From: Cannabis sativa
Lineage: Eukaryota > Streptophyta > Magnoliopsida > Rosales > Cannabaceae
Assembly: GCF_029168945.1 (NCBI RefSeq)
Contig: NC_083603.1
Coordinates: 52,524,406-52,588,405 of the forward strand
DNA: 64,000 bases
Direction of reading: 5' to 3'
The translations under genes and the position numbers were made by a program. Below, piece by piece: positions 1 to 64,000 of the stretch (position 1 is the stretch's first letter; each line of letters starts with the position of its first letter). A model generated the notes under the pieces. The model was given only the letters and a program-made list of their open reading frames with translations. It was not told the origin of the DNA and made no database searches.

Positions 1-311
1 ATAAAATCATGCAAAACATACTAAAGGGGTATTTTTGGGACATTCTAAATTCCCGGCCATTCCCGACATTCCCAATGTCTAAAACCCGTCCCCAAAATAC
101 TAACATACTAAGTTGTGATTTCTACTGAGCCAAACGCCGCGTTCCAAAATACCGGACACCGGAAATGCGAAATATAAAAACTGCTGATGACATAAATATG
201 CATATCTGAATTCCGTAAATAACAATGATAAATTATTTAAATAGCTATAAATAATTTCCTGATTAATCATAAATAACTGCTAATTTCCAAATTAACTAAG
301 CGGGCTTTACA
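1..311 (-). repeat. Element A 3' LTR (partial)
   Basis: Near-identical to the end of the complete LTR at 15398-17623, with few substitutions (for example G against A around 171). On the minus strand the LTR begins TGTAAAGCCCGC at 311. The remaining ~1.9 kb lies beyond the window edge. Confidence 0.93.
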
Positions 312-3300
312 ACTATCCCCCCCTTAAAAAGGATTTCGTCCCCGAAATCTAACCTGAATAACTCTGGATATTGAGCTCGCATATCTGATTCTAGCTCCCA
401 GGTGGCTTCTTCCACCTTACTGTTTCTCCAGAGAACCTTGACCAACGCTATGGTCTTATTCCGAAGGACTTTATCCTTTCTATCCAGGATCTGCACTGGC
501 TGTTCCTCGTAGGACATATCTGACTGAAGCTGAAGGCTCTCATAACTGAGTATGTGAGAGGGGTCTGAAACGTATTTTCTCAACATTGAGACATGAAATA
601 CGTTGTGCACTGCTGATAAAGCTGGAGGCAATGCTAACCGATATGCCACTTGACCTATCTTCTCGAGAATCTCGAAAGGTCCAGTAAATCTAGGGCATAA
701 CTTGCCTCTTTTCCCGAAACGTTTAATCCCCTTCATCGGAGATACTCGCAAAAACACATGGTCCCCTACTCGGAACTCAACATCTCGACGTTTCGGATCT
801 GCGTAACTCTTCTGTCTGCTCTGGGAGGCAAGCATTCTAGCTTTAATCTTCTCTATTGCCTCATTGGTCCGCTGAACTGACTCCGGACCTAGATATTTCC
901 TCTCCCCTGTCTCATCCCAGTGGATAGGGGATCTACATTTTCTACCGTACAACAGTTCATAGGGTGCCATCCCTATCGTACTCTGATAACTGTTGTTATA
1001 TGAGAACTCTACTAACGGTAGGTATTTATTCCATGAACCCTCAAAGTCCATAACACAGGCTCTCAGCATGTCCTCCAATATCTGAATTGTCCTTTCGGAC
1101 TGACCATCTGTCTGAGGATGGAATGCTGTACTGAATTTTAGCTTTGTACCCATTGCCCGTTGCAAACTTTGCCAAAATTTGGAGGTGAATTTCGGATCCC
1201 TGTCCGAAACTATAGACTTCGGTACCCCATGAAGTCTCACTATCTCCCTGACATATAACTCTGCCAACTGATCCACTGTAAACGTCGTTCTGACCGGCAG
1301 AAAATGAGCAGATTTCGTAAATCGGTCCACCACTACCCAGATGGAATCATACATACCCGTGGTCCTAGGTAACCCGACCACAAAATCCATAGTAATATCC
1401 TCCCATTTCCATTCTGGTAGGGTTAGAGGCTGTAACAACCCTGCTGGTCTCTGATGTTCAGCCTTGATCTGCTGACACGTGAGGCATCTCGATACGAATT
1501 CTACCAAATTCTTCTTCATACCGTTCCACCAGAAGTACGGTTTCAAGTCTTGGTACATCTTGGTGGTGCCGGGATGCAGAGAATATGGAGTAGAATGAGC
1601 CTCCTCAAATATCTCGTTCCTCAAGTCCACACTGTTCGGGACACAAACCCTGGCTTTATACAAAAGCATCCCACTATCTGACACTGAAAAGTCCTTGGCT
1701 TGACCAGCCAATACCTCATCTCGGATCTTCACTAACTCCGGATCTGTCGTCTGAGCAACCTTTATTCTTTCTAACAGATCAGATTGCAGCGTTAAGTTGT
1801 GTAGCTGACCTACCACGAACTCAATGCTGGACCTGACCATATCCTCTGCTAGCTGAGGTGAGATCTGAACCATGCTAGCTACCTGCCCGGGCCCCTTTCT
1901 ACTCAGGGCGTCGGCCACTACATTGGCTTTCCCGGGATGGTAAAGGATCTCACAATCGTAATCCTTCACTAATTCCAACCAACGCCTCTGTCTCATGTTC
2001 AAATCTTTCTGAGTAAAGAAATACTTGAGACTCTTATGGTCGGTATAGATCTCGCACTTCTCACCATACAAGTAATGCCGCCAAATCTTCAGTGCAAAAA
2101 CCACTGCGGCCAATTCTAAATCATGAGTCGGGTATCGCTGTTCATAATCCTTTAACTGACGGGAGGCATAAGCGATAACCCGATCGGCTTGCATCAATAC
2201 GCACCCCAAACCCTGTTTGGATGCGTCACAATAGACCACGAACTTCTCCTTGTCCGAAGGCAAAGCTAGCACCGGAGCAGTAATCAATCTCTGTTTCAGC
2301 TCCTGAAAACTAGCTTCGCATTTATCTGTCCAGATAAATCGCTGATTCTTCCTTGTAAGCTCGGTTAGGGGCATTGAAATTTTAGAGAACCCCTCCACGA
2401 ACCTACGATAGTACCCAGCTAATCCCAAGAAGCTTCTGATTTCTGTCACTGTCTTCGGTCTCGGCCAATCCCTGACGGATTCGATCTTCCCGGGATCCAC
2501 CTTGATCCCATCTTTACTCACAATGTGCCCTAGGAAGGACACCTGAGACAACCAGAACTCACATTTCTTGAACTTGGCGTAGAGTCTATGTTCTCGAAGT
2601 CGTTGCAGTACCATCTGAAGATGTAACTCATGCTCCTCTTCTGACTGAGAGTACACGAGGATGTCGTCGATAAACACAATTACACAGATATCGAGGAAAT
2701 CCTTGAATACTCTATTCATCAGGTCCATAAATGCTGCAGGAGCATTGGTTAGTCCGAATGACATAACCAGGAACTCGTAGTGTCCATACCTAGTGCGGAA
2801 AGCCGTCTTTGGAATGTCCTCCTCTCGGATCCTCAACTGATGATAACCCGAACGGAGGTCAATCTTAGAAAAGACCGTCTTCCCCTGAAGCTGATCGAAC
2901 AAGTCATCGATCCTAGGTAATGGATATTTATTCTTCACCGTCAGCTTGTTCAACTCTCTGTAGTCGATGCACATCCTCATAGAGCCATCCTTCTTCTTCA
3001 CGAACAAAACCGGGGCTCCCCAAGGTGACACACTGGGCCGAATGAACCCTATGTCAAGCAACCCCTGGAGCTGAATCTTTAACTCCTTAAGTTCAGCTGG
3101 AGCCATCCTATACGGGGCTTTAGAAACCGGATCCACCCGTGGTGCCAAGTCAATCACGAAGTCAATCTCCCGCTGAGGTGGTAACCCTGGAAGTTCTTCG
3201 GGAAAAACGTCCAAAAATTCCCGAACCACGCTGATGTCCTCTGGCCGAATGGTGTCTGGCCGAGTGGTGTCCACCACCACGGCCAGAAACCCTAAGCACC

Positions 3301-3670
3301 CACCGTGCAATAATTCCCTCGCTGACATAGCCGAGATCACCGGGATCCGAGATCCCTGAACCGAACCCACAAATACGAACGGTTCTTCACTCTCTGGTTG
3401 GAAGACCACCATCTTCCTCTTGCAATCAATGCTCGCCGAATATTTAGATAGGAAATCCATTCCTAAAATAATATCAAATTCGACTAAGCTCATCTCTATC
3501 AGATCAGCGCTCCACTCTCTACCATCTATCCTGATCGGCATAGACCTAATCCACCTATTGGAGATAACCAATTCTCCGCTGTAATGTGGTTCCAAACCCC
3601 GACTCATATCTATCAAAGGGTCTACCCAACTTACTAAAGACTCGGCCGCCACATAAGAACGTGTAGCCCC
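296..3670 (-). CDS. Element A pol polyprotein (protease-RT-RNase H-integrase-chromodomain), 5' end broken
   Basis: A single frame of about 1118 codons on the minus strand. There is no ATG at its upstream end (first codons GTG GCG GCC), so it is a continuation of gag-pol and not an independent gene. Visible in order: the rest of the aspartic protease with the ILGMDFL strand; RT with FIDDILVYS as catalytic box; RNase H with [11 protein letters not shown] and TDHKSLKYF; integrase zinc finger (HPGTTKMY followed by CLTCQQIK); catalytic core with [15 protein letters not shown] and [10 protein letters not shown]; and a C-terminal chromodomain-like segment containing [11 protein letters not shown]. 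The frame itself is clean, which suggests limited age. Production of the polyprotein would be blocked by the stop at 3671-3673, just upstream in the protease active site. The reading frame ends at a stop at 296-298, just inside the 3' LTR. Confidence 0.93.
312..325 (-). other. Element A polypurine tract
   Basis: On the minus strand the purine run AAGGGGGGATAGT abuts the 3' LTR start at 311. This is the expected position for the plus-strand DNA primer of reverse transcription. Confidence 0.8.
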
Positions 3671-3881
3671 TTAATCAAACAAAGACCGAATAAAACGAGT
3701 CGTTAATAAGAATCTGACCTGTAACAACTGATGGGCTGGCATCTGCATCAGCCTGCGTGATCGCGAATACCCTGGCTGGAGTGGGCATCGCTGGAGCTCT
3801 CGGTGCCTCTGGCCGGAGCTGGGGACATTCCCTCTTGAAGTGCCCGGGCATGCCACAATGAAAGCATCCCTGCCCCTTGCA
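3671..3881 (-). pseudogene. Element A gag C-terminus (CCHC zinc knuckle) and start of protease, broken
   Basis: On the minus strand this encodes the nucleocapsid knuckle CFHCGMPGHFKREC (CX2CX4HX4C), then a Pro/Ala-rich linker and the first protease strands. The catalytic aspartate codon GAT (3674-3676) is followed directly by TAA (3671-3673) where family members carry DSG or DTG, so the active-site Ser/Thr codon is a stop. A one-base frame difference also lies a few codons upstream, in the run around 3678-3690. The piece is separated from the rest of gag (13984 on) by element B. Confidence 0.85.
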
Positions 3882-3886
3882 CTCTC
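3882..3886. repeat. Target-site duplication CTCTC of element B (left copy)
   Basis: CTCTC abuts the LTR terminus TGTTGG at 3887. The same five bases abut the other LTR end at 13979-13983. Both lie in the gag reading frame of element A. Confidence 0.95.
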
Positions 3887-5778
3887 TGTTGGTTATTATT
3901 TTACCAGGATCTTAGATCTACTCACAAGTATGTTTATTAACATCCTAAATATGAACTTTCTAAAACGATAAATTAAACACATATAAAGTTTAAGAAACCT
4001 TACATTGGGTGCAGCGGAATTATAATGACTCCTTCCGTTCAGATCTCTAACCCTTGATTCCTTTCTGTAGCAGAGTATTATCAAGATCTGAACCTGGATC
4101 TTCTTCTCTGAATCCTTGATGCTGAATCTCCTTTGCTGTTGATCTTTCTTCACAATCTTCCTCACTATGATTGAGGTATTGCTTGATGTGTGTGGGCACT
4201 ACTCTAATCACTAAGAGAGGTTCGAAATTTTGAGGAAGAAAAGAGAGAGAGAGTGGCGGCTAGAGAAGAGAGTGGAGGCTCAGGTTTTTCTGATTCAGAA
4301 AGTGTAATTTTGCTGAAGCCTTCACTATCTATTTATAGCATTCCTTCTAGGGTTTGATTTGAATTATATGGCATTAAAATAATGAAAAAATCATTTAAAA
4401 AAGATAACATAAGTGGCCGGCCCTAGGCTTGGTGGACTGGGCCTTGATTTTTGCAATTTTGCAATTTTACCACTTTTGTATCTGATTTTCTGAAAAATGC
4501 CAATTTCCTAATTCAATCATTTAAATGCCAATTCTAACTATTTAATAACTATAAATAATTATTAAATAATATTGTCATTTATCATATTTATTAATTGCAC
4601 CATACAAAGTATCACAATTAACAAATATGCCCCTGTTAACTCTTTCTTTACAATTTCGTCCTTACTTAGTGAAAATTTCACAAATAGACATAGTCTAATT
4701 TGTGAATTATAATTGATTAATCAAAACCAATTACATGAGTCTTACAAGCAATATTATCTCAACTAGTGGGGGGACCATGGGTCTATATAACCGAGCTTCC
4801 AATAAGTAGATCAAGAATTTAGTACTAAAATTCACTAACTTATTAATTCTTCGTTGAATCCACGCATAGAACTTAGAATTGCACTCTCAGTATATAGAAT
4901 GCTCTATATGTTCCACCATATAGACACATCATTAGTTATCCATTGTTATAATCCTAATTTGATCAATGATCCTCTATATGAATGATCTACATAGTAAAGG
5001 GATTAAATTACCGTAACACCCTACCATGTATTTTATCCTTAAAACACTTGACCCCGTATAAATGATATTTCAGCTTATGTGAAATGAGATCTCCACCATT
5101 TATTTTCGTTTGGCCAAGCTCGAAGGAAATCATCCTTTGCTTACTATTTGCCGTATAGAAGCTATAGATTCCATGTTTATGCTAGCGCTCCCACTCAATT
5201 GCACTACCGTGTTCCCAAAATGTACGTATCACCCTGACCTAAAAGTAGGCTTAACTAACAAATCAAAGAACACGAATAGCCTTTCAAGATTGAGCCTAAT
5301 CATAACGGGATTAAGATCATTTGATCTAGGATCAACTTGGCGATATTGACTTGAATAGATTTTACGGTAACTTTTATTAAATCTAAATCAAAGTTCAATA
5401 TCGGTCCCTTCCAATGCATACTCCATGCATCCAACCTGAGCTTTACTTTAACCAATGTTCTGGAAAGAACATAGTATTTCTCCAAATACAAGTAAACTCT
5501 TGTTGTAGATTATCATATCAGTAAAACCCTGTGTCTGATAAATCTAGGAAACTTTATTCACATAGTCATGTTTACTTTCCAATGTGATGACAGCACAATA
5601 AACATGATCAAGTATGTGAAAAGGGTTTAAGATGAATTTATAAATCAATTAGACAAGCAATTGATAAAGTGAGCCAAAACATACACAAATGAATGAAAAA
5701 TACTTCTGTTTCTTTATTGATGTTGAATAAAATAGATTACATTGAAACGGAGTTTTATTTAGGGCATAAAACCTAACA
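3887..5778 (-). repeat. Element B 3' LTR
   Basis: 1892 bp; on the minus strand it starts TGTTAGGTTTTATGCCC and ends CCAACA. The length equals the 5' LTR of sister element C (43851-45742). Confidence 0.95.
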
Positions 5779-5791
5779 AACTCCCACTTGC
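5779..5791 (-). other. Element B polypurine tract
   Basis: Minus strand GCAAGTGGGAGTT directly abuts the 3' LTR. The same tract precedes the 3' LTRs of C (52048) and D (55648). Confidence 0.8.
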
Positions 5792-5807
5792 ACTAATATA
5801 AAACTAA

Positions 5808-8800
5808 TTAGTACATATCAATTAATCCTAAATTCTGACGGTGCTTTTCAAAGGCTGTCACGGCCAAGACTTTGGTAAATGGATCAGCTAGGTTGTCCTC
5901 TGTGTCAACTTTCTCAACTAGTACGTCCCCTCTTGCCACGTATTCTCTGATAATGTGATACTTCCTTTCAATGTGTTTGCTTCTCTTGTGGCTTCGAGGT
6001 TCTTTGCTGTTTGCTATTGCTCCATTGTTATCACGCAGTAGTACCGCAGGCTTTTCCATTCCAGAACAACTCCTATGCTGGTGAAGAACTTTCTTAGCCG
6101 TACAAGTTCTTTGCGGCTTCCTACCGTCGCTATGTATTCGGCTTCCATAGTTGAGTCCGATATTGCGGTTTGTTTAGCACTTCTCCAAACCACCGCTCCA
6201 CCCCCAAGAGTAAACACCATCCCGTATGTTGATTTCCCGTCTTCAAGACTTGCTCGGAAATCCTGAATCGTTGTAGCCTATGGGATTTAAAGCACCACCC
6301 TTGTAGACTAACACAAGATTCCTTGTACTCTTTAAGTATTTCGTAATATACTTAATCGCATTCCAATGTTCTTGTCCCGGATTAGATCGATACTCGCTCA
6401 CGATTCCAACAAGCATACCGTATGTCGTGTCTAGTGCATAACATTGCATACATTAGACTTCCAACCGCAGAGGCATAGGGAATTTTCGCCATGTCCTCTA
6501 TCTCGAGGATCAGCCTGGATCGTTCCTTAGATAGACGAATACCATATCTAAGGCATGTTTGCCCCATTGGTGTTGCTCATGGAGAATCTCTCTAAGACTT
6601 TGTCCATGTAGGTCGTTTGAGAGAGAGCAAGAGATCCGTTCTTCCGGTTTCTTATAATCTGAATACCAAGAACATAGGCTGCTTCACCCAAATCTTTCAT
6701 ATCGAATTGAGTGTTGAGCCATTCCTTAATGTGAGTCATTTTCTTGACATTGTTTCCAATGATCAAAATGTCATCAACATAAAGGACCAGGAATACTACT
6801 ATTTGGTCTTCCTTGAGTTGGTAAACACAAGGTTCATCTTCATTCTGAAGAAAGCCGTAGGTTTTGATGATTTCATCAAACCTCTTGTTCCATGAGCGAG
6901 AAGCTTGCTTCGAGTCCATAGATAGACCTGTTTAACTTGCAAACTTTCTTTTCTTGCCCTGTGAAGAACATAACCTTCGGTTGCTCCATATAGATGGTTT
7001 CTTCAAGTACCCCATTAAGGAAGGCAGTCTTGACATCCATTTGCCGTATTTCATAATCGAAAGCAGCAGCCTATGGAGAGAAGAATTCGGATGGATTTGA
7101 GCATGGCAACAGACTAAAAGTTTCCTCATAGTCCACGCCTTCTCTTTGGGTATAACCCTTGGCTACAAGTCTAGCTTTGAAAGTTTCGACTTCGCCTCCA
7201 GCTCCTCTTTTCTTCTTGTAAACCCACTTGCATCCTATCGGATGATAGTCGTCAGGTGCGTCTACATATTCCCGTACTTTGTTCTTTTTCATGGAATCCA
7301 TTTCGAATCCATTCCGCCGACCATCGTTTCCGTTGCGGACTAGCCATTGCCTGTTTATAAGTTAATGGATCGTCATCAATACCGTCACCTACGACCATAT
7401 TGATTTCACCATCCAAGCCATAACGAGCAGGTTTTGTTGAAACTCTCCCACTACGACGAGGTATGGTTGTCTTCTCGAATGTAAACTTTAGTAGTAGATT
7501 TCTCGGTTGTTCAACCGAGGGAGTGAGATCGTCTTCTTCACGAGTGGAAGAGGACGGAACATTGGAAGGACTTATATCTGATAGCAATTCCTCTAGAACA
7601 ACTTTACTTTTCGGTTTGTAGTCTTTAATATAGTTCTCTTCAAGGAAAGTAGCATTTGTGGAAACAAACACTTTATTATCCTTGTGACTATAAAATAGTC
7701 CACCCCTAGTCTCTTTAGAATTTCCAACAAACATGCATACTTCGGTACGTGATTCAAGTTTGCCTTCTTTCTTTCTTAAGACATGAGCAGGGGCACCCCC
7801 AAATTCCGTAATGGCGCAAACTAGGTGTTCGACCATTCCAAAGTTCGACGGTGTCTTAGGACCGCTTTAGATGGAACAACATTTAAAATGTCATTTGCCA
7901 TCCGTATAGCATATCCCCGTAAGGACGTAGACGTAGTTGAATAACTCAAAGCATAGACCTAACCATTTCCAAAAGAGTGCGATTTCTTCTTTCGCAACTC
8001 CATTTTGTTGTGGAGTAGCCGCGTGTATTGGGATTCAATTCCAAGTTCAATTAAATGATCTTTGAACCGCATATCCATATATTCTCCACCCCTATCGCCC
8101 GCAAGATCTTTAATGATTTACCTAATTGGTTTTGGGCCAAAGCATGAAATTCTTGAAACTTTTCAAACGTTTCGCATTTCTTTTGCATTAGGTAAAGAAA
8201 ACTATATCTAGAGAAATCGTCAATGAAAGTGACAAAATACTCATAACCACCTCGGGCTTTGACATTCAAAGGTCCGTACATCGAATGCACTAACCCTGAG
8301 GGATTTTGGCACGCTCTCCCTTTGCAGAAAGAACGTTTAGTCATTTTTCCTTCTAGGCGGGACTCGCATACCGCGGTTCACCTAGGACGACATTTTTTAA
8401 TGGACCGTCTTTGGTGAGCCTATTGAGTCTATCAAAGCCTATATGACCTAAACGTAAATGCCATAGATAAGTTTGATCATCATTATCAATCTCTTTTCTT
8501 TTTAGGTTTCTAGGTCTAGCTACACTGAAAAGTTCACTATTTAGTGAGATTTGAGTACTCGGTCTTAAAACATAAAGCCCTTGTTCCATTATAGCAACAC
8601 ATATTTGAAATCCATTACGAGAAATTGAACAATTTGTACTTGAAAAATTCAATATATAAGATTGTGTTTGCAAACATGAGACACTAATCAAGTTTCTACT
8701 AAAGTTTGGAATAAATAAAACATTTTCTAAAATTAAAAATCTTTGTTGAAACTTGATGCGGGCTTTTCCTCTAGCTTTGACCGATACTAATTCGCCATTG

Positions 8801-8950
8801 CCAACTTTAAGATGTAACTCTCCTGGAAGTAGATTTTCCCTGTGTTTCAAGCAACCGCAAGTGAAGAACATACATGGTTAGTAGACCCAGAATCAACAAT
8901 CCAGATGGATTTGTCGTTCTCTAAAACACATGATTCAAAGACAAAAGCAT
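5808..8950 (-). pseudogene. Element B pol remnants: protease, integrase, reverse transcriptase, RNase H
   Basis: Minus-strand fragments in Copia order. Protease with VDSGSTNHVC (about 8900). Pre-integrase region with YLWHLRLGHIGFDRL (about 8440). Integrase core with FVTFIDDFSRYSF (about 8230). The C-terminal integrase piece with ESRTEVCMFVGNSKETRGG (about 7750). RT with GCKWVYKKK and [21 protein letters not shown] (about 7120-7240) and LYVDDILIIGNN (about 6780), the YVDD box being the polymerase site. RNase H with DSTMEAEYIA, DNNGAIANSKEPRSHKRSKH and DNLADPFTK (5830-6150). The frame changes at least eight times by single-base shifts, so no full polyprotein can be made from this copy as sequenced. 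Some breaks sit at CTG/CAG contexts and could be sequence errors. Confidence 0.9.
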
Positions 8951-9428
8951 TACCTTCGTTTGAATTGTTTAGAAGCCACGGGACATCGTTCTTCATGATG
9001 ACCCTTTCCATTACAATTCGAACATAGAAGATTATGTCCGATAATTGTACTTGAAGAAGCAGTTTTGCTAGATCCTTCATACCTAGTCCTTTTCCTTCGA
9101 TTGTTGATTGCAAACCTGTGGGGACCCATTGCAATCAAGTTCCGTTCATGGGCTCGTAATTCTGTTTCGAGCTTGTCCATGTCGGAGGAGTTAGAATTGT
9201 TGATCATATAAGAGATAACAAATTCATTATACTCCGGAGGAAGACTATTAAGGATAAGTTGGACCCATTGTTCTCTTGATAAATCAATTCCCAGTAGATT
9301 TGCCTTTTGGAATTTCGCATTCATCATCAACGGTGCGAGTTAATGCAACTACCAGGATGCATTTTCACACTATAGAGTTCTTTTGCTAAGATAGTAACTA
9401 AGAGAGGATCGGGGTGTGGGTTATTCAT
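8951..9428 (-). pseudogene. Element B short gag with CCHC zinc knuckle
   Basis: The ATG at 9428 (minus) opens a frame beginning MNNPHPDPLL. It carries the gag helix region SREQWVQLILNSLPPEYNEF and the knuckle CSNCNGKGHHEERC (CX2CX4HX4C). A frame break lies at about 9331-9337. Copia gags normally have roughly 100-130 more residues before this region, so the N-terminal domain is missing. The same short form is present in element C, so the loss predates both insertions. Whether a short gag still functions is not known. Confidence 0.8.
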
Positions 9429-12083
9429 AATGACACTACAACACATCAATAAAACAGAAGTAAGGTTTTGGCTCATAAATTCATACACAATTTAGAAAAT
9501 AGCAAGTAATTACATATGTTATAGAAATACTAAATCTAACATAGTTTATTTTCCAAGGTATTTCAACAAACTGACACAGTGTCCCGTTTAGGCGAGAGTC
9601 AAAGCATCATTCATTGAATAGAGTTGTCAGCTCATCTAAAATGATAAACATTCTAGCAACCTTTTATTCGATCAAGATTTGAATTCAGCGTTGTCCCGTT
9701 TAGGCGAGAGTCAAGGCAATTCTATCTTATGAGCTTCCACCATTGTTTCATAACTTGCAAGTCAAGTATGGTCGCCACCATTAGGGTGATCTATACCATA
9801 CAAAACACTTACAAACTACTTATCATGCGAGGTTAAACGGTGCGAAATTGCTAATGAACGTTCCTCCATTAGGGAGGATTACTCACTAAAACAAACACGG
9901 TGTAAAACCCACAATGGAGATCGAATGTCTCTTGATTAAAAGCTCATTATTTAAAAAAAATATATATATATATGTATTTTGTATAATCATAATATTCGAT
10001 ATTATAATAATGAAAAATTACAAATTAAAGTTGGTTTAATTAAAATCAACTTTAATTAATTTTCAATTATTATTTAAATTTGAAAAATAAATTCAAATAA
10101 ATATCGAATAAGTTCCGTAATATAATAATGAAAAATTAAAAATCAAAATTGATTTAAATAAAAAATCAACTTTAATTAATTTTCAATTATTAATTAAATT
10201 CAAAAATTTGAATTTTAAATGGAACAAATTTGAAAATATCTTGTTTAAGTTGTTTTAGAAAGAATCTAAAAAATCAACTTAAATATCTTTCAAATCAGAT
10301 TTAATTAAATTCAAAATTAAGTTGTAACCACTTAATTTTGTAGATATTTTAAGTTAAATATTCAAAAAAGATATTAACCTAAAAATATCTAAGATATTCC
10401 ATTTTAAGTTAATATTTGAAAAATATCAACTTAAAAAATATCTAAAGAATCTTAATAACCAATTCCTAAAATTCCTCAACTTAATTTAAAATTTTGAATT
10501 CAAAAGATATTCAGATTTAAGTTGGTTAGTTATGTATAACTAAATATCAACTTAAATAGGAATATTTAATGAAAAATTTAAAATAAGTTCCAGAAAGAAT
10601 CTAGATGGTTATAATTCTATATTTAATTAAATACAAGAAAATACATATAGTTTAGCTTAGAATATTAAATTCTTTAAACTATGATTTTCTAAATTAATTT
10701 CAAAATAAATGAAATTAATTATGTTGCTAATTCAATTTTAATTAGGTTAAACTAGTGTAATTAACCCTAGTACAGTCATTCAAATCAGGCAAATGGGCCT
10801 TCACAATTGGGGTAGTTTGTGTGAGGGGGTGCTGGGTTCAGTATGTCGTACCCACTTCTATGGCTCCCAACTCTCACACAAGGCCCAAAAGAGAGGAATT
10901 TAACCTTAATAAGAACAACTGTTATTAATTGAATAGGCCCAAAAGCTAAATGGGCCTAAATAAATCCTATCAATAATTATGATAATTTATTTTAGCAACA
11001 TTAACCTATATGCATCTATAATAAAATTAAACACATAGGCTCACACAGGCACACTTTGGATGGGTCCTATCATGTTGCTAGGTCATACACAGATGAAAGA
11101 AGATTGTAAATTATACCTGTTACAAATTATTATCTTGACCAAGGGAGCCATCAGATCATTAGATCTGGCAAAAGGTAACCATGGCTATTTGCAATCAAGT
11201 AATAATAGGTTTTGAAAACTTACACATAAGTTAAAACACATACTCCTGCAACAGGGTTAGCTGGATAGTTGGAAGTAGGATTTATTTAATTTTTTTTTTT
11301 TTTTTTTTATAATAAATTTCGAATAAATAAATAATTAAATAAAATTTAATATTCAAAAAAAATGATTTCGGAATTAAAAAAAAAAAAATTTCGAAAATTT
11401 AAAAAAAATTTAAAAAATTAAACCTACTTTTTATCTTATATCTATTTAAAATTACATGATTATAAATATCTTATTTTAAATAAGGTCAAAATATCTTTTA
11501 AAATATTTATAAAATCTGACCTTAAATTTAAAAAAAATATAATCAAATTTAAAAATAAGATAGGTTTTTAAGCAAAAAGATAAATACTAATTCTATTCGA
11601 ATTCAAATTACACTAATATCTTGAATTAATTTAAAAAAAAAAAAATAAATAAAATTAATTCAAAATGATAATTAGAATTGAATTAGGAATAGTATTAGTA
11701 TATATACAAAACCATACAAAAATTTGGAAGTTAATTCCATGAAAAGGTATGAAAAATTGAAGAAAAAGGGAAAAAACCGAAACTGTACGGACAGTTCTGC
11801 ATGATCGTTAAAATATCACAGCTCGATTTTGTCAAATCTTCAAAAAATCATAACTAATTCAAATAAAATCCAAATTGAGTTCTGTAAAAGGCTAACTTGC
11901 TTAATTTTTTCCATACTATCCAATAAAAATAATTACAGAATCGAAATCACAATTATTTATCACGAAAATTTAACAAACATCAATCATTCATCAAATAACA
12001 CTCAATACAACATGATACCATCCAAAGAACATACAAACAATCGTTTTAAAGTCCAAATTTCATGTAAGTAAATCAATTACCAT
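9429..12083 (-). other. Element B untranslated leader
   Basis: About 2.65 kb, very AT-rich and without coding potential. It holds conserved islands shared with C, D and F: two copies of CTCTCGCCTAAACGGGACAA (in reverse orientation, about 9580-9600 and 9690-9710), a GC-rich block at about 10795-10895, and the inverted repeat AGATC-ATTA-GATCT at about 11153-11168. Homopolymer runs occur at 11287-11308. Confidence 0.8.
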
Positions 12084-12096
12084 GGCTCTGAGGCCA
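12084..12096 (-). other. Element B primer-binding site
   Basis: Minus strand TGGCCTCAGAGCC, two bases inside the 5' LTR. It fits the initiator-tRNA-Met complement TGGTATCAGAGCC except at positions 4-5 (CC for TA). C, D and F carry the same variant. Confidence 0.7.
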
Positions 12097-12098
12097 GT

Positions 12099-13978
12099 TA
12101 TTGGTTATTATTTTACCAGGATCTTAGATCTACTCACAAGTATGTTTATTAACATCCTAAATATGAACTATAAATTAAACACATATAAAGTTTAAGAAAC
12201 CTTACATTGGGTGCAGCGGAATTATAATGACTCCTTCCGTTCAGATCTCTAACCCTTGATTCCTTTCTGTAGCAGAGTATTATCAAGATCTGAACCTGGA
12301 TCTTCTTCTCTGAATCCTTGATGCTGAATCTCCTTTGCTGTTGATCTTTCTTCACAATCTTCCTCACTATGATTGAGGTATTGCTTGATGTGTGTGGGCA
12401 CTACTCTAATCACTAAGAGAGGTTCGAAATTTTGAGGAAGAAAAGAGAGAGAGAGTGGCGGCTAGAGAAGAGAGTGGAGGCTCGTGTTTTTCGATTCGTA
12501 AAGTGTAATTTTGCTGAAGCCTTCACTATCTATTTATAGCATTCCTTCTAGGGTTTGATTTGAATTATATGGCATTAAAATAATGAAAAAATCATTTAAA
12601 AAAGATAACATAAGTGGCCGGCCCTAGGCTTGGTGGACTGGGCCTTGATTTTTGCAATTTTGCAATTTTACCACTTTTGTATCTGATTTTCTGAAAAATG
12701 CCAATTTCCTAATTCAATCATTTAAATGCCAATTCTAACTATTTAATAACTATAAATAATTATTAAATAATATTGTCATTTATCATATTTATTAATTGCA
12801 CCATACAAAGTATCACAATTAACAAATATGCCCCTGTTAACTCTTTCTTTACAATTTCGTCCTTACTTAGTGAAAATTTCACAAATAGACATAGTCTAAT
12901 TTGTGAATTATAATTGATTAATCAAAACCAATTACATGAGTCTTACAAGCAATATTATCTCAACTAGTGGGGGGACCATGGGTCTATATAACCGAGCTTC
13001 CAATAAGTAGATCAAGAATTTAGTACTAAAATTCACTAACTTATTAATTCTTCGTTGAATCCACGCATAGAACTTAGAATTGCACTCTCGCATATAGAAT
13101 GCTCTATATGTTCCACCATATAGACACATCATTAGTTATCCATTGTTATAATCCTAATTTGATCAATGATCCTCTATATGAATGATCTACATAGTAAAGG
13201 GATTAAATTACCGTAACACCCTACCATGTATTTTATCCTTAAAACACTTGACCCCGTATAAATGATATTTCAGCTTATGTGAAATGAGATCTCCACCATT
13301 TATTTTCGTTTGGCCAAGCTCGAAGGAAATCATCCTTTGCTTACTATTTGCCAGATAGAAGCTATAGATTCCATGTTTATGCTAGCGCTCCCACTCAATT
13401 GCACTACCGTGTTCCCAAAATGTACGTATCACCCTGACCTAAAAGTAGGCTTAACTAACAAATCAAAGAACACGAATAGCCTTTCAAGATTGAGCCTAAT
13501 CATAACGGGATTAAGATCATTTGATCTAGGATCAACTTGGCGATATTGACTTGAATAGATTTTACGGTAACTTTTATTAAATCTAAATCAAAGTTCAATA
13601 TCGGTCCCTTCCAATGCATACTCCATGCATCCAACCTGAGCTTTACTTTAACCAATGTTCTGGAAAGAACATAGTATTTCTCCAAATACAAGTAAACTCT
13701 TGTTGTAGATTATCATATCAGTAAAACCCTGTGTCTGATAAATCTAGGAAACTTTATTCACATAGTCATGTTTACTTTCCAATGTGATGACAGCACAATA
13801 AACATGATCAAGTATGTGAAAAGGGTTTAAGATGAATTTATAAATCAATTAGACAAGCAATTGATAAAGTGAGCCAAAACATACACAAATGAATGAAAAA
13901 TACTTCTGTTTCTTTATTGATGTTGAATAAAATAGATTACATTGAAACGGAGTTTTATTTAGGGCATAAAACCTAACA
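12099..13978 (-). repeat. Element B 5' LTR
   Basis: 1880 bp. Matches the 3' LTR except for a 12-bp deletion, a terminal TG-to-TA change on the plus strand and several CAG/CTG-context differences (12484-12500, 13088, 13352). Confidence 0.95.
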
Positions 13979-13983
13979 CTCTC
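13979..13983. repeat. Target-site duplication CTCTC of element B (right copy)
   Basis: Directly repeats 3882-3886. Element A gag continues from here. Confidence 0.95.
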
Positions 13984-15099
13984 CCCGATGGTGCCTCTTG
14001 CAGCTAGGGCACTCGGGGTAGGAGAAGCGAGTCTCATTACCACCAGGACGACTCCCTCTGTTCTGGTTCCCCCGGAACCTCTTGTTCTGACTGGAGCCGC
14101 CCGGGGCGTGGGTGCCCTCTTCCTCCGATCAATGGCCGAACCACTACTCCCCGCCGAAGCCCGATGCAGAGGGGTAGGAGCTCCGCCACCAACCGAGTAC
14201 CGGGCCGAATCCGACATACATCCCACCGCGCCCTCGGCCCGCAAGGCCTTCTCCACCATCCGAGCGTAGGTGGTGTTGTCGTCGATGGTAATCATCGTGT
14301 CATGCCTCGATCTTGGGATTCAACCCGTCCCGCATACTTCTCCTTTCTCGCCGAAGCCTGGCCAAGACAATTCCCGAGGCTAACCTCGCCAACCGGTCAA
14401 ACTGAGTAGTATACTCAGTGACACTCATGTTCTCCCGCTGGGTCAGGTGAACGAATTCCTTTCTCTTGGCGCTTCTAACCGCCTCGTTGTAGTACTTCGC
14501 ATTGAAGAGTTCCTGGAACCTCTCCCAAGTCATGGTGGTGACATCGTGAATCTGAGACACCATGTCCCACCATACCAGGGCATCTTCCTGGAACTGAAAT
14601 GTGGCACACACCACTCTGTCGTTGCCGGTGACACCCATAAAGTTCAAGATTCTGGTGATCACCGTAAGCCACTGCTCGGCTTTCGACACATCTGGACCTC
14701 CCAGGAATACCGGAGGTGCTTGCTTCCGGAACCGCTCATATAAAGGTTCCAATCCGTGGGCCGCCACTACCATCTCGGCACAGGCAACGAGGGGCAGTGC
14801 CGCCGGAACTACTCTAAGATCGGAACTGCAGGAGCACCCTGCTGTCTCAACCTCTGAATCTCGAGGTCTTGTTCTTCGATCCTGGCTTGCATCTCCGCAA
14901 ACCGCAACTCCCAGTTCGGGGCTCCCTGATCGGCTGGGGGAGCCTGGGCAGCTTGTGGCGGGTTCTCATCACCCCGACCACGAGCCCTGCCTCGGGGACC
15001 TCTACCTCGGCCCCTAGCAGGTGGGGGAAACCGAGCTCCCTCTCCCTGATTCGACCCCACTGAGTTGCCTCGACTCCTGGTAGTCCGCCTGGCGTCCAT
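13984..15099 (-). pseudogene. Element A gag (N-terminal and capsid regions), frameshifted
   Basis: Minus strand from the ATG at 15099 (MDARRTTRSRGNSVG). Order: a Gly/Arg-rich N-terminus, a short coiled-coil-like stretch (RFAEMQARIEEQDLEIQRLR), then the Ty3 gag capsid region with LGGPDVSKAEQWL, FQEDALVWWD and FQELFNAKYY, then a serine/glycine linker leading to the first cysteines of the nucleocapsid, where element B is inserted. One-base frameshifts occur near 14825 and near 14300. Downstream coding continues at 3881. Confidence 0.88.
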
Positions 15100-15378
15100 C
15101 TAGTTAGAACCGCCTGCGAAACCAAGAGTTGGCATATCGTGTCGTATTCAAGGCGAGCTTACTAATGCCGCTTAATTTGGAAATTAGAAATGAAACATGC
15201 GCCTATTCTACTATCAAAGCTACTAACATGCTTCCTAACAGTGCTTTTCTTTTTTTTTTTTTTTTTTTCATAACCGAATAAAATAAACTACTAAAGCAAT
15301 AAAGGCTTACCGAACCGTGAACCGAGCTAATCGCCGATGATGATTGTACATGTCGTGACGATCTTCGGAAGACAACCT
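15100..15378 (-). other. Element A leader between primer site and gag
   Basis: About 280 bp of untranslated sequence with a poly-T run at 15250-15269. No other signal seen. Confidence 0.6.
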
Positions 15379-15394
15379 GGCGGCTCTGATACCA
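15379..15394 (-). other. Element A primer-binding site (initiator tRNA-Met)
   Basis: Minus strand TGGTATCAGAGCCGCC, three bases inside the 5' LTR. The first 13 bases fit the 3' end of plant initiator tRNA-Met. Confidence 0.9.
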
Positions 15395-15397
15395 AAT

Positions 15398-17623
15398 TGT
15401 AACACCCTAACTAACTTAGGCGTATTACGTGATTTTTAAACGTACTGTGCAGCTCGTCGCTAATCAACGAGGTTTATGGAAAAACGTGATTAATTAAAAT
15501 TTTGCTTTTTCATTAAACTTATAAACCATTTTGCAAAAAGTCTCGGGATCCCGATTTATAAAAATATTTACAAACGTTTCTACTGTTCAACTTTTACATC
15601 AAAATAAGGTCATCTAACGACCGTTACAAAAATCTCAGCCCTGCTGTCCCGAGGATCGTACGCTCCAGGCCTAACCGCCCCGACATGTACAATCCCATAA
15701 GCTCGCTCACGGTCCATCAAGAATCGCCTTGCCTTTACCTACACATGCAACGTAAACCGTGAGTCGACGTACCCGCAAGAAAAGCATAATAATATCATAC
15801 ATAAAACCGACCGCCGTGTCCAACACGATACCGAGTCCCGCCATCGCCATGTCCAACATGGTACCGAGCACTACCGCCATGTCCAACATGGTACCGAGTT
15901 TTGAACGTTCGGGGGACCCGCACTATTGACAAGTATCCTCCCGATCGGCCGAACCTGGCCATACTCCGCCGCCGGTCATACTCCACTGTACCGACGGATA
16001 GGTCAATAAGATCGAACCACCAACCGTTGTCGGCTGATCGGTCGAACCGGTCATACTCCGGCTGCTGGTCATACTCCAGCCTGTACCGACATGACAGGGT
16101 TGGGTGGTTCGAAGCCTAAATACATATCTAATGTAAACTAACAGGCTTCCTACATGCACGCTAAACATGTAAACTACATATGCATACTGTTATACTAATC
16201 TTACCTGGATTCCGATTTCAAAGTGTGTGCTCAACTGACCGGAATCGAAGCCGAACGGCGGATTGACATCGGCTCCTAAACCATAAAAACCACAACGCTA
16301 TAAGTTGACACGCTAAATCACTTCCCGGACTAAAACTCGAAACTAAAAGTTTCCCTATCGATAAAAAGCATGGCAATCCCCCTAAAAACCCAAAAACGAG
16401 GAAAACTAGGGTTCGAAAAATCCCCCATCCGAAGTCCGGTTGCCCAACCGAATTCCGGCTCGGGAAAATTCGAACCCCATCCGAATTCCGGATGCTCAAC
16501 CGAATTCCGGTTCCTCGCAAAGAACCAAAAATGCCCATATCTCGACCAATTCGAACCCAAATGGTCCCAAACTTTCCAGACCTCCTACATAGGTCCCAAA
16601 TGACCATTCCAAGGCCTCAAACCTACCCAGAAACCTCACAAGCAAATTTCACCATTGAAGACCAAGCTTTGAGTTCAAGAACTCAAACTTGGTTAAACCC
16701 ACTAGCATGCACCCTAGCCTAGTTAATTCTACTTAACTAAGCAAGAAAAACCCTCTGCAAACTAACAAAAACACCCAGCAATTATACAGAAACAAAACAT
16801 GCATTTTCTCACAAAAATCATCAATTTTCATATATAATAAAAAGCTTGAACAATCTAGCTACTCATGCTTCACACAACTCATTTAACATCAAAAATCATG
16901 CTTTGAACAACATAAATCAACAACAAAATACAGCAGAAACAACTCTCAAAATTCACATGCATTTTCAACACTTTTCATCATTTTTTTCCAAGAAATTTAA
17001 AGAGAAATGAACAAGGAAGCACATACCACAACAAGGGATCACAAAGTAGCAAGTTAGAGCTTGAATCACCAAAGAAAACCAGCCCTTTGAACCCCCAAGC
17101 CTCAGCCGAAAGAGAGGAAAAAGAGAGAGAGAGAGAGTGTTTTTTTTTTTTCTATTTTTCTTTAAAATTGCCTAAGTGTTGAAATTTTAGAAAAAGGGAA
17201 TATAACACATTTACTTCAGCCAAATAATCACATAAATAATCATTTATTTTCCAATTAATAAATCATACAAAACAAACACTAATGGGGCAAAAAGACCATT
17301 TTGCCCCTCCACCATAAAATCATGCAAAACATACTAAAGGGGTATTTTTGGGACATTCTAAATTCCCGGCCATTCCCGACATTCCCAATGTCTAAACCCG
17401 TCCCCAAAATACTAACATACTAAGTTGTGATTTCTACTGAGCCAAACGCCGCGTTCCAAAATACCGGACACCAGAAATGCGAAATATAAAAACTGCTGAT
17501 GACATAAATATGCATATCTGAATTCCGTAAATAACAATGATAAATTATTTAAATAGCTATAAATAATTTCCTGATTAATCATAAATAACTGCTAATTTCC
17601 AAATTAACTAAGCGGGCTTTACA
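15398..17623 (-). repeat. Element A 5' LTR
   Basis: 2226 bp with TG/CA ends (TGTAACACCC on the plus strand, ending GGGCTTTACA). Internal features include a three-unit repeat at 15811-15898 whose core CCATGT-CCA-ACATGG is palindromic, an imperfect duplication built on GGTCATACTCC at 15951-16090, three copies of CCGAATTCCGG at 16438-16510, and a GA-rich run near 17130. Confidence 0.93.
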
Positions 17624-20600
17624 TCTAGCGTCTCGAGGTTATATTGAAAACATTTAACTTTTGTAAGACCAACAATGGAGATCGAATATCTTAATAATAA
17701 TCAAGCTCATTATTTAAAGTGAGTTGTATTTTCTTTGATTCTCTTTATTTAATTTATTTATTTTAAATATATATTTATTTAAAATTTCCAATTTAGAATG
17801 AAAAATTCTAAATATAAATTTTAATTTAATATTTATAAATTTTACTTAGATGGATATAAAAATAACATGAATTATTTCCATCTTAGGAATAATTTCCAAT
17901 AAATATTTAGAAAAATATTCAATTTAAGTTGTTACAAAATTAATATAAATTAATTTACAACTCAAATTTAATTTTCTATAAATATATATTGCATTTCGAA
18001 ATTAAAGTATTTAAGAATACAATTTTTGAAAATGCATGTTAAAATAAAAAATTAATCCTGGAAAAATTATTCTAATTTAATGTTGGCCCAAAATTAATTT
18101 ACAACAAAAAATATAATTTTCCTATTTAATTAAATATATAAGAAAAATTTCAAATATTTATGTATGATGATAAAAATCAACTTAAATATTAATTTTCTAT
18201 TTAATTAAATACACTAGAAAAATACTTCAAGCAAAAATATCATCTATCTAGATTTTCCTTTGACTAATTAATTAAATTTCTAATAATATACTTTAATTCA
18301 ATTTATTTTAAATTAATCAATAAATGAAAAAATCATTGATTTAAGTTGATCCAAGAATTAATTAAAATAAATAATTAATTTACAACTTAATCTATTTTTC
18401 AATATAAAATTCGAAATTCTAGCATTTAAGAAGTGCAATTTCGAAAATTGATTAATAAAATAAAGAAAAAACATATTTTGAAAATTATTTAAATTTAGTT
18501 GAAAAAATAAATTTCAACTAAAAATAATTTTCTATTTAATTAAATGTCATGAAAAAAGAAATATTTAAGTATGATGATAAAAATCAACTTAGATATTCAA
18601 TTTTCAAATTAATTAAATGTATTAAATTCAAGAAATAAATAATTAAGTGTAGAGAAGGCTTAATTATTAGTCTCTAGTTTAATACTAGGAAAAATATACT
18701 TAAAATAAATTGTACCAAAATTAATTATATAAATAATTAATTTCACAATGTATAATATTTTCCTATTTAATATTAGAAATAATAAGTAGTCTAGAAATAA
18801 CTATCTAGAAAATATCTTATTTGACTAAGTATCTTTTACACAAAATTTAAAAAAAAAAATATCTAATTTAAGTTGTATTAGAATAAATCTAGAACTTAAA
18901 TATTTTTCAAATTTAAATTTAATTAAATATCAAAAATTAAGTTGTAACCACTTAATTTGAAAATATTCCATTTTAAGTTAATATTTGAAAAGATATTAAC
19001 TTAAAAAATATCTAAAGAATCTTAATAACCAATGCCTAAAATTCCTCAACTTAATTTTGAAATTTGAAATTCAAAAGATATTCAGATTTAAGTTGGTTTG
19101 TTGTAGATAACTAAATATCAACTTAAATAAGAATATTTAATGAAAAATTTAAATTAAGTTCCAGAAAGAATCTAGATGGTTATAATTCTATATTTAATTA
19201 AATACAAGAAAATACATATAGTTTAGCTTAGAATAAAAAATTCTTTAAACTATAATTTTCTTAAATTAATTTCAAAATAAATGAAATTAATTATGTTGCT
19301 AATCAATTTTATTAGGTTAAACTAGTGTAATTAACCTAGTACAGTTGTTCAGATCAGGCAAATGGGCCTTCACAATTGGGGTGGTTCATGTGAGGGGGTG
19401 CTGGGTTCAGTATGTCGTACCCACTTCTATGGCTCCCAACTCTCACACAAGGCCCAAAAGAGAGGAATTTAACCTTAATAAGAACAACTGTTATTAATTG
19501 AATAAGCCTAATAACTAAATGGGCCTAAATAAATTCTATCAAGAACTATGATAATTTATTTTAGCAACAACAACCTATATGTATCTATAATCAAATTAAA
19601 CACATAGGCTCACACAGGCACACTTTGGATGGGTCCTATCATGTTGCTAGGTCATACACAGATGAAAGAAGATTGTAAATATACCTGTTACAAATTATTA
19701 ACTTGACCAAGGGAGCCATCAGATCATTAGATCTGGCAAAAAGTAACCATGGCTATTTGCAATCAAGTAATAATAGGTTTTGAAAACTTACAAATAAGCT
19801 AAAACACATACTCCTGCAACAAGGTTAGTTGGATAGTTGGATGTAGGATTTATTTAATTTTAAATTAAATATTTAATTTCGAAAATAATTAATTAAATAA
19901 TAATAAAAAAATCGAAAATTTAAAAAAATTTTGAAAAATTCGAAATTTTTAAAAAATTTAAATTTAAAATTAAACCTACAATTTTTGAAAAATTAGGTTT
20001 CAACCAACCTAAATATCATTTCAAAAATTTGCTAACTACTTTTAAATTTTAAATGTTATTTTATAAATAAAATTAAATAAAAAATTAGAAAAGATAAATA
20101 AATATCTTTTTCAAATTTTAAATGTAATTTAAATAAATAAAATAACAAAATTTAAAAAATTAGCAAAATATCTTATATCATTTAAAAATTACATGATTAT
20201 AAATATCTTATTTTTAAATTTAAAATAAGATAAGATATAATCAAATTTTAAAATAAGATAGATTTTTAAGCAAGAAGATAGATACTAATTCTATTCAAAT
20301 TCAAATTACACTAATATCTTGAATTAAATTTAAAAAATATTAAATTAATTCAAAAAGATAATTAGAATTGAATTAGGAATAGTAATAGTATAAATACAAA
20401 ACTATACCAAAAATCGGAAGTTAATTCCATGAAAAAGCATGAAAAATCGAAGAAAAACGAAAAAATTGTGAACTGTACGGACAGATTTGCGATCGCAGGA
20501 AAATTTCATCACAGCCCCGATTTTTTCAAATCTTCAAAAATTCATAACTAATTCAAATAAAATCGAAATTGAGTTCTGTAAAAGGCTAACTTGCTTAATT

Positions 20601-20776
20601 TTTCCCATACTATCCAATAAAAATAATTCCAGAAACAAAATCGCAATTATTTTTCACGAAAATTTACAAACATCAATCAATCATCAAATAACACTCAATA
20701 CAACATGATACCATCCAAAGAACATACAAACAATCGTTTTAAAGTCCAAATTTCTTGCAAGTAAATCAATTACCAT
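17624..20776 (-). other. Element F untranslated leader (partial)
   Basis: AT-rich and non-coding, collinear with the leader of element D read in reverse. Contains the shared GC-rich island at about 19355-19465. Confidence 0.8.
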
Positions 20777-20789
20777 GGCTCTGAGGCCA
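20777..20789 (-). other. Element F primer-binding site
   Basis: Minus strand TGGCCTCAGAGCC, two bases from the LTR; same variant as in B, C and D. Confidence 0.7.
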
Positions 20790-20791
20790 GT

Positions 20792-22685
20792 TGTTGGAAA
20801 TTATTTTACCAGGATCTTAGATCTACTCACAAGTATGTTGATTAACACCCTAAATATGAACTTTCTAAAACGATGAAATAAACACATATAAAGTTTAGGA
20901 AACCTTACATTGGGTGCAGCGGAATAATATGACTCCTTGCGTTCAGATATCTAGCCCTTGATTCCTTTCTGTAGCAGAGCATTATCAATATCTGAACTTG
21001 GATCTCTTTCTCTGAATCTTTGATGCTGAAACTCCTTTGCTGAAGATCTTTCTTCACGATCTTCCTCACTATGATTGAGGTATTGCTTGATGTGTGTGGG
21101 CACTACTGTAATCACTAAGGATTTCGAAATATTGAGGAAGAAGAGAGGGAGTGTTCAGCCAAATAGGGAGAGAGACGGCTCAATTTTTCTGATTCAGAAA
21201 GTGTCAGAAGAAAAGTCTTATTTTCCTGAAGCCTTCACTATCTATTTATAACATTCCACTAGGGTTAGATTTGAATTATATGGCATTAAAATAATGAAAA
21301 AATCAACTTAAAATACACACAATAGGTGGCCGGCCATACACTTAGTGGATTGGGCCTTGCTTTTTGCAATTTTACAATTTTAACACCTTTTGTATCTGAT
21401 TTTCTCAAAAATGTCAATTTCCTAATTCAACCATTTAAATGCCAATTCTAACTATTTAATAACTATAAATAATTATTAAATAATATTGTCATTTATCATA
21501 TTTATTAATTGAACCATACAAAGTATCATAATTAACAAATATGCCCCTATAAACTCTTTCTTTACAATTTCGCCCTTACTTAGTGAAAAATTCACAAATA
21601 GACATAGTCTAATTTGAGAATTATAATTGATTAATCAAAACCAATTACATGAGTCTTACAAGCAATATTATCTCAACTAGTGGGGGGACCATGGGTCTAT
21701 ATAACCGAGCTTCCAATAAGTAGATCAAGAATTTAGGACTAAAATTCACTAACTTATTAATTCTTCGTTGAATCCACGCATAGAACTTAGAATTGCACTC
21801 TCAGTATATAGAATGCTCTATATGTTCCACCATATAGACACATCATTAGTTATCCATTGTTATAATCCTAATTTGATCAATGATCCTCTATATGAATGAT
21901 CTACACAGTAAAGGGATTAAATTACCGTAACACCCTACTATGTATTTTATCCTTAAAACACTTGACCCCGTGTAAATGATATTTCAGCTTATGTGAAATG
22001 AGATCTCCACCATTTATTTTCGTTTGGTCAAGCTCGAAGGAGATCATCCTTTGCTTACTATTCGCCATATAGAAGCTATAGATTCCATGTTTATGCTAGC
22101 GCTCCCACTCAATTGCACTACCGTGTTCCCAAAAGGTACGTATCACCCTGACCTAAAAGTAGGCTTAACTAACAATTCAAGGAACACGAATAGCCTTTCA
22201 AGATTGAGCCTAATCATAACAGGATTAAGATCATTTGATCTAGGATCAACTAGGCGATATTGACTTGAATAGATTTTACGGTAAGTTTAATTAAATCTAA
22301 GTCAAAGTTCAATATCGGTCCCTTCCGATGCATACTCCATGCATCCCAACCTGAGCTTTACTTTAACCAATGTTCTGGAAAGAACATAGTATTTCTCCAA
22401 ATACAAGTAAACTCTTGTTGTAGATTATCATATCAGTAAAACCCTGTGTCTGATAAATCTAGGAAACTTTATTCACATAGTCATGTTTACTTTCCAATGT
22501 GATGACAGCACAATAAACATGATCAAGTATGTGAAAAGGGTTTAAGATGAATTTATACATTATGTACATATAATCATGAAATAAATCATGTGAACCATGG
22601 AACATTAAATGTTATTTCTGATCTATATTAATAAGTAAATCTGATTATATTGAAATGAGTTTTATTTAGGGCATAAAACCCAACA
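20792..22685 (-). repeat. Element F 5' LTR
   Basis: 1894 bp, with D-type U3 at 22555-22660. Its partner LTR is outside the window. Confidence 0.9.
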
Positions 22686-23110
22686 AGTTGTCGATCTGGA
22701 ATTTTCTCCAAGAACTGAGAACATATTCGAGTAAAGAGAGTTGTCTTTAGCTTCACGATTCGCTCGAGTATGAACTCCATTGCCACGACCTTGAGCTCCA
22801 CCTCCTCGAGCCATTTCTACAAAACAAATAATCACAGATCAAAGAGAAACAAGATGAAGAATGACAAGAGCACAGGAATCCTGCTCTAATACCATAACAA
22901 CTCCAGTGAGCTAGAACCGGAAGAAAGCAAAACAGAGAAAACAGAGCAATTGTATTGAATGATCAATCAAATACAAGACACCAATGTTTGTTACTTATAC
23001 CAAGTAACAAAGAAGCAAAATGATACAACAAATAACAGAAAAGTGACAGCTAAGCTAACTAACATCCTAACCGAATCTCAACTAACTCACAACTAACTCA
23101 ACCAATCTTT
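22686..23110 (-). mobile_element. Element G: remnant of a Copia-type element (gag start, primer site, short 5' LTR)
   Basis: The minus-strand ATG at 22814 opens 43 codons beginning MARGGGAQGRGNG, ending where F is inserted. Upstream is TGGTATTAGAGCAGG (about 22880-22894), an initiator-tRNA-Met primer site with one mismatch in the first 12 bases. Then comes a probable short LTR to about 23105, beginning TGGTTGAGTTAG on the minus strand. The LTR limits are uncertain because no partner LTR is in the window. The start of an RGG-type gag is typical of several plant Copia groups. Confidence 0.6.
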
Positions 23111-23315
23111 ATAATAATTAATAGTAAATGAACAGTATTTTTTAATAATTAGATATTAAACGTCATTTTCATAATTTAGAAGTAAATTAAAGTGGTATAT
23201 GTAAAAATTCCTATATATTTTTATTGTGCATTTATAAAAAATAAAAAGCCCAAAATAAAAATATAAGCTGCTTATACGGTAAATATATTTTTTATTTCTT
23301 GATTGCCACAAATTT
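23111..23315. other. AT-rich flank, nothing recognised
   Basis: About 200 bp between G and H without an ORF, repeat or motif that I can support. Confidence 0.5.
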
Positions 23316-23320
23316 ATATT
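23316..23320. repeat. Target-site duplication ATATT of element H (left)
   Basis: ATATT abuts the LTR start TGTTATAAAA at 23321 and recurs at 28729-28733. Confidence 0.9.
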
Positions 23321-23563
23321 TGTTATAAAATAATATAAAGTAGATGAGAAGAAAGAAGAAGAAGATGAAGAGAGAAAGAGAAAGTGAATGAGAATTTCTG
23401 AGTTGTTTATTCCAATGGGGTGAACCCCTATTTATACAAATACAAGAGTGAGATATTAAGAAACTAAGAAAAAGGGAAACTAAGGAAAAGAGGAATGTTG
23501 ATTACAATTCATGGTAATAAATAAAAGATTTGGACATCCACATAATTATTAATATTTATAACA
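23321..23563 (-). repeat. Element H 3' LTR
   Basis: 243 bp with TG/CA ends; no difference seen from 28486-28728 by eye. Contains a purine-rich GAAGAAAGAAG stretch. Confidence 0.93.
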
Positions 23564-23577
23564 CTCCCCCTTGGATG
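23564..23577 (-). other. Element H polypurine tract
   Basis: Minus strand CATCCAAGGGGGAG adjoining the 3' LTR. Confidence 0.75.
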
Positions 23578-23586
23578 TCCATAATA

Positions 23587-23960
23587 ACTGTCTTATTAAA
23601 AATCTTGCTGAAAACTTGATCAAAGGAAAAAGAGTATAGTGTAAACTAACTCCCCCTCATTTAGGCATTTGTGGAGATCTTTTAATCGACGAATTTCGAT
23701 CTTGTCTGCCGTCTTCTCAAATGTTGATGTTGGTAATAACTTTGTGAATAAGTTTGTAAGATTGACACCTGATTGAATATGTTGAACACCAATATGCATT
23801 TTCTTGAAGCGTATAAAGAAGAATTTCATGAAATGTGTTCTAACTCTATCTCCTTCAATGTACCTCCTTTTAGTTGAACGATGCAAGCAGTATTATCCAT
23901 AGAGAATTGCTTGGGTTGATGCTTCTTTATTGAGTGCAATCCATATGTTTCACGAATATG
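23587..23960 (-). pseudogene. Copia RNase H C-terminal remnant in element H
   Basis: Minus-strand fragment with SGVNLTNLFTKLLPTSTFEK followed by IEIRRLKDLHKC, the usual end of plant Copia RNase H (family pattern: NLAD-FTK-LP-TFEK then a G-RRL motif). Just upstream, in another frame, is a trace of the DNTACI box around 23885-23910. Frameshifted and too short for function. The first usable start is at about 23886. It shows that H derives from an autonomous Copia ancestor. Confidence 0.75.
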
Positions 23961-24032
23961 CTATGCCAATGATCTCACTCACACACATTCTCTACTTGCT
24001 TCATAAAATGCAAGTATGTTAACATGATTTAT

Positions 24033-24215
24033 AGTTGCCTCGTTAAAAACCTTGCCAGAAAAACCCAGTGGGACAAAATCTGAGCTAGGGAAAAGAGTAT
24101 AATATATATTTCATATTCATAATTATTTGCAAGTTGCCTCGTTAAAAACCTTGTCAGGAAAACCCATTGGGACAAAACCTGAACTAAGGGAAAAAGAGTG
24201 CAACATGAATATGTC
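24033..24215 (-). repeat. Two imperfect direct copies of a ~72-bp unit in element H
   Basis: Units near 24033-24103 and 24132-24208 both contain GTTGCCTCGTTAAAAACCTT, then GGAAAACCCA or GAAAAACCCA, GGGACAAAA and an AAGAGT end. They lie directly upstream (plus-strand sense) of the hairpin region. Function unknown. Confidence 0.75.
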
Positions 24216-27200
24216 TCCCCCTCATGCACATATGATCCATAATTCTTTTGGTGATAATATATCTCATAAGATTATTGTTATCACTTTTAAAATATCACCA
24301 TATATAATCTTTGATCATATATTTTCTATAACTCTTCCAGAGTATGTATGGACTTCTAAATTATAGATGAGGGGTTCGTGGAACATTAATATTTATCCAA
24401 CTAATTGTATCATTCATGTGTATATACAATCTTGTTCATACTAAAATTTAACATTTTAAGTAGATATGAACATAACACATTAATGATAATATAAATTTCA
24501 TTTGTGACAATGATGGTACTCCAATACCATATATTTGTTCCATCTTGTTGTATGATCTTAATTTTCATATCAAATGATCATATATTTATAATTCTTAATA
24601 CATATGAAGTACTTCAGGACTTCAATACTAATGAACAAACTTTATACATTTAATATTTCTCGATATACAAAAGAAATAAAAGTTTGTTCTTCAATTAATC
24701 AAAAACTCTTCAAGAGTCTATCACAACGTATAATTTACGTATTTATACTGCATAGACAACCATACGTATTTTTTCAAACAATAATTTACTTACATGTCTT
24801 TATTTCATACAAAGATCTTTGTCATATAGTGCGCGCGACTTTGAATTTATATCACTTAAGACATGTATTAAATTCTTCTAGAATTTTTAGATAAGGCTTA
24901 ATTCAAATTCTCACTATATTAGGAGCTCCAAATAAATAACCTTTTGTTGCAACATTTATGTGACGCTTATAAATCCTCATAAAATATATTCCAGGCTATA
25001 ATCAAATCATGATTATATTTTCTCAATATTTAAGCCTTACTTCAATCAATCTCATGTCTATGCAAGCTTTGTACAACAATTCATTATGTACAAATACATA
25101 TATGCAAATTTCTCATTAGAAATATTTATTTGCACACCCTACAGGTCTTACTTCACTTTATGTGAGTAAATTTGCCTGGATTGCGTCATAATATTTTGGC
25201 CAAAAATCAAAATGTAAGTCGATGATTCTCGACAAATCTAATACCATGATCCTTGCTATCTCATGTTAGTTTATTGCATATGCAAACATTCAATATTTAT
25301 TGTCGACAAAAATTTCAATAAATGATAATTTCCTCCCATATTGACATAACTTATAGAGATCTCTTTAAATTACATATTTTTCAAATATGTTTATCATTTA
25401 TAGGTACCTATAACGAATCACTTCAGGGATTCAATTATGATGAAATGTGTTATGTCTAACTTCTCTTGGGAGTCTTTTCGAGTACCGTTTTCATCACGGT
25501 TATCATTTTAATACTTTATAACATTAAGGTATCTCCATGAGTACCTCTAGATTTAACAATTTCAGGGCAAATCAAATGAACATTTACTAATAATTTCTAT
25601 ATTGTTCATTTACGCTTCAGGCGTTTTCAACTCATTCTAACTCAACTTTGAATAATATTGATTTGCAGTTGGTATATGTCATTTTGAACTATATTGTTCT
25701 TATATACTTTGTGCAAGGATCATTTTTCAAAAATTATCATCGATCCCAACTGCTTCTCTCCCCCTGATCGAGAGAATTTTTAAAAATTGTGATATCTAAT
25801 AATATTAATACACCTGTAGGGATTTCAATATATCACAATGAATCAATATCTATTTAAACTCATATATATTATATGACATTGAACTTCAGGTTCAATAACT
25901 TCAGTTTCAAGTTCAATACTTATGAACTTAATTCATTTCTAAGAATGAGTCATACGTGTATAATTAGAAATACATAAATTTACACATTTTGTAAATACAT
26001 GATTATATAATCTTATCACATCGATAAGAAACTATGCAATAAAAATCTAACAATGGCTCAAGATTGTTAAGAAAATATAATTTAAATATTTTCTATGTGG
26101 AAATATATGCACATTCTTCTTTTGAGCCTTATAAATAACAATGAGAAGAATCTTCTGGTTCTTCAACAAAATTTAGTCAAATTCTTTGACAATTTATTGC
26201 ATATGATTGATCATGTCAAAATAATTCAATTCATGAACTTCAGGTTCACTATAATTTGTATTTCAATGAAACTTTCACAAGGTAATGTAAAATCACTACA
26301 ACATATAAGTAATCATAAAAAGTTTCATTTTTATATACACGAATAATATAATTATATTATTCTCCAAAACATATACACTCTTCAGGAGTCACTATTATGT
26401 TTATCAAACTTTATATTTCTTTAGGAATCACTATCATCAATTCAATGATGTGTATAATTTAAAAGATACATGACAACTTCATCATGTTATTGTAATGGTC
26501 AAATAGATATAACCATAATATATCATTCATTTTTCCTGGTATCTTTTTAACAAGTCGTCTAATTTATTAATAGACTATTCATCAGTCTAATTATCATGAC
26601 TTGATATATTATATATTTAAATGTACAACCAGTACATATAATAAGTTATTTCTTATCACTTTTATAACTAGATAAAAATTATACATCTAGGTACATACAA
26701 ATATATTTTACTACTCCAAGTAGCAATTGTATGTAAGACTTCTTTAGGAAGCTTTTCAAATAATCATTTTGTGATTCTTTATCACTTTGATTATATTGGA
26801 TCACTAACAAATGTTAGTAAGTTATATATTCACTTCCGGGAATATGCAAACTGAATTATATAGTAACTATATACATACATATCCTGTACTAACAATAGTT
26901 TGAAACTATTGATTTCAAGAAATAATAAAATATGTATATATTAATTTACTTTTGGCATTGCCAATATATGTGAAATCTATATTCTTTGAAATAGAATTTC
27001 ATGTCTATTCATTCTCTTTAGGGAATGATATTTAAATATTCTAAATGTACAATAAATTTGTACAATTCACATTCTATTCAATAATCAAGTATACTTTTAT
27101 CTTGATTATAAGTATGTCCGTACTACAGGTACGCGACCACTATTATTCAATTCCACACATGATATATAAATTTCATGCACTTTGATTATGTGTGGTATCT

Positions 27201-28190
27201 CATCTTTTAGTTGTTTCCACTTTTTTTGGAAATATTTGATTAGTAAATAATGTCATTGATTATTTAAAATCATTACATTCACTTCGGGGAATGACGTTGA
27301 ACAAGTAGAACATTATTATAAATTTCTTAAAAATTTATTACTTGTTCATCCATAAAAAATATAAGAAATTATTCAACAATTTCTTTTACGATATTTCAAA
27401 GAATATATGAATGCAATTTTTGCATAGTCTCCAAGATGTATGCAAAATTTAATCTTTAATATATGTCAGATTCAATAATTTCCAACATTGCAAGTAATAA
27501 CAATGTATAATAACATGACTAATACGATGAATCTTTAAAAGTAGTTGACTTCAATTCGTATCATTCTCTGCAGGGAATGATGAACAATAAATACATGCCT
27601 CATGTATTTAAATAACATTAGTCATGCTCATTGTTATTCTTATACTTTGATGTTTCAATGCAATTTTCTTAACATTCTTTTTTGATATTCAAAACCCACT
27701 ATAAAATTGCATCAATAATAATCATTTTTAATGATTCTTTAGTTGTATTCACATAAATACAATCATTTTTTTTTTTGACAAATATAAAACATTTACTTCA
27801 GGAAATGTTTGTCAAAATCTATATCGATATTAAATTACTTTTCATTGTCCTCAAAGAATACGAGAACATATATATAAATATGTATTCATCTCTTTCATTA
27901 TATATCCATCAACTATATAATGAATATTACGTTTGCATAATCTTCAGGATAAATGCAAGATTTTATTGAGGACGCATAATCATCAGGATATATGCAATAT
28001 TTTATCGAGGATGCATAATCTTCGGGATGTATACAATTTTTTTATCGATGATGCATAATCTTCAGGATATATGCAATATTTTATCGATGATGCATAATCT
28101 TTAGGATATATGCAATATTTTATCGATAATACATAATCTTCTGGATATATGTATAATTTATATAGATTTTCTCTATCATATCATAGGCAC
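24216..28190 (-). repeat. Hairpin-rich AT region of element H
   Basis: About 4 kb with no coding signal but many short perfect inverted repeats. Plus-strand examples (arm, loop, arm): 24605-24624 TGAAGT/ACTTCAGG/ACTTCA; 25415-25432 GAATC/ACTTCAGG/GATTC; 25612-25624 ACGC/TTCAG/GCGT; 25878-25896 ATTGAAC/TTCAG/GTTCAAT; 26234-26248 TGAAC/TTCAG/GTTCA; 26377-26389 ACTC/TTCAG/GAGT; 26826-26845 arms ATATTC and GAATAT; 27009-27028 arms TCATTC and GAATGA; 27119-27133 CGTAC/TACAG/GTACG; 27276-27293 arms CATTC and GAATG; 27560-27581 arms ATCATTC and GAATGAT; 27787-27810 arms AAACATTT and AAATGTTT. Arms vary while the loop core CTTCAGG is conserved. Further inverted repeats with other loops occur at 26803, 26893, 27299-27347, 27588-27610 and 27658-27712. 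Confidence 0.85.
27935..28163 (-). repeat. 39-bp tandem repeat, six copies
   Basis: Units start at 27935, 27974, 28013, 28053, 28092 and 28131 (periods 39, 39, 40, 39, 39; the last partial). Each begins GCATAATCTTCAGGATATAT or a close variant. In most units the pair GCATA/TATGC encloses ATC-TTCAG-GAT, i.e. the same hairpin as in the region to the left. There is no spacer diversity, so this is not a CRISPR array. Confidence 0.92.
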
Positions 28191-28470
28191 ACACATATTG
28201 TAAATATTATGAATGATAAGTATATAATATGTATATATATATGAATTAATAATAAATATATAAAAATATATACATACATATATAATATATAGATATATAT
28301 AGATAAAAAAAAAAAAAGAAAACAAAGGATTCTTGAAATTGTTTCAGTCAGATGAGTATATATATAAATATATATTTAGTGTATCGTGACTTTGAAACAA
28401 TTCAAGAACTTTAACAAAATACTTATATTGAGTCTTAGGCAGAGATTCATGCTTGAAGCTTGGGCAGAGA

Positions 28471-28485
28471 CTCGTGCTGATAACG
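28471..28485 (-). other. Element H candidate primer-binding site
   Basis: Minus strand CGTTATCAGCACGAG, directly abutting the 5' LTR. It does not match initiator tRNA-Met; the primer tRNA is not identified. Confidence 0.55.
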
Positions 28486-28728
28486 TGTTATAAAATAATA
28501 TAAAGTAGATGAGAAGAAAGAAGAAGAAGATGAAGAGAGAAAGAGAAAGTGAATGAGAATTTCTGAGTTGTTTATTCCAATGGGGTGAACCCCTATTTAT
28601 ACAAATACAAGAGTGAGATATTAAGAAACTAAGAAAAAGGGAAACTAAGGAAAAGAGGAATGTTGATTACAATTCATGGTAATAAATAAAAGATTTGGAC
28701 ATCCACATAATTATTAATATTTATAACA
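28486..28728 (-). repeat. Element H 5' LTR
   Basis: 243 bp, same sequence as the left LTR. Followed by ATATT (28729-28733), the second target-site copy. Confidence 0.93.
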
Positions 28729-28733
28729 ATATT

Positions 28734-29134
28734 GTAATACATTGATCTTTTAATTTGTTTTGTCTTTGTAATTAATTATTGTTTGAACGTGAGTAATTAA
28801 ATTTTTCACAAAAGTTTGGTAGAACTTGTGCATAGTGACAAAAGCTTGGGCATTAAATTATTAGCACAGAGAATCGGCAAGGAGCAGCACAGATGGCAGA
28901 ATGTGGACTTTGGGGCCACTTCCTTTGACCATAAAATTTCAGTAACAACATACATGTGTCTCCGTTTTTCTTTTTTGATTTATTTGATGTCGAACACCAA
29001 ATTGATTAACATCAGTGATAGCTTCTAATTATTTATTAAATCAAAATTTATAAAACACTATATTAAAATTAAAATAAACCAATGAGAATATGCGGTGTCC
29101 CTTTAACATTTTTTTTCCTTAAAAATAAATAAAA
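28734..29134. other. Intergenic DNA between element H and the distal 3' UTR of gene 1
   Basis: About 400 bp, AT-rich. A 70-codon open frame at 28816-29028 shows no recognisable motif and is probably chance. Confidence 0.5.
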
Positions 29135-29261
29135 AGCAGAAGTAAAACCCAACTGTTTGCATTTATTTAATAGACAAGCTTACAGATTATTCATAGAGAC
29201 AAGCCTCGACAAAAGTAGTTGAAGCAAGCATAGCAAACATACAGAGTAGATCCATAGAGAT
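29135..29261 (-). other. Displaced distal 3' UTR of cysteine-rich gene 1
   Basis: Aligns with the 3' UTR and downstream flank of paralog gene 2 (60150-60265): shared CAAGCTTACAGATT, ACAAGCCTC and GAAGCAA stretches. It holds a minus-strand AATAAA at 29162-29167, equivalent to the one at 60174-60179. The sequence stops at 29261, where element E begins, and resumes at 58528. Confidence 0.88.
29257..29261. repeat. Target-site duplication GAGAT of element E (left)
   Basis: GAGAT abuts the LTR start TGAAAAATC at 29262 and recurs at 58528-58532 after the other LTR. Confidence 0.95.
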
Positions 29262-30394
29262 TGAAAAATCGTATTTTTGCAAATGACAGTTGTATATAAG
29301 AAAATATAAAAACTATAATCGTTTGCAGCAGCAGAAAGTAATTCTGCTACAGCAAAACAGAACAGGCAGAATATAAAATATTTGCAGAAAAATAAATAAC
29401 TTGACACAAGAGATTTATACGTGGTATCAGTGTTCTCCCGAACACTCCTAGTCCACGGGGCCACGCCCAGAGAATGAAATCAATTAATAAAGTATCAAAA
29501 TTACAAAGACAATTGACTTAAACAAGTTTAGACTCCCTCTAAAGTATTGCCGCAATCCTTTGTAATCCACTTTATGAATCTGACTTCTTGAAACACCTTA
29601 AAGCCCGAACTCCCTTCGTCTTTGAAGTGTGAGTGCTTACTTCCTCCCGAAGTAAGGCTTCAACAAGTCTTCTCCCGAAGACCAAGTGCTTACTTCCTCC
29701 CGAAGTAACGCTTTATCAAATCTTCTCCCGAAGACCAATCTCTTGTTCAGTCAAGTAGTTCTTCACAACCTCTAGGATAGAGTAAGAACAGAAATAGAAC
29801 AACTAGAACCTAGATGAACAACTAGGCTCTGACAAAACAAAGAAAGACTCTCTTCTCTCAAAAGATAAATGTAGAAAATGAATAATGGAAGAGGTAATTC
29901 GAATGGTTGCTCTCTAGGCTCTATTTATAGAACATAGAAACCAAAGAGGCAACCACAAGTTCGAATTAGCAGCTGTACAAAAACTTTCCAAAGAAAACAC
30001 GATCTGCAGCATCAGATTCGGATGCTGACGCAGCAGATCAGAACAGAAACGGGAAACTTGCTATAATCGGGTCCGATCCTCTATTAATGCTTGATTCGTG
30101 CCAAAAACAGATTAGATATTCTGATTGTATCAAGATACAATCGAAATCAATAAGGAAAAGGCAATAATCAAAGTTTCCCTAAAAAAGGCAACTTTCCAAA
30201 AGAGAATTGCTTCTCTTTTAAGAAGTTTCCAAATAAAAGAAAGTCCAGCTGAAAAGTGCAACTTTCCTAACAAGGAAAAGAGCAACTACAATCCGAATAA
30301 ACAAGGTAAGAAATCGGTTTTGAATGCACAAGAATCTTACCATAAAAGAAAAAATATTTTGTCAACTAACTTGCCAAAAAAAAAAGACTTTACA
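29262..30394 (-). repeat. Element E 3' LTR
   Basis: 1133 bp; on the minus strand it begins TGTAAAGTC and ends at the TGAAAAATC complement. Contains a 53-bp tandem duplication (about 29632-29737) and five hairpins with loop TCCC/CTCCC: 29429-29446, 29636-29656, 29667-29682, 29690-29708, 29721-29734. Confidence 0.93.
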
Positions 30395-31000
30395 ATCTCC
30401 CCCTTTGGCACTTTAGATGAACAAAATATTTTTTAACACAAAGTACCTGCAAATTAAAGTTAGCAAGAACAAATAACAACTCCCCCTGAGTAACACACTC
30501 GAAATTGTAAAACAACAAAACAACATGCTAACTTTTAATCCAAATAAGTTCACAAGTACCAAACACAACTCCCCCTGGAAAAAGGGTCTAGAGTTGATAA
30601 AAACAAATTGAATGCTCAATAAAATGCACATTAATTAAAAAATATTTTGACAACTGAATTGCCAAAAAAGGATCTAACAATCTCCCCCTTTGGCACTTTA
30701 GATAATCAAAATATTATTAATTAAAAAATACCTGCAAAATAAAGTTAGCGAAACAAACATAAAAACTCCCCATAAGAAGCACAACATTAAACCAAAATAA
30801 AAAAACTAACTTTGACCAAAGACGAATACAAAACAAACACAAACACAAACCTCAACTCCCCCTAGACAGTTGAGTATACAATTAAAAACCTCTTACTCCC
30901 CCTTTTTGTTTATCTATAAGGGCCAAAGACAAAAAGAAATGAAAATATAGAAATATGTCCACAAAAACAAAAAGAAAGAAAACTTATGCCCCATAAAGCT
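30395..31000 (-). other. Multiple polypurine-like boxes upstream of element E 3' LTR
   Basis: The functional tract is minus-strand CCAAAGGGGGAGAT at 30395-30408. Similar GGGGGAG boxes (plus strand CTCCCCC) recur near 30480, 30569, 30681, 30857 and 30896, with a weaker one near 30767. The box at 30681 is embedded in a ~75-bp duplicate (about 30639-30712) of the LTR terminus plus tract at about 30351-30420. Confidence 0.75.
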
Positions 31001-32301
31001 TGATCAATGAGGACAGCTGCTGGGACATCTCTTGCTGAACCTCCTCCATGGCAGCAAATCGATTGGAGCAGCAAGAGGAGCATTTGAGGGGACTTGTTCG
31101 GATTCCACCAATATTTTGAGATGTCGTAGGTTCTTTGTTCTCACCATTTTGATCTGAAAAGGAAGATGAACAGAAACACACAAGAAACAGGAAAGAGGGT
31201 TCGGGTAGGTGGTGAGTTAAATGACAAAGATTGGTTTATATAAGCTTCGAAGCAAGACAAGAAAAGGAAACCAATTTTTAAAATTTAAATGGTAACCGCC
31301 AGCCCATGAACACATAAAAGGAAACAGCCCACTCCTCAACTCCTTTCCCTTTTTTAAAAAAAAAATAAAAGGAAACTAGAATTGCCAACAATATTTCCAA
31401 AAATAAATCAATCTTTCAAGAACAAAGGCACATTACCATATAAAGATTAATCTTTACTTGGAAAAATATCAAAATAAATCAAAGAAGAATGAATGTTGAT
31501 ACTTACCATTTAAGCACAAGATTTCCTTAACCCATGAAGCAAGTCACCCACCTCCCTCTTATTTTTTTTTTATTTATTTTTTTAAAAAACCAAAAATAAA
31601 ATACAATGTGTACAATAGATATATGTGATTCGAATCAAGCAAAGAAATCAAATATCATTGACAATTGACAAAATAAAATACATGTTATGCTTTTAAAGAA
31701 AATAACTAATCAGTATCTCAGGGACAAATCATACTTAATTGATGTTGAGGAAAAAGATATGCATGTTACTAAAAATTGTGAACCAGGATTATCAATTTAA
31801 TTTTAATAGAGGAGACTTACAAATTTGAAAACACTTGTCAGACATAAGTGTGTGCAGTGAAAATAGGATCATTGTCCTTGGCAAGATTTTTCATTTTTGC
31901 CTTTTTCAATTTGATCCCGCAACTGGATGCTTTCAAACCATACTGAATGTAGCCCTTTTCTATGGTAGTTCATCCTCATCATAGTTTCTAATTACAATGT
32001 TCCAGCTTACTCAACAGATGGCTTTCACACCTCAGTATGGGTAGCTCTATTCCAGCAAGGGGCCTGACAAGACTGAAACAAAAATTGCTCAACTCTGTAT
32101 AAGTACATTATTTAATCCTAGACACAAATAAAGAGTAACATGAACCTTTTAACACAACATCACAAAGTATGATAAGAATGAGATCCTAACTGATTATAAT
32201 CCAAAAGCATAAACATGATTGTCAAAATACAATGATAGGAGATTAAAAGCTAGAGAAGAATCACATAACACTATTGTACAAAAATTATGAACATGATAAA
32301 A
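31001..32301 (-). other. Element E 3' non-coding region between pol and the polypurine cluster
   Basis: A 65-codon frame at 30984-31181 (minus, EEVQQEMSQQLSSLIKLYGA) has no recognised domain. The rest is AT-rich. No envelope-like ORF is visible, although some Sireviruses carry one here. Confidence 0.55.
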
Positions 32302-33162
32302 TTAAACAATGCAAACTCCCAAAGACTTTCTGAGGGAGTCAAAGCGACTTGCATCTAGGGCCTTTGTGAAAATATCAGCTAATTGTTTTTCAGTATCAAC
32401 ATATTCTAATTGCAATGATTTATTTTCAACAAGTTCCCTGATAAAGTGATGTCTTATATCAATGTGCTTTGTTCTAGAATGTTGAACAGGATTTTTGGAA
32501 ATATTTATGGAACTAGTATTATCACAAAAAATAGTCAAAACACCTAATTCAAACCCATAATCAATCAACATTTGTTTCAACCACAATAGTTGAGTACAAC
32601 AACTGCCAGCAACTATGTACTCAGCTTCGGCAGTAGACAAGGAGATGGAATTCTGTTTCTTGCTATGCCAAGATACTAGATTATTCCCAAGAAAGAAACA
32701 CCCTCCACTTGTGCTCTTTCGATCATCAGCATTTCCTGCCCAATCTGCATCACTAAAACAAGCAAGATTTGAATTAGTATGTTTCGAGTACCAAATTCCA
32801 TAATCAGGAGTGCTATTAACATATCTAATAATCCTTTTTACAGGTGATACATGAGATTCCATAGGATTACTTTGATATCTAGCACACACTCCCACACTGT
32901 AACAGATATCAGGACGACTAGCAGTTAAATACAAAAGACTTCCAATCATGCTACGATAGAGTGTAGTGTCTACCTTTACTCCATTCTCATCTTTTGTTAA
33001 TTTCAGTGTGGTGCTCATTGGAGTACTTACCTGCTTAGCCGATTCAAGGCCGAATTTCTTGACAAGGTTCTTAGCATACTTACTTTGAGATACAAATGTA
33101 CCTCCTTCCATTTGTCTCACTTGAAGACCTAGAAAGAAATTAAGCTCACCAACCATGCTCAT
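32302..33162 (-). CDS. Element E pol C-terminus: end of RT and RNase H
   Basis: A 286-codon frame following directly on the stop codon at 33163-33165. It starts SMVGELNFFLGLQV, which in other Copia elements continues without interruption from the RT. RNase H motifs: CFSDADWAG, SLSTAEAEYI, FCDNTSSIN, SKNPVQHSRTKHIDIRHHF and EKQLADIFTKALD, giving the catalytic D-E-D set. It is part of one polyprotein with 33166-35612 and would not be translated separately. Minor oddity: none of the catalytic residues is lost. Confidence 0.9.
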   Translation of the reverse strand: MSMVGELNFFLGLQVRQMEGGTFVSQSKYAKNLVKKFGLESAKQVSTPMSTTLKLTKDENGVKVDTTLYRSMIGSLLYLTASRPDICYSVGVCARYQSNPMESHVSPVKRIIRYVNSTPDYGIWYSKHTNSNLACFSDADWAGNADDRKSTSGGCFFLGNNLVSWHSKKQNSISLSTAEAEYIVAGSCCTQLLWLKQMLIDYGFELGVLTIFCDNTSSINISKNPVQHSRTKHIDIRHHFIRELVENKSLQLEYVDTEKQLADIFTKALDASRFDSLRKSLGVCIV

Positions 33163-35612
33163 TTAAAATTCACTTTTCATTTGATCAACAAATACCTGCA
33201 CTTCATGGTTAGATGTAAAACCAAAAACTATATCATCAACATAAATTTGAGCAATGATAAAATCAGATTTTATATGCTTGATGAAAAGAGTTTTATCCAC
33301 ACTACCTCTGTGATAGTCATGAGAAAGTAAAAATTGAGTCAACCTTTCATACCAAGCTCGAGGAGCTTGTTTCAGACCATACAAAGCTTTTTCAAGCTTG
33401 TATACATGGTCTGGAAATTGAGGATCTTCGAATCCTTTTGGTTGCTCAACATAAACTTCCTCATTCAAAATACCATTTAGGAAGGCAGATTTCACATCCA
33501 TTTGAAACAATTTAATATTCAAAATACAAGCAATACACAAAAGTAAACGAATTGATTCTAATCTTGCAACAAGAGCAAAAGTTTCATTAAAATCAATACC
33601 TTCTACCTGTGTGTACCCTTGTGCCACCAACCGATCCTTGTTTCTCACAATTGTACCGAACTCATCACTTTTATTTTTAAATAACCACTTTGTTCCAATT
33701 ACATTTATACCTTTTGGTCTTCGGACCAAAATCCATACCTTTTTGCGAACAAATTGGTTGAGTTCCTCTTGCATTGCATTGAGCCATTCCTCAAAGGTCA
33801 TGGCTTCCTTCACATTTTTCGGTTCATATTGAGAAACAAAACAAAGAAAGCTGATTAAATTAACATACCTTCTGCGAGTTACCATGCTTTCTTCAGGATT
33901 TCCAAGAATGAGATCTTTTGGATGATTCAATTTGACTCTGGTGCTTGGTTCTTTCTGAATAGAATCAGTGATGATGTTTGGATGAGTCAAGATAGACGGC
34001 TCTGGTTCTCCAGTTTCAGTTGCAGTAGCAGATTCGTCATTTGCAGCATCAGAAATGGGTTCTGCTGCATCGGGATACGCACTGGCACATGCAGGAGGAG
34101 CATCCATGAGACTATCTATCTTGGCTTCTGTGGAAAACTCTGAAAAATCTCTAAAATCATCAACAACCACATTAGCTGATTCCAAAACAGTTTGAGTTCT
34201 CATGTTATAAACACGATAAGCTCTACTGTTTAAGGAATATCCAATAAACACACCAACATCACTTTTAGCATCAAATTTACCAATATGCTCACGATCTTTA
34301 TAGACATAACACACACATCCAAAAACATGAAAATGACTTACATTGGGGCGCTTACCTTTCCAGATTTCATAAGATGTTTTTGAGGTACCTGGACGAATAA
34401 ACACTCTGTTTATTATGTAGCAAAATTTTGTGTTAATAGCTTCAGCCCATAAGCGCTTTGTCAACTTCTTGCTATTTAACATCACTCTTGCCATTTCCTG
34501 CAATGTTCGATTCTTCCTCTCAACAACTCCATTTTGTTGAGGAGTTTTGGGAGCTGAAAATTCATGAGTTATACCTGTAGACTTGCAAAAATCATCATAC
34601 ACAAAATTTTCAAACTCCTTACCATGATCACTTCGAATTCGAACAATTTTCCCAATATTACAACCTTTCTCAACTCTTAATCTCAGACAAAGAGTTTTAA
34701 AGGCATCAAAAGTGTCAGATTTTTCTCTTAAGAAATCTACCCAAGTAAAACGAGAGAAATCATCAACACACACAAAGATATATCGTTTACCATTCAAACT
34801 TTCAACTTGAATTGGACCCATAAGATCCATGTGCAGCAATTCCAATACTTTTGAGGTATTGATATCAGACACAGGCTTGTGAGTGATTTTTAATTGCTTC
34901 CCAAGTTGACACGGTTCACACTTACCAACACTTTCTTTACCAAGCTTGGGAAGTCCTCGGACAATACCTGCATTTGACAATTTTTTCAGGTTTTTAAAAT
35001 TAATATGCCCAAGCTTGGCATGCCACAGATCTGAGGTGTTGTTGATAGCTGAATGACAAGTAAACACAGGGGTTAGAGTGTAACAGTTATCATTGGATCG
35101 TAATCCTTGCAAGATACATTCATTGTCATCATTCAGAACATAACAATGATCACTATCAAAAGAAACAGTAAACCCTTGATCACAAATTTGACTGATGCTA
35201 AGTAAATTAGCCCTCAGTCCTTCAACTAACATCACATTTTTCAGTCTAGGTAACCCTTCAAAATTTAGAGTTCCCATACCAACAACTTTTCCAGATAGGC
35301 CATTACCAAAAGTGACTTCTCCATATTGCATAGGCCGAATGTTAGTCAAAAAGTCCTCGTCACCTGTCATATGTCTAGAGCAACCACTGTCAAAATACCA
35401 CATTTGAGATGTAGCAGTTTTATCAGAAAAACCAGCTAGACAATTCTTTTTCACCCATATTTGTTTCAAACCTTTATGTTTCTTTTGAGATTTTTCCAAA
35501 TTATCAAAATAATTTGTTTTAAACAGATTTTTCAACGTGAAACATTTATGTCTGATATGTCCTTTTCTACCACAAAAATGACAAGTGGGAACAAATCTTT
35601 TTACCTGAGATC
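33163..35612 (-). CDS. Element E pol: second gag knuckle, protease, integrase, RT; ends at a premature stop
   Basis: Open frame of about 810 codons with no ATG at its start; it continues gag after a frame change. In order: knuckle CHFCGRKGHIRHKC (about 35550-35590); protease with YFDSGCSRHMTG; pre-integrase LWHAKLGHINFKNL and CEPCQLGK; integrase core with HMDLMGPI, RSDHGKEFEN and APKTPQQNGVVERKNRT; RT with GTKWLFKNK, FQMDVKSAFLNG, LYGLKQAPRAWY and YVDDIVFGF. The frame ends with TAA at 33163-33165, in the position of a conserved Glu codon of related elements (GAA to TAA), then continues open as RNase H. One substitution therefore truncates the polyprotein. Confidence 0.92.
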
Positions 35613-37154
35613 TTACTCTTTTCGAAAATCCTGGAGATTTTGCAGCATCAGAAACTGCTCTTCTTTGCGACGGCCGTGAAAGCTATTACGGCGAGACTTT
35701 GTAGCCTCAGAGTGATTCGTTGGAACACTAGATTTTACAAACTTCGTGACTCCAGAACTTTCCATTCCATTTGAACCAAGGCCTACGAAACCTCTTTGAC
35801 CTGCATTCTGAGCTTTTTCAAAAATAGAAGATCCAGGGTTAAGCATTTGAACATTTTTCTTAAAATTTTCAAGTTCCTTCTTTAAGAGAGTGATTTTTTC
35901 ATCTTTATCACAAGAACTTGTCTCATACTCTTTTATTTTCAATTCACACATTTCAATCTGATGAGACAATTTTTTATTCAATTTATTCAACTCTCTATTT
36001 TCAGAAGCAACCTGAATCCATTTTTCGTACATGACTTTGTATGATTCAGCAAGAGACTCTTGTTCCTCTTGTTCGGTGGTATTATTCAGACATACCAATC
36101 TAGCTTTCACCTGTGAATCACACAACACATTAGACATAACAGAGGTTAGGGCAACATTTTTAGAATTATCTTCATCACTTTCGGTTTCATCATCACTCCA
36201 AGTGATATTGAAACTTTTCTTATTCTTTTTCAAAGTGTTTGCAGACTTAGCTTGAATATGCCCAAAACCTTCACATTCCCTGCACTGAATTCCCTTTTTG
36301 TTAGAAACAGATGGTTTAATAAAAGTATTACCTTTTGAACCTTTTGAAATATTCTTTTTATTTCCCATCTTTTTCATATATTTCTGAAAATTCTTAGTTA
36401 ATACAGCAATCTCATCATCATATTCACTATCAAAATTTTCATTATCAGCAACTTTCAAAGCAATACTTTTACCTTTATCAGCAATGGATTTGGGTTTGTC
36501 CTTTTGTTTAATCTGTTGATTTAATTCAAAAGTACGTAAGGAACCCATCAATTCTTCCACCTTCATAGTGCTAAAATCTTTAGCTTCCTCCATTGCCAAA
36601 AGTTTAGTATCAAACCTTTCTGGAAGTACTCTAACAATTTTTCTTACAAGAACAGAATCATCAAGCTTTTCTCCAAGAGCAAAATATTCATTAGCAATGT
36701 CAGATAATTTTTCATAAAATTCAGTTAAAGTTTCATTATCAGACATTCTAAGCTCATCAAATTTAGTTTGAAGCATGATAAATCTAGATCTTTTCACATC
36801 AGAAGTTCCTTCAAACTGAGTTTGAAGGATCTCCGAAGCTTCCTTAGCAGAAACACAAGATGATATAAGTTTAATGTAACCCTCACCTACACCATTAAAG
36901 ATAGCATGCAAGGCTTTGCTATTGTAGGCAAAAAGTTTATCATCTTCAATAGACCATTCCAGTTCAGATTTTATAGTAGTATTACCTGAAGAATCTGTCT
37001 CAACTGGAAGAGACCAACCTGAAAGAACCATTCTCCAAGCTTTCTCATCTTGAGATTTGGTGAAGGCCCTCATTCTAACTTTCCAATAAGGATAGTTAGA
37101 GTCATTAAGCAACGGTGGTCTAGAAATAGAACTTCCTTCTGTAAAAAATGACAT
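35613..37154 (-). CDS. Element E gag
   Basis: 513 codons from a good ATG at 37154 (MSFFTEGSSISRPPLL). The gag capsid region is recognised by YPYWKVRMRAF, then FEGTSDVKRSRFIMLQTKFD and LTEFYEKLSDIANEYFALGE. A knuckle CRECEGFGHIQAKS follows at about codon 292, in which the fourth zinc ligand, normally Cys, is Ser. The C-terminal half is charged and heptad-rich (NRELNKLNKKLSHQIEMCE), predicting a coiled coil, as in Sirevirus gags. The frame ends at 35613 through a one-base shift near 35660; the correct frame leads into pol. Confidence 0.9.
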   Translation of the reverse strand: MSFFTEGSSISRPPLLNDSNYPYWKVRMRAFTKSQDEKAWRMVLSGWSLPVETDSSGNTTIKSELEWSIEDDKLFAYNSKALHAIFNGVGEGYIKLISSCVSAKEASEILQTQFEGTSDVKRSRFIMLQTKFDELRMSDNETLTEFYEKLSDIANEYFALGEKLDDSVLVRKIVRVLPERFDTKLLAMEEAKDFSTMKVEELMGSLRTFELNQQIKQKDKPKSIADKGKSIALKVADNENFDSEYDDEIAVLTKNFQKYMKKMGNKKNISKGSKGNTFIKPSVSNKKGIQCRECEGFGHIQAKSANTLKKNKKSFNITWSDDETESDEDNSKNVALTSVMSNVLCDSQVKARLVCLNNTTEQEEQESLAESYKVMYEKWIQVASENRELNKLNKKLSHQIEMCELKIKEYETSSCDKDEKITLLKKELENFKKNVQMLNPGSSIFEKAQNAGQRGFVGLGSNGMESSGVTKFVKSSVPTNHSEATKSRRNSFHGRRKEEQFLMLQNLQDFRKE

Positions 37155-37200
37155 TTTAACACAAAAACGTTATAGGACCACACTAAGAGTTTAGTGTCCC

Positions 37201-37212
37201 GCTCTGATACCA
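37201..37212 (-). other. Element E primer-binding site (initiator tRNA-Met)
   Basis: Minus strand TGGTATCAGAGC, two bases inside the 5' LTR start at 37215. Confidence 0.9.
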
Positions 37213-37214
37213 AT

Positions 37215-37370
37215 TGAAAAACCGTGTTTTTGCAAATGTCAGTTGTATATAAGAAAATATAAAAACTGTAATCGTTTGCAGCAGCAGAAAGTAATTCTGC
37301 TACAGCAAAACAGAACAGGCAGAATATAAAATATTTGCAGAAAAATAAATAACTTGACACAAGAGATTTA
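37215..37370 (-). repeat. Element E 5' LTR, part 1
   Basis: Matches 29262-29417 of the 3' LTR with few changes. Broken at 37370 by element D; the last five bases (37366-37370, ATTTA) are D's target-site copy. Confidence 0.93.
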
Positions 37371-39253
37371 TGTTGGGTTTTATGCCCTAAATAAAACTCA
37401 TTTCAATATAATCAGATTTACTTATTAATATAGATCAGAAATAACATTTAATGTTGCATGGTTCACATGATTTATTTCATGATTATATGTACATAATGTA
37501 TAAATTCATCTGAAACCCTTTTCACATACTTGATCCTGTTTATTGTGCCGTCAACACATTGGAAAGTAAACATGACTATGTGAATAAAGTTTCCTAGATT
37601 TATCAGACACAGGGTTTTACTGATATGATAATCTACAACAGAGTTTACTTGTATTTGGAGAAATACTATGTTCTTTCCAGAACATTGGTTAAAGTAAAGC
37701 TCAGGTTGGATGCATGGAGTATGCATCGGAAGGGACCGATATTGAACTTTGACTTAGATTTATTAAACTTACCGTAATATCTATTCAAGTCAATATCGCC
37801 TAAGTTGATCCTAGATCAAATGATCTTAATCCTGATATGATTAGGCTCAATCTTGAAAGGCTATTCGTGTTCTTTGATTTGTTAGTTAAGCCTACTTTTA
37901 GGTCAGGGTGATACGTACATTTTGGGAACACGGTAGTGCAATTGAGTGGGAGCGCTAGCATAAACATGGAATCTATAGCTTCTATCTGGCAAATAGTAAG
38001 CAAAGGATGATCTCCTTCGAGCTTGACCAAACGAACATAAATGGTGGAGTACTCATTTCACATAAGCTGAAATATCATTTATACGGGGTCAAGTGTTTTA
38101 AGGAATAAATACATTGTAGGGTGTAACGGTAATTTAATCCCTTTACAGTGTAGATCATTCATATAGAGGATCATTGATCACATTAGGATTATAACAATGG
38201 ATAACTAATGATGTGTCTATATGGTGGAACATATAGAGCATTCTATATACTGAGAGTGCAATTCTAAGTTCTATGCGTGGATTCAACGAAGAATTAATAA
38301 GTTAGTGAATTTTAGTGCTAAATTCTTGATCTACTTATTGGAAGCTCGGTTATATAGACCCATGGTCCCCCCACTAGTTGAGATAATATTGCTTGTAAGA
38401 CTCATGTAATTGGTTTTGATTAATCAATTATAATTCACGAATTAGACTATGTCTATTTGTGAAATTTTCACTAAGTAAGGGCGAAATTGTAAAGAAAGAG
38501 TATATAGGGGCATATTTGTTAATTATGATACTTTGTATGGTTCAATTAATAAATATGATAAATGACAATATTATTTAATAATTATTTATAGTTATTAAAT
38601 AGTTAGAATTGGCATTTAAATGATTGAATTAGGAAATTGGCATTTTTGAGAAAATCAGATACAAAAAGTGGTAAAATTGCAAAATTGTAAAAATAAGGCC
38701 CAGTCCACCTAGCCTAGGGCCGGCCACTTATGTCATCTTTTTTAAATGATTTTTTCATTATTTTAATGCCATATAATTCAAATCAAGCCCTAGAGGAATG
38801 CTATAAATAGATAGTGAAGGCTTCAGAAAAATTACACACTTTCTGAATCAGAAAAACCTGAGCCTCCACTCTCTTCTCTAGCCGCCACTCTCTCTCTCTT
38901 TTCTTCCTCAATATTTCGAACCTCTCTTAGTGATTAGAGTAGTGCCCACACACATCAAGTGATACCTCAATCATAGTGAGGAAGATCGTGAAGAAAGATC
39001 ATCAGCAAAGGAGATTCAACATCAAAGATTCAGAGAAAGAGATCCAGGTTCAGATATTGATAATGCTCTGCTACAGAAAGGAATCAAGGGCTAGATATCT
39101 GAACGGAAGGAGTCATATTATTCCGCTGCACCCAATGTAAGGTTTCCTAAACTTTATATGTGTTTATTTCATCGTTTTAGAAAGTTCTTATTTAGGATGT
39201 TAATAAACATACTTGTGAGTAGATCTAAGATCCTGGTAAAATAAATTCCAACA
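37371..39253 (+). repeat. Element D 5' LTR
   Basis: Begins TGTTGGGTTTTATGCCC and ends CCAACA. The first ~130 bp of U3 differ from B/C; the rest is nearly the same. Confidence 0.95.
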
Positions 39254-39255
39254 AC

Positions 39256-39268
39256 TGGCCTCAGAGCC
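39256..39268 (+). other. Element D primer-binding site
   Basis: TGGCCTCAGAGCC, two bases from the LTR; shared variant of the initiator-tRNA-Met site. Confidence 0.7.
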
Positions 39269-42200
39269 AAGGTAATTGATTTACTTGCAAGAAATTTGGA
39301 CTTTAAAACGATTGTTTGTATGCTCTTTGGATGGTATCATGTTGTATTGAGTGTTATTTGATGATTGATTGATGTTTGTGAAATTTTCGTGAAAAATAAT
39401 TGTGATTTCGTTTCTGGAATTATTTTTATTGGATAGTATGGAAAAAATTAAGCAAGTTAGCCTTTTACAGAACTCAATTTGGATTTTATTTGAATTAGTT
39501 ATGATTTTTTGAAGATTTGACAAAATCGGAAATTTGTCTTGATAGTTTCGCACGATCATGCAGAACTGTCCGTACAGTTTCGGATTTTTTCCTTTTTTCT
39601 TCAATTTTTCATACTTTTTCATGGAATTAACTTCCAATTTTTTGTATGGTTTTGTATATATACTATTACTATTCCTAATTCAATTCTAATTATCATTTTG
39701 AATTAATTTAATTTTTTTTAAATTAATTCAAGATATTAGTGTAATTTGAATTCGAATAGAATTAGTATTTATCTTTTTGCTTAAAAATCTATCTTATTTT
39801 AAAATTTGATTATATCTTATCTTATTTTAAATTTAAAAATAAGATATTTATAATTATGTAATTTTTAAATGATATAAGATATTTTGCTAATTTTTTTAAA
39901 TTTTGTTATTTTATTTATTTAAATTAAATTTAAAATTTGAAAAAGATATTTATTTATCTTTTCTAATTTTTTATTTAATTTTTATTTATAAAATAACATT
40001 TAAAATTTAAAAGTAGTTAGCAAATTTTTTTTGAAATGATATTTAGGTTGGTTGAAACCTAATTTTTCAAAAATTGTAGGTTTAATTTTAAATTTTAATT
40101 TTTTTTAAAAAAAAAAAAAAAAAAAAATTTCGAATTTTTCAAATTTTTTTTAAATTTTTCGAAAAATTATTTTTTTTATTTAATTAATTATTTTCGAAAT
40201 TAAATATTTAATTTAAAATTAAATAAATCCTACATCCAACTATCCAACTAACCTTGTTGCAGGAGTATGTGTTTTAGCTTATGTGTAAGTTTTTAAAACC
40301 TATTATTACTTGATTGCAAATAGCCATGGTTAACTTTTTGCCAGATCTAATGATCTGATGGCTCCCTTGGTCAAGTTAATAATTTGTAACAGGTAAATTT
40401 TACAATCTTCTTTCATCTGTGTATGACCTAGCAACATGATAGGACCCATCCAAAGTGTGCTTGTGTGAGCCTATGTGTTTAATTTTATTATAGATGCATA
40501 TAGGTTAATGTTGCTAAATAAAATGTCATAGTCATTGATAGATTTTATTTAGGCCCATTTAGTTTTGGGCTTATTCAATTAATAACAATTGTTCTTATTA
40601 AGGTTAAATTCCTCTCTTTTGGGCCTTGTGTGAGAGTTGGGAGCAATAGAAGTGGGTACGACATACTGAACCCAGCACCCCCTCACACAAACCACCCCAA
40701 TTGTGAAGGCCCATTTGCACGATTTGAATGACGTACTAGGTTAATTAAACTAGTTTAACCTAATAAAATTGATTAGCAACATAATTAATTTCATTTATTT
40801 TGAAATTAATTTAAGAAAAATATAGTTTAAGGAATTTTATATTCTAAGCTAAACTATATGTATTTTCTTGTATTTAATTAAATATAGAATTATAACCATC
40901 TAGATTCTTTACGGAACTTAATTTAAATTTTTCATTAAATATTCCTATTTAAGTTGATATTTAGTTATCTTCAACTAACCAACTTAAATCTGAATATCTT
41001 TTGAATTCAAAATTTCAAAATTAAGTTGAGGAATTTTAGGCATTGGTTATTAAGATTCTTTAGATATTTTTTTAAGTTAATATCTTTTCAAATATTAACT
41101 TAAAATGGAATATTTTCAAATTAAGTGGTTACAACTTAATTTTTGATATTTAATTAAATTTAAATTTGAAAATATTTAAGTTCTAGATTTTTCTAGTACA
41201 ACTTAAATTAGATATTTTTTCAAATTTTGTGGAAAAGATACTTAGTCAAATAAGATATTTTCTAGATAGTTATATATAGACTACTTATTATTTCTAATAT
41301 TAAATAGGAAAATATTATAAATTGTGAAATTAATTATTTATTAATTAATTTTGGTACAATTTATTTTAAATATATTTTTTCCTAGTATTAAACTAGAGAT
41401 TAATAATTAAGCCTTCTCTACACTTAATTATTTATTTCTTGAATTTAATACATTTAATTAATTTGAAAATTAAATATCTAAGTTGATTTTTATCATCATA
41501 CTTAAATATTTCTTTTTCATGACATTTAATTAAATAGAAAATTATTTTTAGTTGAAATTTATTTTTTTCAACTAAATTTAAATAATTTTCAAAATATATT
41601 TTTTCTTTATTTTATTAATCAATTTTCGAAATTGTATTTCTTAAATGCTAGAATTTCGAATTTTATCTTGAAAAATAGATTAAGTTGTAAATTAATTATT
41701 TTAATTAATTCTTGGATCAACTTAAATCAATGATTTTTTCATTTATTGATTAATTTAAAATAAATTGAATTAAAGTATATTATTAGAAATAGAATTAATT
41801 AGTCAAAGGAAAATCTAGATAGGTGATATTTTTGCTTGAAGTATTTTTCTAGTGTATTTAATTAAATAGAAAATTAATATTTAAGTTGATTTTCATCATC
41901 ATACTTAAATATTTGTAATTTTTCTTATATATTTAATTAAATAGGAAAATTATATTTTTTGTTGTAAATTAATTTTATTAATTAATTTTGGGCCAACATT
42001 AAATTAGAATAATTTTTCCAGGATTTATTTTTTATTTTAATATGCATTTTTCGAAAATTGTATTCTTATATACTTTAATTTTTCGAAATGCAATATATAT
42101 TTATAGAAAATTAAATTTGAGTTGTAAATTAATTTAAATTAATTTTGTAACAACTTAAATATTTTTTTCTAAATATTTATTGGAAATTATTACTAAGATG

Positions 42201-42900
42201 GAAATAATTCATGTTATTTTCATATCCATCTAAGTAAAATTTATAAATATTAAATTAAAATTTATATTTAGAATTTTTCATTCTAAATTGGAAATTTTAA
42301 ATAAATAAATATATATTTAAAATAAATAGAATAAATAAAGAGAATAAAAGAAAATACAACTCTTTTTAAATAATGAGCTTTATTATCAAGAGACATTCGA
42401 TCTCCATTGTGGGTTTTACACCGCGTTTGTTTTAGTGAGTAATCCTCCCTAATGGAGGAACGTTCATTAGCAATTTCGCACCGTTTAACCTCGCATGATA
42501 AGTAGTTTGTAAGTGTTTTGTATGGTATGGATCACCCTAATGGTGGCGACCATACTTGACTTGCAAATTATGAAACAATGGTGGAAGCTCATAAGATAGA
42601 ATTGCCTTGACTCTCGCCTAAACGGGACAACGCCTGAATTCCAATCTTGATCGAATAAAAGGTTGCTAGAATGTTTAACATTTTAGACGAGTGACAACTC
42701 TATTCAATGAATGGTAGCTTTGACTCTCGCCTAAACGGGACAACGATATCGGTTTGTTGAAAACCTTGGAAATTATTTAGGATTGTAAGTTTTAGTATTT
42801 TCACGTGTCATTCCTACTTGCTATATGCTTATAATTTACGAATTGTGTATGAATTTATATTGAACCATGTTATTTTATGTTATTAAGTTGTAGTTTAATT
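39269..42900 (+). other. Element D untranslated leader
   Basis: AT-rich and non-coding. Holds the GC-rich island at about 40612-40735 and two copies of CTCTCGCCTAAACGGGACAA at about 42611 and 42724. A degenerate third copy may be at 43106-43135. Confidence 0.8.
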
Positions 42901-43850
42901 TCGAATCTTCATTGTTGGTCTAACTTGGCTTGTTTATCTAATGAGATAAATCCCTAGTGGATTTTCACCATTAGACATACATAATAGTGTTAGATCTCGA
43001 AAGATAAATATTGTATATGCGACATCTAGCTGTTCATCCATTGATGACACCTTAGACTAGTATTTTTACGATATGAAACAAGAAGATTATATAAATAAGA
43101 TTACTTTGACTTTCGCTAATCGAAGCATCGTTGGATTCTTATTTTAAACGAAATTATCCTAATTCCTCTTAGCTTATTCATTTCGAATTAGCTTTCAAAA
43201 CATATCATTGGATGAATGGTCTATAAATCATTTCATGTCATTTTATATGACGCATATGATTATAATCCCGAAATTCTATTCCCAATTGATATAAATCCTC
43301 AATCTTAGAAATCTCCTACTTGTATGGGCAAATCTGACTTAGAGTTTGTATTAGTAGTGGTGGTCCAAGAAAGAATTACTCATTAAATTTGGTTGAATTT
43401 AAGTCTTTGACTTTAATTTTAGAATCCAAATAGAAATTTTCTTAAATTTCTAATTCCAGAATACAATACAGTTACACTTTCTCAAGTGTTTAATATCCAT
43501 TTTTTATTAATGGATTAAAACTGTATGGAATGTGAGTTAAGTATTCTGTGACCAGGATCCACTTGAAGTATTCTAAGAACTCTTTGATGTAACTAAACCT
43601 ATGTCATCATAGACACTACCACATTTTCTTAATCTATGGCATTTGTATCTTGTTCATAGTGGTTTTGACAAGATCAATCTCTGCAAAGAGTTAATATGCC
43701 TATATCCACTGAAAGTAGTTCATCTCATTCGCAGATGGATGTACATTCAGGGGTGGATATGAGTTTTTTCGTTGTATTCTTAAAACGATAACTCTAGATT
43801 ATATCTTATGCAAAGAAATTTGAAATGTTTGAAAAATTTCATCAATTTCT
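42901..43850 (+). pseudogene. Element D decayed gag/pol (left of C)
   Basis: No open frame. 43600-43850 still aligns by eye with the pre-integrase and integrase start of C (CTTAATCTATGGCATTTGTA against CTTATCTATGGCATTTACG, and GAAATGTTTGAAAAATTTCA against GAAACGTTTGAAAAGTTTCA). Confidence 0.7.
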
Positions 43851-45742
43851 TGTTAGGTTTTATGCCCTAAATAAAACTCCATTTCAATGTAATCTATTTT
43901 ATTCAACATCAATAAAGAAACAGAAGTATTTTTCATTCATTTGTGTATGTTTTGGTTCACTTTATCAATTGCTTGTCTAATTGATTTATAAATTCATCTT
44001 AAACCCTTTTCACATACTTGATCATGTTTATTGTGCTGTCATCACATTGGAAAGTAAACATGACTATGTGAATAAAGTTTCCTAGATTTATCAGACACAG
44101 GGTTTTACTGATATGATAATCTACAACAAGAGTTTACTTGTATTTGGAGAAATACTATGTTCTTTCCAGAACATTGGTTAAAGTAAAGCTCAGGTTGGAT
44201 GCATGGAGTATGCATCGGAAGGGACCGATATTGAACTTTGAATTAGATTTAATTAAAGTTACTGTAAAATCTATTCAAGTCAATATCGCCAAGTTGATCC
44301 TAGATCAAATGATCTTAATCCTGTTATGATTAGGCTCAATCTTGAAAGGCTATTCGTGTTCTTTGATTTGTTAGTTAAGCCTACTTTTAGGTCAGGGTGA
44401 TACGTACATTTTGGGAACACGGTAGTGCAATTGAGTGGGAGCGCTAGCATAAACATGGAATCTATAGCTTCTATCTGGCAAATAGTAAGCAAAGGATGAT
44501 TTCCTTCGAGCTTGGCCAAACGAAAATAAATGGTGGAGATCTCATTTCACATAAGCTGAAATATCATTTATACGGGGTCAAGTGTTTTAAGGATAAAATA
44601 CATGGTAGGGTGTTACGGTAATTTAATCCCTTTACTATGTAGATCATTCATATAGAGGATCATTGATCAAATTAGGATTATAACAATGGATAACTAATGA
44701 TGTGTCTATATGGTGGAACATATAGAGCATTCTATATACTGAGAGTGCAATTCTAAGTTCTATGCGTGGATTCAACGAAGAATTAATAAGTTAGTGAATT
44801 TTAGTGCTAAATTCTTGATCTACTTATTGGAAGCTCGATTATATAGACCCATGGTCCCCCCACTAGTTGAGATAATATTGCTTGTAAGACTCATGTAATT
44901 GGTTTTGATTAATCAATTATAATTCACAAATTAGACTATGTCTATTTGTGAAATTTTCACTAAGTAAGGGCGAAATTGTAAAGAAAGAGTTAACAGGGGC
45001 ATATTTGTTAATTGTGATACTTTGTATGGTGCAATTAATAAATATGATAAATGACAATATTATTTAATAATTATTTATAGTTATTAAATAGTTAGAATTG
45101 GCATTTAAATGATTGAATTAGGAAATTGGCATTTTTGAGAAAATCAGATACAAAAGTGGTAAAATTGCAAAATTGCAAAAATCAAGGCCCAGTCCACCTA
45201 GCCTAGGGCCGGCCACTTATGTTATCTTTTTTAAATGATTTTTTCATTATTTTAATGCCATATAATTCAAATCAAACCCTAGAAGGAATGCTATAAATAG
45301 ATAGTGAAGGCTTCAGGAAAATTACACTTTCTGAATCAGAAAAACCTGAGCCTCCACTCTCTTCTCTAGCCGCCACTCTCTCTCTCTTTTCTTCCTCAAA
45401 ATTTCGAACCTCTCTTAGTGATTAGAGTAGTGCCCACACACATCAAGCAATACCTCAATCATAGTGAGGAAGATTGTGAAGAAAGATCAACAGCAAAGGA
45501 GATTCAGCATCAAGGATTCAGAGAAGAAGATCCAGGTTCAGATCTTGATAATACTCGCTACGAGAAAGGAATCAAGGGTTAGAGATCTGAACGGAAGGAG
45601 TCATTATAATTCCGCTGCACCCAATGTAAGGTTTCTTAAACTTTATATGTGTTTAATTTATCGTTTTAGAAAGTTCATATTTAGGATGTTAATAAACATA
45701 CTTGTGAGTAGATCTAAGATCCTGGTAAAATAATATCCAACA
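43851..45742 (+). repeat. Element C 5' LTR
   Basis: Begins TGTTAGGTTTTATGCCC and ends ATCCAACA. Compared with the 3' LTR, differences lie almost only at CAG/CTG sites. Confidence 0.95.
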
Positions 45743-45744
45743 AC

Positions 45745-45757
45745 TGGCCTCAGAGCC
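45745..45757 (+). other. Element C primer-binding site
   Basis: TGGCCTCAGAGCC, two bases after the LTR. Confidence 0.7.
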
Positions 45758-48399
45758 ATGGTAATTGATTTACTTACATGAAATTTGGACTTTAAAACGA
45801 TTGTTTGTATGTTCTTTGGATGGTATCATGTTGTATTGAGTGTTATTTGATGAATGATTGATGTTTGTTAAATTTTCGTGATAAATAATTGTGATTTCGA
45901 TTCTATAATTATTTTTATTGGATAGTATGGAAAAAATTAAGCAAGTTAGCCTTTTACAGAACTCAATTTGGATTTTATTTGAATTAGTTATGATTTTTGA
46001 AGATTTGACAAAATCGGAAATTTGTCTTGATATTTTCTGCGATCGCAGAACTGTCCGTACAGTTTCGGTTTTTTCCCTTTTTCTTCAATTTTTCATACTT
46101 TTTCATGGAATTAACTTCCAAATTTTTGTATGGTTTTGTATATATACTAATACTATTCCTAATTCAATTCTAATTATCATTTTGAATTAATTTTATTTTT
46201 TTTTAAATTAATTCAAGATATTAGTGTAATTTGAATTCGAATAAAATTAGTATTTATCTTTTTGCTTAAAAACCTATCTTATTTTTAAATTTGATTATAT
46301 TTTTTTAAATTTAAGGTCAGATTTTATAAATATTTTAAAAGATATTTTGACCTTATTTAAAATAAGATATTTATAATCATGTAATTTTAAATAGATATAA
46401 GATAAAAAGTAGGTTTAATTTTTTAAATTTTCGAAATTTATTTTTTTTTAATTCCGAAATTATTTTTTTCGAATATTAAATTTTTATTTAATTATTTATT
46501 TATTCGAAATTTATTATTTAAAAAAAAAAAAAAAAAAAAAAATTAAATAAATCCTACTTCCAACTATCCATTAACCCCTGTTGCAGGAGTATGTGTTTTA
46601 ACTTATGTGTAAGTTTTCAAAACCTATTATTACTTGATTGCAAATAGCCATGGTTACCTTTTGCCAGATCTAATGATCTGATGGCTCCCTTGGTCAAGAT
46701 AATAATTTGTAACAGGTATAATTTACAATCTTCTTTCATCTGTGTATGACCTAGCAACATGATAGGACCCATCCAAAGTGTGCCTGTGTGAGCCTATGTG
46801 TTTAATTTTATTATAGATGCATATAGGTTAATGTTGCTAAAATAAATTATCATAATTATTGATAGGATTTATTTAGGCCCATTTAGCTTTTGGGCTATTC
46901 AATTAATAACGAGTTGTTCTTATTAAGGTTAAATTCCTCTCTTTTGGGCCTTGTGTGAGAGTTGGGAGCCATAGAAGTGGGTACGACATACTGAACCCAG
47001 CACCCCCTCACACAAACTACCCCAATTGTGAAGGCCCATTTGCCTGATTTGAATGACTGTACTAGGGTTAATTACACTAGTTTAACCTAATTAAAATTGA
47101 ATTAGCAACATAATTAATTTCATTTATTTTGAAATTAATTTAGAAAATCATAGTTTAAAGAATTTAATATTCTAAGCTAAACTATATGTATTTTCTTGTA
47201 TTTAATTAAATATAGAATTATAACTATCTAGATTCTTTCTGGAACTTATTTTAAATTTTTCATTAAATATTCCTATTTAAGTTGATATTTAGTTATACAT
47301 AACTAACCAACTTAAATCTGAATATCTTTTGAATTCAAAATTTTAAATTAAGTTGAGGAATTTTAGGAATTGGTTATTAAGATTCTTTAGATATTTTTTT
47401 AAGTTGATATTTTTCAAATATTAACTTAAAATGGAATATCTTAGATATTTTTAGGTTAATATCTTTTTTTGAATATTTAACTTAAAATATCTACAAAATT
47501 AAGTGGTTACAACTTAATTTTGAATTTAATTAAATCTGATTTGAAAGATATTTAAGTTGATTTTTTAGATTCTTTCTAAAACAACTTAAACAAGATATTT
47601 TCAAATTTGTTCCATTTAAAATTCAAATTTTTGAATTTAATTAATAATTGAAAATTAATTAAAGTTGATTTTTTATTTAAATCAATTTTAATTTTTAATT
47701 TTTCATTATTATATTATGGAACTTATTCGATATTTATTTGAATTTATTTTTCAAATTTAAATAATAATTGAAAATTAATTAAAGTTGATTTTAATTAAAC
47801 CAACTTTAATTTGTAATTTTTCATTATTATAATATCGAATATTATGATTATACAAAATACATATATATATTTTTTTAAATAATGAGCTTTTAATCAAGAG
47901 ACATTCGATCTCCATTGTGGGTTTTACACCGTGTTTGTTTTAGTGAGTAATCCTCCCTAATGGAGGAACGTTCATTAGCAATTTCGCACCGTTTAACCTC
48001 GCATGATAAGTAGTTTGTAAGTGTTTTGTATGGTATAGATCACCCTAATGGTGGCGACCATACTTGACTTGCAAGTTATGAAACAATGGTGGAAGCTCAT
48101 AAGATAGAATTGCCTTGACTCTCGCCTAAACGGGACAACGCTGAATTCAAATCTTGATCGAATAAAAGGTTGCTAGAATGTTTATCATTTTAGATGAGGT
48201 GACAACTCTATTCAATGAATGATGCTTTGACTCTCGCCTAAACGGGACAACGTGTCGGTTGTTGAAATACCTTGGAAAATAAACTATGTTAGATTTAGTA
48301 TTTCTATAACATATGTAATTACTTGCTATTTTCTAAATTGTGTATGAATTTATGAGCCAAAACCTTACTTCTGTTTTATTGATGTGTTGTAGTGTCATT
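45758..48399 (+). other. Element C untranslated leader
   Basis: About 2.6 kb, AT-rich. Contains the inverted repeat AGATC-TAAT-GATCT near 46666-46680, the GC-rich island at about 46935-47045, and two copies of CTCTCGCCTAAACGGGACAA at about 48119 and 48233. Confidence 0.8.
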
Positions 48400-48880
48400 A
48401 TGAATAACCCACACCCCGATCCTCTCTTAGTTACTATCTTAGCAAAAGAACTCTATAGTGTGAAAATGCATCCCGGTAGTTGCATTAACTCGCACTGTTG
48501 ATGATGAATGCGAAATTCCAAAAGGCAAATCTGCGGGAATTGATTTATCAAGAGAACAATGGGTCCAACTTATCCTTAATAGTCTTCCTCCGGAGTATAA
48601 TGAATTTGTTATCTCTTATATGATCAACAATTCTAACTCCTCCGACATGGACAAGCTCGAAACAGAATTACGAGCCCATGAACGGAACTTGATTGCAATG
48701 GGTCCCCCTGGTTTGCAATCAACAATCGAAGGAAAAGGACTAGGTATGAAGGATCTAGCAAAGCTAGCTTCTTCAAGTACAATTATCAGACATAATCTTC
48801 TATGTTCGGATTGTAATGGAAAGGGTCATCATGAAGAACGATGTCCCAGGCTTCTAAACAATTCAAACGAAGGTAATGCT
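48400..48880 (+). pseudogene. Element C short gag with CCHC zinc knuckle
   Basis: ATG at 48400 (MNNPHPDPLL), a frame break near 48493-48500, then SREQWVQLILNSLPPEYNEF, and the knuckle CSDCNGKGHHEERC. The N-terminal gag domain is absent, as in B. Confidence 0.8.
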
Positions 48881-51800
48881 TTTGTCTTTGAATCATGTGT
48901 TTTAGAGAACGACAAATCCATCTGGATTGTTGATTCAGGGTCTACTAACCATGTATGTTCTTCACTGCGGTTGCTTGAAACACAGGAAAATCTACTTCCG
49001 GGAGAGTTACGGCTTAAAGTTGGCAATGGCGAATTAGTATCGGTCAAAGCTAGAGGAAAAGCCCGCATCAAGTTTCAACAAAGATTTTTAATTTTAGAAA
49101 ATGTTTTATTTATTCCAAACTTTAGTAGAAACTTGATTAGTGTCTCATGTTTGCAAACACAATTTTATATATTGAATTTTTCGAGTACAAATTGTTCAAT
49201 TTCTCGTAATGGATTTCAAATATGTGTTGCTATAATGGAACAAGGGCTTTATGTTTTAAGACCGAGTACTCAAATCTCACTAAATAGTGAACTTTTCGGT
49301 GTAGCTAGACCTAGAAACCTAAAAAGAAAAGAGATTGATAATGATGATCAAACTTATCTATGGCATTTACGTTTAGGTCATATAGGCTTTGATAGACTCA
49401 ATAGGCTCACCAAAGACGGTCCATTAAAAAATGTCGTCCTAGGTGAACTGCCAGTATGCGAGTCCTGCCTAGAGGAAAAATGACTAAACGTTCTTTCTCT
49501 GCAAAGGGAGAGCGTGCCAAAATCCCTCTAGGGTTAGTGCATTCGATGTCCGCGGACCTTTGAATGTCAAAGCCCGAGGTGGTTATGAGTATTTTGTCAC
49601 TTTCATTGACGATTTCTCTAGATATAGTTTTCTTTACCTAATGCAAAAGAAATGCTGAAACGTTTGAAAAGTTTCAAGAATTTCATGCTTTGGCCCAAAA
49701 CCAATTAGGTAAATCATTAAAGATCTTGCGAACTGATAGGGGTTGAGAATATATGGATATGCAGTTCAAAGATCATTTAATTGAACTTGGAATTGAATCC
49801 CAATACATCGCCCCAAACTACTCCACAACAAAATGGAGTTGCGAAAGAAGAAATCGCACTCTTTTGGAAATGGTTAGGTCTATGCTTTGAGTTATTCAAC
49901 TCGTCTACGTCCTTCCGGGGATATGCTATACGGATGGCAAATGACATTTTAAATGTTGTTCCATCTAAAGCAGATCCCTAAGACACCCGTCGAACTTTGG
50001 AATGGTCGAACACCTAGTTTGCGCCATTACGGAATTTGGGGGTGCCCCGCTCATGTCTTAAGAAAGAAAGAAGGCAAACTTGAATCACGTACCGAAGTAT
50101 TCATGTTTGTTGGAAATTCTAAAGAGACTAGGGGTGGACTATTTTATAGTCACAAGGATAATAAAGTGTTTGTTTCTACAAATGCTACTTTCCTTGAAGA
50201 GAACTATATTAAAGACTACAAACCGAAAAGTAAAGTTGTTCTAGAGGAATTGCTATCAGATATAAGTCCTTCCAATGTTCCGTCCTCTTCCACTCGTGAA
50301 GAAGACGATCCCACTCCCTCGGTTGAACAACCGAGAAATCTACTACTAAAGTTTACGTTCGGAAGACAACCATACCTCGTCGTAGTGGGAGAGTTTCAAC
50401 AAAACACTGCTCGTTATGGCTTGGATGGTGAAATCAATATGGTCGTAGGTGACGGTATTGATGACGATCCATTAACCTATAAACGAGGCAATGGCTAGTC
50501 CGCAACGGAAACGATGGTCGGCGGAATGGATTCGAAATGGATTCCATGAAAAAGAACAAAGTCCGGGAATATGTAGACGCACTCGACGACTATCATCCGA
50601 TAGGATGCAAGTGGGTTTACAAGAAGAAAAGAGGAGCCGGAGGCGAAGTCGAAACTTTCAAAGCTAGACTTGTAGCCAAGGGTTATACCCAAAGAGAAGG
50701 CGTGGACTATGAGGAAACTTTTAGTCCCGTTGCCATGCTCAAATCCATCCGAATTCTTCTCTCCATAGTTTCTTGCTTTCGATTATGAAATCCGGCAAAT
50801 GGATGTCAAGACCGCCTTCCTTAATGGGGTACTTGAAGAAACCATCTATATGGAGCAACCGAAGGTTATGTTCTTCACAGGCAAGAAAAGAAAGTTTGCA
50901 AGTTAAACGGGTCTATCTATGGACTCAAGCAAGCTTCTCGCTCATGGAACAAGAGGTTTGATGAAATCATCAAAACCTACGGCTTTCTTCAGAATGAAGA
51001 TGAACCTTGTGTTTACCAACTCAAGGAAGACCAAATAGTAGTATTCCTGGTCCTTTATGTTGATGACATTTTGATCATTGGAAACAATGTCAAGAAAATG
51101 ACTCACATTAAGGAATGGCTCAACACTCAATTCGATATGAAAGATTTGGGTGAAGCAGCCTATGTTCTTGGTATTCGGATTATAAGAAAGCCGGAAGAAC
51201 GGATCTCTTACTCTCTCTCAAACGACCTACATAGACAAAGTCTTAGAGAGATTCTCCATGAGCAACACCAATGGGGCAAACATGCCTTCTAGATATGGTA
51301 TTCGTCTATCTAAGGAACGATCACACCGTGATCCTCGAGATAGAGGACATGGCGAAAATTCCCTATGCCTCTGCGGTTGGAAGTCTAATGTATGCAATGT
51401 TATGCACTAGACACGACATACGGTATGCTGTTGGAATCGTGAGCGGTATCGATCTAATCCGGGACAAGAACATTGGAATGCGATTAAGTATATTACGAAA
51501 TACTTAAAGAGTACAAGGAATCTTGTGTTAGTCTACAAGGGTGGTGCTTTAAATCCCATAGGCTACAACGATTCGGATTTCCGGGCAAGTCTTGAAGACG
51601 GAAATCAACATCTCGGGATGGTGTTTACTCTTGGGGGTGGAGCGGTGGTTTGGAGAAGTGCTAAACAAACCGCAATATCGGACTCAACTATGGAAGGCGA
51701 ATACATAGCAGACTCGAAGGCCGCAAAAGAACTTGTACGGCTAAGAAAGTTCTTCACCAGCATAGGAGTTGTTCCTGGAATGGAAAAGCCTCTGGTACTA

Positions 51801-52020
51801 CTCTGTGATAACAATGGAGCAATAGCAAACAGTAAAGAACCTCGAAGCCACAAGAGAAGCAAACACATTGAAAGGAAGTATCACATTATCAGAGAATACG
51901 TGGCAAGAGGGGACGTACTAGTTGAGAAAGTTGACACGAGAGGACAACCTACCTGATCCATTTACCAAAGTCTTGGCCGTGACGGCCTTTGAAAAGCACC
52001 GTCGAATTTAGGATTAATTG
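48881..52020 (+). pseudogene. Element C pol remnants: protease, integrase, RT, RNase H
   Basis: In order: protease with IVDSGSTNHVC (about 48930) fused in one frame to the pre-integrase YLWHLRLGHIGFDRL and CESCLEEK (to 49483); integrase with FVTFIDDFSR (about 49600); a stop (TGA) at about 49744 in the segment after TDRG; the integrase C-terminal FVGNSKETRGGLF (about 50110); [11 protein letters not shown] and [20 protein letters not shown] (about 50600-50720), [10 protein letters not shown] (about 50800), YVDDILIIGNN (about 51060); RNase H DSTMEGEYIA, DNNGAIANSKEPRSHKRSKH (about 51690-51870). The usual Ala of the AEYIA box is Gly here. At least six frame changes. The same fold of breaks is partly shared with B, which means either inherited defects or systematic errors. 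Confidence 0.9.
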
Positions 52021-52047
52021 ATATGTACTAATTAGTTTTATATTAGT

Positions 52048-52060
52048 GCAAGTGGGAGTT
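52048..52060 (+). other. Element C polypurine tract
   Basis: GCAAGTGGGAGTT directly before the 3' LTR. Confidence 0.8.
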
Positions 52061-53951
52061 TGTTAGGTTTTATGCCCTAAATAAAACTCCATTTCAATGT
52101 AATCTATTTTATTCAACATCAATAAAGAAACAGAAGTATTTTTCATTCATTTGTGTATGTTTTGGTTCACTTTATCAATTGCTTGTCTAATTGATTTATA
52201 AATTCATCTTAAACCCTTTTCACATACTTGATCATGTTTATTGTCTTGTCATCACATTGGAAAGTAAACATGACTATGTGAATAAAGTTTCCTAGATTTA
52301 TCGGACACGGGGTTTTGCGATATGATAATCTACAACAAGAGTTTACTTGTATTTGGAGAAATACTATGTTCTTTCCAGAACATTGGTTAAAGTAAAGCTC
52401 AGGTTGGATGCATGGAGTATGCATCGGAAGGGACCGATATTGAACTTTGAATTAGATTTAATTAAAGTTACCGTAAAATCTATTCAAGTCAATATCGCCA
52501 AGTTGATCCTAGATCAAATGATCTTAATCCCGTTATGATTAGGCTCAATCTTGAAAGGCTATTCGTGTTCTTTGATTTGTTAGTTAAGCCTACTTTTAGG
52601 TCGGGGTGATACGTACATTTTGGGAACACAGTAGTGCAATTGAGTGGGAGCGCTAGCATAAACATGGAATCTATAGCTTCTATACTGGCAAATAGTAAGC
52701 AAAGGATGATTTCCTTCGAGCTTGGCCAAACGAAAATAAATGGTGGAGATCTCATTTCACATAAGCCGAAATATCATTTATACGGGGTCAAGTGTTTTAA
52801 GGATAAAATACATGGTAGGGTGTTACGGTAATTTAATCCCTTTACTATGTAGATCATTCATATAGAGGATCATTGATCAAATTAGGATTATAACAATGGA
52901 TAACTAATGATGTGTCTATATGGTGGAACATATAGAGCATTCTATATGCGAGAGTGCAATTCGAAGTTCTATGCGTGGATTCAACGAAGAATTAATAAGT
53001 TAGTGAATTTTAGTGCTAAATTCTTGATCTACTTATTGGAAGCTCGGTTATATAGACCCATGGTCCCCCCACTAGTTGAGATAATATTGCTTGTAAGACT
53101 CATGTAATTGGTTTTGATTAATCAATTATAATTCACAAATTAGACTATGTCTATTTGTGAAATTTTCACTAAGTAAGGGCGAAATTGTAAAGAAAGAGTT
53201 AACAGGGGCATATTTGTTAATTGTGATACTTTGTATGGTGCAATTAATAAATATGATAAATGACAATATTATTTAATAATTATTTATAGTTATTAAATAG
53301 TTAGAATTGGCATTTAAATGATTGAATTAGGAAATTGGCATTTTTGAGAAAATCAGATACAAAAGTGGTAAAATTGCAAAATTGCAAAAATCAAGGCCCA
53401 GTCCACCTAGCCTAGGGCCGGCCACTTATGTTATCTTTTTTAAATGATTTTTTCATTATTTTAATGCCATATAATTCAAATCAAACCCTAGAAGGAATGC
53501 TATAAATAGATAGTGAAGGCTTCAGGAAAATTACACTTTCTGAATCAGAAAAACCTGAGCCTCCACTCTCTTCTCTAGCCGCCACTCTCTCTCTCTTTTC
53601 TTCCTCAAAATTTCGAACCTCTCTTAGTGATTAGAGTAGTGCCCACACACATCAAGCAATACCTCAATCATAGTGAGGAAGATTGTGAAGAAAGATCAAC
53701 AGCAAAGGAGATTCAGCATCAAGGATTCAGAGAAGAAGATCCAGGTTCAGATCTTGATAATACTCTGCTACAGAAAGGAATCAAGGGTTAGAGATCTGAA
53801 CGGAAGGAGTCATTATAATTCCGCTGCACCCAATGTAAGGTTTCTTAAACTTTATATGTGTTTAATTTATCGTTTTAGAAAGTTCATATTTAGGATGTTA
53901 ATAAACATACTTGTGAGTAGATCTAAGATCCTGGTAAAATAATATCCAACA
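52061..53951 (+). repeat. Element C 3' LTR
   Basis: 1891 bp. Carries a cluster of CAG/CTG-context differences from the 5' LTR between 52243 and 52975. Confidence 0.95.
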
Positions 53952-55647
53952 TTTCTAGCAATGGTTAAACACCATTAAGGTATGTGGTTAAAGATCTTGC
54001 GAACTGATAGGGGTGGAGAAATAGTTAGTAGATATGCAGTTCAAAGATCATTACATTGATTTTTGAATTATATCCAAACTTACCTCCCCAGAAATTTCGA
54101 GTTGCATGTTGATGATTAGTTACTAGTCGTTGCCTAAATCCTTCTATGGTAATACAATTTCAGAATGATGTAATGGTTGTATACTTAATGTAAATCATTA
54201 CTAGATTCATGGATGACCTAATCAAAATCTTAAGAAAAGCTAGAACTGTTAACCATGGTTTGTTAGCTATTCTAAGTGATTAGGGGTGGACCATCCCATT
54301 GTCAATAGATAAGAAAGTGTTTGTTCAAACAAATACTACTTTTCTAAGAAAATGACTAAGTCCGGAAAAACAAGTAGCAAATAAAGGAGATACTTAATTC
54401 TTGATTCCAAAAGTGTTCTATCATCTTATATGACATATGATGATCCCACTGCCTCTGTTGTCTTGTCACAACCGAAGAGATCAATACCATTTAGTTTTCT
54501 TAGACATAATTCACGGTACCTTGTCGTAGTGGGAGAGTTTCTAGGAACTCACCTTCTTATGACTTGGGAGACACTAGTGATTAAAATCCATTGTGAGTTT
54601 AAACAAGTAATGGATTGTCAAGATAAGAAACTAAGAAGAAAGCCAATAGAACTATGGTTTAATCCATTCACATGGAGTAACCTAAAGTTTTCTATTACAA
54701 GGACATAAAAGGAAATTTTCGTTAATAAGTCTATTCTATGGACTTAACAAAACTTCCTGTTCCTAGTATTATAGGTTTGAGTTTATCTAAACCTATGGCT
54801 TGTGGTATACCTGGTAATTACTTACTCTAATGCAAGCAACTTACTTTAGTAAGATGCTGAAGCATTTTCTTTCTAATGGCAATCTATAGAAGCTTCACAA
54901 CTTCTTAGGTATAGATTTTATTTATCTAAGGAAAAGTCTTAACTATTCCAGAAAAGATAAAGCCATGAAAGAATTTCTTACATCAACAGTGAGAGGTCTT
55001 AGATATGCTTTTGTATGCCTTAGACCAGACACCTGCTGTTGAGTGGGAGTAATGAGTAGGTATCAGATTAATCCAGGAGAAGAACATTGGAAGACAATCA
55101 AGTAAATCCTAAGATAAAGAAGAGGAACTATATGTTAGTCAATAAGGGTGTGTTTAAAACTCTTAGACTACACCATATCAGATTTCGAAATTTGCCTATG
55201 TGCTAGTAAATCTTTCTGATAAGATGGTGATTACTCTGGGGGTGGAATAGTGATTTTGGAGAAGTGTAAAAACCTATACGGAAGTCTCTAGGTCTACCAG
55301 TAGATAGACCGATTGTTAAAGGCAGGAAAGTTACTTATTCAGTCTAAGGAAAGTTCTATACATCTTTGGCACCATTCCAAATTGCCTTAAACTACTAGTG
55401 TTAATTTCCTGATTAACCAAAAGTAGTTGCCAAAGGTATAGAATCCAGTATCCCAAGAGAGTAGACATATAGAGAGGAATTTCACATTATCAATGATTTT
55501 GTGATTAAAGGAAGAGTAATAGTGGAGAAAAGGTTGTGTTTAATTCAACCTTTCAGATCCTATTACGAGGAGTTTACTACTACTACACTTGATTTGTATA
55601 TCAAGGTGTTGAGATTATTTGAAACGCACTTTTTGTTTTATATTAGT
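53952..55647 (+). pseudogene. Element D decayed pol (right of C)
   Basis: Collinear with C pol: AAAGATCTTGCGAACTGATA at 53990 matches C at 49720. Later stretches match the SGRV-like linker (54520-54540), RT and RNase H, but with dense substitutions and indels. The longest frame (54430-54708) is a relic of the integrase-RT linker. No catalytic box is intact. Confidence 0.75.
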
Positions 55648-55660
55648 GCAAGTGGGAGTT
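55648..55660 (+). other. Element D polypurine tract
   Basis: GCAAGTGGGAGTT directly before the 3' LTR; conserved although pol is decayed. Confidence 0.8.
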
Positions 55661-57547
55661 TGTTGGGTTTTATGCCCTAAATAAAACTCATTTCAATATA
55701 ATCAGATTTACTTATTAATATAGATCAGAAATAACATTTAATGTTGCATGGTTCACATGATTTATTTCATGATTATATGTACATAATGTATAAATTCATG
55801 TGAAACCCTTTTCACATACTTGATCCTTGTTTATTGTGCCGTCAACACATTGGAAAGTAAACATGACTATGTGAATAAAGTTTCCTAGATTTATCGGACA
55901 CGGGGTTTTTTTGCGATATGATAATCTACAACAGAGTTTACTTGTATTTGGAGAAATACTATGTTCTTTCCAGAACATTGGTTAAAGTAAAGCTCAGGTT
56001 GGATGCATGGAGTATGCATCGGAAGGGACCGATATTGAACTTTGACTTAGATTTATTAAACTTACCGTAATATCTATTCAAGTCAATATCGCCTAAGTTG
56101 ATCCTAGATCAAATGATCTTAATCCTGATATGATTAGGCTCAATCTTGAAAGGCTATTCGTGTTCTTTGATTTGTTAGTTAAGCCTACTTTTAGGTCAGG
56201 GTGATACGTACATTTTGGGAACACGGTAGTGCAATTGAGTGGGAGCGCTAGCATAAACATGGAATCTATAGCTTCTATCTGGCAAATAGTAAGCAAAGGA
56301 TGATCTCCTTCGAGCTTGACCAAACGAACATAAATGGTGGAGTACTCATTTCACATAAGCTGAAATATCATTTATACGGGGTCAAGTGTTTTAAGGAATA
56401 AATACATTGTAGGGTGTAACGGTAATTTAATCCCTTTACAGTGTAGATCATTCATATAGAGGATCATTGATCACATTAGGATTATAACAATGGATAACTA
56501 ATGATGTGTCTATATGGTGGAACATATAGAGCATTCTATATAACTGAGAGTGCAATTCTAAGTTCTATGCGTGGATTCAACGAAGAATTAATAAGTTAGT
56601 GAATTTTAGTGCTAAATTCTTGATCTACTTATTGGAAGCTCGGTTATATAGACCCATGGTCCCCCCACTAGTTGAGATAATATTGCTTGTAAGACTCATG
56701 TAATTGGTTTTGATTAATCAATTATAATTCACGAATTAGACTATGTCTATTTGTGAAATTTTCACTAAGTAAGGGCGAAATTGTAAAGAAAGAGTATATA
56801 GGGGCATATTTGTTAATTATGATACTTTGTATGGTTCAATTAATAAATATGATAAATGACAATATTATTTAATAATTATTTATAGTTATTAAATAGTTAG
56901 AATTGGCATTTAAATGATTGAATTAGGAAATTGGCATTTTTGAGAAAATCAGATACAAAAAGTGGTAAAATTGCAAAATTGCAAAAATAAGGCCCAGTCC
57001 ACCTAGCCTAGGGCCGGCCACTTATGTCATCTTTTTTAAATGATTTTTTCATTATTTTAATGCCATATAATTCAAATCAAGCCCTAGAGGAATGCTATAA
57101 ATAGATAGTGAAGGCTTCAGAAAAATTACACACTTTCTGAATCAGAAAAACCTGAGCCTCCACTCTCTTCTCTAGCCGCCACTCTCTCTCTCTTTTCTTC
57201 CTCAATATTTCGAACCTCTCTTAGTGATTAGAGTAGTGCCCACACACATCAAGTGATACCTCAATCATAGTGAGGAAGATCGTGAAGAAAGATCATCAGC
57301 AAAGGAGATTCAACATCAAAGATTCAGAGAAAGAGATCCAGGTTCAGATATTGATAATGCTCTGCTACAGAAAGGAATCAAGGGCTAGATATCTGAACGG
57401 AAGGAGTCATATTATTCCGCTGCACCCAATGTAAGGTTTCCTAAACTTTATATGTGTTTATTTCATCGTTTTAGAAAGTTCTTATTTAGGATGTTAATAA
57501 ACATACTTGTGAGTAGATCTAAGATCCTGGTAAAATAAATTCCAACA
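55661..57547 (+). repeat. Element D 3' LTR
   Basis: 1887 bp; differs from the 5' LTR at only a few places, mostly CAG/CTG contexts (55799, 55829, 55894-55916, 56543). Confidence 0.95.
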
Positions 57548-57552
57548 ATTTA

Positions 57553-58527
57553 TACATGGTATCAGTGTTCTCCCGAACACTCCTAGTCCACGGGGCCACG
57601 CCCAGAGAATGAAATCAATTAATAAAGTATCAAAATTACAAAGACAATTGACTTAAACAAGTTTAGACTCCCTCTAAAGTATTGCTGCAATCCTTTGTAA
57701 TCCACTTTATGAATCTGACTTCTTGAAACACCTTAAAGCCCGAACTCCCTTCGTCTTTGAAGTGTGAGTGCTTACTTCCTCCCGAAGTAAGGCTTCAACA
57801 AGTCTTCTCCCGAAGACCAAGTGCTTACTTCCTCCCGAAGTAAGGCTTTATCAAATCTTCTCCCGAAGACCAATCTCTTGTTCAGTCAAGTAGTTCTTCA
57901 CAACCTCTAGGATAGAGTAAGAACATAAATAGAACAACTAGAACCTAGATGAACAACTAGGCTCTCACAAAACAAAGAAAGACTCTCTTCTCTCAAAAGA
58001 TAAATGTAGAAAATGAATAATGGAAGAGGTAATTCGAATGGTTGCTCTCTAGGCTCTATTTATAGAACATAGAAACCAAAGAGGCAACCACAAGTTCGAA
58101 TTAGCAGCTGTACAAAAACTTTCCAAAGAAAACACGATCTGCAGCATCAGATTCGGATGCTGACGCAGCAGATCAGAACAGAAACGAGAAACTTGCTATA
58201 ATCGGGTCCGATCCTCTATTAATGCTTGATTCCTGCCAAAAATAGATTAGATATTCTGATTGTATCAAGATACAATCGAAATCAATAAGGAAAAGGCAAT
58301 AACCAAAGTTTCCTTAAAAAAGACAACTTTCCAAAAGAGAATTGCTTCTCTTTTAAGAAGTTTCCAAATAAAAGAAAGTCCAGCTGAAAAGTGCAACTTT
58401 CCTAACAAGGAAAAGAGCAACTACAATCCGAATAAACAAGGTAAGAAATCGGTTTTGAATGCACAAGAATCTTACCATAAAAGAAAAAATATTTTGTAAC
58501 TAACTTGCCAAAAAAAAAGACTTTACA
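57553..58527 (-). repeat. Element E 5' LTR, part 2
   Basis: Continues the LTR after D and its target duplicate (57548-57552). Matches 29418-30394. Ends TTTACA, followed by the GAGAT target copy. Confidence 0.93.
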
Positions 58528-58587
58528 GAGATAAAATTACTAGTTAAGATAAAAGCACAACATCAGTCAGTACTAGCTGTTAACTAC
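58528..58587 (-). other. Proximal 3' UTR of cysteine-rich gene 1
   Basis: 60 bp between the stop codon and element E, starting with the GAGAT target copy. Aligns with 60263-60322 of gene 2. Confidence 0.88.
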
Positions 58588-59067
58588 TTAGTCTGTCTTG
58601 AAAGAGAGAAGATTCTCAAAGGCAGCTTCGGCGGTGGAGGTACTACTGGGTGGGGGGCAGCTTTTTGGGCATTCCTCAACCTTATACGAGCACCAACAAC
58701 GAGGGCAAAGAGACCTATCACAGAGGCAACCTTCACTGCAGTTTGATGGGCACTTTCCTTGTCTCGTATCACTACGAACACACACCGAATTCCCAGCATC
58801 TTTGTTACACTCACAACTTATACATTTCGTTGGTCCTAAATGTCAAAAAATTAATATATTAATTAATGAACACATGTTTATATATACATATTACAAAAAG
58901 TAAGCCTTTTGGCCCTTGATGGAAAAAGAAAAAGAAAACTCACCAGGTGGTGGACAATAGGGAGAATGACCATTAGCAAAAAGCCCCACAAAGTCCACAC
59001 GAGCATGAGTTGTTACAGCCACAAGTGACAACATTAACAACACCAGGATAGCCTTGTTGAACGCCAT
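58588..59067 (-). CDS. Cysteine-rich secreted protein, gene 1 (two exons)
   Basis: Exon 1 is 58944-59067 (124 nt) and exon 2 is 58588-58835 (248 nt), giving 123 residues. The donor is GTGAGT and the acceptor TTTAG, an intron of 108 bp in phase 1 between Pro and Gly. The N-terminus MAFNKAILVLLMLSLVAVTT is a hydrophobic signal peptide, probably cut near THA-RV (residue 22-23). The mature part has 14 cysteines in the order YCPPPGP, C-x2-C-x-C, VCV, CPSNCSEGCLCDRSLCPRCW, CS, ECPKSCPPP, and ends in an acidic, cysteine-free tail. Even cysteine number and secretion suggest a disulfide-knotted apoplastic protein. The CP-x2-C and CxxCxC spacing faintly recalls potato type II proteinase inhibitors but does not match well; no activity is claimed. 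Paralog gene 2 lies 1.25 kb upstream. Its 3' UTR is split by a 29.3-kb insertion. Confidence 0.88.
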
Positions 59068-59136
59068 AGATATTAGATATTTGTTTGTATTGGAATGAGT
59101 AGTGTGAAGTTGAAGAGTGAGACTGAGATCTACAGA

Positions 59137-59145
59137 TATTTATAG
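59137..59145 (-). promoter_or_regulatory. TATA box of gene 1
   Basis: Minus strand CTATAAATA about 70 bp before the ATG, in the same position class as in gene 2. Confidence 0.75.
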
Positions 59146-60149
59146 CCAAGACAAGAAGAAAAGGCGTAGGATTAGGAATATATAATCATGCATATACGTG
59201 GGATGCAGTGCAGCTTGTGCAGGACACCTTAGCTTTGTATTTGTAGCATTCATATAAAGGCCACCAACACCGTGGTCCATGAACACATTTTTCAATATCA
59301 TTTTTTTTTTTTTTTGAAAAGAAGATGTTAATTAAAGATCGAAATTACACCTCCTGATTATTATATAAAATATTTTCAAGAATAATTAACACATTAATTA
59401 TATCTGTAAGATTTTTAAAAAATGTCCATATGACAAAACTGTGAACAGTAAAATTACATATTCTCGAAATAAACACATTTTTAATTAATAACGTAGCATT
59501 ACACGCGATTGACCTGACATGATTTGTATATAATTATTACTTTCATTTAATATTGGATCCATATATGTTAACCATATTTAGAATAGTGCCAGAGAAATGT
59601 TATATAACTTAATATAAATTCACTATAGTTTTTAAACTACCTTCAACTTTTTCAAAAAAACTAAATTACAAAATTTGTTGAAAATAAAAATAAAATGAAA
59701 AAAATTAGAAAAATAGAATGCCACATGATGATTTTCCTATATATATATATATTTATATAGATTTACCCATCTATATATCTATATAATCCTTTTGTTAAGA
59801 ATGATGACATGTCATGCTAATTGAGCTTTGTTGATCCTTCTTTGATTTTCTAAATTTTTTATTTTCATGCTAATTGAGCTTTGTTGATCATTCTCTGATT
59901 TTCTAAATTTTTTATTTCTATTTATTAAAGTATATTACATCTAGGTGGCAGCTTGGAGTTACAAAATTAAGGAGTTACAAACCATTATATTACATACTTA
60001 ATTAAAAGTATATTACATCTAGTTTGATAATAATCCTTTGCCCCAAATAATTGACGTACCATAACTTGTAACTTTTGGTAACAGTCCTTTGTCGAAATTT
60101 ATTAGTTTTCCTTCAGCACTGAAACATGATTTTTTAAAAGCAAAAAAGT
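59146..60149. other. Intergenic DNA between the two cysteine-rich genes
   Basis: AT-rich. Contains a poly-T run at about 59301-59315, a 53-bp tandem duplication (59813-59918), and a repeated AAGTATATTACATCTAG (about 59929 and 60007). No gene seen. Confidence 0.6.
59813..59918. repeat. 53-bp tandem duplication
   Basis: Two units (59813-59865, 59866-59918), each starting CATGCTAATTGAGCTTTG and ending in the TAAATTTTTTATTT stretch, with a few mismatches. Confidence 0.9.
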
Positions 60150-60173
60150 CAAGGTAATACCAACAGTTTGCAT

Positions 60174-60179
60174 TTTATT
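60174..60179 (-). terminator. Polyadenylation signal of gene 2
   Basis: Minus strand AATAAA, about 145 bp after the stop codon; conserved in gene 1 at 29162-29167. Confidence 0.65.
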
Positions 60180-60322
60180 TAACAAACAAGCTTACAGATT
60201 TTCAATAGACACAAGCCTCAACAATAGTAGCTGAAGCAAAGCTTTGCAAACATTGAGTAGATACATAGTTAATGAGATTACTTTTTAAGATAAAGCACGG
60301 CATTAGTACTACTGTTAATTAC

Positions 60323-60766
60323 TTAGTCTGTCTTGGAAGCAAGAAGATTATTCTCAAACGCAGCTTCGGCAGTGGTGATACTTGGTGGGGGGCAGACTTT
60401 AGGGCATGCCTGAACCTCATAGGAGCACCAACAACGAGGACACAGAGAATAGTCACAGGCGCAACCTCCACTGCAGCTTGATGGGCACTTCCCTTTTCTC
60501 GAATCAGTACGAACACACACCAACTTCCCACCTTCTTCGTTACAATCACAGTTTACACATTTTGTTGGTCCTGAATGTAAAAGAATATATATTAATTAAC
60601 ACATTATATAATATCAAAACTAAACAGAATAAGAAAACTCACCAGGTGGTGGACAATAGGGAGAATGGCCATTAACAAAAAGCCCCACAAAGTCCACACG
60701 AGCATGAGTTGTTGCAGCCCCAAGAGCCAATAGTAGCAATACCATCAGAGCATTGTTGAAAGCCAT
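60323..60766 (-). CDS. Cysteine-rich secreted protein, gene 2 (two exons)
   Basis: Exon 1 is 60643-60766 (124 nt) and exon 2 is 60323-60570 (248 nt), exactly the exon lengths of gene 1; the intron is 72 bp, GTGAGT to CAG, phase 1. The product is 123 residues: signal peptide from MAFNNALMVLLLLALGAATT, then RVDFVGLFVNGHSPYCPPPG, then a core with VCVRTDSRKGKCPSSC, GGCACDYSLCPRCWCSYEV and QACPKVCPPP, and the tail AAFENNLLASKTD. All 14 mature cysteines align with gene 1, while residues between them vary (ACDY/LCDR, VQACPKV/VEECPKS), as expected for a functional duplicated family. The start codon is fixed by the signal peptide and by agreement with gene 1. Family not recognised with confidence; extracellular and possibly defence-related is inference only. 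Confidence 0.9.
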
Positions 60767-60818
60767 GGATATTGGTTTGGATTGGAATAGCGTGGAGTGA
60801 TAGAGTGAGACCTGGAGA

Positions 60819-60827
60819 TATTTATAG
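60819..60827 (-). promoter_or_regulatory. TATA box of gene 2
   Basis: Minus strand CTATAAATA, about 53 bp before the ATG. Confidence 0.75.
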
Positions 60828-60850
60828 CTTTTATAGATAAAAGCCACCAA

Positions 60851-61492
60851 CCAATCCCATTAATGCACATTTTTTAATTAATAAGGTGGATATTTTATTT
60901 TAACCATGCATGTTAAAATCGTTTCCACTTTTCACCAACTTAACCAACATCTTTTTTTTTTATCCTTACCATAACACGTGGTATTTAGGTAGGTAGGTTA
61001 GGAACTTATATATTATCCTAAAACTCCAAGGCATTATACTATGAGCACTCACATAGTATGCATTATCCTAAAACCCTAAAGAATTAAGATGGTGTTTAGT
61101 TTACATTGTAATGGTAATAGAAATAGTAATAGAATGTACTAGTAATAATAATGGGAATGCTATTAGTATATTTGGTTTATTTTGTTAATGAATATTGTAA
61201 ATTTGTAATCAAAATTGAATTGAATTGACAAAAATATTATTTATTTATATTTTTAAAGTATTATTAAAATTTAAATAAAATATTATTCCTTTAACCCATA
61301 TTTTTTTCATCTTTTATAAAAAATAAAATGAAAATTATTTTTATTGTTAATAAAAATAATTATTTAATTTATAGTAGAATAAAAATAATATATGAACATA
61401 TATTAATATAAATCATAACTAAATAAAAATAGATAATATTATGAATAACAATATTATATGATTAGCAATTGGTTTTATCTTTACTTCCAAAC

Positions 61493-61529
<37 letters not shown>

Positions 61530-61665
61530 CTTATACACATAATAATTTAAGTTCTAGGTAAGTTTATATGAATTATGTTTTTCAAATTTGAGATACAATA
61601 TGACCATCCAATAAAACTTTTACCCATGCTTTCTTCTCGTTATCACGAAGACTGCTAAACACATT
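60851..61665. other. Intergenic AT-rich DNA
   Basis: Nothing coding. An (AT)n microsatellite at 61496-61528 and a small inverted repeat ACTATG/CATAGT at about 61039-61058. Confidence 0.6.
61496..61528. repeat. (AT)n microsatellite
   Basis: 33 bp of uninterrupted AT. Confidence 0.95.
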
Positions 61666-62480
61666 AAGAGTACAAGAAAGCCTAGTTTTACTGGCGCAGT
61701 TGACCAATTGCGCCGGCAAAAGTTGTCAGCATAAATGAAATGCTGAATTCGGGATTGGATTCAGCTATAACTTTTACCGGCGCAATAAAATGTGCCGGTA
61801 AAAGATGAACAATGAACCGCCAAATGACGCGAACACATGTCCACTTCTGTAAGGCTTTTGCCGGTGCAAAATTACGCCGTTAAAAGTTTCCCAAATTTTG
61901 GTGGGAATCTTGACTGCCCTCGTGAAAATTTGGGGGGAAAAAATCCGCGTGGAAAGTGGTGGTAGGTGGGATTACTTTTACCGGCGCATTAAAAGTGTTA
62001 AGCGAAACGGTGCGTTTGGGTTTAGGGTTATATGACCACTTTTACCAGCGCAATTCAATGCGCCGGTAAAAGTGTTCATATATCCCCTTCGACGAGCAGT
62101 CCCATTTTCGTTTTTTTTTTTCAGAATTTTTTTTTTCTCTCAAATCCCTCCTTCATCCCTCTCTTTCAATCTCACTCATTCTCACTCAATCTCACTAATC
62201 TCTATCAATCTCACTCAAAATCTCACTCATTACTCTCAAAATTTTTGTTTTTTTTTTTGGAAAAAAATTCCCCACCGCCGACAACCACTCACCACCGTCC
62301 GTCGGGCACCACCACCGGCCGCCAGTAGCCTCCACCGCACACCACCCGAAGCCCCACCTCCTCTTATTTGTGGAAGGTATTTTTTAATTTTTTAATTTTT
62401 TTTTTTTTTTGAAAAGTTTATATATAGGTATGGATTAGTGTAAATGTGTATGTGTATGTGTTTATTAGTGTATACTAGGT
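61666..62480 (+). mobile_element. CACTA (EnSpm)-like terminal fragment
   Basis: A sequence resembling a degenerate CACTACAAGAAA end (GAGTACAAGAAAG at about 61668) is followed by inverted pairs of CTTTTACCGGCGCA and TGCGCCGGTAAAAG: 61686-61721, 61771-61804, 61855-61886, 62039-62072, plus a single arm at 61975-61988. Arrays of such GC-rich subterminal repeats mark plant CACTA transposons. From about 62080 a pyrimidine-rich, then Pro-codon-like GC-rich stretch ending at AAGGTATTTT (62375) looks like a 5' UTR exon with a splice donor. No transposase and no second terminus were found, so the element is truncated or extends in unrecognised form. Confidence 0.55.
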
Positions 62481-64000
62481 AAAAGTTACGTGCCGAGCCA
62501 CGTAAATATTAGTTTTATTTAAGGTGTTAGATAAAACATAGTTGTGTCTATAAATATGTACATTGTTATTAATAATTAAAAATACATTAATCTTAATATA
62601 TACACTCATATAATAGTTATTCTTACTGTGAATAAATAATTTATGATAAGTCATAACAATATATGACTTTAACATTTATTATTTGTTTTTAGAAAATTCA
62701 AAGGAACAATATATTCGTTTTGTAAAATTTTAAAAAATAGCAAAAAAAAAAGTATCATCTTAAAATAAAGAAAAAGAATTAATAAGTAAAGTCTTTTAAT
62801 ATAGAATAGCTTACGAAAAATAAAACAAAACATAATGGTATTATCAAATATAACCAATGAATAAAGAGGAATCAGAGTGGTATTATCAAATATAACCAAT
62901 GAATAAAGAGGAATCAAAGTCGATCATGTCACTTATCAAATATAACCAAAAGACTAATCAAACATGAAATTTAATCATTATAATAGTTTTACTGCTATTA
63001 AACCAGATTTGATATCTCTATGGAAATATTGATTTCTATGTATCTAATAAAGATAAAAAAGATAAAAGAAAAAAAAAAAAACAACCCAAATGGAGTACTC
63101 AACCACATTGATTGAAAAGCTGAGTGATCACCTTCTTATCTTCTTTGCCTTTACTTTCTTGCAAAGATAAGAGAAACCCAGAGAAAGAAAATGAAAGAGA
63201 AAATGTTAATTGCATAAAACACCAGCATAAACACACGAAGGCTCATTCGACATTATTTCAAAATATTAGAAAAATTGATATTGATAGTGTTAAAATAAAT
63301 CCAGCCTAAAGAAAAATTATATCTAAATCAATATCCGTATGAATGGAAGGATCAGATGAATGAAGTATGAACCTAAAAAAGACCATCTTCCAAGAGCAAT
63401 CAATACAATTTTTATTATTCAAAGGATACAAAGCCCACTTGGTGATAAAGATCAAAGAAATTGAAGCGAGAGTCTGAAAGAACAAAAAATAAATAAGAAA
63501 CTAATATAAGGGTCTTTGAGTAAGAATCAAATCATCGAGACACAAAAAGAAGAAAAAGGATTTATCTAAAGTTAAAAATTATGTATAAATTTAAAATAAA
63601 CAATGTTTAATATAGAATGATAATGGTAAAAAGCATAATAGTGATGAAATAAATATTAAACTAACATATTAGTAAAATATATTAAAGGTAATAATAGTGA
63701 AGTTATGAATTGTAGTTTTGATTTAAAGAAAACATTGTACTAAGTTTTGAAAATTAAAGGAAAAGAATTGGTAAAAAAATGTTTTTAAGAAAATTAAGGG
63801 TAACTAAATTAAAACAAAAAGAAATTAATATTGAAGTTTCTTTTAATTTGTTATCGACTCAACTAATAAAATGGTAAAATAATTTTTTTATTGTAACAAA
63901 AATCAAACAATCTGAACGAAAACGAAAAAAAAAAAAAACAATAGATAAAGAAATTTGGATTTAAGTATCTTCAGGACAATTATAAATATAAAGCTCAAAA
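62481..64000. other. AT-rich intergenic DNA
   Basis: No gene recognised. Includes a 42-bp direct duplication at 62837-62920 (GGTATTATCAAATATAACCA start) with a partial third copy at about 62933, and poly-A runs. A 61-codon frame at 63124-63309 looks like chance. Confidence 0.55.
62837..62920. repeat. 42-bp tandem duplication
   Basis: Two adjacent units, 62837-62878 and 62879-62920, differing at one or two bases. Confidence 0.9.

Follow-up and report, generated by a model that had tools for sequence, protein, structure and literature searches.

The 64,000-nt stretch of Cannabis sativa DNA analyzed here, referred to as the window, covers positions 52,524,406 to 52,588,405 of the forward strand of NC_083603.1 (assembly GCF_029168945.1). 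It carries an element, H, with two 100% identical LTRs of 243 bp each, flanked by a 5-bp target duplication, AATAT, at 23316-23320 and 28729-28733. The RNA of H corresponds to the minus strand. Its features are as follows:

23321..28728, minus strand: element H, non-autonomous Ty1/copia element of the Bianca type, 5,408 bp
28486..28728, minus strand: 5' LTR
28471..28485, minus strand: primer binding site CGTTATCAGCACGAG, half tRNA-Ile type
28191..28470, minus strand: leader containing a long hairpin (computed fold) and an AT-rich segment
24216..28190, minus strand: non-coding interior with local inverted repeats and dispersed C-hairpins
24033..24199, minus strand: two direct copies of the copia 3' end motif (GTCCCA-TGGGTTTT-AAGGTTTTTAACGAGGCA)
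23620..23886, minus strand: remnant of a copia RNase H C-terminus (sequence comparison)
23564..23572, minus strand: polypurine tract AAGGGGGAG (read from the sequence)
23321..23563, minus strand: 3' LTR

We take GTCCCA-TGGGTTTT-AAGGTTTTTAACGAGGCA to be a copia 3' end motif, and the tRNA-Ile letters to which CGTTATCAGCACGAG was matched are likewise presumed. In line with the initial annotation of a recent non-autonomous LTR element, H combines identical LTRs, the AATAT duplication and a primer site with the absence of gag and pol: the array contains no ORF of more than 100 codons, and the RNase H tail is the sole coding remnant. A Pfam search with this tail, P0001 and P0002 gave no match, nor did a protein search with the reading frame of the tandem array (27934-28151). 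Because direct comparison with the copia ORF of the window was weak for both the tail (E 0.17) and P0001 (E 0.052), the copia kinship of H rests on P0005 (E 4e-12). Rfam covariance models gave no match at E ≤ 1 in 23321-28728, neither a ribozyme nor another Rfam RNA. The primer site appears to fit the half tRNA-Ile rule of the Bianca lineage of Ty1/copia (PMC6317226); according to the available part of this source, autonomous members carry two ORFs separated by a gap, whereas H has neither gag nor pol, and that part does not mention hairpins, which are present in H.

The interior of H is rich in local inverted repeats. As initially proposed, perfect hairpins (arm of at least 7, loop 3-9) are in excess in 24216-28190, with 25 observed against 5.3 ± 2.2 (maximum 11) in 100 dinucleotide shuffles. 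Inverted repeats with an arm of at least 8, at least two G/C and a span of at most 150 number 36 in the H tile versus 8.1 after shuffling (4.4-fold); with local shuffles (arm of at least 8, span of at most 150) the comparison is 36 versus 10.8. This is the highest count among the 16 tiles of the window. The remaining 15 tiles contain 12-24 such repeats, 1.8- to 3.7-fold above shuffles, and H is the extreme of this window-wide trend. Between 24216 and 27925, short-range repeats (arm of at least 9, span below 150) number 18 versus about 2.6 expected, and long-range repeats (arm of at least 9, span 150-1200) show no excess (18 versus 18.5). The longest perfect arm within the array is 11 bp. Total fold energy was rejected as support for structure in H (z -6.8 for the minus and -17.2 for the plus strand), as three other tiles fold equally well relative to shuffles (z -3.5 to -16.7).

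Many of the hairpins share one form, stem-C[C-N-R-N-A]G-(W)-stem in the RNA of H, in which the A or U following the G is optional. These C-hairpins comprise 15 dispersed copies, two of them weak, and six tandem units, all on the minus strand:

24605..24624, minus strand: C-hairpin, loop CCTGAAGT, 6 bp
25415..25432, minus strand: C-hairpin, loop CCTGAAGT, 5 bp
25612..25624, minus strand: C-hairpin, pentaloop CTGAA, 4 bp
25878..25896, minus strand: C-hairpin, pentaloop CTGAA, 7 bp
26145..26164, minus strand: C-hairpin, loop CCAGAAGA, 6 bp
26234..26248, minus strand: C-hairpin, pentaloop CTGAA, 5 bp
26377..26389, minus strand: C-hairpin, pentaloop CTGAA, 4 bp
26415..26428, minus strand: weak C-hairpin, loop CCTAAAGA, 3 bp
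26739..26751, minus strand: weak C-hairpin, pentaloop CTAAA, 4 bp
26826..26845, minus strand: C-hairpin, loop CCGGAAGT, 6 bp
27009..27028, minus strand: C-hairpin, loop CCTAAAGA, 6 bp
27119..27133, minus strand: C-hairpin, pentaloop CTGTA, 5 bp
27276..27293, minus strand: C-hairpin, loop CCCGAAGT, 5 bp
27560..27581, minus strand: C-hairpin, loop CCTGCAGA, 7 bp, within a branched domain closed by 27496-27505/27629-27638
27787..27810, minus strand: C-hairpin, loop CCTGAAGT, 8 bp, outer stem 27773-27782/27808-27817
27934..28151, minus strand: tandem array, 39-bp unit, six hairpins TGCATA-U-AUC[CUGAA]GAU-UAUGCA

Ranked by the length of the flanking stem, TTCAG is first among 222 5-mers (z 6.2), and CTTCAGG occurs nine times on the plus strand of H and not once on the minus strand. 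Perfect hairpins with an 8-nt loop, taken without preselection of sites, fit CCNRNAGW in 8 of 13 cases. The shared loop motif described initially is thus confirmed and both of its classes, pentaloop and octaloop, are present, although the loop follows the rule C[CNRNA]G rather than being the single sequence CTTCAGG. The arms, said to be completely different, do differ, except that three hairpins (27016, 27282, 27568) have CATTC/GAATG in common. Non-tandem CCNRN(A/T)G sites number 21 in H, 15 inside the listed hairpins and six outside. In a flank re-pairing test on these 21 sites, the summed stem was 81 versus 28.5 ± 5.7, a value reached in 0 of 20,000 trials. In an alignment of nine octaloop hairpins, eight of which had been chosen as perfect hairpins, the covariation score was reached by 0 of 500 shuffles, as was the number of double-changed paired cells (17 versus 7.4 ± 1.9); two of the five measures lay within the shuffles (double-change pairs, 316/500; further pair types, 91/500). 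The tandem array on its own contains too few changes, the score being reached by 93 of 500 shuffles. The re-pairing and nine-hairpin results support the earlier view that pairing, and not stem sequence, is kept.

Paralogy of the hairpin flanks was rejected: z exceeded 3 in 2 of 261 pairs versus 7 of 273 for random sites, and apparent pairwise flank alignments were set aside because the flanks are at chance level. Six of the 15 dispersed C-hairpins lie within enclosing stems, while 38% of the sequence is enclosed; folded alone, single C-hairpins reach -3.6 to -8.9 kcal/mol. Interrupted stems show no bias of G-U over A-C (9 versus 8, 10 versus 8, 6 versus 2, 3 versus 3 and 16 versus 9).

The genome contains 639 exact LTR-end/primer sites. 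The array was present at 18 of 20 sampled sites, and one of the 20 (L097) is a gag-pol relative. Among 38 other copies of H, three of four double-changed base pairs are still paired. Each of these four pairs belongs to a longer stem; loop-motif hairpins contain none of them. Single changes in C-stems account for 27 broken and 22 G-U cells out of 2,772. No C-stem variant occurs in at least four copies, versus 8.5 expected; with other stem definitions there are two, versus 10.0 or 9.0 expected (P 0.002-0.009 across definitions). C-stem variants confined to at most three copies show no depletion, and support for selection on stems is only moderate. In the loop, position A5 has no shared variant across the 15 hairpins, and the six R3 variants found in at least three copies are all G<->A. 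R3 also has two G>T variants, in two copies each. Position C1 varies in 6 of 15 hairpins, each time in two to three copies, and C-hairpin loop sites are more variable than other sites (0.262 versus 0.108 per site, counting variants in at least two copies). Stems show no preference for transitions that would preserve pairing in the element RNA (21:19 versus 105:129). A depletion of variants in longer stems, strong at first, was dropped, as it was lost upon restriction to low-frequency variants (31 versus 39.9, P 0.086; H-defined stems, 42 versus 43.1).

Seven coding relatives, six of them as 2.6-kb pieces, were searched with R1, a model built from the hairpins of H only. Sense-strand matches were obtained in gag of all seven (25.0 bits in five and 20.6 bits in two diverged ones) and in early pol of all five close relatives (19.9 bits in four, 17.3 in one), the five being mutually alike and not independent; no antisense match was found in gag or pol of the seven. 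The gag protein of two of the seven is only about half identical. Across bacterial and viral loci totalling 554 kb the best R1 match reached 17.5 bits, and in the rest of the window, where other LTR elements are present, it reached 14.5 bits; the H hairpin at 27560-27581 also scores in antisense (16.6 bits). Exact-motif sites with a stem of at least 4 amount to 5 of 12 in sense and 0 of 8 in antisense in L097, and to 13 of 24 and 0 of 16, respectively, in the six other relatives pooled. In L137 and L138 together the exact rule with such a stem holds at 0 of 5 sense sites, their hairpin being scored by the model alone. L097 shares its primer-site motif with H, to which its LTR and tail are related. 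The gag hairpin encodes the peptide PFPEVNA, and protein constraint on this peptide can be part of its conservation. A CCHC zinc knuckle seems to be present in the relatives' Gag, the gag piece scoring 20.1 bits against zf-CCHC, below the curated cut-off of 20.8. Stop-to-stop frames span 489-1592 and from 1707 onwards in L133, and 485-1588 followed by another frame from 1578 in L134; the second open frame starts later in L135 and L136. In the viral and bacterial collections no relative was confirmed: 26 matches lacked a copia context, a 19-mer gave 0 matches, 0 of 19 candidates were confirmed and a 15-mer gave 38 unconfirmed matches.

The hairpins of H, their loop rule, their complementary but differing arms, their sense orientation, their presence in many genomic copies and their sharing with relatives are established. 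Among the three mechanisms put forward initially, a protein-binding or packaging array gains most, given that the hairpin recurs in relatives that encode gag. Template switching alone leaves the shared loop rule unexplained. Judging from sequence, we give a probability of roughly 0.45 to the hairpins being multiplied recognition signals, probably for packaging, for the Gag of a partner element. H would then parasitise copia elements of the Bianca type without encoding proteins itself; in place of its former coding region it would have some 4 kb of RNA built from local stems and bearing about twenty C-hairpins. The loop would be bound by a protein needed by H and its relatives, most likely the relatives' Gag, and this binding would lead to packaging of H RNA in trans. 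Several hairpins would offer several binding sites per RNA and thereby a competitive advantage, and the stem would merely present the loop, free to change while paired. Weighing against this reading are the ordinary total fold energy, the missing G-U bias, loop sites that are more variable among copies than other sites, and the no more than moderate support for selection on stems. More tentatively, H might be a super-packaging parasite that gave up its whole coding region for a multiplied set of the few hairpins found in gag and pol of its relatives, and that thereby competes for their Gag and apparently outnumbers them.

Functional recognition of the RNA could also involve a different partner: the reverse transcriptase, or a host RNA-binding protein acting in export, stability or localisation. 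This would fit a loop rule shared by complementary, differing stems equally well, and the hairpins occur in gag and pol, not just near the 5' end, but their restriction to the H family, with at most 14.5 bits elsewhere in a window containing other LTR elements, makes this rather unlikely. We consider it improbable that the array is a mutational by-product, generated without selection by template switching of reverse transcriptase and by repair that perfects imperfect palindromes. The strictly local (<150 nt), nearly perfect repeats, wobble pairs without strand bias, the 1.8- to 3.7-fold excess in the other 15 tiles and C-stems without double change among copies would all agree with such an origin. 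It does not predict, however, one loop rule on unrelated stems, the sense-strand orientation, a hairpin shared with coding relatives or so few C-stem variants present in at least four copies.

That the hairpins are relics, gag fragments coding for PFPEVNA that were duplicated into the array and then drifted, is suggested by CATTC/GAATG being common to three array hairpins and gag. Paralogy beyond the hairpins is at chance level, however, and drift would have erased complementary arms, leaving this already weakened explanation very improbable. Least probable of all is an array that feeds or titrates small RNAs silencing the family: mcr-miR6, a small RNA from a plant that targets this very LTR/primer-site junction, has been published (PMC4977306), but it matches the primer site and not the array, and both the longest perfect arm of 11 bp and single hairpins of just -3.6 to -8.9 kcal/mol argue against it.

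To our knowledge, little is known about how plant copia elements choose RNA for packaging. According to PMC8396678, the RNA specificity of Gag is poorly understood in yeast Ty1. A short hairpin with an explicit loop rule, available in many natural copies and present in both protein-less H and coding relatives, provides a candidate RNA-protein interaction that is testable directly in vitro. The occurrence of this kind of hairpin in the protein-coding relatives suggests a repeated tag by which H is recognised by their machinery, and the hairpin array may explain why H appears to outnumber them.

In the literature covered, which takes in few subscription papers, we found no account of a plant LTR element with an array of hairpins conserved in their loops. 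LARD elements, in the part of PMC7215508 available, combine LTRs with a large non-coding internal domain and are assumed to depend on proteins of autonomous elements, as proposed for H, which has the LTRs, target duplication, primer site, polypurine tract and large gag/pol-free interior. Conserved RNA structure is reported for them, whereas in H the C-hairpins are supported, longer stems are not robust and total energy is ordinary; the same part does not mention a hairpin array with one loop rule, which H has in addition to its RNase H tail. Sireviruses resemble H as copia elements whose non-coding parts contain numerous palindromic boxes, but the part of PMC2829016 available describes a single palindrome repeated within each element, in the LTRs and near env and mostly with a CGG-CCG core, whereas the arms in H differ and form no single conserved box. 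Dispersed packaging signals comprise several stem-loops with a common loop motif and variable stems, all of which are found in H. Those of hepatitis B virus bind the capsid protein (PMC7612645, available part) and STNV provides a further case among small RNA viruses (PMC3593212, available part); the viral signals lie within coding genomes and are backed by binding data, whereas in H the stem-loops are multiplied in a protein-less element and binding is predicted.

The hairpin array (24216-28190) is the non-coding interior of element H, a young non-autonomous Ty1/copia (Bianca-type) LTR element of 5,408 bp, with the following features:

23321-28728, minus strand: element H, with its LTR pair and AATAT flanks
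Primer site of H: CGTTATCAGCACGAG
Polypurine tract of H: AAGGGGGAG, adjoining the 3' LTR

Both LTRs are 243 bp long and identical to each other, AATAT is found on each side, and a leftover of the copia RNase H end is retained. From this leftover, the primer site and the polypurine tract, we infer that the minus strand would be the transcribed one. The predicted peptide P0005 shows 57% identity to the H tail and matches a copia ORF of the window (E 4e-12); no ORF of more than 100 codons was found in the array. The primer site presumably fits a half tRNA-Ile. Among plant copia lineages, such a primer was found in Bianca only, according to PMC6317226.

The proposal of the initial annotation that hairpins are in excess was borne out, as H lies far above dinucleotide-shuffled copies. 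The inverted-repeat excess occurs only at spans below 150 nt and persists with motif sites masked (19 left versus 4.6 ± 2.3). With no motif preset, TTCAG had the longest flanking stems among 222 5-mers, and CCNRNAGW occupied 8 of the 13 perfect 8-nt-loop hairpins of H RNA. The pentaloop class, C[CNRNA]G (letters C0, C1, N2, R3, N4, A5, G6), is the loop of the octaloop class minus its extra A/U. Listed hairpins account for 15 of the 21 non-tandem pattern sites, the others being 26949, 25814, 25666, 25463, 25139 and 24245. Sixteen hairpins were folded, namely 13 of the 15 dispersed ones (26419 and 26742 were left out) and three of the six tandem units. All 16 formed the expected stem in the minimum-energy fold (-3.6 to -8.9 kcal/mol), with z scores against shuffles from -0.03 (26152) to -3.93; the stem of hairpin 27282 is absent from the centroid. 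A cloverleaf-like domain at 27496-27638 consists of two nested 10-bp stems around several hairpins.

That pairing rather than stem sequence is kept was likewise upheld, by flank re-pairing and by covariation among nine aligned hairpins. Re-pairing at the 21 non-tandem motif sites gave 81 against 28.5 ± 5.7 (reached in 0 of 20,000), and all 27 sites, tandem units included, gave 93 versus 37.7. The nine hairpins contain 17 cells that are double-changed yet paired, versus 7.4 ± 1.9 when shuffled (0 of 500) and 3-7 with slid partners; two of five covariation measures were no higher than shuffles in this alignment. Four pairs vary in the tandem array: one is compensatory, two are G-U in H RNA, and one is broken in one unit.

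Copies of H were sought in one genome, a 770.7-Mb assembly of 18 contigs. The exact 19-mer of LTR end and primer site occurs 639 times (reversed control, 0). A 1-kb array query matched all 40 scored full-length places at 98-100%, H itself among them (988 candidates), and P0006, an array frame of another copy, matched 150 of 150 scored places (1,451 candidates). Twenty primer sites were chosen by eye on contig 1, away from places matched by array queries; the array was present (at least 2,462 of 3,975 bases) at 18, with 183 array bases at L096 and none at L097. A gag match lies within about 1.5 kb of at least six of the first 100 primer sites listed, with 150 of 313 gag candidates scored.

Thirty-eight copies were mapped onto H (mean 3,806 bases, 3.4% divergence). 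The expectation of compensatory changes among them held in part: three of four double-changed pairs remain paired (five copies for 27631/27503, one copy each for 25666/25567 and 25449/25350; pairing is lost at 24914/24829), but all lie in longer stems and none in C-hairpins, i.e. hairpins with the C[CNRNA]G loop. Double-changed cells number 8, versus 0-3 in slid controls. C-hairpin stems carry no variant common to at least four copies (8.5 expected from circular shifts, P 0.0017); the same count is 2 versus 10.0 for H-defined stems (P 0.0033) and 2 versus 9.0 for union-defined stems (P 0.0091). C-stem variants confined to one copy, or to two or three, are no rarer than elsewhere. Variant depletion in the longer stems is not claimed, being unclear among low-frequency variants.

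C-hairpin loops are not conserved overall (variants in at least two copies, 0.262 per site versus 0.108 elsewhere). Shared variants in the 15 hairpins number 4 at C0, 6 at C1, 4 at N2, 8 at R3, 1 at N4, 0 at A5 and 2 at G6. All six R3 variants in at least three copies exchange G and A; two G>T variants occur there in two copies each. Decay through CHG methylation could yield G>A at R3 and would equally yield C>T at C1, where C>T turns up in one, two or three copies, with none at four or more.

The hairpin also occurs in coding relatives. In L097 the two LTRs are 99.1% alike, the primer-site motif is that of H, three frames are open (195, 218 and 962 codons), and no array match is detectable; L097 is about 88% identical to the H LTR over 193 of 243 bases and 77.6% to the H tail over 495 aligned positions. 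Its first frame contains a CCHC knuckle (20.1 bits, just below the curated cut-off of 20.8), its second gag_pre-integrs. R1, a model built from nine H hairpins (E-values rough), detected sense hairpins in the first frame (gag, 25.0 bits) and in the second (early pol, 19.9 bits). Both recur in all four 2.6-kb pieces selected because they have the primer site and an intact gag frame of 368 codons (L133-L136), the early-pol hairpin of L134, at 17.3 bits, not exceeding the best background match (17.5 bits, in bacterial and viral loci totalling 553,787 bases). R1 reached 14.5 bits in the window outside H and had one antisense match within H (16.6 bits, near-palindromic 27560-27581). The five close relatives do not count as independent cases. 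Two further 2.6-kb pieces (L137, L138; gag protein 52-54% identical), diverged relatives which may be one family, carry the gag hairpin at 20.6 bits. Pieces of this diverged pair (L113/L114) keep the loop CCAGAAGT and 6 of 7 pairs (GGCACTT/AAATGCC), the inner pair changing from C-G to T-A. Among the other 18 gag pieces, several older broken copies have lost a loop letter or at least one pair. The peptide encoded where the gag hairpin lies may also be conserved in its own right. No clear general inverted-repeat excess was seen in three relatives' pieces (8, 9 and 8 versus about 5).

A loop rule on changing stems, sense-oriented and common to H and its coding relatives, is the trace that would be expected from a loop-binding protein, which would recognise the loop and leave the stems free to change while staying paired. 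The ligand needed by both is most likely the coding element's Gag, for which H, as a parasite, would carry multiplied tags. Hepatitis B virus follows the same logic (PMC7612645): its dispersed stem-loops have one loop motif in common, to which core protein binds. Since H (5,408 bp) is close in length to Salsa-1, an active tomato Bianca element given as 5,500 bp in PMC11044480, a further role of the array may be to hold the RNA within a suitable length.

In the leader of H, a long hairpin (28328-28409) forms around GTTCTTGAATTGTTTCA / TGAAACAATTTCAAGAATC. Relative to the remnant of RNase H, the copia 3' end motif occurs twice upstream (24033-24199) and once downstream, diverged and read by eye; thus the 3' end of H was duplicated. 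LTR end and primer site (28471-28490) pair with mcr-miR6 over 18 bases (reverse complement), a match which we take to resemble a miR845-type guard. mcr-miR6 is a plant small RNA reported from ice plant (PMC4977306). The window also contains a long pol frame of Ty3/gypsy type and a separate set of copia gag and pol (296-3652 and 32302-37154). Inverted 10-kb blocks (3887-13978 versus 43851-53951, 97.7% identity) have further related copies at 17662-22685 and 37371-42420, which places the window inside a nest of large duplications.
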